DNA from: an uncultured Lachnospiraceae bacterium
GTDB taxonomy: Bacteria > Bacillota > Clostridia > Lachnospirales > Lachnospiraceae
Direction: 5' to 3'
NCBI GenBank assembly: GCA_944376125.1
Contig: CALWBQ010000034.1
Location: 1 to 64,000, forward strand
Length of the DNA: 64,000 nt
Shown: positions 1 to 64,000 of the stretch, in pieces
Layout of the letters: each line of letters starts with the position of its first letter
How positions within the stretch are numbered: position 1 is the stretch's first letter
Translations under genes and position numbers: made by a program
Notes under the pieces: generated by a model
Database searches by the model: none
What the model was told of the DNA's origin: nothing
The model's input: only the letters and a program-made list of their open reading frames with translations

Positions 1-96
1 TCTAAAAGTCCCCGGGGGACAGACAGTCTGTTTGTTTGTTCCATAAAGCCCCTCCTTTTTTCTGTTTCTTCCTATTATATCGGGGTTTTGGGCATG

Positions 97-131
97 AAAA
101 AAGCCCGGAAAATATGAATTTTTCCGAACTT
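97..131 (-). terminator. Rho-independent terminator after the GH4 gene
   Basis: Arms at 101-112 and 120-131 pair over 12 bp, with G-U wobbles, around a 7-nt loop. On the minus strand the stem is followed by a run of six T (complement of 97-102). It lies about 35 bp past the GH4 stop codon and would end the PTS-sulfatase-rpiR-GH4 transcript. The bases before it (1-95) hold only short palindromes and no recognisable gene. Confidence 0.7.
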
Positions 132-164
132 TTTTCTTTCTTCCTGCCTTTTCTCTTCAGTTTA

Positions 165-2302
<2,138 letters not shown>

Positions 2303-2330
2303 GCCGGTCTTCCCTTCCTGACTGTCTCCT

Positions 2331-3716
2331 TCATTGTATGCTTGATTCTAATTGTTCCGGGCTTGTCACAGTAGGGCTCAAATCGTCCTTGCGGTTCAGT
2401 TTGCAATGGCCCATGTACTCTTCCGGAGTCATAATGTGGTCATTGGTTTCTTTTCTCCACTCCTCCAGGCGCCCTCTCATCTCCCTGACGACATCTGCGT
2501 ATTCCGGGTCCTCTGCCACGTTGTTTTTCTCGCAGGGATCAAAGTACAGATCAAAGAGCCATTCTGACGCTTTTGTCTTCTGTCTCCACCCGGCATCCAC
2601 CAGGAGGGATTTCAGAGCAGAGTCGTCACAGTTGGTCATGTTATATTTTTTCCAGGTCTCATCGTAATAGCGGATGTATTTGTATCGCTCTGTCCGGACA
2701 CACCTGGCGGGCTCAAAGGAGGTGTGGAAATTGATCTCCCCGAAGACCTGATCCCTCACCTTCCTGCCTGTGTCCCGGAAAACCGGCAGCAGGGAGACCC
2801 CTGACAGATTCTCCGGCGGCTCCAGCCCTTCTGCCTCGCACAGGGTAGGGAAGACATCAATGTGGGAGACCAGCCCCTCGTGCCATCTCCCGAAGGATTC
2901 CGGACAGTCCGGGATTCTCATAATCAGGGAAACGCCCATCCCATCATCTGTCAGAGTACATTTGGAAAATGGGTTGGCCAGCCCGTGGTCGGTGGTGGAG
3001 AGGATGATGGTGCTGTCGTACAATCCAGCCTCCTTCAGAGCATCGATAACGATCTGGAAGTTTTCGTCAAACCGTTTCAGGGATTTGTAAAGGCAGGCAG
3101 TGTCCTCCCGGGCCTCCGGGCTGTCGAATACATTTCTCGGGAGCTCCACCTCGTCTGCACGAAATTCTTTTCTCTCCTCCTCTGTCAGCTCCGGGTAGGG
3201 CCTGTGGGTGTGAAACATCCCATAGGACAGGAAGAACGGCTTGCCTCCACTGTATGCTCTCAGGTAAGCCGCTGCCCTCATGGCATTTTCCCGGTCTGCC
3301 TTTTCTTTGTCCGGCTGAGATCCATCTTCTATAAAATATGAAATATTCTTTTCGTAGCCCAGGCTCCTGGAATGTTTCTCGGAAGCGCCGGTGTAATCAT
3401 AGCCCTTCTCCTCGTGCTGGACGCCGCAGAGCACGGTCTCAAAGCCGTTTCTCTGGAGAAAAGCTGCCAGATGACCGGACTTGTCTTTTATGGAAAAGCC
3501 TCTGTGGGCCAGTCCCACCAGGCCATTCTCGTGGGGATAGCGCCCTGTCAGCATGGCCCCCCGGCTGGGTGAGCAGGTAGGGGAGGCGCAGAATGCATTT
3601 CGGAATACCAGGGCATCCTCAGCGAATGCCTTGAGATGAGGCGTCGGAACATTCTTCCCGTAGACGCTGGTAAATCTGCCCGTGTCATGGGTATGGATAT
3701 ATAAGATATTTTTCAT
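2331..3716 (-). CDS. Cytosolic type I sulfatase inside a PTS operon
   Basis: 461-aa arylsulfatase-superfamily protein. The formylglycine motif C-S-P-S-R followed by LTGR is at residues 48-58, with Cys48 as the residue to be converted. Metal-ligand regions are visible at the N-terminus (HTHD, residues 8-11) and in STTDHG further on. There is no signal peptide; the first beta-strand begins at residue 2, so the enzyme is expected in the cytosol. The start codon overlaps the PTS stop by 4 nt, implying translational coupling. Cys-type sulfatases need an anaerobic maturase (anSME), which is not in this window. Coupling to a PTS permease suggests that a sulfated sugar is imported intact and desulfated inside. 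The exact substrate cannot be read from the sequence, and a related alkaline-phosphatase-fold hydrolase role is a less likely alternative. Confidence 0.87.
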   Translation of the reverse strand: MKNILYIHTHDTGRFTSVYGKNVPTPHLKAFAEDALVFRNAFCASPTCSPSRGAMLTGRYPHENGLVGLAHRGFSIKDKSGHLAAFLQRNGFETVLCGVQHEEKGYDYTGASEKHSRSLGYEKNISYFIEDGSQPDKEKADRENAMRAAAYLRAYSGGKPFFLSYGMFHTHRPYPELTEEERKEFRADEVELPRNVFDSPEAREDTACLYKSLKRFDENFQIVIDALKEAGLYDSTIILSTTDHGLANPFSKCTLTDDGMGVSLIMRIPDCPESFGRWHEGLVSHIDVFPTLCEAEGLEPPENLSGVSLLPVFRDTGRKVRDQVFGEINFHTSFEPARCVRTERYKYIRYYDETWKKYNMTNCDDSALKSLLVDAGWRQKTKASEWLFDLYFDPCEKNNVAEDPEYADVVREMRGRLEEWRKETNDHIMTPEEYMGHCKLNRKDDLSPTVTSPEQLESSIQ

Positions 3717-5293
3717 TCCTGAGTACCGCCTTTTTCCAAAAGTTCTTTTACTGTGCTCTTGATAAATGGGGCGTTCATTCCTACAATGACCTGCACAGCA
3801 TTCCCCGCTTTCATAACGCCGTGGGCGCCAATTCCCTGGAAATAAGAATTACTCTCCACCTTGTTTCCGTCTTTTACAGATACTCTCAGGCGGGTCATAC
3901 AGTTGGCGACATCCTCAATGTTGTCAGCTCCGCCCAGTCCCTCTATGATGCTGTTGGCAAATTCGATCTTTCCTTCCTTCTTCTTGTTCTCCGTCTTCGC
4001 CCGATAGTCGGCCTTGGTCTTTAAGGAGACTGTCTCGTCCTCTTTCTCCCGCCCGGGAGTTGCCAGATCAAATTTTAATATAATAAACCGGAAGGTAACA
4101 AACCAGATTGCAGTAAATACCAGGCCGATTACAATATGCACTACATAAGTCTGCCAATGATTATGCCACAGTGGGATATAGTTTAGGGTCGCCCAGTCGA
4201 TCAGGCCGCCTCCAAAGTTTCCCACCAGACCTCCAGCATATGAAGCCATCATCAGGCAGGCTGACAAAATAGCGTGGACTACAAACAATCCGGGAGCTAC
4301 AAACAGGAAGGTGTATTCCAGAGGCTCTGTGATTCCTGCGATCAGGGATGCCAGAACTGCCGGGATCAGCAGACCTGCTACTGTCTTTTTCTTCTCCGGT
4401 TTTGCAGTGCTGTAGAGCGCCAGCGCTGCGCCGGTGATTCCAAATACTTTTACCAGGCCCTTCAGGCCGAAACCTCCCTGGGGGAACAGAACCTTTAATG
4501 GTTCCGTAGACTGTGCGAATTCTCCCAGATGCTGCGCCCAGTAAGCAACCGTTCCGCCGTCCACCAGCAGATTGTCAAACTCCAGCGGTGTGTAGACAAA
4601 ATGATGCATCCCAAAAGGCAGAAGCAGTTTCAGCAGCAGTCCAAACAGCCCGACACCGAAGGTCCCGGTGGACACCAGGAAATCCTGCATTGCAAAGATC
4701 CCTCTCTGGATCACTGGCCATACCAGCACGAAAATCGGCGCCAGGATCAGCATAGCTGCAAAACCGATGATGGAGATAAAGCAGGTGCCCCGAAAGATTG
4801 CCAGACATTCCGGAAGCTCTGTGTCATAAAAACGGTTGTGAAGCCACACCACAATAGCGGAGACAATGATGGCTCCGAACATTCCGGTGTCCAGCGTGCG
4901 GATTCCTGCCACTGAGGTCAGGCCGCTGTCCCTTGCTGTGGAAGCCAGATCGATTCCTACAGACGGCCCCCAGAAAGTCAGAATCTGATTGATAAAATAG
5001 TTAAACGTCAGGTACAGCAGCAGTGCCACCATACAGCAGCGGGCCTGCTCTTTCTTCGCCAGCATGATAGGAAGCCCTACCGCAAACAGCAGCGGCATCT
5101 GGTTGAATACCGTGTAAGCCCCCTGCTCGACGATCTTCCAGAACCGGTACCAGAGCGTGGTATCGGCCGCCAGCGATCCAAAGACCATCTGGTTCTTGCA
5201 CAATGTAGAAATTCCGATCATCATTCCCGGAAATGCAAACAGCAGTACGGGAACCAGCATTGCCCCGCCAAATTTTTGTATCTTCTGCATCAT
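3713..5293 (-). CDS. PTS alpha-glucoside-type EIICB permease
   Basis: About 526 aa, with an EIIC membrane domain first (roughly ten hydrophobic segments) and then an EIIB domain whose phosphorylated Cys lies in NCMTRLR at about residue 465. The C-then-B order and sequence resemble the GlvC/MalB alpha-glucoside branch. No EIIA domain is fused or adjacent, so a general EIIA must supply phosphate. The start chosen is the ATG at 5293, which has a GAGGGGG ribosome binding site about 8 nt upstream; the longer frame back to 5398 lacks one and overlaps the promoter. It is first in the operon PTS-sulfatase-rpiR-GH4. Together with GH4 it indicates uptake of an alpha-linked disaccharide. Confidence 0.88.
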   Translation of the reverse strand: MMQKIQKFGGAMLVPVLLFAFPGMMIGISTLCKNQMVFGSLAADTTLWYRFWKIVEQGAYTVFNQMPLLFAVGLPIMLAKKEQARCCMVALLLYLTFNYFINQILTFWGPSVGIDLASTARDSGLTSVAGIRTLDTGMFGAIIVSAIVVWLHNRFYDTELPECLAIFRGTCFISIIGFAAMLILAPIFVLVWPVIQRGIFAMQDFLVSTGTFGVGLFGLLLKLLLPFGMHHFVYTPLEFDNLLVDGGTVAYWAQHLGEFAQSTEPLKVLFPQGGFGLKGLVKVFGITGAALALYSTAKPEKKKTVAGLLIPAVLASLIAGITEPLEYTFLFVAPGLFVVHAILSACLMMASYAGGLVGNFGGGLIDWATLNYIPLWHNHWQTYVVHIVIGLVFTAIWFVTFRFIILKFDLATPGREKEDETVSLKTKADYRAKTENKKKEGKIEFANSIIEGLGGADNIEDVANCMTRLRVSVKDGNKVESNSYFQGIGAHGVMKAGNAVQVIVGMNAPFIKSTVKELLEKGGTQE

Positions 5294-5356
5294 ATAGCCT
5301 GTTTCCCCCTCATTTCTGCAATTTTTTTCGATCAAACCGGTTTTTTCGTTAGTTAA

Positions 5357-5385
5357 ATTATATAAATTTCGAAAAATTATTGCAA
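5357..5385 (-). promoter_or_regulatory. Sigma-A promoter for the PTS-sulfatase operon
   Basis: Minus strand: -35 TTGCAA (5385-5380), 17-nt spacer, -10 TATAAT (5362-5357). The predicted start near 5350 leaves a leader of about 57 nt before the ATG at 5293. Confidence 0.65.
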
Positions 5386-5420
5386 TATTTTTGGGCAAAA
5401 CAGAAATCGTTTACATATTA

Positions 5421-5451
5421 TGAAACTTTTTTCATTTTGAAACTTATTTCA
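5421..5451. promoter_or_regulatory. Two tandem palindromic operators, probably for RpiR
   Basis: TGAAACTTTTTTCA (5421-5434) and TGAAACTTATTTCA (5438-5451) differ at one base and start 17 bp apart. Each has TGAAA/TTTCA arms; the second extends to an 8-4-8 inverted repeat. They lie about 35-65 bp upstream of the PTS -35 box, and the second overlaps the end of the glycosyltransferase-MarR gene. The likely ligand is the operon's RpiR protein. The MarR-like domain of the upstream gene is an alternative. Confidence 0.55.
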
Positions 5452-6763
5452 AAATCTTCTGCACATTCTCTTTCATTCTCCGGTTCATCTGGATATAGAC
5501 TTCCACCTCCTCAGACGAAAATCCGGCGAAAATTGCCTTCCCGTAGTCTTCCATGGCGATCTGAAATTCCGGCAGCAGAGACTCCGCCGCCGGCTGCAGC
5601 ATGATCCGGATCTTTTTTTCCTCCCCCTTTTTCGCCTTCAGCTCCTCTGTTTTGATAAAGCCTTTCAAGGACAGTTTCTGGATGACAGAAGAAAGGCACC
5701 TCCCGGACAGTCCCAGAAGGTCTGCAAGCCTCTTCCGGCTGTAAGTTCCGTCGGACTGGCTGACATACAAAAGGAAGCTGGTCTCTGTGATAGTCAGATC
5801 GTGTTTCAGGGCCATCGGCTCCAGATAATGTTCCATCAGCTTCCTGCTGCGGTAGACTTCAGCCAGGATCCCATCCTCCTGGACGGCCTCCTGGTATATG
5901 ATATTCCGCTCTGTCCCCAGCTTTTTCGCCCCGCTCAATATAGATGGAAGGATGATGCCGTCTTTGGCAGAGTCGATCAGGAAGCGGTAAACCTGGAGGC
6001 GGTTTTTCTCATAGTCCTCCTCATCCAGCACATGCTTGTAAAAATTGTTATAGTATTCGAACACCACCAGCTTCATCTGAATGACCTTGGAAATATTCAT
6101 GCTCTGGCTGACCAGGGAGCCTTTGCGCTTGACGTAATAATATATGGGGATCTGCAGAGCGCTGATGGAACGGGCATACCGCAGGTATTCCAGATTGAAC
6201 ATAAAGTCCTCGCACCAGCTGATCTCCCTGTTCATAGAAAGCTGATGCTCCTCCACAATATTCCTGCGGTACAGTTTATTCCAGAGAGCGCCGTAATAAA
6301 AATCCGACGGCCGCTCCATCATATGGGAGGCGAACTCCTCCTTGGTCATCACCTTGTCCTCTTCAATATCCCCTTTGTGGGAGACCCGGTCCCCGATCAC
6401 CCGGTAGAAATCGGCAATCACCATGTCGCAGCCCGTCTCCTCCGCCTTTCTCACCAGCAGCTTTGCCGCCTCCGGCGCCATCCAGTCGTCGCTGTCTGCA
6501 AACTGGAGATACTTCCCCCGGGCCCGGCGGATCGCCAGGTTTCTGCTGTCAGACACACCTGTATTCTCTTTGTGGATCACGTGGACCCGTGGGTCCGTCT
6601 TCCGGTAGTTCTCGCAGAGCTCCCCAGAGCCGTCCGTGCTGCCGTCGTTTACTAAAAGCAGTTCCAGATCCGTGTATTCCTGATTTAATATGCTGTCAAC
6701 GCATCGCTCCAAATAGTCCCGCGCATTATAGACCGGGACGATAATGCTCACTGTTGGCTCCAT
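5444..6763 (-). CDS. GT2 glycosyltransferase fused to a MarR-like winged helix
   Basis: 439 aa. Residues 1 to about 215 are a GT-A family 2 glycosyltransferase of the EpsH/CpsJ kind: SIIVPVYNARDYL at the N-terminus, VNDGSTDGS at 38-46, and the metal-binding ADSDDW at 89-94. Residues 215-300 are a helical extension. Residues about 305-439 look like a MarR winged helix: YSRKRLADLLGLSGRCLSSV is the helix-turn-helix, followed by a KAKKGEEKK wing and long C-terminal helices. The frame runs through both parts without interruption. No membrane segments are evident. It lies just upstream of the PTS operon on the same strand. The donor sugar and the DNA target are unknown. A link to the PTS locus is inferred only from position. 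Confidence 0.78.
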   Translation of the reverse strand: MEPTVSIIVPVYNARDYLERCVDSILNQEYTDLELLLVNDGSTDGSGELCENYRKTDPRVHVIHKENTGVSDSRNLAIRRARGKYLQFADSDDWMAPEAAKLLVRKAEETGCDMVIADFYRVIGDRVSHKGDIEEDKVMTKEEFASHMMERPSDFYYGALWNKLYRRNIVEEHQLSMNREISWCEDFMFNLEYLRYARSISALQIPIYYYVKRKGSLVSQSMNISKVIQMKLVVFEYYNNFYKHVLDEEDYEKNRLQVYRFLIDSAKDGIILPSILSGAKKLGTERNIIYQEAVQEDGILAEVYRSRKLMEHYLEPMALKHDLTITETSFLLYVSQSDGTYSRKRLADLLGLSGRCLSSVIQKLSLKGFIKTEELKAKKGEEKKIRIMLQPAAESLLPEFQIAMEDYGKAIFAGFSSEEVEVYIQMNRRMKENVQKILK

Positions 6764-6843
6764 GCTGTCTCTCTCCTTGAGGTTTTTATTTCATCATAGC
6801 ATGGGATCCATGGAAAGACAACTGATTATCCCAACAGTAACAA

Positions 6844-6967
6844 AGAGTTCCGTTTGCGGAACTCTCGCGCCGAGCGCGGCCGCTTCAGCGGCAAATTTCC
6901 ACTTCGCGCGAGCGCGCATCCCGCGGAGCGTTTTGTTCCATAGAGAACGCAGTTTCCTATAGAACAA
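6844..6967. repeat. GC-rich palindromic intergenic element, candidate dispersed repeat
   Basis: The gap 6764-7045 holds no convincing gene. It contains a perfect 9-bp hairpin with a 4-nt loop (6844-6852 / 6857-6865), a GCCGCT-TCA-GCGGC hairpin, an alternating GCGCGAGCGCGC tract, and a 10-of-11 inverted repeat (6933-6943 / 6957-6967). Its composition is much more GC-rich than that of nearby gaps. The layered palindromes resemble REP- or MITE-like elements. Copy number cannot be judged from one window. Confidence 0.45.
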
Positions 6968-7045
6968 GAAAATGCCGCAGAACCGGCGCGCCCGCCAGGG
7001 CAGCTCCGTCTGCAGCATCTCTTTGCTGACTTTCCTTTATTTCAT

Positions 7046-7510
7046 TTACTTCAATTCTACCAGAACTTCAATCTCGCAGGCAATCCCGCCCGGCAGGGCG
7101 TTGGTGCCGATGGCCGTCCTGGCCGGAACTCCGGCTTCCTCGCCAAACAATTCCTTCAGCAGCTGGGATCCCCCATTTACCACCTGGGGCTGCTCCGTAA
7201 AGTCGTCAGTGCTGTTGACAAACGCCAGAACCTTCACAAAACGGCGGATCTTGTTCAGATCCCCGGTCTTGTCGTGAAGATTTGCCAGCAGGTTCAGCAC
7301 ACACTGGTAGGCCGCCTTCTGGCCATCCTCCACAGTCAGGTCCTTCCCCAGCTTTCCGATCACGTTGCTATCACCTATCGCCGGACTGCATCCGGAACAG
7401 TACAGGAATTTATCTCCCATCTCCTGGACTGGCGTATAGATGCCACCTTTAGGCGGCGGCGCCGGCAGTTCAATATTCTTCTCCTTCAGAATCTCATAAA
7501 CATCTCTCAT
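7046..7510 (-). CDS. RidA-family enamine/imine deaminase-like protein
   Basis: 154 aa from the ATG at 7510, which has AGGAGAG 8 nt upstream; a longer frame to 7558 lacks such a site. It matches the RidA/YjgF/UK114 family: the C-terminal part has VPARTAIGTNALPGG with the substrate-carboxylate Arg of the family, then CEIEVLVEL. Members hydrolyse 2-aminoacrylate and related imines released by PLP dehydratases. It is slightly longer than archetypal RidA (about 128 aa). It is the last gene of the ABC/amidohydrolase operon. The D-threonine aldolase/D-serine dehydratase-like enzyme two genes upstream would make exactly the type of reactive enamine RidA removes. Confidence 0.85.
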   Translation of the reverse strand: MRDVYEILKEKNIELPAPPPKGGIYTPVQEMGDKFLYCSGCSPAIGDSNVIGKLGKDLTVEDGQKAAYQCVLNLLANLHDKTGDLNKIRRFVKVLAFVNSTDDFTEQPQVVNGGSQLLKELFGEEAGVPARTAIGTNALPGGIACEIEVLVELK

Positions 7511-7541
7511 TGTATTCACTCTCCTGTTTTTATTTTTGCAG

Positions 7542-7591
7542 CAGTTCAGCCATGCCATTCATAATTTGACGGATTCTGCATGGCTGAACTG
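7542..7591. repeat. Perfect 14-bp inverted repeat between the MBL and RidA genes
   Basis: Arms 7542-7555 and 7578-7591 are perfectly complementary (CAGTTCAGCCATGC and its complement) with a 22-nt loop. The right arm abuts the stop codon of the MBL gene, and the left arm is about 30 nt before the RidA start. No T-run follows on the minus strand, so it is not a standard terminator. It is more likely an intercistronic RNA hairpin affecting stability or expression ratio. Confidence 0.6.
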
Positions 7592-8326
7592 TTACATGTT
7601 TTTAGGTATTCCCAGAGCACGGATCGCCTGGGCTGCTTTGTCTGTATGCAGATACCCTCTCCCCAGGGAGATGGCCCCGTGAGCGGGCAGAAATACATCC
7701 GGCCGGATCTTGGCCAGCCGAAGACATGTTTTTACGTAAGCAGCCAAATCGCAGTCCCAGATCGGCTGAAGGGATATCTTTCCTCCATAATACACCGAAT
7801 CACCGCTGAAGAGAACTGTTTTTTGATCGATTGTGGTTTGATAACAGCAATGGCCGATACAGTGTCCATCTGTCCGGACCGCCTTAATCTCCAAATCTCC
7901 CACCTGGATCACCTGCCCGTCTCTCAGGGGTGTGACCGGACAGGCATGGAACGGATAGCCTTCTTCATAGACCCCGGCAGCCACTGCTGCATCAATGGAC
8001 AGGGCCTTTCTGTCCCCGGCAGTCACGTAACAAGCTGTCTCTTCCAATGCCAAAACCTGGGCGCCGCAGTCCTGTGACAGTTTCCACGCACCCCCAGCAT
8101 GGTCTCCGTGGCCGTGAGTGAGAAAGATCTTTTTTATGTCGCTCAAGCTGTGCCCTGTTTTTTCAATATTTTCTTCCAGTTCTTCCGTCCCAAGGCCACA
8201 GCCCGCGTCTATAAGAGCTGCCTCACGCCCTCCGTCAATCAGATAGACGGTACAGTCAACCGGGTGGGACAGGCCAAATCCTGAATCTCCGGAAGCTGCT
8301 ATCCAAATCCTCTCCTGCAGTCTCAC
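7592..8326 (-). CDS. MBL-fold metallo-hydrolase
   Basis: 244 aa with the metallo-beta-lactamase zinc motif THGHGDH at residues 70-76, a downstream GHCIGHC histidine, FSGDSVYYGG (aspartate ligand) and PAHG near the C-terminus, giving a complete glyoxalase II-like di-metal site. There is no signal peptide. It lies 12 nt after the PLP enzyme gene in the same minus-strand operon. The family hydrolyses thioesters, lactones and other esters. The substrate is unknown; hydrolysis of a lactone or acyl thioester intermediate in this pathway is a guess. Confidence 0.83.
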   Translation of the reverse strand: MRLQERIWIAASGDSGFGLSHPVDCTVYLIDGGREAALIDAGCGLGTEELEENIEKTGHSLSDIKKIFLTHGHGDHAGGAWKLSQDCGAQVLALEETACYVTAGDRKALSIDAAVAAGVYEEGYPFHACPVTPLRDGQVIQVGDLEIKAVRTDGHCIGHCCYQTTIDQKTVLFSGDSVYYGGKISLQPIWDCDLAAYVKTCLRLAKIRPDVFLPAHGAISLGRGYLHTDKAAQAIRALGIPKNM

Positions 8327-8338
8327 AGTCTCCCTCCT

Positions 8339-9436
8339 TTACACGCTCTTTCCCCTAGCATCGATGGGGATCATCCGGTCCAGTTTCCCGCCCCGGAAAC
8401 CGTATACCTTTTCCGCAAGGTTGGTCACAACGCAGGCGTGATTGGGGATGATGGAGATTTTATCCCCCACCTCCAGGGGATTCTTCCCTGTACTTCTCAC
8501 AAAGGCATGCTCCTCATTCAGGGCATAAATCTCCAGATCCGGATATTCCACGATATAACCGTAACCGGGCCGGTGGTGACAGGTGTCGCTGGTGAGAGAT
8601 TTCGTCCCCACATCGCAGATAACCACCTGGTCGTCCGGCTTTGCAACCACTGTGGAGATCACAGTGAGAGCACAGTCCTCCGGAGCCGCCAGGCCGATGT
8701 CCAGCTGGCCGCAGTCGTTAAAAATGTAGTGGCCGCTTCGGATCTCCGTGATCCCCTGCAGCAGCTCCGGGAATTTTCCAGAAAAGCTGGAGCCCGCGCT
8801 GAGAATCTCCATGGAAAAGCCGTGATTCTTCAGCAGCGCGGCGGTGTTGACCAAATCATCCCTCTCTCTCCTGCAGGCATCTTTCACCTCGTCGATAGTG
8901 CGGCTGTCGTAGATCAAACCTCCGTAGTACATCAGCCCCCGAATTTTCAGTCCTTTCAGATCCTTCACTTTCATAGCAAATTCCAGGGTCGGTTCCATGG
9001 GCTTTACGCCTCCCCGGTTCAGTCCCCCGTCGACCTCGATGAGCACGGTCAGTTCTCTCCCCGCCTCCTCAAACGCCTGGCTGAGAGCTTCCGCCCCGGC
9101 AACGCTATTGATAATAGTAGAAACTCTTGCGCGGCTGTCCAGTTCCAGCAGCCGCCGGATCTTGTCCTCCCCGATAATGGGGTAGGCGATAAAGATATCT
9201 TTGATGCCGCAGTCAGCCATCGCCTCGGCTTCCCCCAGTTTTGCCGCCGTGATCCCACAGCAGCCTGCCTCCATCTGCAGCCCGGCCAGGTAACCGGATC
9301 TGTGAGTTTTTATGTGAGGTCTGTGGCGAATCCCGTATTTTGCAGCATGATCCGCCATCTCTCTTATATTCTTCTCCGCCCGATCCAAATCCACGACAAC
9401 CGCCGGTGTGGGCAGACGTTTCATATCCGTATTCAT
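8339..9436 (-). CDS. D-threonine aldolase / D-serine dehydratase-like PLP enzyme
   Basis: 365 aa, fold-type III (alanine-racemase barrel) PLP protein. The N-terminal LPTPAVVVDLD begins the barrel and Lys43 in RPHIKTH is the expected Schiff-base lysine. The C-terminal beta domain has IIPNHACVV, with the His-x-Cys pair that binds the essential metal in D-threonine aldolase and eukaryotic-type D-serine dehydratase (DSD1). Activity is therefore expected on a D-beta-hydroxy amino acid, by retro-aldol cleavage to glycine plus aldehyde or by deamination. It lies between the M20 and MBL genes, and RidA is downstream. The dehydratase reading is favoured slightly by the RidA partner, but sequence alone does not separate the two. 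Confidence 0.82.
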   Translation of the reverse strand: MNTDMKRLPTPAVVVDLDRAEKNIREMADHAAKYGIRHRPHIKTHRSGYLAGLQMEAGCCGITAAKLGEAEAMADCGIKDIFIAYPIIGEDKIRRLLELDSRARVSTIINSVAGAEALSQAFEEAGRELTVLIEVDGGLNRGGVKPMEPTLEFAMKVKDLKGLKIRGLMYYGGLIYDSRTIDEVKDACRRERDDLVNTAALLKNHGFSMEILSAGSSFSGKFPELLQGITEIRSGHYIFNDCGQLDIGLAAPEDCALTVISTVVAKPDDQVVICDVGTKSLTSDTCHHRPGYGYIVEYPDLEIYALNEEHAFVRSTGKNPLEVGDKISIIPNHACVVTNLAEKVYGFRGGKLDRMIPIDARGKSV

Positions 9437-9451
9437 CTTCCGTTCTCCTCT

Positions 9452-10594
9452 TTAAACCACTTTTTTTAGCGTTTCTGTCCCCAGAATCGTCTCAATGGCC
9501 GCCTCGTAAAATTCCACTGCAGTTTCCAGCTGGCTGATCTCCAGGTATTCATCCACTGTGTGGGCCTGGGAAAGGCTTCCCGGCCCGCAGATCACAGTTT
9601 TGATCCCGGCCTCAGCCAAAAAGCACTGCTCGCAGGAGGCGTCAAAGGGCTGAGCCTTATGCTTTCTCCCTGAGATTGCCTCCCGGATCTCCAGCGCCTG
9701 CTTTAAAAACGGATCCGTCAGCGGAATTTCCCCTCCGGGCATAAAGAAGTGGCTGGTGATCCGTGTCCCCTCGATACCTGCCTGGCTCAGACTCTCCCTC
9801 AGAAATGCTTCCGCCTCATCCTGCTTCATCCCCGGGAGCAGCCTGAAATCTGTCAGCATCCTCACCTGCCCCGGCACCACGTTATCCTTCTCGTACCCAT
9901 TGAGCATAGTGATGGCGATGCTCGGGGAGGGCAACAGGGGATGTCTGTAGGTCTCCAGCGCCTGATTCATCTTCTGGATTACCTCAATCGCCTTGGCTGA
10001 TTTCTTGATCGCTGACATACTCCCTTCCTGGGGCAGGGCAGCATGGCGCGCCGGGCCAAAAATATCGATATAGTCTCTTGAGACGCCCCGGTGGGCAGCA
10101 GCGATCTCCATCTCGGTCGGCTCCCCGATAATCGCGTAATCTCCACCCGGGTTTTCAGAGAGATACCGCCGAACCCCAAGGTTTGAGCACTCTTCATCAG
10201 ACACAAACAGCAGCTTCAATCTTCCGTTTTGGGGGCCTCCTTTGAGGGCTGTCCGAATCGCCGCCGTGCACATGGCGGCAATCCCGCCCTTCATGTCACA
10301 GGCACCTCTGCCGTAGATTCTACCCTCCCGGATCACCGGGTCAAAGGGGTCATGGCTCCACGGCCCAGGAGCCGGGACAACGTCCAGATGGCCGTTGAGC
10401 ATCAATTCCGGTCCCTCGCCGGCGGAGCGCTCTGCGATCAGATTGGCTCTGCCGCCCCCCAGCTCCTGAAGGCGGCAGGCAAATCCGTACTCCTCCAGAA
10501 GGCCCTGCAGCAGGACAGCCAATGCCCTCTCATTTCCCGGCGGATTTACCGTGTTCACTGTGATCATTGTTTTTAGAAGCTCTAATGCATCCAT
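9452..10594 (-). CDS. M20-family amidohydrolase (ArgE/DapE-like deacylase)
   Basis: 380 aa, zinc-dependent M20 peptidase family. Metal ligands are visible: NGHLD (His69, Asp71), Asp100 in CDMKGG and the catalytic/ligand EE pair at 134-135 (SDEEC), followed by a lid domain and a C-terminal His. It resembles acetylornithine deacetylase/succinyl-diaminopimelate desuccinylase, which remove acyl groups from amino acids. No arginine or lysine biosynthesis gene is adjacent. In this operon it more likely deacylates an imported N-acyl amino acid or sugar-amino conjugate. Cytosolic. Gaps are 25 nt after the kinase gene and 15 nt before the PLP gene. Confidence 0.85.
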   Translation of the reverse strand: MDALELLKTMITVNTVNPPGNERALAVLLQGLLEEYGFACRLQELGGGRANLIAERSAGEGPELMLNGHLDVVPAPGPWSHDPFDPVIREGRIYGRGACDMKGGIAAMCTAAIRTALKGGPQNGRLKLLFVSDEECSNLGVRRYLSENPGGDYAIIGEPTEMEIAAAHRGVSRDYIDIFGPARHAALPQEGSMSAIKKSAKAIEVIQKMNQALETYRHPLLPSPSIAITMLNGYEKDNVVPGQVRMLTDFRLLPGMKQDEAEAFLRESLSQAGIEGTRITSHFFMPGGEIPLTDPFLKQALEIREAISGRKHKAQPFDASCEQCFLAEAGIKTVICGPGSLSQAHTVDEYLEISQLETAVEFYEAAIETILGTETLKKVV

Positions 10595-10619
10595 GTTTGT
10601 CTCCTCAGTTTCTGCTATT

Positions 10620-12092
10620 TTAAAACTGCAGCCTGCCGTATGCCTCCAAATACTTCTGGTAAAGGCCGCTGTATATTTTGACGCTGTCTTCCTGGGGTTT
10701 TAGCGTCCTCCTGATTTTCAGCTGTGCTCTGGAAACCTTCTCCAGATCCTCAAAGATTCCCTGGCCGTAGCCTCCTATCAGCCCGGCTCCTACTGCGGAG
10801 GCATCCGGATTTTCCGCCTCCAGCAGGCGCCGGTCAAATACATTTTTTATGATTTCCGGCCAGACGCGAACTTTCACGCCGCCTCCGCCCAGAACGATGC
10901 GCTCCAGGGGACCTCCCTGCAGCTTTTCAAAAATTTCCAAAGTCTGGCGAAGATTGCAGGAAACGCCCTCCAGCATACTCCTAAAGAGGACACCCCTGGT
11001 CACAGCCGTCTGAATCCCGAGAATTGCTCCCCTGTCCCTGTCATTATAGTACGGTGAACCGCTTCCTGCAAGAAATGGAATCGTCAGCACGTCCTGACTC
11101 CCCGGCGGTACCTGAGCTGCCTCCTCCGAAAGTCTGGCTGCCAGCTCATAGTCGGCCTCCCCGCTTCCGGAAAGCATCCCGGACATCCAGTTGACTACAA
11201 GGCCGCCGTTAAAATGGGAACCCAAAGCGTATATCCTGCCCGGAAGGGCATGGGTGTGGAAGGTAATTTTTCCGAATTCTGATTCCTGCACTCCGTCCGT
11301 CATAGCCAGAAACGTAGCGCAGGTTCCCAGTGTCAGGGTGGAATCTCCCGTCTGGAACAGGCCGTTTCCCACAGCTCCGCAGGCCATGTCTGCCCCGCCG
11401 TACACCACCTTCGTTCCCTCCTGCAGTCCACTCCAGGAGGCAGCTTCAGCTGTCACTGCCCCAGCCTCCTCAAAGGGCTCATGGATCGGCGGGAACAGGC
11501 CGCGCCTCAGCCCAGCCCCGGCGATGATCTCCTCCTCCCAGGTGCGGCTCTCCGGGTTGACGCACAGAGAATTGAAGGCGTCCGTCGCCTCCGTCTCAGC
11601 TTTTCCCGTCAGGCAGGCCCGCAGATAGTCCTTGGGCGAAAGCCAGGCAAAAGCTCTCTCATACTTCTCACTTTCGTTTTTTTTCAGCCACAAAAGTTTA
11701 GGCAGAGAAAAAGCCTGAATAACCGGATTTCCGGTAAGTTTTCGGATCTCCTCCCCCACAGTTTCCGAGAGAATCCGGCACTCTTCGGAGCTCCTGAGAT
11801 CCGAGAGCATGATGCAGGGATACAGGGGCTTCAGCTCCCGATCCACCAGAACCACGCCGCTCATATGTCCGGAAAAAGAGACCACATCGATCTCCTTTAA
11901 ATCCATTTCTGAGGCCAGCTTCTGCAGCCCTCCCTGCAGGGCTCTCTTCCAATCGTCCGGCTCCTGCTCCAGCCATCCCGGCCTGGGCGTGAAGGTCCGA
12001 TAGGGGATTGCAGTCACCTTTCTTGTATTCCCCAGCTCGTCCATGACGAGAAGTTTCAGCTGGGAAGATCCCAGGTCAGCAGACAGTATCAT
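10620..12092 (-). CDS. FGGY-family carbohydrate kinase (xylulokinase-like)
   Basis: 490 aa, two-domain FGGY kinase. The N-terminal phosphate-binding strand reads ILSADLGSSQLKLLVMD, and the catalytic base lies in GGADMACGAVGNG. The second ATPase domain begins around TLTLGTCATF. Overall it is closest to xylulokinase-like members, whose substrate range includes ketopentoses, tetruloses and polyols. Its start overlaps the creatininase stop by 4 nt. Being in an operon with a ribose-type ABC importer, it probably phosphorylates the sugar or polyol left after the amidohydrolases act. The sugar is not identifiable from sequence. Confidence 0.85.
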   Translation of the reverse strand: MILSADLGSSQLKLLVMDELGNTRKVTAIPYRTFTPRPGWLEQEPDDWKRALQGGLQKLASEMDLKEIDVVSFSGHMSGVVLVDRELKPLYPCIMLSDLRSSEECRILSETVGEEIRKLTGNPVIQAFSLPKLLWLKKNESEKYERAFAWLSPKDYLRACLTGKAETEATDAFNSLCVNPESRTWEEEIIAGAGLRRGLFPPIHEPFEEAGAVTAEAASWSGLQEGTKVVYGGADMACGAVGNGLFQTGDSTLTLGTCATFLAMTDGVQESEFGKITFHTHALPGRIYALGSHFNGGLVVNWMSGMLSGSGEADYELAARLSEEAAQVPPGSQDVLTIPFLAGSGSPYYNDRDRGAILGIQTAVTRGVLFRSMLEGVSCNLRQTLEIFEKLQGGPLERIVLGGGGVKVRVWPEIIKNVFDRRLLEAENPDASAVGAGLIGGYGQGIFEDLEKVSRAQLKIRRTLKPQEDSVKIYSGLYQKYLEAYGRLQF

Positions 12093-12820
12093 CTGATCGC
12101 CTCTTTTCCTAAAATCTCACACATGCGCTCCACAACGCGCTCGATGATCGCCTCTCCCTTCTCTTTGGTCGCCGACACAGCGTCCCCCAGGACAGCAGTT
12201 GCCATAAAATCTGTCCAGGGCGTCGGCGTGTAGTCAAAGTCTTCCGGGAAATCCGGGTACTGGCAGATCGCCTTGGACTGATCCACCCACTCCGGACACA
12301 GATACAGCATATAGGAAGTCTCGATCTCGCAGGCGTGGAAATATCCTTTGTGGGGCATGGGGCTCTCACATACCTTGGGAATGACCTCCTCCGCCCCTGG
12401 GTAGGTGAAGAGATAGACTTTGATATCCGAAGTATCGTAGAGCATCCGGGAGGCCATCTTCATGGCGTCCCCGTTTCCCACATGGGTGTTGACGATCGCC
12501 ATCCGCCGGATCCCCGCCTTCTCCAGGCTTTTTCCGATTTGAGCAATCATTCCGCTCAAAATTTCATTGGAAATGTTGACGCTGCCCGGGGCCTCCCTCA
12601 GGGACCACACCTGGCCGTATGGGAGGGCCGGCAGCACGAGGGCGTTCTCCTTTCCCATCTTTTCTTCCAGCTTATCCGTCAGCGCCTGGGCCAGAAAAAG
12701 ATCCGTCCCGATGGGCAGATGATCCCCGTGGACCTCCACCGCTCCCAGCGGGAGCAGGGCTGTCAAGTTCTGATCCTTCAGCCCTCTTGCCGCTGCCTGG
12801 TTCATTTCAATTAATTTCAT
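12089..12820 (-). CDS. Creatininase-family amidohydrolase
   Basis: 243 aa. Family metal ligands are present: E29, H31 and D40 in the segment GAVEVHGDHLPIGTD, an NTHVGNG motif (usually NGHGGN) in mid-sequence, and an EIE motif in FHACEIETS. The family includes creatinine amidohydrolase, FAPy-type formamide hydrolases and MftE peptidase, all acting on amide or cyclic amide bonds. Creatinine breakdown itself is not supported, because no creatinase or sarcosine oxidase is nearby. It is placed between the phosphotriesterase-like gene and the kinase (4-nt overlap). It probably opens or cleaves an amide in the imported compound. Confidence 0.83.
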   Translation of the reverse strand: MKLIEMNQAAARGLKDQNLTALLPLGAVEVHGDHLPIGTDLFLAQALTDKLEEKMGKENALVLPALPYGQVWSLREAPGSVNISNEILSGMIAQIGKSLEKAGIRRMAIVNTHVGNGDAMKMASRMLYDTSDIKVYLFTYPGAEEVIPKVCESPMPHKGYFHACEIETSYMLYLCPEWVDQSKAICQYPDFPEDFDYTPTPWTDFMATAVLGDAVSATKEKGEAIIERVVERMCEILGKEAIR

Positions 12821-12840
12821 GATCCGCCTCCTGCCTGCCG

Positions 12841-13812
12841 CTATTTTTTAAATGTAAAGCAGCGCCTGGGATTGTTGATAAAAATATCCTCCGCCAGCTG
12901 CTTTCCGTTGAGCCCCTGGTTTTCCGCCTCATCAATCAGTCTGGCCATCCATTTTTCCTTTATGTAGGTCAGCCCTCTGGCATAGGTATAGCTGTGGTAA
13001 TAGCTCTTTCTAGCCGTATCCCCGCTGACCAGAAGCTGCTTCTGGTGCCCTCTCTTTGCCAGTTCCAGAATACACTGGATCCTGGTGGATTCCGGTGCGT
13101 ATTTGATCTTTCCAATCCCGTCAAAACACAGGAACGCGCCTGTCTGCGCGATCTGGAGATGGTAGTACGTGTCCGGATTCCGATCCATATGGCCGAAGCT
13201 GACGTACTCCAGATTGACTCCTTCTTCCTTAATATATTCAATCTGTTCCAGAGCCATGGTCCCCGCTTCCGTGTGGGAATGGACAGGCGCTCCGGTGGCA
13301 AGGTGAGCCCGGCAGCCTGCCCGGATCGTCTTGACCTCCAGTGGGCTGATGCTGTTATAGCCTGTGCCGAATTTTACCTGGCCGCCCTTAATGCCAGTGC
13401 CCTGCATTCCAACCTCCACCTCGTCGATCACAAAGCGGGTCAGCTCTTCCACAGATGCCTCTGAAATCCACTGACGGTAGGTCCGTTCTTCCCCGGGCAT
13501 CTTGGCATCCCACAAAAATCCTTTGTTGAATCCAGCCGTCCCAATAATATTCATTCCCGTCTTCACCGATATGTCATAGACCGCCTGAGGCTGTCTGCCA
13601 TAATCAATGGCCGTTGCGTCTACAATGGTATCGACGCCCGCCGCTTTCGCTGCAGCTACCTCCTCAAGACTTTTTTCTGGGTCATCCAGGAGAAGATCAT
13701 CCTGTCCTCTCTCCTTCCAGTAGGCAGGAATGCAGACAATATGCTCATGGGAATAGGTAAATCCCATCTCTTCCGGCTGGATATCGCCTCTCATTGTTCT
13801 GACAAATGCCAT
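12841..13812 (-). CDS. Phosphotriesterase-family (PTE/PLL) metallohydrolase
   Basis: 323 aa with a full binuclear amidohydrolase-type site: H22 and H24 (SHEH), bridging Lys147 (QVKFG), His180 (PVHSHTEAG), His208 (FGHMD) and Asp265 (SGD). Relatives include phosphotriesterase homology proteins and sugar- or acyl-lactonases; the physiological substrates are usually lactones or phosphorylated lactones. No signal peptide. It is the first catabolic gene after the ABC permeases (23-nt gap). In E. coli the yhf cluster also pairs a php gene with an alanine-racemase-like PLP gene, a loose parallel. A lactone or cyclic ester/amide is the likely substrate class. Confidence 0.84.
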   Translation of the reverse strand: MAFVRTMRGDIQPEEMGFTYSHEHIVCIPAYWKERGQDDLLLDDPEKSLEEVAAAKAAGVDTIVDATAIDYGRQPQAVYDISVKTGMNIIGTAGFNKGFLWDAKMPGEERTYRQWISEASVEELTRFVIDEVEVGMQGTGIKGGQVKFGTGYNSISPLEVKTIRAGCRAHLATGAPVHSHTEAGTMALEQIEYIKEEGVNLEYVSFGHMDRNPDTYYHLQIAQTGAFLCFDGIGKIKYAPESTRIQCILELAKRGHQKQLLVSGDTARKSYYHSYTYARGLTYIKEKWMARLIDEAENQGLNGKQLAEDIFINNPRRCFTFKK

Positions 13813-13835
13813 TTCTTCTGTCCTCCTTTTTGCTT

Positions 13836-14786
13836 TTATTGTTTTCCGGCTTTTCGCTGGTTAATTGCCACCATTATGGCGATAACGGCCCCCTGGCAGA
13901 TAAACTTTCCTGCCTCCGAGATTCCCAAGATGGTCATCAGACTCTGCAGGATCGTCATAATCAGCACGCCGGGGAAGGTTCCCTCCAGGCTTCCGATTCC
14001 ACCTGTGAAGGCCGCTCCGCCGATGACGGAGGAAGCCACCGTATTTAACGTATAATCATTCCCAATATCTACAGATGCAACGCCGATATACGCAGACAGC
14101 ATCAGCCCTGCAAGGCCTGCCAGGAGTGCACACAGCACATAGGCAGAGATGGTGATCCAGTCTGCATGGAACCCGGACAGGCGGGAGGCGGCCGGATTGG
14201 CTCCTGTCAGGTACAGCTTCCTCCCATATATAGTCTTCTTCAGTACGATGGAGAGCAGGATCCAGATAGCGACCCAGATAATGACCGCAACTGGCATAAT
14301 CCCGATCCATCCGCTGGAGATAAATCGCATTTCATCTGCAATGCTTCCCCTGGCGATTCCCTGTGTGTAGAGATAATATCCGCCCTGCACGATAATAGAC
14401 ATTGCCATCGTCACCAGAAAAGGCTGCATCTTAAATTTCGTCACCATGATGCCGTTGACCAGGCCGATAGCCAGACAGAGAACCAGAGAGACGGCTACCG
14501 CCGGGGCGATCCGGCTACCATCCCCATTCATAATAGAAGCTGTAACCAGATTCACCATAGACATGGTAGTTCCCACTGACAGATCCAGGCCGCCAGCCAC
14601 CAGCACAATCGTCTGACCCATAGCTGCGATTCCCAGAGGAGCCGCAGTTCTGGCTATGTTTAACAGGTGGGACGGTGATACACTCCCCTGGGTGGAAGCG
14701 AGGAACACAGCGATCGTCGCCAGCAGCAGAATATAAATTCCGAGGGGAAAAGACTGATATCGCAATTTTTGTTTGATCTGATTCAT
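13836..14786 (-). CDS. Ribose-type ABC transporter permease (second)
   Basis: 316 aa, RbsC-like family with multiple hydrophobic segments starting at about residue 15 and the family pattern NTVASSVIGGAAFTGGIGS before the last helices. Its start overlaps the stop of the first permease by 4 nt. It would pair with the 314-aa permease as a heterodimer powered by the RbsA-like ATPase. Substrate specificity cannot be read from permeases. Confidence 0.87.
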   Translation of the reverse strand: MNQIKQKLRYQSFPLGIYILLLATIAVFLASTQGSVSPSHLLNIARTAAPLGIAAMGQTIVLVAGGLDLSVGTTMSMVNLVTASIMNGDGSRIAPAVAVSLVLCLAIGLVNGIMVTKFKMQPFLVTMAMSIIVQGGYYLYTQGIARGSIADEMRFISSGWIGIMPVAVIIWVAIWILLSIVLKKTIYGRKLYLTGANPAASRLSGFHADWITISAYVLCALLAGLAGLMLSAYIGVASVDIGNDYTLNTVASSVIGGAAFTGGIGSLEGTFPGVLIMTILQSLMTILGISEAGKFICQGAVIAIMVAINQRKAGKQ

Positions 14787-15727
14787 ACTGCTTTCCTCCT
14801 CTTCATCTGAAACAGCACTAGGGAGAACATCAAAAGTGCGCCTTTGATGATGTACTGATAATAAGGCGAAATCCCCATACTGTTCATAATATTGTTGATC
14901 AGGCTCAGAATCACGGCGCCAAAGAGAGCCCCCGCCACACTTCCGATACCGCCGTTCATGGACACGCCGCCGATGACCGCTGCGGCCACGGAATCCATAG
15001 CGTAACTGTCTCCCACCAGGGGATTTCCGCTGGAAATTCTGGCTGAGAGGACGACGCCCGCCACCGCGGCGATAATGCCGGAAATGACGTAGACCTGCAC
15101 AGTAATTTTCTTGGTGTTAATGCCCGACTGCTCCGCGTACAGCTCCCCATTTCCTATCGCATAGACCTTTCTCCCAAAACCTGTGTAGTGGAGAATGACC
15201 CAGAGCAAGGCGTATAATACAACGGCTGTCAGGAAGGCGATGGAAAAAATCCCGAACCGGGTCCTCATAAAATCCGCAAATCCCTGGTTGACCTTGCCTC
15301 CCGAGCTGGGCATCAGCACCAGGGCAATGCCTTTGACAAAAGCCTGTGTAGAGATCGTGATGATCATGGCGGGAATCTTAAACTTTACAACGCCCAGGCC
15401 GTTCACCAGTCCCACCGCGGCTCCCACAATGAGGGCCAGGATCAGAGACCCGAAAAGCCCGGCCGCCCCTGTACTGCTGAACATCGCCACCCAGATCGTG
15501 CTGATGGAAATCACAGAGCTGACCGACATATCGATCCCGCCGATAAAAAGGGCCATACACTGTGCGATGGATACAATGGCGAGAACTGCCGTCTGGGTCA
15601 GCACATTTCTCAGGTTTGCCGCTGTCAGGAAGCGGTCCGAAGCGATAGATGCTACCACAATCATAATCACCATGATGATCATGGAGGGAACTGCCTGCTT
15701 CATCTGAGTTTTTACGGAACCTCTCAC
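14783..15727 (-). CDS. Ribose-type ABC transporter permease (first)
   Basis: 314 aa, RbsC-like. Transmembrane segments begin at about residue 12 (VPSMIIMVIMIVVASIA), and the conserved VAAAVIGGVSMNGGIGS loop is near residue 250. It overlaps the ATPase stop codon by 4 nt and the next permease by 4 nt, typical of a tightly coupled rbsACC-like cassette. Confidence 0.87.
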   Translation of the reverse strand: MRGSVKTQMKQAVPSMIIMVIMIVVASIASDRFLTAANLRNVLTQTAVLAIVSIAQCMALFIGGIDMSVSSVISISTIWVAMFSSTGAAGLFGSLILALIVGAAVGLVNGLGVVKFKIPAMIITISTQAFVKGIALVLMPSSGGKVNQGFADFMRTRFGIFSIAFLTAVVLYALLWVILHYTGFGRKVYAIGNGELYAEQSGINTKKITVQVYVISGIIAAVAGVVLSARISSGNPLVGDSYAMDSVAAAVIGGVSMNGGIGSVAGALFGAVILSLINNIMNSMGISPYYQYIIKGALLMFSLVLFQMKRRKAV

Positions 15728-17238
15728 GCTTCTCCCCCCTTTCCTGAATTTGCAGAGAGCTGCATAATTTTCTCTTCGGTAGCGTCTTTTCCGGATATCT
15801 GTCCGGATATCCGCCCTTCATACATAACGTAAATTTCGTCTGAAATGCCGATCAGCTCCAGCATGTCGCTGGTGAAAACGATCACGCTGACCCCTTTCTT
15901 TGTAAGCTGCCGGATCAGCTCATAGATCTCCAGCTTGGACTGGACATCGATCCCCCTGGTAGGCTCGTGGAGAACCAGGATCTCCGGATCTGTCTTAATC
16001 CAGCGGGAAAATACAATCTTCTGCTGATTTCCTCCTGACAGGCTCTTGACCGGCTGCCGGGCATCCGCCAACTTAATTTTCAGCTGATCAATCCCATCCT
16101 GAATTTCCTTCTGAGAATCCTTCTTTTTTACAAATCCAAGTTTTGAATTTCTCTTGTACGATAGAGACAAAATATTTTCCCCGCAGGACAGATCCAGGAA
16201 AAGCCCCTCCGCCTTCCGGTCATCTGACAGGAACGCGATCTTGTTTTTCACTGCATCCACCGGGCTAGAAATTTTTTTCTGTTCCCCGTCGATGAGACAG
16301 ACACCGGATGTGAATGGCACAATCCCAAACAGCGCCCTGGCCAGCTCTCTCTGTCCCTGGCCCTCCAGACCTCCAATACCGATGACAGCTCCCTTGGGCA
16401 GTTTTAAGTCAACATCCTTTACCTTACTGCCCACGCACCCTTTTTGGATTTCCAATTTGATGGTGTCTGACAGTTTTTCGTTTCTGGGGGGATATACATT
16501 TTTAAATTCCCGCCCTACCATCTTGCTGATGATCTCATCGTTGTTGGTATCCTTTGTCAGAGCTGAAAAAACAAACATTCCGTCTTTCAGGACGATCACC
16601 CGGTCACAGCACGCAAAAATGTCATCCATCCTGTGGCTGATCACAATAACCGAAACCCCCTGTTTCTTTATCCTGCGAATAAAATCAAACAGCTGATCCG
16701 ATTCTGCTTTGTTGAGGCTGGAGGTCGGCTCATCAAAGATCAGCACCCGCGGATGAGCGGCCCACGCTTTTGCAATTTCTACGATCTGTCTCTGCGCCGG
16801 CGACAGGTTTTTTACCAGCTCGTATTCATCAATCTCATATCCGATTTCTTTCAATACTCCTGCAGCCTGCTCATGGAGCTTTTTCTGGTCAATCCATCTC
16901 CCTTTCTTTGGCTCCATGCCCAGCATAATGTTTTCCCCGGCCGTCATTTCGTTCATCAGGCTCAATTCCTGATGGACAAAGGCAATTCCCGCGTTTTTTC
17001 CATCCCTGGAGCTAGAAAAATGACATTCTTTTCCGTCCATCCGTACAGTTCCCGAAGACGGTACAAGGCCGCCGCTTATAATATTCATCAGGGTAGACTT
17101 CCCGGCTCCATTCTCACCTGCCAGGGCCAGCCCTTCTCCCTCAAAGCACTGGATGGAAACATCCCGCAGTACGGTATTTTCGCCAAAATTTTTGGACAAG
17201 CTCTGTCCCTCTAGAATCATTTTGCCCGTATGTTCCAT
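15724..17238 (-). CDS. Ribose-type ABC transporter ATP-binding protein (double domain)
   Basis: About 504 aa with two tandem ATPase domains, as in RbsA/MglA. The first has Walker A GENGAGKST and signature LSPAQRQ. The second has a degenerate Walker A region (GGLEGQGQREL), typical of the family, and signature LSGGNQQK. The start chosen is the ATG at 17238 with GAGGG about 5 nt upstream; a GTG at 17262 extends the frame but lacks a site. It lies downstream of the binding-protein gene, separated by a hairpin. Confidence 0.88.
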   Translation of the reverse strand: MEHTGKMILEGQSLSKNFGENTVLRDVSIQCFEGEGLALAGENGAGKSTLMNIISGGLVPSSGTVRMDGKECHFSSSRDGKNAGIAFVHQELSLMNEMTAGENIMLGMEPKKGRWIDQKKLHEQAAGVLKEIGYEIDEYELVKNLSPAQRQIVEIAKAWAAHPRVLIFDEPTSSLNKAESDQLFDFIRRIKKQGVSVIVISHRMDDIFACCDRVIVLKDGMFVFSALTKDTNNDEIISKMVGREFKNVYPPRNEKLSDTIKLEIQKGCVGSKVKDVDLKLPKGAVIGIGGLEGQGQRELARALFGIVPFTSGVCLIDGEQKKISSPVDAVKNKIAFLSDDRKAEGLFLDLSCGENILSLSYKRNSKLGFVKKKDSQKEIQDGIDQLKIKLADARQPVKSLSGGNQQKIVFSRWIKTDPEILVLHEPTRGIDVQSKLEIYELIRQLTKKGVSVIVFTSDMLELIGISDEIYVMYEGRISGQISGKDATEEKIMQLSANSGKGGEA

Positions 17239-17285
17239 TCTTTCCCTCTTTCGATCCTTCACACATCCGTTTATCTGGCTACAAA

Positions 17286-17327
17286 AGGCCCGGCGCCAGA
17301 TTTCTCATAACATCCGGCGCCGGTTCT
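17286..17327 (-). terminator. Intercistronic hairpin after the binding-protein gene
   Basis: Arms CCGGCGCC at 17290-17297 and GGCGCCGG at 17316-17323, with an 18-nt loop, then a short CCTTTTG on the minus strand. It is a strong stem with a weak T-run, so probably a partial terminator or stability hairpin that lets the binding protein be made in excess over the ATPase and permeases. Confidence 0.55.
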
Positions 17328-17335
17328 GTTTCACT

Positions 17336-18505
17336 TTAATTGCTGAAAATCTCGGCTAATACATCTTCTGGGAGCTCTGTTCCGCACCAAACGTCATCGG
17401 AAAGATCCATATGTACATAGTCAGGCATCTCTTCCGTTGTAATGGTCAGAACCGGATAGATATCATCCTTCTTTACTTCTTCCCCGTTCATCAGTTTGAT
17501 GGCATTTTCAATGGCAACCCTTGCCAGCCAGGTGGGTTTGGAAACCGCTATACCTTCCATGTTGTTGTTTACGCATGCCTTCAGGTAGCCATTGTTATCC
17601 TCGCCTGTCATAGGAACCAGCTCGCGGTTTGCCTCGTTAAAGGAATCGATAGCGCCCAATGTCATAGCGCCGCCCTGGGACCACACGCCGTCGATCTCCG
17701 GGTAGGTGGCCAACAGGTCAGAGGTAACCGTCTTTGCGGTTGCATAATCCCAATCGGCATCCTCTGCTGCCAGGATATTGATGTCCGGATACTGTTCAAA
17801 TACGGACATCGCGCCTTCGTAGCGCAGAGTGTTGGAGGAGAATCCAGAGATACCATTCAAGATTACAATATCGCCTTCTCCGCCCAACTGATCAGCCAGC
17901 CACTGGGCACCGGTTGCGCCGAAGTCAGTCTCGTCTACTGTAACCAGGGTATCATAACTGTCCCCATCGATGGTGGCTGCCAGCAAGACTACCTTGATGC
18001 CAGCATCCATCGCATCCTGCAGTGTGCTGTTAATAGCGGTGGTATCAATAGGAGTCGTAATAATAACATCCACGCCCTGAGCGATCAGATCCTCCAGATT
18101 TGCGATCTGCTTGCTCACATCATTGTCAGACTGAACATAAGTGACATCCAGGTCATCCTTATATAAATTTTCTGCGTTCCACTTAAATTCCTGATAGAGC
18201 TGTACAGACCAGGAGTTGCCCAGATAATAAATGTCGTAGCCAACTTTGATCTTTTCGCCGGTGGTATTTTCCACCTTCTCCGCCGAGGAGCTCTCTGCTG
18301 CGGTCTCTTCCGAAGCAGCTTCTGTCTCTTCCGCTGACGTTTCCGTTTCAGCCGCTGTAGTTGTCTCAGCCGCTGCCGTTGTCGCAGCAGCCGTTGTCTC
18401 AGATGAGCTGCCCGATGAACATCCGGTAAGTGCCATGGACAGCGCTACTGCCGCGGTCATGCCCAGTGCTGTTGCTCTGGAAGCCAAATTTACCCTTTTT
18501 TTCAT
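17336..18505 (-). CDS. Sugar-binding lipoprotein of the ribose-type ABC importer
   Basis: About 389 aa from the ATG at 18505 (GGAGGA about 7 nt upstream). Lipoprotein signal: positive MKKR start, hydrophobic stretch and lipobox ALTGC with Cys29. A Thr/Ala/Glu/Ser-rich linker follows (about 30-85), common in Lachnospiraceae surface lipoproteins, then a type I periplasmic-binding fold starting at KIKVGYDIYYLG. The protein is anchored outside and feeds the downstream ATPase and permeases. It is first in the operon, next to the regulated promoter. The ligand is unknown; the fold usually binds monosaccharides, polyols or autoinducer-like sugars. Confidence 0.88.
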   Translation of the reverse strand: MKKRVNLASRATALGMTAAVALSMALTGCSSGSSSETTAAATTAAAETTTAAETETSAEETEAASEETAAESSSAEKVENTTGEKIKVGYDIYYLGNSWSVQLYQEFKWNAENLYKDDLDVTYVQSDNDVSKQIANLEDLIAQGVDVIITTPIDTTAINSTLQDAMDAGIKVVLLAATIDGDSYDTLVTVDETDFGATGAQWLADQLGGEGDIVILNGISGFSSNTLRYEGAMSVFEQYPDINILAAEDADWDYATAKTVTSDLLATYPEIDGVWSQGGAMTLGAIDSFNEANRELVPMTGEDNNGYLKACVNNNMEGIAVSKPTWLARVAIENAIKLMNGEEVKKDDIYPVLTITTEEMPDYVHMDLSDDVWCGTELPEDVLAEIFSN

Positions 18506-18566
18506 TTCTTTTTCCTCCACTTCTTTTGTAAATTGTTTTTGCAAATCCCCCATTGGATTTGTCTAT

Positions 18567-18598
18567 ATCATATCATTGATTACTTGACTAGTCAAGTA
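18567..18598 (-). promoter_or_regulatory. Regulated promoter with an 18-bp GntR-type operator
   Basis: TACTTGACTAGTCAAGTA (18581-18598) is a perfect palindrome. The minus-strand promoter uses part of it: -35 TTGACT (18595-18590), 17-nt spacer, -10 TATGAT (18572-18567). The operator covers the -35 box, which predicts repression by steric block. The palindrome type fits the HutC/UTRA branch of GntR regulators, and such a gene is divergently encoded 165 bp away. Confidence 0.72.
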
Positions 18599-18683
18599 TG
18601 TTTTTAGCTATATTTTATAAATTCCCGTGTTGAATTACTATAATTATAGTATGTTTTGCTTCGTTGCTGACGTTTTGCAGTCA

Positions 18684-18712
18684 TTGACAATAGATTTCTA
18701 CTATGATAAAGT
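18684..18712 (+). promoter_or_regulatory. Possible promoter of the gntR-like gene
   Basis: Plus strand: TTGACA at 18684-18689, 17-nt spacer, TAAAGT at 18707-18712, about 50 bp before the ATG at 18763. The -35 is consensus and the -10 is poor. Confidence 0.4.
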
Positions 18713-18762
18713 AAGAATATAACACTTTGGAAAACGGATGTTTTCTATTGCAAAGGAGAACT

Positions 18763-19566
18763 ATGGCACCTTCTAATCCCGATTCTTTAAATCAAAATTC
18801 CCATCTGCCCTACTATGTCCAGATTAAGTATTACCTTCGCCAATTAATCCGGGACCTGGGACCCAATATGCTGGTTCCCAGCGAAAAGGAGCTGGCCGAT
18901 ACCTTTGGCGTCAGCAGGGGAACAGCCAAGCAGGCAATTATGGATCTAGTTTACGAGGGAGTTCTTTATCGAAAGCAGGGAAAGGGTACCTTTACTGCTG
19001 ATTTTATTCCCAGGCAGTACAATCATCTGCCTTCCTTCACCGGAGATATCCGCAAGGCAGGGCACACCGCTGTCTCCCAGCCTCTCCAATTTTCTTATTC
19101 AGCGCCTGCCCCCAGGGCAAGAGCATTTTTTGCCCTGTCAGATGACGAGCCGGTGCTAAAATACAAACGTCTGGTGCTGGGGGACGGGAACCCTATAGCT
19201 GTTGTCACTAGTTTTTTAAATGGGCGTCTTTTCGGCGGCCTGCAGATGGCAGATATCGGAAACTCTCTGTATGATTCTCTGATTAAAAAATTCGGCTTCG
19301 CACCGACCCAGGCCCATGACACCTACTGTCTAGCTGAAATATCCCCCAAAACTGCACAGCTTTTAGAGCAGCCAGAGGGCGGGATTGTCATCTACTCCGA
19401 GCGTCTTGCCTATCTCTCTGATGGGACGCCTGCCGAATTCGTAGAAAACTATATCCGGGCAGACCGTTTTAAGCTGGAGATTGACTATAAAAATCAGGAT
19501 AACTGCCTGATGGCATCCCCGTCATTCCAGCTGACCGAAATGATGCCCTATGACGAAAAGAAATGA
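18763..19566 (+). CDS. GntR-family regulator with UTRA domain (HutC type)
   Basis: About 267 aa from the ATG at 18763 (AAAGGAGA just upstream); a TTG at 18727 is an unsupported alternative. The N-terminal winged helix (about residues 10-80) contains VPSEKELADTFGVSRGTAKQAI. The C-terminal UTRA effector domain runs from about residue 95 to 250. It is divergent from the eleven-gene ABC operon and most likely represses it through the 18581-18598 palindrome. UTRA ligands are usually small metabolites such as amino sugars or organic acids, so the effector may reveal the pathway's substrate. Confidence 0.87.
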   Translation: MAPSNPDSLNQNSHLPYYVQIKYYLRQLIRDLGPNMLVPSEKELADTFGVSRGTAKQAIMDLVYEGVLYRKQGKGTFTADFIPRQYNHLPSFTGDIRKAGHTAVSQPLQFSYSAPAPRARAFFALSDDEPVLKYKRLVLGDGNPIAVVTSFLNGRLFGGLQMADIGNSLYDSLIKKFGFAPTQAHDTYCLAEISPKTAQLLEQPEGGIVIYSERLAYLSDGTPAEFVENYIRADRFKLEIDYKNQDNCLMASPSFQLTEMMPYDEKK

Positions 19567-19589
19567 AAATGAGTCCTTCTAAAAGAAAA

Positions 19590-19630
19590 GCCGGCGAACC
19601 TGTGAGACATTCCTTCACAGATTCGCCGGC
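19590..19630. terminator. Bidirectional terminator between gntR-like and gntP-like genes
   Basis: Arms 19590-19605 and 19615-19630 match at 15 of 16 positions with a 9-nt loop. TTCTTTTT follows on the plus strand, and T-rich sequence follows on the minus strand. It lies between two convergent genes and would serve both. Confidence 0.8.
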
Positions 19631-19671
19631 TTCTTTTTATGATTCTGAAACGCTATGTATTTCTTTCTATT

Positions 19672-21039
19672 TTATGCAAGCCCCGGAAGGAATCCTGAGC
19701 ACGCTGCCAGAATACACAGTACGATGAATCCTACGATACACGCGATCAAGTTGCCGCCTGTATGGGCGATAAAGGTTTCGCGGAGGCTCAGATCATTGTA
19801 CTCTTTTACCTGCCAGAACGCGCCGTCAGTAGGCAGGCAGATTCCAAGGCCGCCCAGGCAGATGGCAAGGCCGACAATAATCGGATTTGCATTTGTCGTG
19901 GCAAGCATAGGAGCCATCAGAGATGCCGTGGTAACCAGCGCAGTTGCGGAGGAACCCAGAGCAGCCTTCAGGAAAACAGAGATAATCAGAGCCATCACGA
20001 ACAGCGGGATGTGGCTTCCGATCACCAGAGAGCCCAGGATATCGCCGATGCCGGATGCGGTGATCATAGCACCGTAAGAACCTGAAGCCGCCAGGATAAA
20101 GAAGATGCTTCCCACATCATTGAGGCTGGCGCCAAACACCTTTGCCGGTGTTTTGTCGATGTATTTGTGGAGCATAATCCAGGCTACCAGCACAGACACG
20201 GTCAGAGCGCCAACGCCGTTTGATCCAGACAGGAAATCACAGACGCTTCCAACAATACCATTGCTGGTCAGATAAGGTGCGACAGTTGCAAATAAAATCA
20301 GCAAGATGGGAAGAAGGATCAGAAAAACAGCCGTCAAAGCAGATGGGTGTTCTTCTTTCGTATTTTGGCTGATCTCCTTCATAATATCTTCATCGCTGAT
20401 ATTGTCTGCCTCTGCATTGGTGCTGAATTTTCTCATCAGGTACTCGCCGTAAAGCCATCCGCCGCAGATGCTGGCAGGCGCACTTACAACCAGAGAGTAC
20501 AGAATAAACAGACCAATGTTTGCATTCAGAGATCCTGCTACCGCCAGAGGGCCGGGAGTCGGGATTACCAGGCAGTGGGTGCACATAAGACCTACTACCA
20601 GTGCTGTCGTATATCCGATTACATGTTTTTTCGTATGTTTGGCAAGAGTTGTACAGATGGGATTGAGAATAATGTATGCCGGCCCCATAAATACGGGGAT
20701 AGATACCAGGTACCCAGTTCCGTTCAAAGCCAGCAGAGCGTGTTTGCTGCCAACTGTCTTTATCAGCCCCAGTGCCAGCTGGTCAGTGGCCCCTGATTCA
20801 GACAGAATACTTCCCAAAATGGAACCCAGACCTACTACGATGCCCAGGGAAGCCATCATATTTCCAAATCCGGTGGCGGTGGTGGACACCAGCTCTGCCG
20901 CAGGCATTCCCAGCAGGATTCCCATAAGCAGCGCCGTCAGAAGCATCATCATGCCGGAATCCATTTTCAGCTTAATGATGCCAAACAGCAAGAAAGCTAA
21001 GCTGAGAAAGAAGACAATAATAACCCATGTTGTATTCAT
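19672..21039 (-). CDS. GntP-family permease (gluconate/glycerate type)
   Basis: 455 aa, hydrophobic throughout with about 12-14 predicted helices and the GntP-like segment GIVVGLGSILGSILSESG. GntP members carry gluconate, glycerate and related hydroxy acids with protons. It is the last gene of a three-gene operon after glycerate kinase and an esterase, which points to D-glycerate or a related sugar acid. It begins 2 nt after the esterase stop. Confidence 0.85.
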   Translation of the reverse strand: MNTTWVIIVFFLSLAFLLFGIIKLKMDSGMMMLLTALLMGILLGMPAAELVSTTATGFGNMMASLGIVVGLGSILGSILSESGATDQLALGLIKTVGSKHALLALNGTGYLVSIPVFMGPAYIILNPICTTLAKHTKKHVIGYTTALVVGLMCTHCLVIPTPGPLAVAGSLNANIGLFILYSLVVSAPASICGGWLYGEYLMRKFSTNAEADNISDEDIMKEISQNTKEEHPSALTAVFLILLPILLILFATVAPYLTSNGIVGSVCDFLSGSNGVGALTVSVLVAWIMLHKYIDKTPAKVFGASLNDVGSIFFILAASGSYGAMITASGIGDILGSLVIGSHIPLFVMALIISVFLKAALGSSATALVTTASLMAPMLATTNANPIIVGLAICLGGLGICLPTDGAFWQVKEYNDLSLRETFIAHTGGNLIACIVGFIVLCILAACSGFLPGLA

Positions 21040-21041
21040 TC

Positions 21042-21950
21042 TTAGTCACCTACCTTCATCTTTTCTCTTAAAAATTCCGCTTCCAGATCGTAGATCCAGT
21101 CGTGTTCAAAATCATGGATATCATGGTGCGCGCCTTTCACTACCTGATACTTCACATTGTCAATGCTGGTAGCTTCCATGATCTTTGCGGCAAGCCACAT
21201 ACTCCCAAGAACCGGAACAACGTAATCCTCTGAGCCGTGGAGGAACAAAAATGGCGGGCACTTGGAATTCACATAGGTAAGCGGATTTGCCAGCTTCACC
21301 ATATCAGGAACGGATTTCGCCGGGCCTCCCAGGAGAACTGCCTCCATGGAATCCGCTTCACCGTACTCTTCGATCACTGTTTTGATTCCCCACGCCTGCT
21401 CTTCTACAGCAAAGAGCTGCTCCATCATTCCGATATCAACCGGGCAGTAGACCGCAATCACCGCCTGGACCTCATCAGATACATCCTGGTTTGGCCACTC
21501 CGGGTCTGTCAGCTCTCCAGCAGCAGATGAAGTTGCAGACAGGGCTGCATAGTGAGCACCGGCGGATTCGCCTAAGAGGGCGATCCTGGAGCCGTCCAGC
21601 TGGTACTCTGCCGCATGTTTGCGGATATAGCGGATAGAAGCCTTGACTTCCTGGATCTGAATCGGGAATTTCTGCTGATAGCTCAGCGAATAATTGATGC
21701 TGACGACTGCAAATCCCCGTCTCAGAAGCGCCAGGGCTGGCTCCAGCTTGTGGGAACTTTTCTGTCCGAAATACCACCCTCCGCCGAAGATATCTATGAT
21801 GACCGGGTAGGGCCCCTCTCCTTCATTGGGGAGATAGATATCCAGCAGTCTTCTCTCTCCTCCCGGCGCATACGGGATATCAAGGAATTTCCGCTTGATA
21901 AATCCTGTCTCTGCCGGAATGTGCGTGCGCACTTGTTCAATAAATTTCAT
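21042..21950 (-). CDS. Alpha/beta hydrolase, acetyl-esterase type
   Basis: 302 aa. The oxyanion region reads DIFGGGWYFG, the nucleophile elbow GESAGAH, and the last part has LFLHGSEDYVVP (acid) and GAHHDIHDF (catalytic His), as in BD-FAE/esterase-lipase enzymes. No signal peptide, so cytosolic. The ribosome binding site AAGGAGGGG overlaps the end of the glycerate kinase gene. Together with glycerate kinase and GntP, it may release glycerate or another hydroxy acid from an ester. Confidence 0.82.
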   Translation of the reverse strand: MKFIEQVRTHIPAETGFIKRKFLDIPYAPGGERRLLDIYLPNEGEGPYPVIIDIFGGGWYFGQKSSHKLEPALALLRRGFAVVSINYSLSYQQKFPIQIQEVKASIRYIRKHAAEYQLDGSRIALLGESAGAHYAALSATSSAAGELTDPEWPNQDVSDEVQAVIAVYCPVDIGMMEQLFAVEEQAWGIKTVIEEYGEADSMEAVLLGGPAKSVPDMVKLANPLTYVNSKCPPFLFLHGSEDYVVPVLGSMWLAAKIMEATSIDNVKYQVVKGAHHDIHDFEHDWIYDLEAEFLREKMKVGD

Positions 21951-21954
21951 CTTT

Positions 21955-23103
21955 TTACCCCTCCTTTTTTAATTCCATCCCTACTTTTATAAAACGGCAC
22001 ATGCGGTCAGCAGCATCGAGGAACAGCTCCTCCGCCCTGGAAAACGCCTCCTGTGCAGTCATAATATTGTTTACGCTGGACATTGCAGAGCGCACTCCAC
22101 AGTCATAAATCTGGGAAGCCCCATCTCCAATTCCTCCTACCAGCGCAACTACCGGAATGTTCTTTTTCTTGCATGCTTCTCCAATTCCATCCAGAACCTT
22201 TCCCTGGGAACTTTGTCCATCCAGCCTCCCTTCTCCGCTGATTACCAGGTCAACCCCCTCCAACAGGCGGTCAAAGTCCAAGATCTGCAGCACTGTCTCT
22301 ATCCCGGAACAGAGGCTGCATTTGGCAAAAGCCAGAAGCGGAACCGCAAATCCTCCTGCTGCTCCGCTGCCCGGGATATCCCGGATTGGGAAGCCGCAGG
22401 TCTGCTCTACAATATCCGCAAAGTGTTCCATCCCCTTCTCGATCGATCCTTCCAGTTCTTCCGTAACTCCTTTTTGTTTTCCATATATATGAGTCGCTCC
22501 TGTAGGACCTAGAAGCGGATTGGAAACATCACACATGATTTTAATCTGGGCCTCCTTCAGCTCAGGCATGAGACCGGACACATCGATCTCTGCGATCTCC
22601 GAGAGCTCGGAAGCATCCGGCGGCACCATTTCCCCATTTTTCTTCAGGAACCGGATCCCCAGCGCCGTGGCAGCACCTACCCCTCCGTCGTTGGTAGCGC
22701 TCCCCCCAATCGTAAGATAAATATTTCTGTAACCTTTTTTCAGAACTTCTCTCAGCAGCTCCCCAGATCCGAAAGAGGTAGCATGTACCGGATCCAGCCT
22801 GCTGCTGTCAATCAGCGGAAGACCGGACGCCTGGGCAGTTTCCAGAACTACCGTATCGTCATCCAGAATTCCGTAAACTGCCGTCACCGGTTCTCCCAGA
22901 GGACCTGTAACCGTACAGGAGGCATAATTTCCCCCCTTAGCTGTGATTAGCGCTTTCATGGTTCCTTCGCCGCCGTCTCCAATGGGGATTCCCATAGCCT
23001 GACTTTCAGGAAAATGTGTTGTTACCGCCTGTTTCAGCAGTTCGATGGCACGCTCAGAAGAGATTGTGCCTTTGAATGAATCTGGAACTAACAAAATTTT
23101 CAT
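21955..23103 (-). CDS. Glycerate kinase (GarK/GlxK family)
   Basis: 382 aa. The N-terminus KILLVPDSFKGTISS and the GDGGEGT motif are hallmarks of the type I glycerate kinases that make 2-phosphoglycerate from D-glycerate. TIGGSATNDGG and ISGEGRLDGQSSQGK are further conserved patches. Full length for the family. It is the first gene of kinase-esterase-permease, with GGAGG 10 nt before the start. CdaR, the usual regulator of sugar-diacid and glycerate genes, lies upstream. Confidence 0.9.
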   Translation of the reverse strand: MKILLVPDSFKGTISSERAIELLKQAVTTHFPESQAMGIPIGDGGEGTMKALITAKGGNYASCTVTGPLGEPVTAVYGILDDDTVVLETAQASGLPLIDSSRLDPVHATSFGSGELLREVLKKGYRNIYLTIGGSATNDGGVGAATALGIRFLKKNGEMVPPDASELSEIAEIDVSGLMPELKEAQIKIMCDVSNPLLGPTGATHIYGKQKGVTEELEGSIEKGMEHFADIVEQTCGFPIRDIPGSGAAGGFAVPLLAFAKCSLCSGIETVLQILDFDRLLEGVDLVISGEGRLDGQSSQGKVLDGIGEACKKKNIPVVALVGGIGDGASQIYDCGVRSAMSSVNNIMTAQEAFSRAEELFLDAADRMCRFIKVGMELKKEG

Positions 23104-23218
23104 TATTTGCGATCCTCCGTCAATTTCTTTATAAGAAATTTATTCTGTTTTTTTAATTAGGTTAAGTTTATGTGCATATGTCTATAATTATTTAATATTT
23201 CGCCCTTATTTTTAGTAA

Positions 23219-23247
23219 ATATTAACACTTTTTTAACTTTCTATCAA
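23219..23247 (-). promoter_or_regulatory. Promoter of the glycerate operon
   Basis: Minus strand: -35 TTGATA (23247-23242), 17-nt spacer, -10 TAATAT (23224-23219). It gives a leader of about 110 nt before the glycerate kinase ATG, just downstream of the cdaR-like terminator. Confidence 0.55.
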
Positions 23248-23267
23248 TGTCCGGCCTTACAAAAGAA

Positions 23268-23304
23268 GGGCTTTCCATTGTGCTATCAGCACAATGGAAA
23301 GCCC
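23268..23304. terminator. Bidirectional-looking terminator after the cdaR-like gene
   Basis: Perfect 16-bp stem (23268-23283 / 23289-23304) with a 5-nt loop; T-rich flanks on both strands. On the minus strand it follows the CdaR-type gene by about 20 bp and precedes the glycerate operon promoter, so the two are separate transcription units. Confidence 0.85.
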
Positions 23305-23323
23305 TATTCTTTTGATAACTCTG

Positions 23324-24463
23324 TCAGCTTTTCTTGGATTTCCAATATATGTAAAGGCAGTCAAAAAATATGCGCTCATTATAATTCTTAAACGGGTTCA
23401 TCCCAAAAAGATCCCGCAGCTTATTCAGCCGGAATGCGACTGTATTTTTGTGCAGAAATAATTCTTTGCTGCTGGCCGACATGTTGTAATTATTCTCTCT
23501 CAATGAGCCGATCAGCTCCAGGTAGGCATCCTGCCCCTCCTGATCCACCGCCGAATCATATACATTGAATATCGCATAAAGATCAGCTAAAGGCAGCCGG
23601 CTGCAGATAAAATCCTCCAAGTAATCATAAAAATAAATTTCACGGCAGCCTGAGACAATATGGTCTTCCAGCCACCTGCTGCAGTCTAAGCCCTGACGGT
23701 AATGGTGCAGCTTTTTCTGCATCGTTCCGATAAAAACCTTTTCGTACGGCTGCACCTTTTGAATTTGCTCCAGCCAGCCGGCAATCTCAGGCCGGAAAGC
23801 TGCCAGCGCCTTCTGCGGATCCTCATTGATAGCCTTAAAGACTAAAATATGTGTTTCGTCATAGAGCCATGCCATGTCCTGGGGAGTAAAACCGTCATTG
23901 TGGGTGACAGCATGCAGCGCCTTCTCCAGATTGTATTTACTGCTGTCATAAAGGAAAAGCAAGGGGACCCGGATCCGTCCTTCCTCGTAATTCAGCTTCT
24001 CCGCATATTCTTTCAGCTTTTTGTGGCTCGGATTTTCCTCTTTTAAAAGGGAAAACAGAAACATCTCCTGGGTGCTCTTTTTCCGCATCGCCTCTTCCCG
24101 CTGAAACTCATAATGAATCATGGTTTCAACCGCCATCTTTATAATCAGAGCGATCTCATAAACCTCCTCCGGCTTACCAGTGACGCCGATCACGCCGATA
24201 GGATCATTGTTATACTGCAGCAGAAGATTGACCCCAGGCTGTACCCCTCCCCCGTAGCTGTCCTCCTCATCTGCAATTGCTACTTCCCGGCGGGAAGAAA
24301 TAATCTCGTATGCCATCTCATGGAATGTCCCTACCCGCTCTTTGTTCCGGCTGGCTATGATAACGCCCTTGTCATTCATAATGTTAATATTATATTTTGT
24401 ATAGGTCACAAGCTGATTCACAAAGCGTTCCGCTAGTTTTGGCTCTAACCGCACCTTTTTCAC
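23324..24463 (-). CDS. CdaR-family transcriptional regulator (sugar diacid/glycerate)
   Basis: About 379 aa. The N-terminal sugar-diacid recognition domain starts LEPKLAERFVNQLV and includes NIMNDKGVIIAS. The C-terminus has a PucR/CdaR-type helix-turn-helix (NMSASSKELFLHKNTVAFRLNKLRDL). The start chosen is the GTG at 24463 behind AGGTGG; an ATG at 24517 would add 18 Arg-rich residues not usual in the family. It probably activates the adjacent GntP/glycerate kinase operon in response to glycerate or a related acid. Confidence 0.83.
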   Translation of the reverse strand: MKKVRLEPKLAERFVNQLVTYTKYNINIMNDKGVIIASRNKERVGTFHEMAYEIISSRREVAIADEEDSYGGGVQPGVNLLLQYNNDPIGVIGVTGKPEEVYEIALIIKMAVETMIHYEFQREEAMRKKSTQEMFLFSLLKEENPSHKKLKEYAEKLNYEEGRIRVPLLFLYDSSKYNLEKALHAVTHNDGFTPQDMAWLYDETHILVFKAINEDPQKALAAFRPEIAGWLEQIQKVQPYEKVFIGTMQKKLHHYRQGLDCSRWLEDHIVSGCREIYFYDYLEDFICSRLPLADLYAIFNVYDSAVDQEGQDAYLELIGSLRENNYNMSASSKELFLHKNTVAFRLNKLRDLFGMNPFKNYNERIFFDCLYIYWKSKKS

Positions 24464-24589
24464 TCTCTCCACCTGCCTCTGTCTTCTGTCACCTGATTGC
24501 CTGCGGCGGGCCGCCATACCGCCCCACCACTTATTTTAGCGCAAAGATTTTTGATTGTGAAGCAGGGAATTTCATTTCCGCCCTATTTA

Positions 24590-25435
24590 TCACCTTCCTT
24601 TTAAGTGATTCCAAAATTTTCTTATTTCTCTTTCCTGAACCACTCCCAAATAGTTTCCCCGAAGGAAGCTCTCGATGGCACCGGGAAAGTCTTTCCATGA
24701 CTGCTCTTCATCTCCCGCCAGAATCGGATAAAAGGAAATCCCATTTTCCAGAGCTGCATCCAGATCTCCAGGTGCATCACCCACAAACAAGATACAGGAT
24801 TGCCGGTAGCCAGCTCTTATCAAGTTGCGGATACATGCTTCTTTTGTTCCGGAATCCTGTGCAAAAAACACATCCACCAAATCATTTAGATGATTTTCTC
24901 TCCACTCTTCCAACACGGCCTGGCGGTTGGCCGAAGACACAACAGCAATGTCCACCCTATCGTGAACCCCCTCAAGCCCACGTAAAACACCCGGGAAAGC
25001 TCTTCTGTCTTCTGCTGGTATTTTATCAATGGCCGCATTTACTTTTTTGGACCAGGACAGTGCTTTTTGTAAACATATATTTTCAGACCATCTGCTGTCT
25101 TTCAAACGATCTGACAAAGCTGATTCTGACAGCCGGCTAGCACCTCTTATCCATAGGCTGTAACCCTCCAGACCACTGATCGGCACCTTATTCTGGTTAA
25201 TTTCCTGCAAGATGACTGCCAAAGCCTTAAACCGGTTGATGCCTCTAAATTCCGAATACAAATTAATCTGATTCCAGCGGTCCAGTATTTCATCTTTCCA
25301 AGGTTCTAATCCCCATTCTTCAACCAAACATGGTCCAAAACATCTTCTATGTTTTATCTCCATTGTATCTATAGCACATCCATCTGAATCTACGCACAAT
25401 AAAAATGTTTTCTCTTTTCTGCCCTCCTGCTGCAT
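24590..25435 (-). CDS. HAD-superfamily phosphatase-like hydrolase
   Basis: About 281 aa. HAD motif I appears as LCVDSDGCAIDTM (D-x-D-G), motif II near VVSSAN, and motif III/IV as VGDAPGDLDAAL. The large helical cap between motifs I and II indicates subclass C1. Two starts are possible: ATG 25435 (with AGGA) or ATG 25477, which overlaps the DUF2264 gene end by 34 nt; either implies coupling with DUF2264. It may dephosphorylate a sugar phosphate from the neighbouring glycan pathway. The substrate is unknown. Confidence 0.75.
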   Translation of the reverse strand: MQQEGRKEKTFLLCVDSDGCAIDTMEIKHRRCFGPCLVEEWGLEPWKDEILDRWNQINLYSEFRGINRFKALAVILQEINQNKVPISGLEGYSLWIRGASRLSESALSDRLKDSRWSENICLQKALSWSKKVNAAIDKIPAEDRRAFPGVLRGLEGVHDRVDIAVVSSANRQAVLEEWRENHLNDLVDVFFAQDSGTKEACIRNLIRAGYRQSCILFVGDAPGDLDAALENGISFYPILAGDEEQSWKDFPGAIESFLRGNYLGVVQEREIRKFWNHLKGR

Positions 25436-25443
25436 GTTGCATC

Positions 25444-27282
25444 CTAGCCCTTCTTTTCGTTCTGCCATTGTCTGCATGTTTCTTTCAGTCCCTCCAGTTC
25501 TTCCAGGAATCTGGCTTCATTGCCTTTTCTACAAGCAACAAAACCGCTGATCAAAATATGCCTTCCAGGTTCCAGTGCCTGAGTCAGCACTGGCATTCCA
25601 GCTAATGGAAACAAAAGATTCGTATTGGGAAATGTCTGGATCCAGTTTCCCTTTGCTCCAGTCAGGCTCACAGCCCCGGTAAATCCCCAGGGAAATCTTG
25701 CAAAGATCCCACCGGGCTCCTTCTCTTCCAAATCCGGTGCAATTTTTTCGCCCGAACCATTCTGAATCTCAATGGAATATCCTCCATCTGCCACATCAAC
25801 AGCAAACTCTGCAGTTATGTCGTGAATCCTGAAATGCCAAGATTCTCCTGGAATGATCGTTGTCCTGACTATTACACCGGGAAGTATTTCGTATTTTTCC
25901 GTCAATCGTTCTGAAGATGCTCGATAAGAAATCGTTTTGCTTCTCATGGTATAGCGGTTCAGCCCTTTATAGGATATGGCCAGCGCATTGTCGAAGGCCC
26001 CGGATTCCAGGGTATCACCTCTGGAAATACTGAACCCAAACTGATTGGAATAGACAAACTTTCCATACTTTTCACGACAGCATCCAAATTCTCTCTTGGT
26101 ATATCGGCCAGTTGGGAACATCTGAACATGACTCTCCCGGTCATGGGTGATTACCATATGCGGCTGAGGAAAATATTTTAACCCAGCGTAATTCGGCCTC
26201 TGAAAACCTGTCTTCCAAAAGATATGTTCTTTTGGCATCGCCAACACTAAAAATATTTTCAAACTCCAATACGGAGAACCATAGCTATTGTATACCTCAC
26301 TCATAAAAAGATTTGGATAACCGTAGCCGACACTGAGAAAGCCGGAACGGTCAAATATAGGGCGCGCCAGCCAGGAGCTCAGATTGGCAGCCGCCAGATA
26401 TTTCTGTATACCCATACATTCTTTACGAATTCCGGCCAATGCCGCTGCCGAAAAAAATGCTCCGTGAGCAAAACGATAGGCAAGACTTCTTCCGAAAGGT
26501 ACTTCTGTTCCATTTTTTCCAAACCAGTAGCAATAATCATCAAAGAACTCTGCCGAACGTTTTTTTAACTGCTCTGACTGTCCTGGATCCAGACTCCCCA
26601 TAAAATGGCTGTAAATCAATCCATAAAAATGGATCGCAAATGGGATATAATAATCAATCTGCCCCGGATTTCCGTCACAGTACCATCCGCCTCCAAGATA
26701 GCAGGCTTCCAGAACCTGAAAATCCTCTTTCACATGTTTGTCTGACCAAGGAAGATTTAGCAACCGAAATGCCATATTAGCCAAAATCCGAAAATATCTC
26801 CAATTATTGTTGTTAATCTCTCTCTCATTGATCTGCCAAAGCCATCTGTAAAACGCCTGCTGCTCCTTTCCTGAAAGCGGATCCCATAAAATTTTCGGGG
26901 CTAGACTCAAAGCGGCGGCCAGGGCAGCCATCTCTACCATCTTTTGGTCATAGTCTTCTAATACCCCCCAATATTCCTCATGGGCGGGATCCGTGCCATG
27001 TTTTATTCCCTCCAGATAGATAACCTGCCATTCTTTTGCTTCTTCCTGCAGATTTTCCGGTAAAGAAGAGATGGCCTGGGACCATAACGGTCCCAGACCC
27101 CAAAGGATTCTGGCAAAGCCTTCCATGCCTGCAGTTCTGCTTCCATAAGATACACCGCTCTTTCCTCCGGTAAGATAGGCTTTCCCGGGAGAATAAGATG
27201 ACTTCAGCGGCCGAATAATCTCCAGAAGCGCCTGGGCCCACTGAGCGCGGCTAAACAGTCCTATGCTTTTCCATCTGTCCAT
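25444..27282 (-). CDS. DUF2264-family protein, putative glycan hydrolase
   Basis: 612 aa. The N-terminal third matches DUF2264: SYGSRTAGMEGFARILWGLGPLW near residues 45-68, then WEINE-like helices typical of an (alpha/alpha)6-barrel, with a beta-rich C-terminal half. From memory, some members have been assigned beta-glucuronidase activity (CAZy GH154); that link is not proven for this sequence. No signal peptide, so cytosolic. It lies 14 nt after the solute-binding lipoprotein gene and is coupled to the HAD gene. In a locus with sulfatase and GH3 hexosaminidase, it may remove an uronic acid from imported glycan fragments. Confidence 0.78.
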   Translation of the reverse strand: MDRWKSIGLFSRAQWAQALLEIIRPLKSSYSPGKAYLTGGKSGVSYGSRTAGMEGFARILWGLGPLWSQAISSLPENLQEEAKEWQVIYLEGIKHGTDPAHEEYWGVLEDYDQKMVEMAALAAALSLAPKILWDPLSGKEQQAFYRWLWQINEREINNNNWRYFRILANMAFRLLNLPWSDKHVKEDFQVLEACYLGGGWYCDGNPGQIDYYIPFAIHFYGLIYSHFMGSLDPGQSEQLKKRSAEFFDDYCYWFGKNGTEVPFGRSLAYRFAHGAFFSAAALAGIRKECMGIQKYLAAANLSSWLARPIFDRSGFLSVGYGYPNLFMSEVYNSYGSPYWSLKIFLVLAMPKEHIFWKTGFQRPNYAGLKYFPQPHMVITHDRESHVQMFPTGRYTKREFGCCREKYGKFVYSNQFGFSISRGDTLESGAFDNALAISYKGLNRYTMRSKTISYRASSERLTEKYEILPGVIVRTTIIPGESWHFRIHDITAEFAVDVADGGYSIEIQNGSGEKIAPDLEEKEPGGIFARFPWGFTGAVSLTGAKGNWIQTFPNTNLLFPLAGMPVLTQALEPGRHILISGFVACRKGNEARFLEELEGLKETCRQWQNEKKG

Positions 27283-27296
27283 TTCATTTCTGTCTC

Positions 27297-28940
27297 CTAC
27301 CTTGCGTTGTAGCGCTCTAACGCTGTATTCTGGATCTCAATAGCTCTGTCGATTCCCAGCTTCCTCATATTTTCCAGATACTGGTCAAATGTATCCAGAC
27401 TTTCCTGTCCCATAATGTATTTGATCGTCATCTCGTCCCGATAGGTTTCGACTTCATTCATAATGGTCGCGTATTCTTTGCTTTCTTCGCTATTTGGCGT
27501 GATCGGAGGCAGCAGGTATTTTCTCATATCGCTGTCAGGCCATACTTCATATCTCGCCTGGATCTGTTCTTCTAAGGTCATAGTCTGCTCCGGCAGTCTG
27601 GAATCCGTATAGTATGGACCTCCTGAACTGTTCATAGTATAAGAGGCAACTGCTGTCTTTAAGGACCAGCCATCCGGGTTATTTAAAATAATATCCGTCA
27701 ATTTAGGATATCCATCTACCATCTCATAGCTTACGCCTTCAGTACCGAAATTGGTATACATATGTCCCTCTTCGCTGAATGCATAGTCCAGAAGTCTTGC
27801 CGCTCTCTCCACATCCTGACAGGAGGTAGTAATGGCTGCTGAGCTGATGCCGGAATACCTGTTTTCACAGTGGCCTCCGATCGGGCGGTCCCCTTCTTCA
27901 AGTGTAGGCCAGGGAACAGGAACCAATGTATAATCGGGATTTTCTTTCCTTCCGGCTGTAATCCAGGCACCCATGTGGCCTTCCGTCAGTCCCACGGAAG
28001 CTCCCGCCTGGCCGGAGGTCATCTTAGCCGAAACCTGATCTTTTTTCAAGCTGACCAGATCCACATCCACCAGACCTTCCTGATACCACTGAGAGAAAAC
28101 TTCCAGATACTGCCGGTATCCATCTTCGATACTGCCGTAATGCACGGTTCCGTCATCTCCCAAATAGAAATTGACAGAAGGCAGATACGCCATAGCCACC
28201 GGGTTAGATGCAACAATTCTCTGATCCGAATAGATATATGACAGCGGCGCAATCGCCCCTTTTTCCTCCTTAAAAGCAGTTAAAACCGTATGCCACTCAT
28301 CTATGGTGGTGGGTACTTCCAAATTTAATTCTTCCAGCCAGTCTCCTCTCATCATCGGCCCAAGAAGAACAGTTTCCGCTTCTTCCCGAATCATTGGAAA
28401 TGCATAGTACTGGCCATCATCCGTCTTGATCATTTTGTCAATCTCTGGGTTTGCCTCCAGATAAGCCTTCAGATTTGGACAATACTGGTCAATAACATCA
28501 TTCAGCGGCACAATCACCCCATCAGAAATTGCCTTTGACGGCCCTCCCGGATAATTTACCAGCCAATTATACTCCATAATATCCGGCAGATCCCCGTCTG
28601 CCATAATCAGGCCAAACTGCTCCTGCGCCTGACCTGCCGGCGGATGCTGGAATTCAATATCAATTCCCGTGCGCTCCATCAACCCCTGAGCAAACGGTGT
28701 ATCTGTCATCGTAGTAAATTCCAGGGCCACATTGTTATTCAGTTCCTTCCACCAAGTCAGAGGTTCTCCTTCTTCCATCGGATAGCTGAATTCCTCTGAG
28801 CTGCCTTCCGATGCCTCTGTCCCCGCTGCTGATGAGGGTTCTGCCTGTGAGCTGCTCTCCGTCTGTCCCCCTCCGGAGCATCCGCCGACCAGCGCCGCTG
28901 CCAATACCGCTGACCAGACCATAGCGAATCTCTTTTTCAT
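27297..28940 (-). CDS. Extracellular solute-binding lipoprotein (LplA type)
   Basis: 547 aa. Lipoprotein signal MKKRFAMVW, hydrophobic core, lipobox ALVGGC with Cys21, then a Ser/Glu-rich linker and a large type II binding fold (about 60-545). Size and sequence match LplA-like proteins paired with LplB/YtcP permeases, which import oligosaccharides and use a shared MsmX-type ATPase encoded elsewhere. The permease genes lie 6 kb upstream in the same locus. Confidence 0.86.
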   Translation of the reverse strand: MKKRFAMVWSAVLAAALVGGCSGGGQTESSSQAEPSSAAGTEASEGSSEEFSYPMEEGEPLTWWKELNNNVALEFTTMTDTPFAQGLMERTGIDIEFQHPPAGQAQEQFGLIMADGDLPDIMEYNWLVNYPGGPSKAISDGVIVPLNDVIDQYCPNLKAYLEANPEIDKMIKTDDGQYYAFPMIREEAETVLLGPMMRGDWLEELNLEVPTTIDEWHTVLTAFKEEKGAIAPLSYIYSDQRIVASNPVAMAYLPSVNFYLGDDGTVHYGSIEDGYRQYLEVFSQWYQEGLVDVDLVSLKKDQVSAKMTSGQAGASVGLTEGHMGAWITAGRKENPDYTLVPVPWPTLEEGDRPIGGHCENRYSGISSAAITTSCQDVERAARLLDYAFSEEGHMYTNFGTEGVSYEMVDGYPKLTDIILNNPDGWSLKTAVASYTMNSSGGPYYTDSRLPEQTMTLEEQIQARYEVWPDSDMRKYLLPPITPNSEESKEYATIMNEVETYRDEMTIKYIMGQESLDTFDQYLENMRKLGIDRAIEIQNTALERYNAR

Positions 28941-29038
28941 GTGTTTGATCTCCCTTCTCTCTGTGATTGTTTCAGGTGCCTTTATTATACAGACCTTTCC
29001 ATGCAGATTGATATCGGAAAAACCTTAAAACCATAGGA

Positions 29039-31318
29039 CTATTTGCGATTTTGCTTCTTTTGTCCCGGTGTCACGCCTTTTTTCTTTTTAAATACCCGTA
29101 TCAGATAGGTACTGTCCCGGAAACCGGCTTTCTCTGCAACCTCTGTGACGGACATTCCTTCCCCCAACAAACGTTCCGCCTCGTCCAGTCTGGCCTGATT
29201 AATAAATTCCAGCAGGCTTCTACCGGTCTCTCTTTTATAAATTGCAGACAGATAAGAAGGTGTCATGCGAAAATGAAGTCCTGTCTGGGAGATATTAAGA
29301 TCCGGATCCCGGAAATTTTCCAAAATATAGGACTGGACTTTTTGAACCAGCTCCTCATTCTTTTTGTTTCCCTGCTGCTGTTCACGAATTTTCCCGCACA
29401 CCGTTTTCAGCAAGCCGTAAAAAATCTCTTTCATCTGATCCGGCGGCAGCTTTGCGGATAATTTTTCCATGACATCGTTCTCTTCTGCTGCATCGTGGTA
29501 TCCGCCCGCATCTGCAGCTTTCAGAATCGTCCCGAGAATATCAAACATCATGCACCGGTAGGCGCTTAAGGATATGCTGCCCGGTGTGTACTGCTGCAAA
29601 ATAATCCCTATTGTATCCTCTGCAATTTTCTGATTGCCCGCTTTGATTGCCTGGAATAATTTCTGATCCAGTTCTGCATTGTACTGGTAAGTCCGTTCTC
29701 TTCCCCGCACGTCCTGGCAGTCGATCAGATTTTCTCCCAGCAGCGGAATATAATCTTCCATCTCGCGGGTGTCATCATAGGATCTGAAAATTTCTGTGCG
29801 GCTGCCATAGCAGTCGCCCAAAAGAGCAGTAATCTCATGATGGAATTTTTCCTCAATCAGTTCCTGGGTCTGATAGATTAATTCCTGGATCTGGGCCATT
29901 CCCTGTTCTGTATCAAAATTGAGAATGGCCGCCATCCCCTCTCCGGCATGAATCATATAGATTTTAAAATTTCCGGTATTCTCAGCCAGCTCTTCAAAAA
30001 TGTTCTTTAAAATAAATAAAAGCAGGGACTTTTCCTCCCCATTTTTTTCTCCATCTGTTATGATGAACTGGACCACCACAAATTGGCCATACGGAAAGCA
30101 AATACCGTTCTCTGACAATTTCTCATCTATGTCTTCTGTATATGAATTTTCCAGCAGGCGAAGCAGATAATAGTTTGTCAGTTCCCTCTTATCTCTCCGA
30201 ATGACCCGCATTGCATTAATGCGTTCCTTAAAAAATAATGCAGCCTGCTCCTGCAGCCACTGGTACTCATCTTCTCCTTCCTGGATTTCCTGAGTTTCAT
30301 TCTGAGATTTGAACTGGTTCACCAGATCCGACAGGATTTTGACCGGATGGTAATGTTTCTGCGACAAAGCACTGGCTATCACCACTCCAATCAAAATGCA
30401 TCCAAACAGGGAAACAAAATAGAACTTCTGCATCTGGTTCGCATTCTCTTCGATCACGGTTCGCGGTGTGAGCATGATATAGTTCCACTTTGTAGCTGTA
30501 GACTCGATCGCCATTCCGGCATAGACATCTCCATCCCACCGGATTTCCTGGTATTCTTCTTCGCCCTTTTTCAGTTCTTCAAAGAGAGACGCCGAATCTA
30601 AAGTTTCAAAATTGTCTGTCTGACATACAACCTGGCCATCCCTGTCCTGAATGCAGACTGCAGTCTCCTCCATCCACCGGGCCGACGCCAGCAGTCTTTT
30701 TAGAGAATCCTCCTCAATCACCACCGCCGCTGCATACTGAGGTTCTCCAGATCCTGCGGCACTGGGGTCACTGATCATGCACAGAAGGTCCGTTCCTCCA
30801 TTGAGATTCGGCAATTTTATACATTCTTTGTAATGGAACTGAAGAAAAACCTCTCTCAGCTTTTCCCCATCTACCGTCCCATCATAAAAAGCACTGGCAT
30901 ACAGATCTGGAGTCATAGTGCCTTGTCTCCCTGCGATCTGGTCTGCCCCGCTAAAATAGACAAAAATATCTTTGATTGTCTCATCAAAATAAAAGGTCTC
31001 CAGCTCTTTTCCCACCAGATACAGCTCGTACGCCATGTCCTCCGGCTCAAACAGTCCGGTATTCCGCACTCTATCTACAGATTCTAGTTGGGAAGCTACC
31101 ATTGCCATCTGCCAGATCCTCTGCATATAAGAATCCGTCTGCTCCCTGATGCTGTCCAGGGACCGCTGTGTCAGATCTTCCGACTGCTCTGTGACCATTC
31201 CCTTATTGTAAACGTGCAGCATAGCCCCACAGATCAGCGGTATCACCAAAATCAGCAGATAGGAAAGCAGAATCATATAGTATTTCTTTTTTCTGCTCAC
31301 ATTCTGTCTTATTTTCAG
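29039..31318 (-). CDS. Membrane-anchored AraC-family regulator
   Basis: About 759-771 aa. An N-terminal transmembrane helix (ILLSYLLILVIPLICGAML), an extracellular sensor region of about 250 residues, a second helix (FVSLFGCILIGVVIASAL), a linker, and a C-terminal pair of AraC helix-turn-helix motifs (NISQTGLHFRMTPSYLS and SVTEVAEKAGFRDSTYL). This layout is common for Lpl-type ABC loci in Firmicutes. The start is uncertain: TTG at 31354 has no ribosome binding site, whereas CTG at 31318 follows AAGGGGGG by 8 nt and is used here. It probably senses an external glycan or binding protein and activates the surrounding genes. Confidence 0.8.
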   Translation of the reverse strand: MKIRQNVSRKKKYYMILLSYLLILVIPLICGAMLHVYNKGMVTEQSEDLTQRSLDSIREQTDSYMQRIWQMAMVASQLESVDRVRNTGLFEPEDMAYELYLVGKELETFYFDETIKDIFVYFSGADQIAGRQGTMTPDLYASAFYDGTVDGEKLREVFLQFHYKECIKLPNLNGGTDLLCMISDPSAAGSGEPQYAAAVVIEEDSLKRLLASARWMEETAVCIQDRDGQVVCQTDNFETLDSASLFEELKKGEEEYQEIRWDGDVYAGMAIESTATKWNYIMLTPRTVIEENANQMQKFYFVSLFGCILIGVVIASALSQKHYHPVKILSDLVNQFKSQNETQEIQEGEDEYQWLQEQAALFFKERINAMRVIRRDKRELTNYYLLRLLENSYTEDIDEKLSENGICFPYGQFVVVQFIITDGEKNGEEKSLLLFILKNIFEELAENTGNFKIYMIHAGEGMAAILNFDTEQGMAQIQELIYQTQELIEEKFHHEITALLGDCYGSRTEIFRSYDDTREMEDYIPLLGENLIDCQDVRGRERTYQYNAELDQKLFQAIKAGNQKIAEDTIGIILQQYTPGSISLSAYRCMMFDILGTILKAADAGGYHDAAEENDVMEKLSAKLPPDQMKEIFYGLLKTVCGKIREQQQGNKKNEELVQKVQSYILENFRDPDLNISQTGLHFRMTPSYLSAIYKRETGRSLLEFINQARLDEAERLLGEGMSVTEVAEKAGFRDSTYLIRVFKKKKGVTPGQKKQNRK

Positions 31319-31398
31319 TTTTATGACCCCCCTTTTTATCCATTGTTCTAACAATCAGTTTTACAGCAAATGTTCGCCCCCTGTCAATGGATTTTCCT

Positions 31399-33111
31399 TC
31401 AGGCATGATTTTTTACCGGCATCTCCCCTTCCGGCTCAATCTCACCAAATATAGTGCCGGCCGCCACTTCGATGTTCCGTATCGTAGTAGCAAATGTCAC
31501 AATTACCGTCCCGGCCTCTTCCGGAATCGTCAGTTCATACGGCGTATTCGTCACAATAATGATGTTTTTGCCTGCCAGGGCTGCCAGCTCTTTCACCTTC
31601 TCAATGTTGCTTCTCCTCCCTCTGGTGAAGTAGCTGGTAATGATGATGGTATCATAACCCTGTATCTTATCCTCTATCCGCCTCAAATCCTCCTCATCGT
31701 AAGTATATGCGGTCTCCAGATAATCAAGATTCCGGCTGTACCGGCAGCAGTTCTGATACAGCATCCCCGGATAATACGCCAGATTCACAAAGCGGCTCAT
31801 ATCTGCCTGTTCCACGATGAGAATTTTCTCTTCTCTGGAAAGAGGGAGAATCTTCTCCCGATCTCTGGCAATCAGCACAGATTTCACTGCCGCTTCTTCT
31901 GAGAGAGCAAAAATACCCGGATCTCTCAAAATCCGTTCCGGTTCTTCAAAATCATCGGTTCTGGCATGGAACATGCCGTATTCATATTTCAGCGAAAGAA
32001 TCCTGTATATTTTGTCATCCAGCTCCTCCCTGGTGATCCTGCCTTCCTCAATAGATTGGCGAATGGCTTCTATGGTCTCCTCCACCAAATTCCCCTGTGA
32101 TTTCATCAGAACCAGGTCTGCCCCGGCTTCCAGCGCCATAGCACAGGCTCTGGCCACACCGTACCGGGTAGCAATCCCTCCCATAGTCATGCTGTCTGTG
32201 GTGACCACGCCCTGAAATCCCATTTTTTCTCTCAATAGCCCGGTAATGATCTTTCGCGATACTGTTGCGATGCAATCTGGATCCAGAGCGGGATAAATCG
32301 TATGGGCAATCATAATGCAGGGAAGCAGTTTCTTCTCAATCAGCCTTCGGTAGGGAAGCAGTTCGCGATTCCACAGAGTTTCTCTGTCAGCATTCACCAC
32401 AGGAATCTCAAAGTGTGCGTCTACCGGCGAGTCGCCTCTTCCCGGAAAGTGTTTGGCTGTGGCGATAATTCCCGCATCTTTAAAGCCGCGGCAGGCCTGT
32501 TCAGCGTATTCGGCTACTTCCTCTGCAGAATCCGAGTAAGATCTGGTACAGATTTCCGGATTCCTTGCATCAACATTGACATCTACATTCGGCGAATGAA
32601 GACAGTGGAATCCAACCGCTCTGCACTGAAGTCCCACTGCCTTTGAGACCTCATATGCCATGCCGCTGTCCCCGGAAGCCCTGACTCCCATAGAGCGCGG
32701 GAAAAGCTGTACCTCTGAGAATCCGCAGTTGGCGCTCTCTCCACCTTCCTGGTCAGTTGAAAAATGGAGAGGGATCCCCAGGGGTCTTTTTCTGGCAGCC
32801 TGCTGAAACGATTGCAGCAGCTTTTTATACTCCCCTGCTGTACATTGAGGCGATGGCACCCCTTTTTTTATCCCATTATCATTTTTTATCGCCACCACAG
32901 TCCTTCCTGTCCGGGGATCTACGTAATTTGCAGAAGCTGACCGTCCATGCGGCGTCAGACGAAAGCCACCGCAGTGGTACTTTTCGATCATTTCAAACAC
33001 CCTTTTAGTAGCAACTGTCCCGGAAAATCCCAAGGTCAGCATTGCCCCAATTTTCTGATCCAGGGTCATTTTTTCTATTATATGGACAATATTTTTATTT
33101 GACTTTTCCAT
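31399..33111 (-). CDS. GH3 beta-N-acetylhexosaminidase-like enzyme (NagZ type)
   Basis: 570 aa. GH3 NagZ signature KHFPGRGDSPVDAHF at 220-234 supplies the Asp/His general acid pair (D231, H233), and D306 in VVTTDSMTMGG is the expected nucleophile. A C-terminal domain (about 400-570) follows. No signal peptide, so it acts on imported fragments. It is directly after the sulfatase gene (17-nt gap). Together they suggest cleavage of a beta-N-acetylhexosamine exposed after desulfation. A peptidoglycan-recycling role is possible but less consistent with the ABC/sulfatase context. Confidence 0.85.
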   Translation of the reverse strand: MEKSNKNIVHIIEKMTLDQKIGAMLTLGFSGTVATKRVFEMIEKYHCGGFRLTPHGRSASANYVDPRTGRTVVAIKNDNGIKKGVPSPQCTAGEYKKLLQSFQQAARKRPLGIPLHFSTDQEGGESANCGFSEVQLFPRSMGVRASGDSGMAYEVSKAVGLQCRAVGFHCLHSPNVDVNVDARNPEICTRSYSDSAEEVAEYAEQACRGFKDAGIIATAKHFPGRGDSPVDAHFEIPVVNADRETLWNRELLPYRRLIEKKLLPCIMIAHTIYPALDPDCIATVSRKIITGLLREKMGFQGVVTTDSMTMGGIATRYGVARACAMALEAGADLVLMKSQGNLVEETIEAIRQSIEEGRITREELDDKIYRILSLKYEYGMFHARTDDFEEPERILRDPGIFALSEEAAVKSVLIARDREKILPLSREEKILIVEQADMSRFVNLAYYPGMLYQNCCRYSRNLDYLETAYTYDEEDLRRIEDKIQGYDTIIITSYFTRGRRSNIEKVKELAALAGKNIIIVTNTPYELTIPEEAGTVIVTFATTIRNIEVAAGTIFGEIEPEGEMPVKNHA

Positions 33112-33128
33112 TTTTCTCCTCCTGTCAC

Positions 33129-34592
33129 TTATTGATCCAGACCTGTCCTCTCAAATTGGCACTCAGGCGCATGGTACCGATTCAGCAATTTTATCATTTT
33201 CTCTTTCAGATCCTTCTCCAGTTTCTCATCGCGTATGGGGGTGGTCTGTCCCGGATCCTCTTTGATGTCATAGATCAGATGGTAATCCGGCGCATGTTTG
33301 TGTCTGTGGGACTTTCTGGGAATCTTCATCTGCGGGACACCGTGGGTATTCTCCAGAAAGCAGCCAAATTCCGCCTCCGCCAGAATCTGTCTGTCTATAA
33401 ATCCCTTCGTGCCTCTGGGCATCAGCGTATAGTGATATACGGTCGAACCATCTTTGGGCTGCCTGCAGTAACTATATCTGCCGTCAAACAGGTTGATGTC
33501 TTTTCCGAAATATCCGTACAGAACTCCTTCATGCAGAACTGTTTTTTCTCCCCGGATCAGCGGAAGAAGGGAAACGCCGTGCACACCTTCTGGGATCTTG
33601 GCACCATAAAGATCCATCAAGGTTGGCATCAGATCCATGGCCGCCGTCAGTTCCGAGATCCTTCTGTGGCAGAAGGCAGTGTCCGGTGTACAGATAATAA
33701 GCGGAAGGTGAACCAGCTCCTGATAATCAAACATGTAATTCTTTGCCCAATATCCGTGTTCGCCCAAAAGATGGCCATGATCGGTTGTAAATATCACGAC
33801 CGTGTCCTTCCACAGATCCATCTCGTCCATTTTATCTAAAAATTTCCCCAGCCATACATCAGCCATTGTCAGGACCCCTGCGTAGCTTTTCCGAATGTGC
33901 TCTACCGCCTCCGGCCCCTCTTCTACCTCCCGGTAAGGCGGCCAATCAAAATGGTAGGGCCCAGTCCAGGTATCATTGTAAAGATCCCTATACTTTTTAG
34001 GGCACACAAAGGGCTCGTGGGGATCGAAAACCTCCAGGTGAAGATGCCAGTTGTCTTCCCGTCCATTATTTTCCAAAAAATCAATTGCCCTCTGAAAGCA
34101 TCTGGGTGTGGGGTATTCCTCTTCATTTTCTGAGTTGAAAAATTGCCGGTTTACCCAGTAAGGGCGCCTGTTTTTTCCAATGAATTTCGGGATTTCCGGT
34201 TCTTTGACCAGCGGATGCCATTCATCCCCCTCCTGCCCCCGCTCCAGCTCCCAGGTATCAAAAAGAGTGTGATATGCCTCCCCGCCGCTCTCAAAATAGT
34301 GGTAATGGTCTGTAACTATGTGGCAATATGTACCTTTCTGCGTCCGAAGCTCCGCAGGAAGGCAATCGTCCCATGGCTCTACAGGTCCCCATGGCGCCTC
34401 CAAAAAGTTCAAGCGCCCTGTCATCAGCTCTCTCCGTGCAGGCATGCAGGGGAGAGAGCCTGCATAATGACAGTCAAATACAATACCTCTCTCCGCCAGC
34501 CGGTCGATATTAGGGGTTCTGACCCTATCTGCTCCATAAGCTGTCAGATAGTGGCGGTTCAGGGAATCCATCAGAATAAAAATAGTTTTCAT
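33129..34592 (-). CDS. Cytosolic type I sulfatase with CMPAR active-site motif
   Basis: About 487 aa from the ATG at 34592 (AGGCGG 7 nt upstream; a TTG 6 nt earlier is weaker). The N-terminus FILMDSLNRHYL carries a metal-binding Asp. The formylglycine motif is C-M-P-A-R-R-E-L-M-T-G-R from residue 49, a variant with Ala for Ser. DPHEPF and FTTDHGHLLGEHGYW supply the remaining ligands. No signal peptide. Lies between the YtcP permease gene and the GH3 gene. A GlcNAc- or uronate-sulfate substrate is plausible from context only. It needs an anSME maturase, not seen here. Confidence 0.87.
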   Translation of the reverse strand: MKTIFILMDSLNRHYLTAYGADRVRTPNIDRLAERGIVFDCHYAGSLPCMPARRELMTGRLNFLEAPWGPVEPWDDCLPAELRTQKGTYCHIVTDHYHYFESGGEAYHTLFDTWELERGQEGDEWHPLVKEPEIPKFIGKNRRPYWVNRQFFNSENEEEYPTPRCFQRAIDFLENNGREDNWHLHLEVFDPHEPFVCPKKYRDLYNDTWTGPYHFDWPPYREVEEGPEAVEHIRKSYAGVLTMADVWLGKFLDKMDEMDLWKDTVVIFTTDHGHLLGEHGYWAKNYMFDYQELVHLPLIICTPDTAFCHRRISELTAAMDLMPTLMDLYGAKIPEGVHGVSLLPLIRGEKTVLHEGVLYGYFGKDINLFDGRYSYCRQPKDGSTVYHYTLMPRGTKGFIDRQILAEAEFGCFLENTHGVPQMKIPRKSHRHKHAPDYHLIYDIKEDPGQTTPIRDEKLEKDLKEKMIKLLNRYHAPECQFERTGLDQ

Positions 34593-34607
34593 GAACAATC
34601 CGCCTTT

Positions 34608-35489
34608 CTATTCTTTCACTGCGCCTACCATCGTTCCTTTGGCAAAATGTTTCTGAAGGAACGGGTACACACACAGGATCGGTACCGTCGCCACTACAAT
34701 GGTAGCGTACCGGATGCTCTGAGAAATTGCATCCTGCGTCCCGGTATCTCCTCCGATCGCCATAGAGGACATATCATTCTGAAGCAGGATCTCCCTCAAA
34801 ATCAGTTGGATAGGATATAGCTCTCTGTCCCTCAAAATAGCAGAAGCCCAGAACCAACTGTTCCATATGTGAACGCCATAGTAAAGAACAATTACCGCCA
34901 GCATCGCTTTTGACAGCGGCAGGACGATCTTAGTCAAAATCGTGATATGACCGGCGCCGTCTATCCGGGCAGCTTCAATCAGACTTTCCGGAACCGCAGA
35001 AAAAGCGGTTCGCAGAATAATCATATTTCTTGTCTGGATCATAAATGGAATAATCAGTCCCCAAAGGCTGTTTGTCAGATGGAGATCCTTCAGGTTTAAA
35101 TAAAACGGAATAATGCCTCCCTCAAAGAACATGGTAAACACAATAAACAGCATAATCGGCTTCATAAAAAGCACGTTTTTTCTGGACAGGAAATAGGCTC
35201 CCAGGGAGGTCATAATCATATTTAAGGTCACACCCACCACCAGGATAAACAGGGTATTGGCATACCCTTTGATCAGCATCGGGTTTTCAAACACCTTCTT
35301 ATACGCATTGACCGTAAAGTCCAGCGGCGCCAAAAGAAGGCCGGAGTGGCTCATCAGTGCATTGCTGTCGCTGAAAGAAGCCATCACTACATACCAGATT
35401 GGATAAATACAGATAACTATCAGAGCCGATAAAATAATATAATTACATACCTGGAAAATCCGCTCTCCCAGTGAACGTCTTACCTTCAT
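34608..35489 (-). CDS. Carbohydrate ABC permease (YtcP/LplC type)
   Basis: About 293 aa from the ATG at 35489 (GGAG 9 nt upstream; a GTG at 35510 lies upstream of that site). Six predicted membrane segments and the EAA-type loop SLIEAARIDGAGHITILTKIVLP. It pairs with the upstream LplB-like permease. Imports oligosaccharides delivered by the LplA-like lipoprotein. Confidence 0.88.
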   Translation of the reverse strand: MKVRRSLGERIFQVCNYIILSALIVICIYPIWYVVMASFSDSNALMSHSGLLLAPLDFTVNAYKKVFENPMLIKGYANTLFILVVGVTLNMIMTSLGAYFLSRKNVLFMKPIMLFIVFTMFFEGGIIPFYLNLKDLHLTNSLWGLIIPFMIQTRNMIILRTAFSAVPESLIEAARIDGAGHITILTKIVLPLSKAMLAVIVLYYGVHIWNSWFWASAILRDRELYPIQLILREILLQNDMSSMAIGGDTGTQDAISQSIRYATIVVATVPILCVYPFLQKHFAKGTMVGAVKE

Positions 35490-35503
35490 TGTTGCTTTCT
35501 CCT

Positions 35504-36421
35504 TTACCACAGGCTGGTTTCCGTCAATCTCTTTGAAACCCTGTTGGCCAGTATAATCAGTACCAGGTTAATCAGCGAATTGAACAGACCAATAGCTGTT
35601 GAGTAGCTCCAGTCCTGCTCCAGCAGTCCGATCCTGTATACATAGGATGAAATAATATCTGCAGTTTCGTAAGTAGCAGAATTATAAAGCAGAATTGTTT
35701 TTTCGTGTCCCATGCTCATAGCCCGGCCGATCTGCATGATCAGCATAATTACAATTGTCGGCGTAATACCAGGAAGCGTCACATGGAGAAGCTGCTTCCA
35801 TTTTCCCGCCCCGTCAATAGCCGCCGCCTCATACAGCTGGCTGTCTACACCGGACAAGGCCGACAGATAAATGATGGATCCCCATCCCACCTGCTGCCAG
35901 ATAGAAGAAGCCACATAAATCGTCCTGTAAAGTTTCGGATTCTGTAAAAGAGGACTGGCCTCCCCTCCAAAAAAGACAATAATATCGTTGATCAGCCCTG
36001 TGGTCATGCAAAAGTTTGTAATCATACCGGCCACAACAATCATAGAGATAAAATGAGGCAGGTAGGTAATCGTCTGAGTCAGCCTTTTGAATTTTTCATT
36101 TTTCACCTCATTCAGAAGCAGAGCCAGGATAATCGGCGCCGGAAATCCGAACAGAATATTATAAAAGCTCAGCAGAACCGTGTTTCTCAGCAGACGCCAA
36201 AAGTATATTCCATCAAAAAAACGCACAAAATTGTCCAGCCCCACCCATGGACTGCCTGAAAAACCCAGTGCCGGACTGTAATCTTTAAAAGCGATCAGCG
36301 CTCCGTACATAGGCTTGTAATGAAACAGCAGATAAAAAATAATAACCGGAAGCACCAGCAGATACAGTGACCGGTTTCTAATCCAATCCTTTCTCACCTT
36401 TCGTCCAAACTGCCTTAACAT
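35504..36421 (-). CDS. Carbohydrate ABC permease (LplB type)
   Basis: 305 aa, six predicted helices starting with LYLLVLPVIIFYLLFHY, and an EAA loop YEAAAIDGAGKWKQLLHVTLP. It is the first gene of the glycan import locus, with GGAG before the ATG. The ATPase is absent from the locus, as is usual for this subfamily. Confidence 0.88.
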   Translation of the reverse strand: MLRQFGRKVRKDWIRNRSLYLLVLPVIIFYLLFHYKPMYGALIAFKDYSPALGFSGSPWVGLDNFVRFFDGIYFWRLLRNTVLLSFYNILFGFPAPIILALLLNEVKNEKFKRLTQTITYLPHFISMIVVAGMITNFCMTTGLINDIIVFFGGEASPLLQNPKLYRTIYVASSIWQQVGWGSIIYLSALSGVDSQLYEAAAIDGAGKWKQLLHVTLPGITPTIVIMLIMQIGRAMSMGHEKTILLYNSATYETADIISSYVYRIGLLEQDWSYSTAIGLFNSLINLVLIILANRVSKRLTETSLW

Positions 36422-36478
36422 TCTTCTCCCTCTCCTTTCACCGCTCCCAATGCGGCTTAATCTCTTGAGACTATTCTA

Positions 36479-36498
36479 AAAAACTTGTCGAAGTTTTT
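36479..36498. promoter_or_regulatory. Inverted repeat upstream of lplB-like gene
   Basis: AAAAACTT and AAGTTTTT separated by GTCG, an 8-4-8 perfect inverted repeat about 60 bp before the lplB-like start. Possibly an operator for the AraC protein or part of the promoter; no function is established. Confidence 0.35.
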
Positions 36499-36537
36499 AT
36501 ATCGGAAAAAAATAAAAAAAGTCGGACTTTAAGAAAA

Positions 36538-36591
36538 TAAAAAAGGAGCCGCTGCTCCATAGATGGTATTCATCTATTTTGCAGCGACTCC
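36538..36591 (-). terminator. Terminator after the dehydratase gene
   Basis: Outer arms 36545-36555 and 36581-36591 match at 10 of 11; an inner perfect 7-bp stem (ATAGATG/CATCTAT) continues the hairpin. On the minus strand CCTTTTTT follows. It separates the IlvD/Edd gene from the lplB-like promoter. Confidence 0.75.
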
Positions 36592-36627
36592 TGACACAAA
36601 ATATCGTATTCTGTTTTCAGCACAGTC

Positions 36628-38415
36628 TCAGACCATATATCCGCCCTTCATCGGCGATACCGCATGCTCTGAATAGATCTTCAGAACTCCTCTGGTATAT
36701 TTTGCAGGCTTGGGCTTCCAGGCAGCCTTCCTCTCCCGCAGGATCCTGTCGATCTCTTCCGGCGGCAGCTCTTTTCCATCTACGCCGACAATAGCCAGCA
36801 GCCGATTCTCCACGTCAATGCGGATCAAATCGCCTTCCTCCACTAAGGCGATAGGGCCGCCGGCCGCCGCCTCCGGGCTCACGTGGCCGATCACTGGTCC
36901 CCGGGAAGCCCCTGAAAAGCGGCCGTCTGTGATCAGCGCCACGCTGGCTGCCAGAACCGGATCCGAGCAGATGGCCTCTCCGGTATAGAACATTTCCGGC
37001 ATGCCGCTTCCCTTTGGCCCCTCATAGCGGATAAAGACCGCATCTCCGGGCTTTACGCGACCCTTCAGCACCGCATCAATGCACTCTTCCTCGCTGTCAA
37101 ATGGCTTGGCCTTCAGTGTGACATGGAACATCTCCTTTGGGCAGGCAGTATGCTTGATGACGCAGCCCTCAGGAGCCAGATTCCCTTTAAGGATGGCAAT
37201 GCTGCCGTTGGTTCCCTTTGCATCATCAAAGGTGTGGATAATCTCTGTCCGACTGATCTGCCTTCCCAGCTGCCTGCTCTTTTCCCGAAGGATCTCATCA
37301 CAGTGCTCATAAAAGCCATTTTTCTTCAATTCCTCCAGATTTTCTCCCAGAGTCTTGCCGGTGACGGTCAGCACGTCCAGGTGGAGCATGCTTTTGATCT
37401 CCTCCATGACTCTCGGAACTCCTCCGGCATAATAGAAATACTGAGCCGGCCAGTCTCCGGAGGGGCGGATGTTCAGCAGATAGTGGGCGCCGCGGTGCAT
37501 CCGGTCAAAGGTATCTGCATCGATCTCAAATCCGAATTCATGGGCGATAGCCGGGATGTGCATAGTGGCGTTGGTGGAACCGCTGATTGCAGCATGCACC
37601 ATGATGGCGTTTTCAAAACTCTCCATGGTGACAATGTCCTTTGCGCGGATCCCCTCTGCCACCAGTTTCATTAGCTGTCTTCCCGCATCGTAGGCTGCTT
37701 GCTTCAGCTCCGGGGCAGTGGCAGGCATCAGGGCAGTTCCCGGGAGCATCAGCCCCAGGGCCTCCGCCATAATCTGCATGGTGGAAGCCGTGCCCATGAA
37801 AGAGCAGGCTCCGCAGCTTGGACAGGCATGCTGCTTGTAATAGTCCAGCTGCTCAGCCGGAATCTCCCCTCTCTTCTCCTGGGCGTCAAATTTTCCGATC
37901 TGCTCCAAGGTCAGCAGTTCATTGATGGCGCACGCCGGATCATTCTCTACATACTTTGGAAGAATGTGATGGGCTTCCATAACGCCTCCTGTCACCACAA
38001 TGGCGCTCATCTCTTTCAGCCTGCCAATCCCCATCAGGATCGCGGGGACAGACTTATCGCAGCTGGCAATAAAAATCCCCCCGTCAAAACCGGTGCAATT
38101 TCCGTGAACTTCCATCATGTGCGCCATCATATCCCGATGAGCCAAGGAATAGTTGATCCCATCGTGGCCTTGGCCGATGCCGTCACACATATCTGTAACA
38201 AAATAACGGGCACCCCGGCCCCCAGCTTCCGATACAGCCCTCATGCTTTCCTCTACAAACTGGTTCAAATGAGCGCTGCCTGGATGGCTGTCTCCAAATG
38301 TGCTCTCTACCAGGATCTGGGGCTTCTCCAGATCTTCTACAGTCCACCCCATTCCAATCTTCAGGGGATCATTCTCCGGCGCCAGTTTTCTCACCTGTTG
38401 GCTGTGCAGTTCCAT
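36628..38415 (-). CDS. IlvD/Edd-family dehydratase
   Basis: About 595 aa from the ATG at 38415 (AGGA 9 nt upstream). Fe-S cluster cysteines are visible at C77 (DMCDG), C119 (SCDKS, with Lys121 as the expected carbamylated Mg ligand) and in CPSCGAC. Family members are dihydroxy-acid dehydratase (IlvD), phosphogluconate dehydratase (Edd) and sugar-acid dehydratases. No branched-chain amino-acid genes are adjacent and a GntR/FCD regulator is upstream, so a catabolic sugar-acid (aldonate) dehydratase is favoured over IlvD. Annotation pipelines would probably call it ilvD. Confidence 0.82.
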   Translation of the reverse strand: MELHSQQVRKLAPENDPLKIGMGWTVEDLEKPQILVESTFGDSHPGSAHLNQFVEESMRAVSEAGGRGARYFVTDMCDGIGQGHDGINYSLAHRDMMAHMMEVHGNCTGFDGGIFIASCDKSVPAILMGIGRLKEMSAIVVTGGVMEAHHILPKYVENDPACAINELLTLEQIGKFDAQEKRGEIPAEQLDYYKQHACPSCGACSFMGTASTMQIMAEALGLMLPGTALMPATAPELKQAAYDAGRQLMKLVAEGIRAKDIVTMESFENAIMVHAAISGSTNATMHIPAIAHEFGFEIDADTFDRMHRGAHYLLNIRPSGDWPAQYFYYAGGVPRVMEEIKSMLHLDVLTVTGKTLGENLEELKKNGFYEHCDEILREKSRQLGRQISRTEIIHTFDDAKGTNGSIAILKGNLAPEGCVIKHTACPKEMFHVTLKAKPFDSEEECIDAVLKGRVKPGDAVFIRYEGPKGSGMPEMFYTGEAICSDPVLAASVALITDGRFSGASRGPVIGHVSPEAAAGGPIALVEEGDLIRIDVENRLLAIVGVDGKELPPEEIDRILRERKAAWKPKPAKYTRGVLKIYSEHAVSPMKGGYMV

Positions 38416-38612
38416 ATTTTCTCTTCCTTTCCGCCTCAAGACATCTGACTTTTTTGTTTTTAATGTACCATCCTAGCGTCACGATTGCAAGTCGTACAAT
38501 ATGCTTTCTACTTTCCTCCCAAGTTTCCGCCATTCTTGCCCGATCATTTATGCAATTCTTCCCTTTTTTTACATTTCCCTCCCTTCTATCTCTTCCTTCC
38601 GCCCAAAAAACA

Positions 38613-39314
38613 TCAGATGTTTTTTCTCATTATATTCCGTATCATCTCTCTGTTATATGCCATATGCATTGTCATAGCCGCCCTGGCTCCGATGGAATCG
38701 CGGTCTCTGATCGAGTTCAGAATCGCCCGATGAGTCTGTACCGTCTCCTCCCTCAGCCGGGTATGCGTCACATTGACAAACATAAGGACAGCCGTATCGA
38801 TAATGGGAAGCAGCTGTTCCACCACTTTATTTTTGGCACACTCCGCTATGCCTGCATGAAATGCAATATCCTCCTGGATATAGCTGTCTCCGTCCAGAAT
38901 TTTTTTCTCTACCGCCTGACAGAGTTCCTCCAGTTTTTGAATATCCTTTTCATCTCTGTTGAGAGCCGCCAGCTCAGCAATCCCCGGTTCCAGAATCATC
39001 CGCACATCTGCAAGATCCAAAGCCAGGCCCATCTTATCTTTCATCCGGGACAGCCCCAGGGGATCTCTGTCTGCTGGGACTGTCCCGACCACGTAAGTTC
39101 CGGATCCGCGGCGCACCTCCAGCAGACCTTTAGAGACTAAAAGTTTCACCGCCTCCCGTATCGTGCTTCTCCCTACACCGAACTGGGCAGCCAGGTCATA
39201 TTCATTAGGCATTTTGTCCCCAATCTGATAGTTCTGTTCTTTCATATATTGAAAGATCTGATCCTGAACCTGTTCTGCCAGCAGCTTCTGTTTCATATTG
39301 GAAAATTCGCTCAT
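38613..39314 (-). CDS. GntR-family regulator with FCD domain (FadR type)
   Basis: 233 aa. Winged helix with MPNEYDLAAQFGVGRSTIREAVKLL (about residues 34-58), then an all-helical FCD ligand domain (about 95-225) with metal-binding-type Asp/His positions (EDIAFHAGIAE, QTHRAILNSI). Such proteins usually sense sugar acids and repress dehydratase pathways. It lies 197 bp upstream of the IlvD/Edd gene on the same strand and probably controls it. Confidence 0.86.
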   Translation of the reverse strand: MSEFSNMKQKLLAEQVQDQIFQYMKEQNYQIGDKMPNEYDLAAQFGVGRSTIREAVKLLVSKGLLEVRRGSGTYVVGTVPADRDPLGLSRMKDKMGLALDLADVRMILEPGIAELAALNRDEKDIQKLEELCQAVEKKILDGDSYIQEDIAFHAGIAECAKNKVVEQLLPIIDTAVLMFVNVTHTRLREETVQTHRAILNSIRDRDSIGARAAMTMHMAYNREMIRNIMRKNI

Positions 39315-39458
39315 CCCTCAACCTCTCCGTCCACCCTGTCTAAGGTGTATTTCCTCTGTGCTGTTATTGTACAGCAGAATTCTCATCCTGTACAAGCCAA
39401 AAGAATAACGTTTTTTTACATTTTTTTCAAAAAAGATGTTCGTAAAATGCCTCTTTGC

Positions 39459-39487
39459 TTGTCACTGGATTGGCCGTATGATAAAAT
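39459..39487 (+). promoter_or_regulatory. Promoter of the second rpiR-like gene
   Basis: Plus strand: -35 TTGTCA (39459-39464), 17-nt spacer, -10 TAAAAT (39482-39487). Just past the predicted start the leader has a CCGGCC/GGCCGG stem (39504-39509 / 39525-39530). Confidence 0.5.
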
Positions 39488-39567
39488 AAAATAAGCAGAA
39501 ATTCCGGCCAGATTTCTGACAGTCGGCCGGTGATGGGGTTAGATTACAGAGGGGAGGAAACAGAAAT

Positions 39568-40308
39568 ATGTTTTCTGTTGAACAGGTTCAGTCGCTTAAT
39601 GAGCTCGAACGGGAAGTCTATGAGTTCGTAATGAAAAACCAATCAAATGTCCAGTATATGCGGATCCGGGAGCTGGCCGCAGGGGCCCATGTCTCCACGT
39701 CCACCGTGCTCCGTTTTTGCAAAAAGGTCGGCTGCAATGGCTATGCTGAGTTTAAATTAAAGCTAAAAGAATATTTTCAGCAGTCCAATTCTATGCAAAT
39801 TCCAGATGATGTGACCGAAGTTATCGACTTTTTAAAAAAGACAGCCACAGAGGAATTCGACGACAAGCTGGAAGTCCTGGTCGATATCATCGCCCATACC
39901 AGCAATATCTTTTTTGTCGGGAGCGGCATGTCGGGGATCGTAGCGAAATATGGGGCCCGATATTTTTCTAGCATCGGCAAATTCTGCCTTTACATGGATG
40001 AACCCCACTATCCTACAGAGAGCCGAATGTTGGAAAATGCCCTGGCAATCATCTTTTCTGTCTCCGGTGAGTCCAATGATACCATCGGCCATCTCCAGCG
40101 TTTTAAAGAACGCAACTGCACGATTATCAGCGTCACCAACAGTGAGAACTGCACCATAGCCAGGATGTCTGATTACAATATCGCCTACTACGTAACCTAC
40201 CGAAGGCTAAAAACCTATGACATTACTACCCAAATTCCCGCTGTCAGTATCATTGAAAAACTAGGCAAAAAACTGTACCGGTACCTGTCCGAGGAGCATT
40301 TTGAGTAA
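39568..40308 (+). CDS. RpiR/MurR-family transcriptional regulator
   Basis: 246 aa. N-terminal helix-turn-helix (MRIRELAAGAHVSTSTVLRFCKKVG, about 30-55) and a C-terminal SIS domain (about 95-235). GGGAGG precedes the ATG. It is followed after about 130 bp by a beta-glucoside PTS gene and a GH1 gene on the same strand, whose expression it most likely controls in response to a phosphorylated beta-glucoside. Confidence 0.86.
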   Translation: MFSVEQVQSLNELEREVYEFVMKNQSNVQYMRIRELAAGAHVSTSTVLRFCKKVGCNGYAEFKLKLKEYFQQSNSMQIPDDVTEVIDFLKKTATEEFDDKLEVLVDIIAHTSNIFFVGSGMSGIVAKYGARYFSSIGKFCLYMDEPHYPTESRMLENALAIIFSVSGESNDTIGHLQRFKERNCTIISVTNSENCTIARMSDYNIAYYVTYRRLKTYDITTQIPAVSIIEKLGKKLYRYLSEEHFE

Positions 40309-40320
40309 CAAGTTGTTACT
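40304..40320. promoter_or_regulatory. 17-bp perfect palindrome between regulator and PTS gene
   Basis: AGTAACAAGTTGTTACT, overlapping the regulator's stop codon and about 55 bp upstream of the PTS -35 box. No T-run follows, so a terminator is unlikely. A likely operator for the adjacent RpiR protein. Confidence 0.5.
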
Positions 40321-40373
40321 ATAAAAAAACCATTTTCAAACGCCGTTACCTGTTCCTTTCCCTCCCGTAAATA

Positions 40374-40402
40374 GTGACAAACCATTTATCGAGAAGTATA
40401 AT
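40374..40402 (+). promoter_or_regulatory. Promoter of the beta-glucoside PTS operon
   Basis: Plus strand: -35 GTGACA (40374-40379), 17-nt spacer, -10 TATAAT (40397-40402), about 35 bp before the ATG at 40438. Confidence 0.6.
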
Positions 40403-40437
40403 CGGAACCATCAAATAAACAAAGAGAGGTGCTTGAA

Positions 40438-43277
<2,840 letters not shown>

Positions 43278-43292
43278 CAAATTTTCGTGATA

Positions 43293-43343
43293 AAGAAAAC
43301 AGAAGGCCGCGACAAGGATTTCTTGACGGTCTTCTGTTTTTTG
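43293..43343. terminator. Terminator after the GH1 gene
   Basis: Stem ACAGAAGGCCG (43299-43309) with CGGTCTTCTGT (43327-43337), 10 of 11 bp plus a wobble, followed by TTTTTT on the plus strand. It can also act on the minus strand for the broken butyrate kinase gene (A-rich left flank). Confidence 0.72.
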
Positions 43344-43356
43344 CTATTCTCAGCTA

Positions 43357-43938
43357 TTAGGCTTTTTCTTCTATATGAAAAATATGTGCCTGTTCTTTTC
43401 CGGCAAGTACCCGGGAGATTCCCAGTGCCAGCGCTTCCATTTCGTTTTCCCCTGGTACAATTATAACAGGGGCAATAAATTCCACTCTGGGTCTGATATA
43501 ACCCGTCACATAGTCTGAGTTGGCGATGCTTCCGGTGATCACGATGGCATCCACATCTCCCGCCAGCGCCGCCGCCATCTCCCCGATGCACTTCGACACC
43601 TGATAGCACATGGCATCGTACACCAGCTTCGCCTCCTTATCTCCTGCCTGAATCCTCCGCTCCACTTCAAGGGCACTGTTTGTATTCAGCCAGGAAGTCA
43701 ATCCGCCTCCCCCTCTCAGAATCCGGTCCATGGCGGCGATGTCCAGCCCACTGGCAGCGTAATATTTCAAAAATTCTGTGGAAGGCATGCGCCCGGCCCG
43801 CTCCGGGGCCATTGGCCCCTCTGAATCATTTAGAGCGTCAATCATTCTCCCCTTTTGGAAGGCCGCCAGAGTGATTCCGCCCCCTAGATGGACGCTGACC
43901 ACATTGGCATTCCGAAAGTCCTTCTTCTGGGAAGCAAA
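43357..43938 (-). pseudogene. Butyrate kinase, 3' fragment only
   Basis: About 190 residues of the C-terminal half of a butyrate kinase-type acetokinase: VVSVHLGGGITLAAFQKGRMID, EGPMAPERAG, the FLKYYAASG helix and the VITGSIANSDYVT phosphate region. An intact protein has about 355 residues; the N-terminal half with the first phosphate-binding motif is missing. A GTG at 43902 is the nominal start, but family-like sequence continues about 12 codons further before turning into the antisense of the adjacent enolase fragment. No promoter or ribosome binding site fits. It is considered broken, not a short functional enzyme. Confidence 0.82.
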
Positions 43939-44499
43939 TTTGACGCTTATAAATTGGGGAAAGTAGTAGAAGAACTGAATTTCGAATGGTATGAGGCTCC
44001 CATCGCAGACGAGGATATCGAAGGGCTGAAATGGTTAAAATCCAAACTCACCGTCCCCATCAGCGCAGTCGAAAGCTACACCGGCGGAATCCGAGGATGG
44101 GTTCGCTGGCTGACGGAACATTCTGTGGACTCCATCCGCACCTTTGGCGATATCACCGGCGGCATTTCCGGCCTGAGGCGAATGGCAGTGATCAGCGAAG
44201 TATTCGACACAAGTTTTGATTCCCACAGCTATGGTCCCGTACATGTGCAGGCAGCACATCTCCATGTCATGCTTGCCAGCCATAACGTAAAATATTTGGA
44301 AATCCCGGTGCCTCTCGGCTATGAATTTGACAAAGGCATGAAAGATGTCATTCGCTGCGACCAGGACGGCTATGTCCATGCCCCCACCAAACCGGGACTG
44401 GGCTACGAACTGGACGAAGACGAAATCGACCGTCTGACGGTTCGCGAGCTGGGAACCTGTGACATGACAGGCATAACCACTTCTCTTATGAGATTCTAA
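43936..44499 (+). pseudogene. Mandelate racemase/enolase-superfamily gene, 3' fragment only
   Basis: About 188 residues matching the C-terminal part of a mandelate racemase/muconate-lactonizing enzyme barrel: LGKVVEELNFEWYEAPI, VPISAVES, a metal-binding-like FGDITGGISGLRRM segment, SHSYGPVHVQAAHLH with the catalytic-type His, and a C-terminal GLGYELDEDEI. Intact members have about 370-400 residues, so the capping domain and first barrel strands are missing. The similarity starts where the butyrate kinase fragment ends on the other strand. It has no start codon context of its own and is broken. Confidence 0.8.
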
Positions 44500-44521
44500 T
44501 CTTCGACTCTATATAAACCAA

Positions 44522-44588
44522 AAAGGAGACACCTTTGTAAACTTCAGATTTTTAAAATCCTCCGAAGTTTTGATGGTTTGTCTCCTTT
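44522..44588 (+). terminator. Nested hairpin after the enolase fragment
   Basis: Outer perfect 10-bp arms 44522-44531 and 44579-44588 (AAAGGAGACA/TGTCTCCTTT) enclose an inner 7-bp stem (44539-44545 / 44564-44570). It is the likely original terminator of the enolase-family gene, but there is only a short T stretch at its 3' arm. Confidence 0.5.
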
Positions 44589-44604
44589 GTATTTAGCGCA
44601 AAAA

Positions 44605-44638
44605 AAGAAAACCGGCATTACAAAACACCGGTTTTCTT
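44605..44638 (-). terminator. Terminator of the yceD-rpmF unit
   Basis: Perfect 11-bp stem AAGAAAACCGG (44605-44615) with CCGGTTTTCTT (44628-44638), 12-nt loop, followed on the minus strand by a T-run (complement of 44600-44606). About 20 bp past the rpmF stop. Confidence 0.85.
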
Positions 44639-44658
44639 AATCTCACATTTTTTACGAC

Positions 44659-44841
44659 TTAGTCCTCAACCTTAACGATCTCTCTCTTATTGTAAGATCC
44701 GCAGGCCTTGCATACTCTATGAGGCATCATTAAAGCGCCGCACTTGCTGCACTTCACTAAGTTCGGAGCACTCATCTTCCAGTTTGCTCTACGGCTATCT
44801 CTTCTCGCTTTGGAAGATTTATTCTTTGGGCAGATAGACAT
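44659..44841 (-). CDS. rpmF: 50S ribosomal protein L32
   Basis: 60 aa, full length for bacterial L32. Starts MSICPKNKSSKARRDSRRANWK and has a zinc-ribbon pattern CSKCG...VCKACGSY (two CxxC pairs), so it is the C+ paralogue type. It lies 3 nt after the YceD gene, the conserved bacterial arrangement. Confidence 0.96.
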   Translation of the reverse strand: MSICPKNKSSKARRDSRRANWKMSAPNLVKCSKCGALMMPHRVCKACGSYNKREIVKVED

Positions 44842-44844
44842 GGT

Positions 44845-45372
44845 TTACACCTCCTTAAACTGTTTAAAAATATCCTGGATAACTGACATTCTGGGATCCA
44901 GCGGCTGTCGGTCACAGCCACAGTCACCCTTGTTGAGATTAGCGCCACATCTATTGCAGAGTCCTTTGCAGTCTTCACGGCAGAGAACCTTCATTGGCAG
45001 ATTCAACACCAGTTCACTGCTGACCAGTTGGTCAACATCCAGATTGTAACCGCTTATATAGGGTTGTTCATCCAACGCTTCTACCCGCTCTTCGTCAGTT
45101 TTACTTAAATCTAATTCCTGATCGATCTCCAAATGGAACGGCATTTTCACCGGTTCCAGACATCTGGAACACGGCATGACCAGACTGAGGCTGGCCTCGC
45201 CTTTCACAAGGAAACGGCGGCTGCCTTCGTTTACAACTGTCAGTATGACCGGCTCCTTGTCCACAATCTCGCATACACCATCCGGTGCAGGAAACTGATC
45301 CATCTCAAGATGTAGGGTATAGGTTTTCTTCTTTCCTTGGCAGGAAAACAACTCCGATAAGTTAATCAGCAT
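44845..45372 (-). CDS. YceD/DUF177 family protein
   Basis: 175 aa. N-terminal beta-rich region with MPCSRCLEPV and a C-terminal Cys cluster C-x3-DC-x-GLCxxCGxNLNxGxCxC (about residues 138-160), both hallmarks of the family. It is implicated in 23S rRNA or ribosome biogenesis in other bacteria and is almost always upstream of rpmF, as here. AGGAG precedes the ATG, with a consensus promoter directly upstream. Confidence 0.92.
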   Translation of the reverse strand: MLINLSELFSCQGKKKTYTLHLEMDQFPAPDGVCEIVDKEPVILTVVNEGSRRFLVKGEASLSLVMPCSRCLEPVKMPFHLEIDQELDLSKTDEERVEALDEQPYISGYNLDVDQLVSSELVLNLPMKVLCREDCKGLCNRCGANLNKGDCGCDRQPLDPRMSVIQDIFKQFKEV

Positions 45373-45399
45373 ATTAATCTCCTAATACGCACCTATGAT

Positions 45400-45428
45400 A
45401 TTATACAGACAAAGGAATGATTTGTCAA
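45400..45428 (-). promoter_or_regulatory. Perfect-consensus promoter of yceD-rpmF
   Basis: Minus strand: TTGACA (45428-45423), 17-nt spacer, TATAAT (45405-45400). The predicted start near 45393 gives a leader of about 20 nt. Confidence 0.82.
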
Positions 45429-45456
45429 CAAAATTTTGCCGCCATCTTGTCTTTCT

Positions 45457-46653
45457 TTACTGAACCAGAGCTAATGTCTCCCTGGCGATTGCCAGCTCTT
45501 CGTTGGTGGGAATCAGCATTACCTTCACTTTGGAAGACGGGGTGGAGATCACTCTCATCTCGCCCCGAACGTTGTTGGCCTCATCATCAATTTCAACGCC
45601 CAGATATCCCAGATAAGAGCAGATGTCTTTTCTGGTGTTGATATCATTCTCGCCGACACCTGCTGTAAACGCGATGGCATCCACACCGTTCATAGCTGCT
45701 GTGTAAGCTCCGATGTACTTTGCTACACGATACTTAAACGCATCCAGGGCAACCTCTGCCAGGTGATTTCCCTCTGCAGCCGCTTTTCCAACATCTCTAA
45801 AGTCGCTGGAGATGCCGCCGCTCATGCCCAGGATACCGGACTTTTTGTTTAATATGTTCAGTACTTCATTGACATCTTTCCCCTCATGGTTGCAGATAAA
45901 CTGAACAGCTGCAGGATCGATATCGCCGCTCCTAGTACCCATGATCAGACCTTCCAATGGGGTGAGGCCCATACTGGTGTCTACGCACTTTCCGCCGATG
46001 GATGCGGAGACGCTGGCGCCGTTGCCCAGATGGCAGACAATGACTCTTCCGTTCTTCGGATCCAGGTTGCCGAATTTCAGCGCTTCACCGGATACAAATT
46101 TGTGGCTGGTTCCATGGAAGCCGTATCTGCGGATGCCGTATTTCTCCAGATATTCATGGGGAATCGCATAGGTAAATGCCTTCTCAGGCATTGACATACC
46201 AAAAGCCGTGTCAAATACAGCTACGTTGGGCTTGCCAGGCAGAGCCGCCTCACATGCCTCAATGCCAATCAGGTTCGCCGGATTGTGCAGCGGGCCCAAG
46301 TCAAAGCAGTCACGGATCACTTTCTTTACATCGTCATTTACAATAATAGAATCACTGTAAACAGTACCGCCGTGCAGTACGCGGTGCCCGACAGCAGAGA
46401 TCTCATCTGCGCTGGAGATTACGCCGTGCTCAGGATCCATCAAAGCATCCATAACCATCTGTACCGCTACCTTGTGGTCGGGCATCGGGCTCTCCACTAC
46501 AAATTCAGCCTTTCCAGCAGGCTTGTGGGTCAATTTGGAACCCTCAATACTAATTCTCTCGCACAGACCTTTGGCCAATACGCCCTCATGTTCCATATCG
46601 ATCAGCTGATACTTCAGGGAGGAGCTTCCGCAGTTGATTACTAAAATTTTCAT
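45457..46653 (-). CDS. ackA: Acetate kinase
   Basis: 398 aa, full length. KILVINCGSSSLKYQLIDM at the N-terminus, YGFHGTSHKFVS, and VCHLGNGASVSA with GKCVDTSMGLTPLEG are all standard acetokinase motifs. Converts acetyl phosphate and ADP to acetate and ATP. Upstream on the same strand is pduL, whose product makes acyl phosphate from acyl-CoA, so the pair forms a complete acetate-producing module without a classical Pta. Confidence 0.96.
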   Translation of the reverse strand: MKILVINCGSSSLKYQLIDMEHEGVLAKGLCERISIEGSKLTHKPAGKAEFVVESPMPDHKVAVQMVMDALMDPEHGVISSADEISAVGHRVLHGGTVYSDSIIVNDDVKKVIRDCFDLGPLHNPANLIGIEACEAALPGKPNVAVFDTAFGMSMPEKAFTYAIPHEYLEKYGIRRYGFHGTSHKFVSGEALKFGNLDPKNGRVIVCHLGNGASVSASIGGKCVDTSMGLTPLEGLIMGTRSGDIDPAAVQFICNHEGKDVNEVLNILNKKSGILGMSGGISSDFRDVGKAAAEGNHLAEVALDAFKYRVAKYIGAYTAAMNGVDAIAFTAGVGENDINTRKDICSYLGYLGVEIDDEANNVRGEMRVISTPSSKVKVMLIPTNEELAIARETLALVQ

Positions 46654-46693
46654 GGTACTTTTTCTTCTCCTTTAAGATTGATTATTTATAACA

Positions 46694-46728
46694 GTTTAGG
46701 CGGGCATTGTCCTGCCCGCCATCTAAAC
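46694..46728. repeat. Hairpin between pduL and ackA
   Basis: GGCGGGCA (46699-46706) and TGCCCGCC (46713-46720) with a 6-nt loop, extended by GTTTAG/CTAAAC (46694-46699 / 46723-46728) across a small bulge. No clear T-run on the minus strand. Probably an intercistronic hairpin that adjusts ackA expression or mRNA stability. Confidence 0.5.
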
Positions 46729-46737
46729 CGCTGCGAT

Positions 46738-47307
46738 TTATTTTACGATCTCGCCGTATACTTCCTTGCCGCAGCCTGCAGCATTGGATTCATCGGTATC
46801 GATATGCATAGCCAGGGCAAATTTGGGACTTACACGAACTACAACATCTCCGAAGATCAAACTTCTGTCTTCTGTGTCAATCTTAACGGATACAACATCT
46901 TTATCCTTAACTCCCAGAGCCTCAGCATCCTCAGGAGTTGCATGGATATGACGCTTTGCAACGATAACGCCCTCTTTCAGTTCTACTTCGCCGCAGGGGC
47001 CTACCAGCTTGCAGGCACCGCTTCCAGCGACATCCCCGGATTCTCTGATCGGTGCCGCAACACCGATGGAGCGGGCATCCGTCATGGACAATTCTACCTG
47101 ATCAGCCTTTCTCACAGGCCCTAAAATAGATACTCTCTCTAAGGATTTCTTCGGCCCAACGACCGTCACTCTCTCTTCGCACGCAAACTGGCCAGGCTGG
47201 GAAAGATCCTTCTTGTGGGTGAGCTGATGTCCCTCCCCAAACAGAATCTTTAAAGTCTCCTCAGTCACATGTACATGACGGGCAGATGTTTCAACAATGA
47301 ATTTCAT
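46738..47307 (-). CDS. pduL: Phosphate propanoyltransferase/phosphotransacetylase PduL
   Basis: About 189 aa from the ATG at 47307 (GGAGAGA 9 nt upstream). The two PduL metal-binding repeats are visible: SARHVHVT near residue 8 and KRHIHATPEDA in the second half. Catalyses acyl-CoA plus phosphate to acyl phosphate; structurally unrelated to Pta. There are no microcompartment shell or diol dehydratase genes nearby and no N-terminal encapsulation helix, so it is most likely a cytosolic housekeeping phosphotransacetylase working with AckA. Confidence 0.92.
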   Translation of the reverse strand: MKFIVETSARHVHVTEETLKILFGEGHQLTHKKDLSQPGQFACEERVTVVGPKKSLERVSILGPVRKADQVELSMTDARSIGVAAPIRESGDVAGSGACKLVGPCGEVELKEGVIVAKRHIHATPEDAEALGVKDKDVVSVKIDTEDRSLIFGDVVVRVSPKFALAMHIDTDESNAAGCGKEVYGEIVK

Positions 47308-47442
47308 GATACTTATTCTCTCCTCACTCAAAGTAATTTAATCAACAGCAATCCGCGTATGATTCTAATCATATTTTAGGCGTTTGCCAATAAATTTTCA
47401 AGTACCTTGCCGCCATACTTTGCATTTTTTACCAAACATAAA

Positions 47443-47775
47443 TTAGATTTTTTCAAAGCGGTCCACATCTGTCACAAAGATAGTAGCCCCGCCGATCTCT
47501 ACTGTCATGGGCATGGTTCCATAATTTACCATAGCTGCCCCAGACATATAGGGGACGTTGACGGTAATTTTCTGGCGCTGTCCACACTCTTTCTTGATAA
47601 TATCGATCACCTGATCTACCTGATCATCTTCCGTACCGATCAGCAGAGTCGTATTTCCCTTCTTTAAGAATCCTCCGGTGGTGGAAAGTTTTGTGATGCC
47701 AAAGTGGTTTTTTGCCAGTTCTGCAATCACATCATCCTCATTATCCGTCCTGACAATCGCATATACCAATTTCAT
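47443..47775 (-). CDS. PII-like cyclic-di-AMP receptor (DarA/PstA type)
   Basis: 110 aa, the DarA/PstA (YaaQ) family: MKLVYAIVRTDNEDDVI, then TTGGFLKKGNTTLLIGT, the conserved patch that contacts c-di-AMP in this family, then a C-terminal beta-alpha region. Cytosolic trimer in relatives; its output is not defined. AAGGAGGGG precedes the ATG. In Bacilli this gene sits near tmk/holB; here it lies between pduL and an Fe-S oxidoreductase. Confidence 0.88.
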   Translation of the reverse strand: MKLVYAIVRTDNEDDVIAELAKNHFGITKLSTTGGFLKKGNTTLLIGTEDDQVDQVIDIIKKECGQRQKITVNVPYMSGAAMVNYGTMPMTVEIGGATIFVTDVDRFEKI

Positions 47776-47807
47776 AAAAATCCCCTCCTTCTGATATTGA
47801 AAACCCC

Positions 47808-47931
47808 GCGGTTATTATACCATGCCCTCCGGGACATGGCTGCCTCCGGCGGATTTCTGCGCCCGGATTTCTGCGGTGAACGCAGAAGCCGGTATGCGCA
47901 GGTATAATAACCGCTCTGCGGTTATTATACC
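47808..47931. repeat. Small palindromic element with 14-bp terminal repeats
   Basis: Three copies of a 14-mer: GCGGTTATTATACC at 47808-47821 and 47918-47931, and its inverse at 47901-47914. Copies two and three form a perfect 14-bp hairpin with a 3-nt loop; copies one and two bound a 107-bp unit with further internal hairpins (TTCTGCG/CGCAGAA). The inverted 14-mer contains TATAAT. The surrounding gap 47776-48041 has no gene. MITE- or REP-like by structure; no target duplication was identified. Confidence 0.6.
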
Positions 47932-48041
47932 ATACCCGTCCCAATTTTAGAAGTGGAAACGGGTGATTTTTGCCTGGCACCCAGCCTTTAGACGGTATGC
48001 CCATCTCATTTTATACACTCTTATATGGGCTGCCTCATGTC

Positions 48042-49148
48042 TCACACCATCTCCGTCAGTTCCTTCAGCAAAGCTGGGACATCAATCCCCTGAGGGCAGT
48101 GTCCAGTGCAGGCGCCGCAGGCAATGCAGTCGCCTGGCTTTCCTGCAGATTCCACTTTCTGCATCTGCTCGGCTGCGGCTCTGTGCCCGTCTACTTTTCC
48201 GGTGTTGTACACCTTCAGATATTCCGGTATGTTAATCTGGGCCGGACATCCCTCTGTACAATAGCGGCAGGAGGTGCAAGGAACCACAACCTGACTGCGG
48301 AATTTCCTGCAGACATCCATCAGCAGCTTTTCATCGGCATCGCTCAGTTCTTTGCTGTCATTGAAAGTAGCAATGTTGTCCCGGATCTGTTCCATATCGG
48401 ACATTCCGCTCAGGATCACCTGCACATTTGGGAGTTTCCGCACCCAGCGCAGAGCCCATGAAGCAATGCTCCAATCCGGGTGAGCTGCTTTGAGCTCTGC
48501 CTCCGTCTCAGGAGTCAGGGATGCCAGCCTGCCGCCCCTCACCGGCTCCATCACCATGACAGGAATCTTCCTCTCTGTCAGGATTTGATATTCTTCCGCT
48601 GTGCGCCTAAAGGTCCAATCAAAGTAATTAATCTGAAGCTGTGCGAAATCCCAAGCGTGATGGTCTGCAAAGGCTGCCAGATTTTCCACGCTGGCGTGGG
48701 AAGAAAATCCCAGGAAGCGGATCCTCCCCCTCTCCTGCTGATCCAGGAAATACTCGATGCACCCGCTGTCCAGATACTGCCGGAAAGACTGGTCGGTCAC
48801 ACTGTGAATCAGATAAAAATCAACGTATTCCGTCTGCAGCCGGGAAAGCTGCTCTTCGAATACACCTTTATAATCCGGATTGGCTGATGCCATATATTTA
48901 GTAGCCAAACAGTAACTTCCTCGGGGATATTTTTTCATTACCTGCCCTAAAAACTTTTCCGATTCTCCGCCGTGGTACACGTAAGCAGTGTCGTAATAGT
49001 TGATTCCATGAGCCATAGCATAGTCAATAATCTCCTGGGCTTTCGGATCATCGATCTGCGATGCCGGCTCCTTCCCGGTCACAGGCAGGCGCATGGCCCC
49101 CATCCCCAGCCTGGATAAAGCAAGATCCTTGAATTTTTTCGTCTCCAT
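48042..49148 (-). CDS. Aldo/keto reductase with C-terminal 4Fe-4S domain
   Basis: 368 aa. N-terminal AKR barrel with active-site Asp/Tyr (YYDTAYVYHGGES), Lys (ATKYM) and His (FYLIHS), then a ferredoxin-like tail with two clusters: CTSCRYCTEGCP and CIACGACTGHCP. This fusion is widespread in anaerobic Firmicutes; substrates are poorly known. It has its own promoter and is divergent from tmcAL. Confidence 0.9.
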   Translation of the reverse strand: METKKFKDLALSRLGMGAMRLPVTGKEPASQIDDPKAQEIIDYAMAHGINYYDTAYVYHGGESEKFLGQVMKKYPRGSYCLATKYMASANPDYKGVFEEQLSRLQTEYVDFYLIHSVTDQSFRQYLDSGCIEYFLDQQERGRIRFLGFSSHASVENLAAFADHHAWDFAQLQINYFDWTFRRTAEEYQILTERKIPVMVMEPVRGGRLASLTPETEAELKAAHPDWSIASWALRWVRKLPNVQVILSGMSDMEQIRDNIATFNDSKELSDADEKLLMDVCRKFRSQVVVPCTSCRYCTEGCPAQINIPEYLKVYNTGKVDGHRAAAEQMQKVESAGKPGDCIACGACTGHCPQGIDVPALLKELTEMV

Positions 49149-49175
49149 AAGTCCCTCCCTCCATTTCTTTGTATG

Positions 49176-49205
49176 ATTATAACATACCGTCTGTCTTCAA
49201 GTCAA
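49176..49205 (-). promoter_or_regulatory. Promoter of the aldo/keto reductase gene
   Basis: Minus strand: TTGACT (49205-49200), 18-nt spacer, TATAAT (49181-49176), about 28 bp before the ATG. Confidence 0.6.
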
Positions 49206-49228
49206 AAAAACGTCCGGTAAAAAACCGC

Positions 49229-49257
49229 TTTACTCTCCCTTTCTTCTCTCCTATAAT
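49229..49257 (+). promoter_or_regulatory. Promoter of tmcAL
   Basis: Plus strand: TTTACT (49229-49234), 17-nt spacer, TATAAT (49252-49257), about 70 bp before the ATG at 49326. Confidence 0.55.
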
Positions 49258-49325
49258 AGTCTTGTAAGAAACCCTGACCCGGAATCGCTGAGATGTTGGC
49301 CAGGAGCAAAAAAGGAGGCAGGACC

Positions 49326-50630
49326 ATGAAGGTAACGGGAATCGTTGCAGAATATAATCCATTTCACACCGGACATTTATACCATCTGAATCAAGCCAGA
49401 AAACTGACCGGCGCTGATTTTATCGTGGTCGCCATGAGCGGGGACTTTGTGCAGAGAGGCGGCCCGGCCATTTTCGATAAATATACGCGGGCAGAGATGG
49501 CTCTTGCCTGCGGGGCTGACCTGGTTTTGGAACTCCCATCGCCTTTTGCTGTCAGCAGCGCAGAAGATTTTGCCTCCTGCGGGGTCGCTCTTTTAGACAG
49601 GCTGGGAACCATCGATTTTTTGTGCTTCGGCAGTGAATGCGGCGACTGTATTCCGCTTTTGTCTGCCGCTAAACTTCTGGTAGATGAGACAGACGAGTAT
49701 GCTCAGATTCTCCAGGACGAACTGAAAAAGGGAGCCACTTTTCCAGCCGCCAGGCAGACTGCCCTGGAGCAGCTCTATGGAGAAAGCGGGGATTCCTCTC
49801 TGGCTGCTCTGGTATCATCCCCCAACAATATCCTTGGGCTGGAATACTGCAAGGCAATCATTCGCCAGGATTCCTCTATCCTCCCGGTCACTCTGAGGCG
49901 TCAGGGTGCCGGATACCATGATGATCTCAGCGTCCATGGCTCTCCGGAAGGCCAGCCGGCCCATGCATCGGCCTCCGGTATTCGAAATACTCTGCGGCAG
50001 CTTTCTCCCTCATCTTCCTTTGTTCAGCTCTTTGACAGCCGGGCTTACCACACTCTCCTCCAATATATTCCGGAGGAAGCAAGAGAACTTTTCTCTCAGT
50101 CAAAACCTTTGTGGCCAGATGACTTTTCTTCTATATTAAATAGTTTTCTTCTGTCGTCTCTGAAAAACGGGGATCCCGCAGCCGCAGCTCTCAGTCAGTA
50201 TGGAGATATCTCTTCGGATATGGCTCTCCGCCTGGAACGCCTGCTCTTAGAGTTTGCCGGATGGGAGGGAAGGGCTGCCCAATTAAAGACCAAGCAGTAC
50301 ACATATACGCGGATCAACCGCGGGCTGACCCACCTCCTTTTAGGACTGAAGAAGAGCGAGATGGCTTTATGGAAAAAGAAGGGCTACGCTCTCTATGCCC
50401 GAATTCTGGGCTTTCAAAAGAGCGCATCCCCTCTCCTCTCTGTTCTGGAATATACCAGCCGTATTCCCCTGGTCTACAGCCCTGCGGCTGCTGTCAAGAG
50501 CCTGGAACCAGATGCCCTCTCCATGTTCCGCCAGGACCTCTATGCCAGCCACCTTTATCAGTGTGCTTACCAACAAAAGTATGGGGAATCCCCGAAAAAT
50601 GAATTCACCCGAAAAATGCTGGCCCTATAA
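49326..50630 (+). CDS. tmcAL: tRNA(Met) cytidine acetate ligase TmcAL
   Basis: About 434 aa from the ATG at 49326 (AAGGAGG 7 nt upstream). The N-terminus VTGIVAEYNPFHTGHLYHL holds the HxGH nucleotidyltransferase motif, and MSGDFVQRGGPA and SPNNILGLEY are typical of the YlbM family. It activates acetate with ATP and forms N4-acetylcytidine at the wobble position of elongator tRNA-Met. In many Firmicutes ylbM is close to yceD-rpmF; here about 4 kb separates them, with the acetate-producing ackA-pduL pair in between. Confidence 0.9.
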   Translation: MKVTGIVAEYNPFHTGHLYHLNQARKLTGADFIVVAMSGDFVQRGGPAIFDKYTRAEMALACGADLVLELPSPFAVSSAEDFASCGVALLDRLGTIDFLCFGSECGDCIPLLSAAKLLVDETDEYAQILQDELKKGATFPAARQTALEQLYGESGDSSLAALVSSPNNILGLEYCKAIIRQDSSILPVTLRRQGAGYHDDLSVHGSPEGQPAHASASGIRNTLRQLSPSSSFVQLFDSRAYHTLLQYIPEEARELFSQSKPLWPDDFSSILNSFLLSSLKNGDPAAAALSQYGDISSDMALRLERLLLEFAGWEGRAAQLKTKQYTYTRINRGLTHLLLGLKKSEMALWKKKGYALYARILGFQKSASPLLSVLEYTSRIPLVYSPAAAVKSLEPDALSMFRQDLYASHLYQCAYQQKYGESPKNEFTRKMLAL

Positions 50631-50653
50631 TCCAGAGGCCGCAGGTTTCTCTT

Positions 50654-52096
50654 TTAAGGCTCCTGCTTTAAAATCTCTTCCATCATCTGTCTGGCTTTTT
50701 CCGGATCCGCCTTGCCCTTCATGGCCTTCATCACCTGTCCCATAAGGAAGCCGAGGACCTTGACCTTCCCTTCCCGGTACTGGGTGACTGCGTCCGGATT
50801 GCTGTCAACCACGCTCTGCACGGCTTCCATCAGGAGGCCGTCATTTTTTACCACCCTCAGCCCCTTTTCCTCGATATAAGCCGTTGGTTCCTGATCCCGG
50901 TCAAAAATCTGCTCAAAGACCTCTCTGGCCCCTTGGTTAGTCAGCTCGCCTTTTTCTGTTTCCTGGATCAGAGCGGCCAGATGGGCCGGAGTAAAGCGAA
51001 TCTTTTCCGGCCTGACACCGCGGTCGTTGATCAGCCTCATCGTCTCCCCGGTCATCCAGTTGACAGACTTTTTGGGGTTCCCTGTCAGCTTGGCCGTCTC
51101 CTCAAAGATATCCGCCAAGTTCCGGTATTCCGTTACCATGACGGCCTCTTTCTCTGAAATTTTGTATTCCTCCTGATACCGCTTTACCCTCTCGTGAGCA
51201 AATTCTGGCTGGCGGGAACGGATGGCCTCCAGCCATTCCTCTGAGATCACCACCGGCGGCAGGTCTGGTTCAGGGAAATACCGGTAGTCTTTTGCATCCT
51301 CTTTGGAGCGCATAGCCCGGGAACTTTCTTTATTTTCATCCCAACGGCGGGTCTCCTGAATCACCGTTTTTCCTGCTTCCAGCAGTTCAATCTGACGTTC
51401 CCTTTCTCCATCAATGGCATGGGTGATTGCTTTGAAGGAGTTCAGGTTTTTCATCTCCGTCCGGGTTCCCAAAACACTGCTGCCCGCCTCTCTGACTGAG
51501 AGATTGACATCTGCTCTCATGGAGCCCTCCTGAAGCCTGCAGTCAGAAACGCCCAGATACTGGATGACAGAGCGGAGCTTCTCCAGATAAGCGATAACTT
51601 CCTGGGCATTTCTCATATCTGCTTCTGAGACAATCTCAATCAAAGGAACGCCGCTGCGATTAAAATCTACCAAGGAAGACTCTTCCCACTCATCATGAAT
51701 CAGTTTTCCGGCATCCTCCTCCATGTGGATCTCGTGGATACCGATCTTTTTAGGGCCAGCCGGCGTATCAATCTCTACCCACCCATTCTGACAGATAGGA
51801 ATATAAAACTGGGAAATCTGATAGTTTTGAGGATTATCCGGATAAAAGTAATTTTTCCTGTCAAAGCGGCTGAGCCGGTTGATATGACAGTTGCAGGCTA
51901 TCCCTACTGCAGCGGCGTATTCTACTACCTGCCGGTTGAGCACAGGCAGTGCCCCGGGAAATCCGGCGCAAACCGGGCAGGTCTGGGTGTTGGGCGCACC
52001 GCCGAACCTGGTGGAACAGCCGCAGAATATCTTAGATTTGGTGGCAAGCTCTACATGGACTTCCAGACCGATTACCGTCTCATACTGTTTTGCCAT
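50654..52096 (-). CDS. gatB: Asp-tRNA(Asn)/Glu-tRNA(Gln) amidotransferase subunit B
   Basis: About 480 aa from the ATG at 52096 (GGAGGG 8 nt upstream), overlapping the gatA end by 17 nt. GLEVHVELATKSKIFC and the TCPVCAGFPGALPVLN zinc-type segment are diagnostic. The C-terminal YqeY-like tail binds tRNA. It is the last gene of the aspS-gatC-gatA-gatB operon. Confidence 0.95.
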   Translation of the reverse strand: MAKQYETVIGLEVHVELATKSKIFCGCSTRFGGAPNTQTCPVCAGFPGALPVLNRQVVEYAAAVGIACNCHINRLSRFDRKNYFYPDNPQNYQISQFYIPICQNGWVEIDTPAGPKKIGIHEIHMEEDAGKLIHDEWEESSLVDFNRSGVPLIEIVSEADMRNAQEVIAYLEKLRSVIQYLGVSDCRLQEGSMRADVNLSVREAGSSVLGTRTEMKNLNSFKAITHAIDGERERQIELLEAGKTVIQETRRWDENKESSRAMRSKEDAKDYRYFPEPDLPPVVISEEWLEAIRSRQPEFAHERVKRYQEEYKISEKEAVMVTEYRNLADIFEETAKLTGNPKKSVNWMTGETMRLINDRGVRPEKIRFTPAHLAALIQETEKGELTNQGAREVFEQIFDRDQEPTAYIEEKGLRVVKNDGLLMEAVQSVVDSNPDAVTQYREGKVKVLGFLMGQVMKAMKGKADPEKARQMMEEILKQEP

Positions 52097-53567
52097 GAAC
52101 ATGTCCCTCCTTTTCAAAAGCCATATGCCAGGGCTCTAATGCCTGTTCCAGGCTGCAGGCCGCCTGAAATATCTTCCCTTCCTGGAAGCATCCGCCGATG
52201 ATCTGGACGCCTACAGGAAGGCCGTCCTCTGTCAGCCCAGCGGGAAGAGTCAATGCAGGAAGGCCCGCCAGATTAACAGAAACTGTGAAGATATCGCCCA
52301 GATACATCTGGATAGGATCCTTTAAGCTCTCTCCAATTCTGGTGGCAGCCGTAGGTGCTGCCGGCCCCAGAATCACATCATACTTGGAAAATGCCTGATC
52401 AAACTCTTCCTTGATCACCGCTTTGGCTCTCAATGCCTTCAGATAGTAGGCATCATAGTAGCCAGAGGAAAGTACGAAAGATCCCAGCATAATTCTTCGC
52501 TTCACCTCTGTCCCAAATCCCTGAGAGCGGCTTCTTTTATACATCTCATGGAGTCCCTCATACTCGCTTGCCCGGTAGCCATATTTCACGCCGTCAAACC
52601 GTGACAGATTGGAACTGGCCTCTGCTGATGCAATGATATAGTACGTTGGAATCGCATAGCGGGTATTCTTTAAAGAGCACTGCTCTACCGCAGCCCCGGC
52701 GGCCTCCAAAAGTGCTGCTGCCCGCTCTACAGCCTTCCGAACGTCCGGTTCCACGCCTTCCCCTACATACTCTTTTGGAATTCCCACCCGGAATCCCCTG
52801 ACATCACCTGTCAGGTTCTCAGAAAAGCGGAGATCCTGCCGCTTCATAGAGGTACTGTCCATGGGATCCCAGGACGCCACGGCCTCCAAAACTAGAGCAC
52901 AGTCCTTTACATTTTTCGCAATAGGGCCAATTTGATCCAGGGAGGAACCGTAGGCGATGAGGCCATTTCTGGACACTGTCCCGTAGGTTGGCTTCATCCC
53001 CGTAACACCGCACCAGGAACTGGGCTGGCGGATGGAGCCGCCTGTGTCAGACCCCAGGGCAAAAAATGCCTCCCCCGCGGCCACTGCAGCGCAGGAGCCG
53101 CCGGAAGAACCGCCTGGGACTCTTTCCCGGTCCCAGGGATTTCTAGTGATGCCAAAAGCAGAAGTCTCCGTGGTACTCCCCATGGCAAATTCATCCATAT
53201 TCGTCTTGCCAATGATAATGGCCCCTGCCCGTTCCAGACACCTGACCGCTTCCGCTGAATAGGGCGGTACAAAACCTTCCAGCATTTTTGAGCTGCAGGT
53301 GGTGGGAATTCCCGCTGTACAGATATTGTCCTTTACCGCTGTCGGAACCCCTGCCAGAGGGCCGCGGTACTGTCCATCCCGTATTCCTTTCTCTACCTTC
53401 TGAGCCCGTTTATAAGCGTACTCTTCCGTCACGGTGACAAAAGAGTGGATCTCCGGTTCCATCTGTCTGATCTGATCCAGAGAAGCCTTTACCGCCTCCA
53501 GAACGCTGATCTCTTTTCTTCGGATTTTTTCCGACAGTTCTGCTGCCGTAAACTGAATCAATTCCAT
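52080..53567 (-). CDS. gatA: Asp-tRNA(Asn)/Glu-tRNA(Gln) amidotransferase subunit A
   Basis: 495 aa amidase-signature enzyme. The catalytic Lys is in VPTAVKDNI and the Ser pair is in GSDTGGSIRQPSSWCG. It generates ammonia from Gln and passes it to GatB. The gap to gatC is 30 nt. Confidence 0.95.
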   Translation of the reverse strand: MELIQFTAAELSEKIRRKEISVLEAVKASLDQIRQMEPEIHSFVTVTEEYAYKRAQKVEKGIRDGQYRGPLAGVPTAVKDNICTAGIPTTCSSKMLEGFVPPYSAEAVRCLERAGAIIIGKTNMDEFAMGSTTETSAFGITRNPWDRERVPGGSSGGSCAAVAAGEAFFALGSDTGGSIRQPSSWCGVTGMKPTYGTVSRNGLIAYGSSLDQIGPIAKNVKDCALVLEAVASWDPMDSTSMKRQDLRFSENLTGDVRGFRVGIPKEYVGEGVEPDVRKAVERAAALLEAAGAAVEQCSLKNTRYAIPTYYIIASAEASSNLSRFDGVKYGYRASEYEGLHEMYKRSRSQGFGTEVKRRIMLGSFVLSSGYYDAYYLKALRAKAVIKEEFDQAFSKYDVILGPAAPTAATRIGESLKDPIQMYLGDIFTVSVNLAGLPALTLPAGLTEDGLPVGVQIIGGCFQEGKIFQAACSLEQALEPWHMAFEKEGHVHGKTV

Positions 53568-53597
53568 ATGGTATTCCCCTTTCCGCTTCCCGCTTTC

Positions 53598-53891
53598 CTA
53601 CTCGATGGTCTTCGGAACCTGATACTGCCCGTCCTTCTGTTTAGGAGCATTTTTCAGCATGGCCTCCCTGTCGTCCCCATTTACCGCCTCGTCATCCCTA
53701 AATACGTTCTGAATCGGAAAAATGTGGGGCATCGGCTCTGTCTGGCTGGTATCCAGCTCATTCAGCTGATCAATATAATCCAGCATCTTCTGCATATCTT
53801 CCATGGCCTGCTGCCTCTCGGTCTCTGTCAGTTCCAGTTTTGCCAGAATCGATACCTGGTCAATAATCTCACTGTCAATCTGCTGTGCCAT
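53598..53891 (-). CDS. gatC: Asp-tRNA(Asn)/Glu-tRNA(Gln) amidotransferase subunit C
   Basis: 97 aa, normal size. IDQVSILAKLELTETE at the N-terminus and the C-terminal FRDDEAVNGDDREAMLKNAP are standard GatC features. AAGGAGAG precedes the ATG. It lies 24 nt after aspS, in the order that allows assembly of a transamidosome-like complex. Confidence 0.94.
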   Translation of the reverse strand: MAQQIDSEIIDQVSILAKLELTETERQQAMEDMQKMLDYIDQLNELDTSQTEPMPHIFPIQNVFRDDEAVNGDDREAMLKNAPKQKDGQYQVPKTIE

Positions 53892-53915
53892 TCTTCTGCT
53901 CTCCTTTCATTTACC

Positions 53916-55247
53916 CTACGGTGTCAGCCTGCTTAAATCTCTTGGGAAAAGACATGCCTCCCGGACATTGTCTTTCCCTGCCAGCTTTGCGGTAAAACGC
54001 TCCAGCCCTATTCCCAGGCCGCCATGGGGAGGCATCCCGCACCGGAAGGTTTCCAAATATTCCTCCATTCCCTCCTCGCTCATTCCTCTGGCTTTCAGCT
54101 TTTCCATCAGCATTTTATAATCATGGATTCTCTGGCCGCCTGTGGTGATCTCCATCCCGTCAAACAGCAAGTCAAAACTCAGTGTGTATCTGGGATCCTG
54201 GGGATCATCCATGGCGTAGAACGGCCTCTTTTTGGAAGGGTAATGGGTGACAAATACAAAATCCGCTCCATATGTCTCTTGAAAATACCGTCCGATCAAC
54301 TGTTCTTCCTCCGGCTCCAGATCATAGGGGGAGCGGATCGGACGGCCATAGGTTTCAGACACCAGTTTTTTAGCCTCATCAAACCGGACAGCCGGAATCG
54401 TTTCTGCGTTAGGAATCTGAATTTCCAGGATCCGGCACTCTTCCTGATACTCATCCTTCAAGAGTTTGAAAACATACTGAATCATAGCGGTCTCCATCTC
54501 CATGATCTCTTCAAACCCTTCGATAAAGCCCATCTCAAAATCCATACTGGTGTATTCATTCAGATGGCGCTTGGTATTGTGCTTTTCGGCCCGGAACACT
54601 GGCCCCACTTCATAGACCTTGTCAAACACCCCGACCATCATCTGCTTATAAAACTGAGGGCTCTGGGCCAGCACTGCCGGGTGGTGAAAATAATCCAGGC
54701 GGAAAAGGTTGGAACCGCCCTCCGCTCCCTTTGCTCCGATCTTCGGGCTGTGAATCTCTGTAAAGCCCTGGCTGTGGAGGAAATCCCGGAACCCCTTTAC
54801 GATCCCCTCCTGGATCTTAAAAACTGCCCGCTCTCTAATATTTCTTAAAGAGATCGGCCTCCGGTCCAGCCTCGCTTCCAGAGAAGCACTCATTTTCCAT
54901 TTGCTTACCGGGAGGGGCAGGGGGCCCTCTGGAGCAGAAAGGATCTCAGCGGTCTTTAAGTGGAGCTCAATGCGGCGGGGAGCCCTCTCCTCTGGTTCCA
55001 AAGTTCCTGTCACTCTGATAAAGGCCCCTTCTCGCAGCAATTCCAGCGGGAATTCTGTCTCATCCTCCAGCCACACCATCTGCAGAAGCCCGCAGCGGCT
55101 TCTGAGGCCAATGAATGCCACCTTTCCCATATCCCGGATACTGTGGACAGCCCCCTCTGCTGTAACGGTCTTCCCCAGATACTCGGGGCTGGTCAATTCT
55201 TTTAGTGTCCGTACATCTTTCTTTTTTGGTCCTGTGATAAATTCCAT
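53916..55247 (-). CDS. Aspartyl-tRNA synthetase, archaeal/AspS2 type, probably nondiscriminating
   Basis: About 443 aa from the ATG at 55247 (AAGGAG and AGGAGG just upstream); a longer frame to 55412 runs into the T-box and is not used. N-terminal OB-fold anticodon domain (about 20-110) and a class II core with motif 2 (FRAEKHNTKRHLNEYTSMDFEM) and motif 3 (GGLGIGLERF). It lacks the bacterial insertion domain, marking it as the short archaeal type. Paired with gatCAB it most likely charges both tRNA-Asp and tRNA-Asn with Asp, the latter being amidated to Asn-tRNA. Whether a separate AsnRS or bacterial AspRS exists in the genome is unknown. Confidence 0.88.
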   Translation of the reverse strand: MEFITGPKKKDVRTLKELTSPEYLGKTVTAEGAVHSIRDMGKVAFIGLRSRCGLLQMVWLEDETEFPLELLREGAFIRVTGTLEPEERAPRRIELHLKTAEILSAPEGPLPLPVSKWKMSASLEARLDRRPISLRNIRERAVFKIQEGIVKGFRDFLHSQGFTEIHSPKIGAKGAEGGSNLFRLDYFHHPAVLAQSPQFYKQMMVGVFDKVYEVGPVFRAEKHNTKRHLNEYTSMDFEMGFIEGFEEIMEMETAMIQYVFKLLKDEYQEECRILEIQIPNAETIPAVRFDEAKKLVSETYGRPIRSPYDLEPEEEQLIGRYFQETYGADFVFVTHYPSKKRPFYAMDDPQDPRYTLSFDLLFDGMEITTGGQRIHDYKMLMEKLKARGMSEEGMEEYLETFRCGMPPHGGLGIGLERFTAKLAGKDNVREACLFPRDLSRLTP

Positions 55248-55290
55248 AATCTCCTTGCCTCCTGTTCTGAGTTCCGGGACCTTGCTGGAA

Positions 55291-55565
55291 ATAAAAGAAA
55301 CCCGCCCCGGAACATTCGCGCTTACGAATCTTCCGGGACGGGAATCTATCCCGCGGTGCCACCCGCATTGCAGGAAACCTCCTGCCTCTTCTTTCTGATG
55401 TTTAACGCCCATCCTGCGGGCTGCCCTCAGGAAAAGGATCTCCCTTTTCTTCGAACAGCCGGCTCCAGAGTGTTGCCATCTCCGCTTTCCCTGGTGGCGT
55501 TCTCAGTCTCATCGCCATTTCCTGTCAGGTTCCGCGGGTGGGTCTCCTTCTCTGCCGTTTGGTAA
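55291..55565 (-). promoter_or_regulatory. T-box riboswitch, specifier reads AAC (Asn)
   Basis: Leader of the aspS-gatCAB operon, in the largest gene-free stretch of the window. The T-box bulge sequence GGGTGGCACCGCGG lies at 55351-55366 on the minus strand. It is followed by a terminator of 18-bp arms (55301-55318 / 55326-55343, 16 matches) with a TTTCTTTT run. By hand folding, stem I closes with CAGAG/CUCUG, and the facing side of the specifier loop reads CAACA, placing the codon AAC at 55474-55472. Uncharged tRNA-Asn should bind and switch the terminator off. The fold was not computed. Confidence 0.85.
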
Positions 55566-55594
55566 TTTATATTACATATTTTTAATTTTGTCAA
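55566..55594 (-). promoter_or_regulatory. Promoter of the T-box operon
   Basis: Minus strand: TTGACA (55594-55589), 17-nt spacer, TATAAA (55571-55566). The -35 lies within the last codons of dapL, so this promoter is embedded in the upstream gene. Confidence 0.72.
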
Positions 55595-56789
55595 TCGCTT
55601 TCTGAGTATTTTCTTTTGTTCCAAAAGCTGTCAGACGAAAATACCCTTCTCCGCTGGGACCGAAACCGGACCCTGGAGTTCCTACGACCCCGGCCTCTTT
55701 TAGCAGCCTGTCAAAGAAGTCCCAGGAGGTGATTCCTCCTGGTGTCTTCATCCACACGTATGGGGAATCTACACCGCCGTACACCTCGTACCCGGCGGCC
55801 TTCAGGCCCTGATAAATCTCCGCGGCGTTTGCCATGTAGTAAGCAATTTGCTCCCGGATCTGTCTCTTCCCCTCATCTGTATAGACTGCCATTCCGGCTC
55901 TCTGAATAATATAGGGGACGCCGTTATACTTACTCCCCTGGCGCCGCAGCCACAGATCCTTTATGGCAACCCCGTCCCTTGTAAGATCCTTGGGAATGAC
56001 CATAAAGCCCAGACGGACACCGGTAAATCCGGCCTTTTTGGAGAAACTCTTGATCTCAATCGCGCAGGTTTTCGCCCCTTGGCACTGATAAATCGAATGG
56101 GGGATCTGGGAATTAGAGATATACGCCTCATACGCGGCATCGTAGAGGATCACAGCCCCTGTCTGGTTAGCATAATCTACCCATCTCTGGAGAGCTTCAA
56201 GGGAGATTGCCTCCCCTGTAGGATTGTTGGGGAAACAAAGGTAAATCAGATCTGGCTGTTCTTTCGGCAGCTCAGGGACAAACCCATTTTCCCTGGTACA
56301 TGGCATATAGATGACCTGGTCAAACATCCCAGTGCTCTCCTGGTATTTCCCTGTCCTCCCTGCCATAACATTAGAATCCAGGTATACCGGATAAACCGGG
56401 TCGCAGATAGCAATCCTGGCGTCTGGGGCAAACAGCTCCTGAACGTTGGCGCAGTCCCCCTTTGCGCCGTCAGACACAAAAATCTCATCTGCTGATATTT
56501 CACAGCCCAGAGGGCCGTAATCTTCACTGGCAATCTTCTCCCGGAGAAAATCATAGCCTTCATAGGGGGCATAGCCTTTAAACGTTTCCTGCCTCCCCAT
56601 CTCCTCGGAAGCCTGTTTTAATGCCTCCACCACAGCCGGGGCCAGCGGAAGGGTCACATCCCCGATGCCCAGCCGGATAATCTCTCTGCCCGGGTGCTGC
56701 TTCTGCTCCTCGTCTACCCGTCTGGCAATCTCAGCAAAAAGGTAATTTCCTGGTAGTTTTAAAAAATTCTTGTTGATTGACACTGCCAT
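55572..56789 (-). CDS. dapL: LL-diaminopimelate aminotransferase
   Basis: 405 aa, fold-type I aminotransferase. NKNFLKLPGNYLFAEIARRV at the N-terminus, CFPNNPTGE, and the PLP lysine in SFSKKAGFTGVRLGF are diagnostic of DapL. Converts tetrahydrodipicolinate to LL-diaminopimelate in one step, bypassing the succinyl/acetyl branches of lysine and cell-wall synthesis. It is third in glnA-like-ANTAR-dapL, with a 7-nt gap, drawing amino groups from glutamate made by the neighbouring gltBD. Confidence 0.92.
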   Translation of the reverse strand: MAVSINKNFLKLPGNYLFAEIARRVDEEQKQHPGREIIRLGIGDVTLPLAPAVVEALKQASEEMGRQETFKGYAPYEGYDFLREKIASEDYGPLGCEISADEIFVSDGAKGDCANVQELFAPDARIAICDPVYPVYLDSNVMAGRTGKYQESTGMFDQVIYMPCTRENGFVPELPKEQPDLIYLCFPNNPTGEAISLEALQRWVDYANQTGAVILYDAAYEAYISNSQIPHSIYQCQGAKTCAIEIKSFSKKAGFTGVRLGFMVIPKDLTRDGVAIKDLWLRRQGSKYNGVPYIIQRAGMAVYTDEGKRQIREQIAYYMANAAEIYQGLKAAGYEVYGGVDSPYVWMKTPGGITSWDFFDRLLKEAGVVGTPGSGFGPSGEGYFRLTAFGTKENTQKAIDKIKNM

Positions 56790-56796
56790 CTCTGTC

Positions 56797-57339
56797 TTAT
56801 TCTCCTTCTATCAGACACAGCACCATCTTAGCGGTCTCCACCATGGATCGTCCTGCATCCATACTAATTTTCTGCAAATAATAATGGGCGTCAGGCTCAC
56901 TGATGTGATTCCGCTCCATCAGGAGTTCCTTCGCCTTGTCAATCACTGCCCGGTCTGAGGCAGACCGTTTCGATTTTGATCCTGTTTTGCGGGTCTTCCC
57001 GCCTTCTCCCCACAGAATCTGGACAGTATTGATCAGATCATAAACCTTGAGAGGCATTTCCACCGAGACGATGGATGCCTCACACTGGCTGATCGCTCTT
57101 GAAGAGCCGATCAGCAGCATTTTGAAATTTTCAGGAAGATATTCATTGAGCTCCGTGTAGTACATGTCTGCCAAACGGTATCCGCAGATAACGATTCCGC
57201 CTGTATAGCGGCTGAGATGCCCCAGTGCCTGGGCTCCTGTAGAGCAGGCTGTCGTCTCTTCATAGCCGTTCCTGTTTAAAACGGCCTGGATCTTCTTTGC
57301 ATCTTCCAATTTTGAAAACACAATAATGATACCGTCCAT
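56797..57339 (-). CDS. ANTAR-domain RNA-binding antiterminator with degenerate receiver
   Basis: 180 aa. The C-terminal ANTAR domain (about 125-177) reads VIDKAKELLMERNHISEPDAHYYLQK then AGRSMVETAKMVL. The N-terminal 110 residues resemble a response-regulator receiver, but the strand that normally carries the phosphorylated Asp reads GIVICGYRLAD, with Gly at that position, so phosphorylation control is unlikely. ANTAR proteins bind tandem RNA hairpins and block terminators; the natural target is the glnA-like leader (58686-58797). The gene lies 21 nt after the glnA-like gene. Confidence 0.85.
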   Translation of the reverse strand: MDGIIIVFSKLEDAKKIQAVLNRNGYEETTACSTGAQALGHLSRYTGGIVICGYRLADMYYTELNEYLPENFKMLLIGSSRAISQCEASIVSVEMPLKVYDLINTVQILWGEGGKTRKTGSKSKRSASDRAVIDKAKELLMERNHISEPDAHYYLQKISMDAGRSMVETAKMVLCLIEGE

Positions 57340-57360
57340 ACATCATCTTCCCCTGTCCCA

Positions 57361-58656
57361 TCAAATCCGGTGCAGATACTCTTCCACCTCCCAGGGAGTC
57401 ACCAGCCTTTCATAGGTGTCCCATTCCTGCATCTTCTTCTTCAGATATTTTGCTGTAAGCGGTTCACCCAGAATCTTCAGGGCAAATGGATCTTTCGCGA
57501 ATGCTTCGATTGCCTGGCCCAAATTTGCCGGCAGACGCCCCCCTGTCTTAGGCGGATCCTGTTCCCGGCAGGTTTCCCCCTCTTCCATTCCTTCCAGTCC
57601 GGCTGACAGCAGCAGTGCAAAAATCAGATAGGGATTGGCTGCACAGTCAGGGCTGCACAATTCCACCTCCCTGCTTCCTCCATAGCCTACCCATGTCCGT
57701 ATCACTGACTCCGAGTCTTTCGGCGGCCAGGAGAGCTCTGCACCGGCTCCCCAGCCCGGAGACAAACGTTTATAGGAATTGACAATCGGATTGGTAAACA
57801 CTGCCATGCCCGCAGAATGTTTCAGGATCCCATTGATAAAGGCCATGCCTTCTCTGCTCAGCTTATCTGGAGCGTCTTTTTCCAGAAGAACATTCTTTCC
57901 GTCTTTCATCAGCCTCATCTGAATGTGCATTCCGGAACCGTCACAGCCATTTTTCGGTTTTGGCATAAAGGTAGCGTGAAGGCCGTGGCGCTTGGCGATG
58001 GACCGGACAGTCATCTTTAACGTCATAATCTGATCAGCAGCCTGAGTTGCCGGCAGATACCCGCAGTCAATCTCCTGCTGTCCGGCAGACCGCTCATGGT
58101 GGGAAGACTCTACTGGAAATCCCATCTCTTCTAAGGCCAGGACGATATCTCTCCTGACATTCTCTGCAAGATCCACCGGACTCAGATCCAGATAGCCAGC
58201 TTTCTCATGGGTCAGTGTAGTGGCAACCCCGTCATCGTCTGTGTGGAAAAGAAAGAACTCACATTCCGGCTTTACATAAAAAGTATACCCTTTTTCAGCA
58301 GCCTCATCAGAGACTTTTCTCAGAAGATAGCGTACACTCTCCTCGCAGGGCGTTCTGTCTGCCTTGTACAGATCACAGAGAAGTCTGGCCACCCTCCCAG
58401 TCTGAGGTCTCCACGGGAGAATCGCGAAGCTGGACAGATCCGGAATCAGATACAGTCTCTCTTCTTCACCCATGCCGCCTTTCTGGAAGGAACTGCCCTC
58501 AATAGGAAAAGGGGTCTCAAAAATCCGGGGAATTTGATCTGATGTGACCGCTATATTTTTCAAAGTTCCAAATGTATCTGTAAACTGAAGCCTGACAAAT
58601 TCCACATCTTCTTCACGGATCACATCTAAAACGGATTGTAGGGTATGGCTCTTCAT
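57361..58656 (-). CDS. Glutamine synthetase family protein with altered active site
   Basis: 431 aa, type I (GSI-alpha size) glutamine synthetase fold. The N-terminal beta-grasp (about 1-110) is followed by the catalytic domain with ECEFFLF, HHERSAGQQEIDCGY, NGCDGSGMHIQM and NPIVNSYKRLSPG. Departures are notable: the usual NRSxxIRIP reads DSESVIRTWV, and the usual ExRxPDPxANPYL reads ELCSPDCAANPYL, so two arginines that contact glutamate/ATP in GlnA are replaced. It is followed by an ANTAR gene and preceded by gltBD, a nitrogen-assimilation setting. It may be a true GS with unusual kinetics, a related gamma-glutamyl ligase, or a regulatory homologue. Confidence 0.8.
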   Translation of the reverse strand: MKSHTLQSVLDVIREEDVEFVRLQFTDTFGTLKNIAVTSDQIPRIFETPFPIEGSSFQKGGMGEEERLYLIPDLSSFAILPWRPQTGRVARLLCDLYKADRTPCEESVRYLLRKVSDEAAEKGYTFYVKPECEFFLFHTDDDGVATTLTHEKAGYLDLSPVDLAENVRRDIVLALEEMGFPVESSHHERSAGQQEIDCGYLPATQAADQIMTLKMTVRSIAKRHGLHATFMPKPKNGCDGSGMHIQMRLMKDGKNVLLEKDAPDKLSREGMAFINGILKHSAGMAVFTNPIVNSYKRLSPGWGAGAELSWPPKDSESVIRTWVGYGGSREVELCSPDCAANPYLIFALLLSAGLEGMEEGETCREQDPPKTGGRLPANLGQAIEAFAKDPFALKILGEPLTAKYLKKKMQEWDTYERLVTPWEVEEYLHRI

Positions 58657-58685
58657 GGTGAAATCTTCCTTTCTTTGGCCTAAAA

Positions 58686-58797
58686 AGAATCCGGCTCTTT
58701 AGGATTCTCCCCTGCGGAACTTAAATTCATAGGGGGACACGTTTCCTATCAAACAAAAAAGGCGTACTCACCCGGTTTCCCGGATCAGGACGCCTTT
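58686..58797 (-). promoter_or_regulatory. Leader of the glnA-like operon with two terminator hairpins
   Basis: Read on the minus strand from the promoter: hairpin A has an 8-bp outer stem (58797-58790 with 58765-58758), an internal loop and a 4-bp stem capped by GAAA, then TTTTTT. Next is hairpin B (CCCCT/AGGGG, 58735-58709). Directly abutting it is hairpin C (58708-58702 with 58692-58686), followed by TTTTT. The glnA-like ATG comes 30 nt later. Two tandem small stems with the second acting as terminator is the geometry used by ANTAR antiterminators, but neither loop matches the AxxGxx hexaloop consensus cleanly. Confidence 0.6.
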
Positions 58798-58815
58798 GTC
58801 TTTTTCCATGGGCGT

Positions 58816-58844
58816 ATTATAGCAACCTCTTTTCAAATTGTCAA
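58816..58844 (-). promoter_or_regulatory. Perfect-consensus promoter of the glnA-like operon
   Basis: Minus strand: TTGACA (58844-58839), 17-nt spacer, TATAAT (58821-58816), about 80 bp after the gltD stop. The predicted start near 58809 is only about 12 nt before hairpin A. Confidence 0.82.
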
Positions 58845-58925
58845 TCATTTTTTATGAAAGCCTGTCCGCACACCGCAGTTATTGTCCCCTGCCATTGACC
58901 ATGTGACGGATTCGGCTAAAAGTCA

Positions 58926-60410
58926 TCACAGGTTGGTATACCCCATCAGAGATTCGTCGATAGCCCTCGCCGCCTCCCGGCCTTCCCGGATAGCCCAGAC
59001 CACAAGAGACTGTCCCCGCCTCATGTCGCCTGCTGTAAACACACCTGGAACATTAGTTTCATAGCTTCCATCCCGAAAAGCCGTATTTCCTCTGCCGTTT
59101 AATTTAACACCAAAGGCGTCGGCCACATAGGATTCGCTTCCCAGAAATCCGGCGGCAATCAATACCAGATCGACATCCACAGTCTTCTCTGACCCCTCGA
59201 TGGGAACCATTGTGATCCTCCCAGTCTTTGGATCCTTCTCCGCCCTCAAGGACTGGAGAACCGCCTTGGATACTTCCCCCTTCTTTCCGGGGATGAATTC
59301 TTTCACCGTGGTCTGGTAAACCCTGGGGTCTTTGCCAAACACAGCGATGGCTTCCTCCTGGCCGTAGTCGGTCTTCAGAACCCTGGGCCACTCTGGCCAG
59401 GGATTGGAAAGATCCCGCTCCTTTGATGGCTTCGGCATCATCTCCAACTGAGTGACGCTGCGGCATCCCAGGCGGATTGAGGTTCCCACACAGTCATTCC
59501 CTGTGTCGCCTCCCCCTATGACCAAAACGCGTTTTCCCTTCACTGGCGGAAATGCCTGATCCCTCAGCTCTGAATCCAGAAGGCTCTTGGTCACTGCTGA
59601 CAGAAAATCTACTGCAAAATAGATGCCCTTGGCCTCCCTTCCCGGAACCTTAATGTCCCTGGGGTTGGAAGCCCCGCAGGCCAGCAGAACTCTGTCATAC
59701 TCTTTTTTCAATTTGTCTGCCGGAATTTCCCGGCCTACATCAGCATTGACCGCAAAGGTCACTCCTTCCTCCTCCATCATGCGGATCCGGCGGTCAATCA
59801 CTTCCTTCTCCAGCTTCATGTTGGGAATGCCGTAGCGCAGAAGACCTCCAGCCCTGTCATGGCGCTCAAATACTGTCACCTGATGGCCTCTCTGGTTCAG
59901 CAGCTTGGCTGCCGCCAGAGCCGCAGGGCCGCTTCCCACAATAGCCACGGTTTTCCCCGTGCGGTTTTTAGGGGGCGTGGGCCTGACCCACCCCTCCTGA
60001 AAAGCCTTTTCTGTCACAGCGTATTCGTTAGATTTTGTCGCTACCGGGCCATTGTGGACACCGCAGGTGCATGCCGCCTCACACAGCGCTGGACATACCC
60101 GGGATGTAAATTCCGGAAAGCAGTTGGTCTTTTCCAGCCGTCTCCAGGCGGCCTCCCACTGGCCCATATCGATCAGATCGTTCATCTCCGGCACCAGATT
60201 GCGCAGAGGACACCCGGAAGCCATCCCCTCCATCATTACTCCAGCCTGACAGAACGGAACCCCGCAGGCCATGCAGCGGGATGCCTGGATCCGCTGATCT
60301 TCCTGGCTCAGCGGGTGGTAAAACTCTTTAAAATGGCGGATTCTGTCAAGAGGAGCTTCTGCTGACTTATCTTTCCTTTCAAATTCCAAAAATCCTGTTG
60401 GTCTTCCCAT
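58926..60410 (-). CDS. gltD: Glutamate synthase (NADPH) small subunit
   Basis: 494 aa. The N-terminal domain has cysteines for two Fe-S clusters (CMACGVPFCQAG, CPLRN, CPALCEAACTCG). An FAD site (GSGPAALAAAKLL) and an NADPH site (VIGGGDTGNDCVG) follow. It passes electrons from NADPH to the large subunit. It is 9 nt downstream of gltB. Confidence 0.94.
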   Translation of the reverse strand: MGRPTGFLEFERKDKSAEAPLDRIRHFKEFYHPLSQEDQRIQASRCMACGVPFCQAGVMMEGMASGCPLRNLVPEMNDLIDMGQWEAAWRRLEKTNCFPEFTSRVCPALCEAACTCGVHNGPVATKSNEYAVTEKAFQEGWVRPTPPKNRTGKTVAIVGSGPAALAAAKLLNQRGHQVTVFERHDRAGGLLRYGIPNMKLEKEVIDRRIRMMEEEGVTFAVNADVGREIPADKLKKEYDRVLLACGASNPRDIKVPGREAKGIYFAVDFLSAVTKSLLDSELRDQAFPPVKGKRVLVIGGGDTGNDCVGTSIRLGCRSVTQLEMMPKPSKERDLSNPWPEWPRVLKTDYGQEEAIAVFGKDPRVYQTTVKEFIPGKKGEVSKAVLQSLRAEKDPKTGRITMVPIEGSEKTVDVDLVLIAAGFLGSESYVADAFGVKLNGRGNTAFRDGSYETNVPGVFTAGDMRRGQSLVVWAIREGREAARAIDESLMGYTNL

Positions 60411-60419
60411 GGCTTCCTC

Positions 60420-63400
60420 CTATCTCCTGCTTTTGGTACTCTCATAAAATGCTTCGATCTGAGCCTGCTCTTCGTCCATGCCCTGCTCCCGGTATTTTGC
60501 ACACAGCTGCAGGATCTTCCGGTAATCGTGGGGGACAATTCGTTTAAATTTCGGCAGATATTCTTCAAAATGATCCAGTATCTTCCGCCCCTTCTCCGAT
60601 CCGGTGGCCGCCACATGAGCCTCGATCAGAGATTTCAGCTCCTGTTCCTCATAGGAACTCTCCACTTTCTCCATTGCTACCATGGACTTATTCAGGTACT
60701 TATAGAAATCATTGTCCTCATCCAGCACGTAAGCGATCCCGCCGCTCATGCCGGCTGCAAAGTTTTTCCCTACTTTGCCCAGGATGGCTACCATGCCTCC
60801 TGTCATATATTCGCAGCCGTGGTCTCCGATTCCTTCCACCACAGCTTTGGCCCCGGAGTTTCTTACCGCAAAGCGCTCCCCAGCAATGCCGTTGATGTAG
60901 GCTTCACCGCTGGTAGCGCCGTACAGAGCCACATTTCCTGCTACAATATTTTCGTCTGCCCGGTATCCGGCACCTTTAGGCGGATACACGGCCAGCTTTC
61001 CTCCGGAAAGCCCTTTTCCCATATAATCATTGCAGTCGCCGCAGAGAGTTAAGGTCAGGCCCTTAGGAATGAACGCTCCAAAGCTCTGGCCGCCGGCGCC
61101 TGTACAGTGCACCACAAAGGTATCATCTGGAAAGCCGGCCTTGCTGTTCCTGGTGATCTCAGATCCGAAAAGCGTTCCAAATGTCCGATCCGTATTTGTG
61201 ACATGGAGCGAAATCTCCTTGCGGCCGCCCTTCTTTAAGGCTTCACCAAATTCATTAAACAAAACCCTTTTATCCAGAGTCTTTTCCAGCTTAAAATCAT
61301 AGGCAAGCTCTGGGCAGAATGTCTCTTTCTCCCCGGTTTTCCGGTAAGGATTCTCCAGAATTCCGCTCAAATCCATCCGGGAGGCTCTGCTCCCCGGCGC
61401 CGTCTCTTTTACCCGGATCAGGTCGGTCCGGCCTACCAGCTCTTCCACTGTGGCCACGCCTAATTTTGCCATATACTCCCGCATTTCTCTGGCAATAAAG
61501 TACATGAAATTCTCCACATACTCAGCTTTTCCCATAAAACGCTTCCGCAGCTCCGGGTTCTGGGTCGCCACGCCCATAGGGCAGGTATCCAGATTGCAGA
61601 CTCTCATCATCACACATCCAAGAGTAATCAGGGGAGCAGTAGCAAATCCGTATTCCTCCGCCCCCAGCATGGCAGCTATAATAACATCCCTGCCTGTCAT
61701 CAGCTTTCCGTCCGTCTCCAGCACCACCTGATTTCTCAGGCCATTTTTCATCAGAGTCTGGTGGGTCTCCGCCACACCCAGCTCCCACGGAAGACCCGCA
61801 TGGTGGATGGAGCTGACAGGCGCCGCTCCGGTGCCGCCGTCATAGCCTGATACCAGAATGACCTGAGCTCCTGCCTTGGCAACGCCAGCGGCTACAGTCC
61901 CGACGCCAGCCTCACTGACCAGCTTGACGGAGATCCTTGCCGCCTCATTGGCATTTTTCAGATCATAGATCAGCTGCGCCAAATCCTCAATGGAGTAAAT
62001 ATCATGGTGAGGCGGCGGAGAAATCAGGCTGACGCCCGGAGTTGAGTGGCGGGTCTTGGCAATCCAGGGATAAACCTTTCCTGCAGGAAGATGGCCGCCC
62101 TCCCCAGGCTTAGCGCCCTGAGCCATCTTGATCTGGATCTCCTTAGCACTTACCAGATAGCGGCTAGTGACGCCGAACCGGCCGGAAGCCACCTGCTTGA
62201 TGGCTGAAGAGCGATCGTGGTCTGTCCCCATAGAGTCCAGACGCTCCTCACTCTCACCGCCCTCTCCGGTATTGGACTTTCCGTGAATATGGTTCATGGC
62301 AAGAGCCAGAGCCTCATGGGCCTCCTGGGAGATGGAGCCGTATGACATTGCTCCCGTCTTAAACCGGACCATGATAGACTCCTCGCTCTCTACCTGCTCC
62401 AGAGGAATCCCTTTCTTGGGATATGCAAATTCCAGCAGGCTTCTGACATTTCCGCAGTTTTCCTGATCTGCCATCTCCGTGTATTTTTTAAACAGGCTGT
62501 AATCCTTCTGCCAGGTGGATTTCTGGAGCAGATGAATGGTGTTGGGATTGTACCTGTGCTCTTCCCCGTCGCTTCTTGCCTTGTGGAAGCCTTCGCTGTC
62601 CAGGGTCAGATCTGTAGAGAGCCCCAGAGGATCAAAGGCCCTGGAATGAAGGTCATCTGCCGCCTTTGCAATATCTTCCAAGGTGATCCCGCCGATTCTG
62701 CTGGTTGTTCCGGTAAAGTACTGATCCACTACTTCCTCGGAGATGCCGATAGCCTCAAAAATCTGAGAGCCCTGATAGGACTGGACTGTGGAGATACCCA
62801 TTTTAGAAGCAATCTTTACGATTCCGCTGAGGACAGCTTTATTATAGTCTTCCACTGCCGCATAGTAATCCTTGTCCAACATTCCGTCGTCTACCAGCTT
62901 GCGGATCGTCTCCTGAGCCAGGTAGGGATTGACACCGCAGGCTCCGTAGCCTAAAAGCGTCGCAAAATCGTGGACTGTCCTAGCTTCCCCGGTCTCCAGA
63001 ATGATCGCCAGAGAAGTTTTCCTTCTAGTTCTGACCAGATACTGGTGAACCGCAGAGACTGCCAGCAGGGACGGAATCGCCACATGGTTCTCATCCACGC
63101 CCCGGTCAGACAGAATCAGGATATTGCACCCATCCCGGTACGCCTTATCCACTTCAACAAAAAGATTTTCGATAGCCCTCTTCAGCCGGGTGCTCTTGTA
63201 GTACAGAATCGGCACCGTCTCCGGGTGAAAACCAGGCTTATTCATATATTTGATCTTCAAAATATCTGTGCTGGTAAGGATCGGGTTGTTGATTTTCAGC
63301 ACCTGGCAGTTCTCTGGCTTTTCTTCCAAGAGATTGCCGTCCCGCCCGGCATAGACCGTGGTGCTGGTGACTACCTCTTCACGGATGGCATCGATAGGAG

Positions 63401-64000
63401 GGTTGGTTACCTGGGCAAACATCTGGCAGAAATAATGAGACAGCGGATGGTACTGATCCGACAGAGCTGCCAGAGGGGTATCTGCCCCCATAGCGCCTGT
63501 AGCCTCAGAGCCGTGGAGCGCCATATTGTAGATCACATCCCTGGTATCCTCATAGGTATATCCAAATGCCTTTTGAAGCCGTGCCAGGCTCTCATCGCTG
63601 TAGCGCTCCACGCTTTTATTGGGGATCGGCAGATCCTTCAGTTTGACCAGACCTCCATCCAGCCACTCGCCGTAAGGCTTCCTGGTGCTGTAATACCGCT
63701 TCAGCTCTTCATCCCGGTACAATTTCCCCAGCCGGGTATCGACCAGCAGCATCTTTCCAGGATGCAGCCGTTCCTTTACAATGATCTTTTCCTCCGGGAC
63801 GTCCAGAACCCCAACCTCAGAGGACAGGATCAGCATCCCATCGCTGGTAATGTAATATCTGGACGGGCGGAGGCCATTCCTGTCCAAAACTGCCCCCATC
63901 ACATCGCCGTCAGAAAAAAGAATGGACGCAGGGCCGTCCCAGGGCTCCATCATAGTGGCATAATACTGGTAAAAATCTCTTTCCTCCTGGGGCATAGCCT
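60420..64000 (-). CDS. gltB: Glutamate synthase large subunit (5' end outside window)
   Basis: At least 1191 residues of a protein normally about 1500 long; the frame stays open through the right edge, so the N-terminal glutaminase domain is mostly missing from view. Present are the end of that domain (MEPWDGPASILFSDGD), the central domain, the FMN synthase domain with GEGGES and PPPHHDIYSIEDLAQLI, the 3Fe-4S segment VCNLDTCPMGVATQ, and the GxGxG C-terminal beta-helix. Makes two glutamates from glutamine and 2-oxoglutarate. Operon with gltD. Confidence 0.94.
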   Translation of the reverse strand, partial: AMPQEERDFYQYYATMMEPWDGPASILFSDGDVMGAVLDRNGLRPSRYYITSDGMLILSSEVGVLDVPEEKIIVKERLHPGKMLLVDTRLGKLYRDEELKRYYSTRKPYGEWLDGGLVKLKDLPIPNKSVERYSDESLARLQKAFGYTYEDTRDVIYNMALHGSEATGAMGADTPLAALSDQYHPLSHYFCQMFAQVTNPPIDAIREEVVTSTTVYAGRDGNLLEEKPENCQVLKINNPILTSTDILKIKYMNKPGFHPETVPILYYKSTRLKRAIENLFVEVDKAYRDGCNILILSDRGVDENHVAIPSLLAVSAVHQYLVRTRRKTSLAIILETGEARTVHDFATLLGYGACGVNPYLAQETIRKLVDDGMLDKDYYAAVEDYNKAVLSGIVKIASKMGISTVQSYQGSQIFEAIGISEEVVDQYFTGTTSRIGGITLEDIAKAADDLHSRAFDPLGLSTDLTLDSEGFHKARSDGEEHRYNPNTIHLLQKSTWQKDYSLFKKYTEMADQENCGNVRSLLEFAYPKKGIPLEQVESEESIMVRFKTGAMSYGSISQEAHEALALAMNHIHGKSNTGEGGESEERLDSMGTDHDRSSAIKQVASGRFGVTSRYLVSAKEIQIKMAQGAKPGEGGHLPAGKVYPWIAKTRHSTPGVSLISPPPHHDIYSIEDLAQLIYDLKNANEAARISVKLVSEAGVGTVAAGVAKAGAQVILVSGYDGGTGAAPVSSIHHAGLPWELGVAETHQTLMKNGLRNQVVLETDGKLMTGRDVIIAAMLGAEEYGFATAPLITLGCVMMRVCNLDTCPMGVATQNPELRKRFMGKAEYVENFMYFIAREMREYMAKLGVATVEELVGRTDLIRVKETAPGSRASRMDLSGILENPYRKTGEKETFCPELAYDFKLEKTLDKRVLFNEFGEALKKGGRKEISLHVTNTDRTFGTLFGSEITRNSKAGFPDDTFVVHCTGAGGQSFGAFIPKGLTLTLCGDCNDYMGKGLSGGKLAVYPPKGAGYRADENIVAGNVALYGATSGEAYINGIAGERFAVRNSGAKAVVEGIGDHGCEYMTGGMVAILGKVGKNFAAGMSGGIAYVLDEDNDFYKYLNKSMVAMEKVESSYEEQELKSLIEAHVAATGSEKGRKILDHFEEYLPKFKRIVPHDYRKILQLCAKYREQGMDEEQAQIEAFYESTKSRR

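Follow-up and report, generated by a model that had tools for sequence, protein, structure and literature searches.

The whole stretch of DNA analysed here, 64,000 nucleotides from an uncultured Lachnospiraceae bacterium and referred to below as the window, carries an eleven-gene run on the minus strand (7046-18505) whose order, strand and coordinates were all confirmed by translations and family profiles (Table 1). Pfam and NCBIfam assignments agree with the gene families and positions proposed by a first-pass annotation; all seven enzymes, together with the binding protein and the regulator, fall into the expected Pfam families above cut-offs, and active-site motifs are intact in all seven operon enzymes. 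NCBIfam groups the ATPase with sugar importers. Adjacent genes, described earlier as joined by 4-nt overlaps or short gaps, are indeed spaced by -4 to +33 nt, the exception being a 73-nt gap that separates the binding-protein gene from the ATPase gene. A ribosome-binding site, GGAGG, precedes the binding-protein start at 18505, and the true start of RidA may be internal, at MRDVYE. The eleven genes include no aldolase and no dehydrogenase. The flanking genes are parts of other units: downstream lie a glycosyltransferase (5444-6763) and a PTS EIIBC (3713-5398), and past the GntR gene come genes for a GntP permease, an esterase and a glycerate kinase (19672-23103).

Table 1. Features of the operon and its control region, with positions in the window.
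Feature	Position	Strand	Basis
Terminator-like stem-loop 3' of RidA	6843..6866	-	10-bp stem, T-rich tail; consensus match only
RidA-family enamine/imine hydrolase	7046..7558	-	Pfam 1e-12; Arg + Glu motifs kept
Metallo-beta-lactamase-fold (MBL) hydrolase	7592..8326	-	Pfam 5e-26; active-site motifs intact
Fold-III PLP enzyme, D-threonine aldolase / D-serine dehydratase family, dehydratase type	8339..9436	-	Lys43, H333/C335
M20 deacylase, ArgE/DapE family	9452..10594	-	NCBIfam TIGR01910 above cut-off; metal motifs intact
FGGY sugar kinase, xylulokinase-like, motif GHMSG	10620..12092	-	Pfam; NCBIfam XylB 358 bits vs cut-off 380
Creatininase-family metal-dependent hydrolase	12089..12820	-	Pfam 2e-60; under creatininase equivalog cut-off
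PTE-family protein, predicted phospho-sugar lactonase	12841..13812	-	444 bits vs PDB 3pnz
Importer permease 2	13836..14786	-	Translation; orthologues 91-51%
Importer permease 1	14783..15727	-	Translation; same-position orthologues 93-38%
Double ATPase, ribose/arabinose/xylose-type importer	15724..17262	-	NCBIfam AraG/XylG/RbsA-type, E about 1e-138, under equivalog cut-offs
Lipoprotein substrate-binding protein, Peripla_BP_4, ribose-type	17336..18505	-	Pfam 3e-58
Promoter-like site TTGACT-17-TATGAT, extended -10	18567..18595	-	10/12 consensus positions; consensus match only
18-bp perfect palindrome TACTTGACTAGTCAAGTA, putative GntR operator, overlaps -35 box	18581..18598	.	
GntR/HutC-type regulator with UTRA domain, divergent	18727..19566	+	Pfam GntR 1e-13, UTRA 3e-24

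The earlier claim of one promoter and a divergent GntR regulator stands, in that one strong promoter-like site, by consensus match, lies upstream together with the GntR/UTRA gene; weaker promoter consensus matches are also present within the run. The core of the palindrome, TTGACTAGTCAA, occurs once in each of the related genomes G000, G217 and G149, always at the cluster promoter, and once on a 149-kb Alicyclobacillus plasmid, between the ABC genes and the PTE gene. One more TTGACTAGTCAA site, on a different contig of G450, is probably due to chance; a backwards-pattern control also matched once in that genome. Orthologues of the GntR protein adjoin the related clusters (95% identity in L001, 67-69% in L038 and 40% in L033), and the combination of a single-operon regulon, a common operator and an orthologous regulator (40-95%) suggests a common inducer. 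At the other end of the run, the stem-loop 3' of RidA belongs to a class of terminator-like sites that are overall no commoner than in shuffles.

Judged from sequence, the operon is two modules joined, each of which is found separately elsewhere. One of them, module B, consists of a PTE and a creatininase-like hydrolase accompanied either by an ABC importer and an FGGY kinase or by a PTS. The PTE shares 61% identity with the Listeria phospho-sugar lactonase 3PNZ, and its binuclear metal ligands HHKHHD, including the bridging Lys, are the same in all relatives from ABC and PTS clusters. Checked against the PDB sequence, it also keeps K242, K244, R275 and Y278 of 3PNZ (as K235, K237, R268 and Y271), which we take to be the four ligands of the distal phosphate, and this KKRY site is kept in every PTE relative of the ABC type and of the UlaA-type-PTS type. 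The protein scores 166 bits against the NCBIfam phospho-furanose lactonase equivalog NF045706, below the cut-off of 630. It is predicted to be a hydrolase of phosphorylated lactones. The first-pass reading of a generic amide/lactone hydrolase gives way to this assignment, since the nearest characterised relative is a phospho-lactonase; identities as an organophosphatase or an amidase were rejected given the kinship to 3PNZ and the retained phosphate site.

A creatininase-like gene lies no more than 7 kb from the PTE gene in 11 of the 11 KKRY loci found through PTE (L032-L034, L055 and L057-L063). The counts use PTE-found loci, since L037-L054 and L056 were found via the creatininase-like protein and their creatininase content is not independent. 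The gene is not near PTE in six distant loci (L064, L066-L068, L096, L097), nor in L065, and a Glu replaces the bridging Lys in all four PTEs read among those six.

Module B occurs with an ABC importer and FGGY kinase in the window, L037, L038, L033, L055 and L061, and with a UlaA-type PTS in L032, L034, L039, L040, L043, L047, L048, L057, L059, L060, L062 and L063. The two equipments thus alternate in PTE-creatininase clusters, and no sampled locus has both together. A PTS phosphorylates its substrate upon entry, so the kinase that takes its place should act ahead of the PTE; likewise, the full set of four phosphate-binding residues in the PTE implies that the substrate should be phosphorylated before the hydrolases work on it. 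This reverses the first-pass order, in which the kinase trapped a sugar that the hydrolases had already released.

The partners of module B bear on the class of compound handled. A KDPG or KDGP aldolase is encoded inside or beside clusters L032, L033, L034, L043, L047, L048, L058 and L061, in the last case a KDPG aldolase next door. The genome of the window encodes two KDPG aldolases; a search of it for KDGP aldolase (PF07071) gave no match, the control giving no match anywhere either. SIS proteins are present in many PTS-form clusters, and L063 has nagA and nagB within the same gene run. Together, the aldolases and the SIS, nagA and nagB partners appear to be pointing to amino-sugar phosphates. 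The PTS-type clusters have no PLP lyase and usually have an SIS protein, indicating that module B must serve another fate too.

The other unit, module A, couples a fold-III PLP enzyme and RidA to a deacylase. The PLP enzyme has Ala_racemase_N and D-ser_dehydrat domains, the PLP lysine Lys43 and an H333-x-C335 metal pair. H-x-C is shared with D-threo-3-hydroxyaspartate dehydratase (3WQC) and with all examined relatives that have a readable C-terminus, whereas the D-threonine aldolases 4v15 and 7dib carry H-x-D. This difference led us to reject a D-threonine aldolase identity, and with it the earlier idea of aldol cleavage to glycine; elimination, of the dehydratase or ammonia-lyase kind, is likelier given the H-x-C pair. 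Dehydratase-type PLP chemistry would in turn explain why RidA is part of the operon. The M20 protein scores 237 bits against TIGR01910, the ArgE/DapE-type subfamily (cut-off 218), and keeps its two-metal ligand motifs.

Relatives of the PLP enzyme adjoin RidA and a deacylase, either M20 or of the D-glutamate-deacylase type. An E. coli plasmid carries module A without module B, with M20 and an MFS transporter, and a D-glutamate-deacylase-like (PRK09061) amidohydrolase accompanies module A in L079, L080 and L082 and, by homology, in L081 and L084. Elsewhere the PLP enzyme is found with RidA, a sugar kinase and a TRAP transporter (Paracoccus) or with RidA and a gluconate symporter (Parabacteroides). 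As for the MBL protein, a 36% identical relative in the same genome (L086) lies with a TRAP transporter, a class V aminotransferase, a KDG kinase and a KDPG aldolase, with RidA nearby; the MBL may therefore serve the same compound class, perhaps as a lactonase or deacylase.

The joined arrangement is rare. A second species of the genus (L001/L037) has all eleven genes in the same order at 81-96% identity. Another genus of the same family (L038) has the ABC importer, PTE, creatininase-like protein, FGGY kinase, M20, PLP enzyme, MBL and GntR, with RidA absent from the locus. A member of another family (L055) has the PLP enzyme, RidA, ABC importer, PTE, creatininase-like protein, FGGY kinase and MBL, with M20 absent from the locus. 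The L055 binding protein is 82% identical over residues 93-405, so its ligand is probably the same as that of the operon. Its PLP enzyme, in contrast, belongs in the tree to a different lineage (27%), suggesting a need for this function and its recruitment on two occasions. A more distant family (L061) combines the PLP enzyme, PTE, a short-chain dehydrogenase that is a candidate lactone maker, the ABC importer, creatininase-like protein, FGGY kinase and GntR; in this locus the contig ends within the PLP gene, and the PTE match from the genome search contains one stop codon. Rare co-occurrence of the seven enzymes outside close relatives had been named in advance as evidence against a joint pathway. 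The full set of seven is confined to two species of a single genus, as that objection would have it, but six of seven recur in another genus and six of seven in another family, so that the objection holds by half. With the order kept in the second species and the core kept in L038 and L055, the genes are associated beyond what chance would give.

Among 392 genomes of the order, 2 gave a PTE match at E<1e-60, and among the 397 genomes sampled from the family, 4 carried a creatininase-like relative with 50% identity or more; both tallies include the window's own genome. A class-level PTE search gave no additional loci, and further PTE loci in the families of G450 and G927 were all divergent. When the lone creatininase-like protein was used as query over genome contigs, one locus was returned, a search that an alignment query would extend further. 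The patchy distribution fits horizontal transfer.

Two characterised pathways come close to the operon. The first-pass annotation knew of no pathway with this set of enzymes, and yet part of that set is shared with the published Ong cluster of Pseudoalteromonas, which encodes a fold-III PLP deaminase together with a deacylase, RidA and a sugar kinase; deletion of each of the four abolished growth on N-acetylglucosaminate, RidA being essential (PMC9537276). The Ong PLP enzyme converts glucosaminate to KDG and ammonia and also acts on D-Ser and D-Thr; phosphorylation follows deamination, and the enzymes did not use phosphorylated GlcNAc-aldonate (PMC9537276). At the level of general function, Ong and the operon have in common an N-deacylase, a fold-III PLP enzyme, RidA, a sugar kinase and their own repressor. 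The Ong deaminase is a distant relative of D-Ser dehydratase and D-Thr aldolase, and the Ong product is KDG-6-P. Ong uses a D-aminoacylase-type deacylase (OngB), an SSS symporter, a MurR/RpiR regulator and a KDG kinase that comes into play after deamination, whereas the operon relies on M20 and an FGGY kinase and is without an amidohydrolase-type deacylase or PfkB kinase. As described, Ong is without a PTE, creatininase-like protein, MBL, FGGY kinase or ABC importer.

In Salmonella, the Dga system takes up D-glucosaminate through a PTS, deaminates the 6-phosphate and splits KDG-6-P with an aldolase (PMC9529869). Like the route proposed below, it phosphorylates first and places a PLP ammonia-lyase on a 2-amino-aldonate phosphate ahead of an aldolase for KDG-6-P; unlike that route, it employs a PTS, an aminotransferase-family ammonia-lyase and the aldolase DgaF, and as described has no lactonase and no deacylase. 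The Listeria PTS cluster (L032) shares the PTE (61%) and creatininase-like (48%) pair and a phosphorylated substrate, but a PTS, a KDGP aldolase and an SIS isomerase replace the ABC importer, kinase, M20, PLP enzyme, MBL and RidA. The plasmid cluster of Alicyclobacillus dauci (L033) shares the ABC importer, PTE, creatininase-like protein, FGGY kinase, GntR and the operator TTGACTAGTCAA, with a KDGP aldolase where the operon has the PLP enzyme, M20, RidA and MBL. The operon therefore looks like a third arrangement, in which Dga-like phosphorylation first would be combined with Ong-like deacylation, PLP lyase and RidA, plus a phospho-lactonase and a creatininase-like hydrolase. Its parts are of known kinds and the combined pathway appears undescribed: our literature search found no paper on phospho-furanose lactonase, on the PTE, creatininase and ABC set or on the PTE-creatininase pair, nothing relevant on the E. 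coli yhf operon, and the Ong paper alone for the gene set of module A.

We propose that the operon is induced by its substrate and breaks down an N-acylated amino-sugar acid, or the corresponding lactone, of the 2-acylamino-2-deoxy-aldonate type, working phosphate-first, a reading that we consider plausible and just short of probable. The ABC importer would take up the compound and the FGGY kinase would phosphorylate it, after which the PTE would open the phospho-lactone and the creatininase-like protein, M20 or both would strip the N-acyl or amide group. The PLP enzyme would eliminate water and ammonia from the resulting beta-hydroxy-D-alpha-amino acid, RidA would hydrolyse the enamine or imine so formed, and a KDPG aldolase from another part of the genome would split the 2-keto-3-deoxy-aldonate phosphate to pyruvate and triose phosphate. 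Repression would come from GntR sitting on the palindrome across the -35 box, and would be lifted once the regulator binds an intermediate. The gene set, the intact active sites, the phosphate site, the HxC pair, the shared operator and the conservation of the modules are read directly from sequence, whereas the identity of the substrate, the order of reactions after the PTE step and the parts played by the creatininase-like protein and the MBL are inferred. Of the first-pass interpretation, we retain the idea of a catabolic operon in which an importer and several hydrolases accompany a PLP lyase served by RidA, while the place of the kinase, the role of the PTE and the aldolase chemistry are replaced. 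Given that phosphorylation comes after deamination in Ong and that its enzymes did not use phosphorylated GlcNAc-aldonate, a phosphate-first order needs an enzyme of different specificity. Also counting against this reading are the kinase, which most resembles xylulokinase, the missing M20 in L055 and RidA in L038, the PTS-type clusters without a PLP lyase, and an operon that contains neither aldolase nor dehydrogenase.

A conjugate of a sugar or sugar lactone with an N-acyl D-hydroxy-amino acid, its sugar half handled by module B and its amino-acid half by module A, would account for the independence of the modules elsewhere (A alone on the E. coli plasmid, B alone in Listeria). However, the phosphate site of the PTE means that the sugar half would be phosphorylated before the PTE acts, the PLP enzyme is kept in L055 and L061, both without M20, and we know of no natural conjugate that fits; we consider it unlikely and prefer the amino-sugar acid or lactone, which involves one carbon skeleton and fewer assumptions. 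Less likely still is a lactam-bearing amino sugar, for example muramic-lactam-like, in which the creatininase-like protein would open the lactam and the PTE would act on the phosphate's ester or lactone. Ring opening of cyclic amides is the classical reaction of the creatininase fold, and both the constant pairing with the phospho-lactonase in the PTE-found KKRY loci and the SIS and nagA/nagB partners in PTS clusters agree with such a substrate; however, the operon protein scores 113 bits against the TIGR04448 creatininase (EC 3.5.2.10) equivalog, below the cut-off of 235, and has a glycine at the position aligned with a creatininase glutamate, presumably a metal-site residue. The kinase (358 bits against 380 for the xylulokinase equivalog TIGR01312) has the sugar-site motif GHMSG in place of the GQMHG of xylulokinases, and plain creatininase, xylulokinase and resistance beta-lactamase identities were all rejected as under curated cut-offs. 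A nitrogen-free sugar lactone or ketose, with M20, the PLP enzyme and RidA as an independent D-serine/D-threonine-type function under the same promoter, would suit a kinase whose nearest NCBIfam family is xylulokinase and lactonases of the 3PNZ type, which reportedly prefer phosphorylated pentonolactones (a 2012 study), but it is equally improbable because the PLP enzyme recurs with module B in L055, from a different PLP lineage, and in L061, arguing for one pathway.

The amino-sugar-acid reading extends to a broader proposal, towards which we lean less: a hitherto undescribed route by which N-acyl amino-sugar lactones or lactams are phosphorylated and degraded, in which the kinase, the phospho-lactonase and a new creatininase-family amidase would supply a fold-III PLP ammonia-lyase acting on phosphorylated 2-amino-aldonates with a dedicated RidA, the PTE-creatininase pair being the common core of a large, unassigned set of Bacillota sugar pathways that includes that of Listeria. 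This pair recurs across Bacillota, Listeria included, and the operon ties it to known chemistry, namely deacylation, PLP deamination and RidA, narrowing its substrate class to phosphorylated amino-sugar acids or lactones. If the amino-sugar-acid reading is right, it would give phospho-sugar lactonases and a creatininase-like family a physiological role, and the breakdown of amino-sugar acids would have a second example of a RidA devoted to it.

Adjoining the divergent GntR regulator gene, the window carries a GntP-family permease, a BD-FAE-type esterase and a glycerate kinase in one run, which is probably a glycerate-type uptake unit distinct from the operon. Elsewhere in the same genome, a locus with RidA close by (L086) looks like a further route to KDG.

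Features beside the operon and in other loci
Locus	Feature	Position
Window	GntP permease, esterase, glycerate kinase	19672-23103 (-)
L086 (G000 contig C9)	TRAP transporter, MBL relative, DUF362, class V aminotransferase, KDG kinase, KDPG aldolase	21000-40900
L075 (E. coli plasmid pEC6563-NDM5)	PLP enzyme, M20, RidA, MFS transporter	8305-13085
L040 (PTS cluster)	adjacent PTE gene pair	9857-12247
L058	sulfatase	479-1615

The plasmid cassette of L075 is a foreign-looking metabolic passenger on a carbapenemase plasmid, and IS26 copies lie close to it. As for the operon region itself, G+C reaches 53-57% at 8001-14000 of the window versus 46-50% at ~18-36 kb, which together with its patchy spread hints at horizontal gain.

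Among PTE clusters in other genomes, the paired genes of L040 match the window PTE at 37% and 57%. The sulfatase of L058 lies close to a cluster of PTE, creatininase-like, KDPG aldolase and SIS genes, possibly tying that cluster to sulfated amino sugars. Two divergent PTE clusters (L096 and L097) are of the E. coli yhf-like type; since in both a distant fold-III PLP relative (24-26%) lies close to PTE, the pairing of these two enzymes may predate the window operon.
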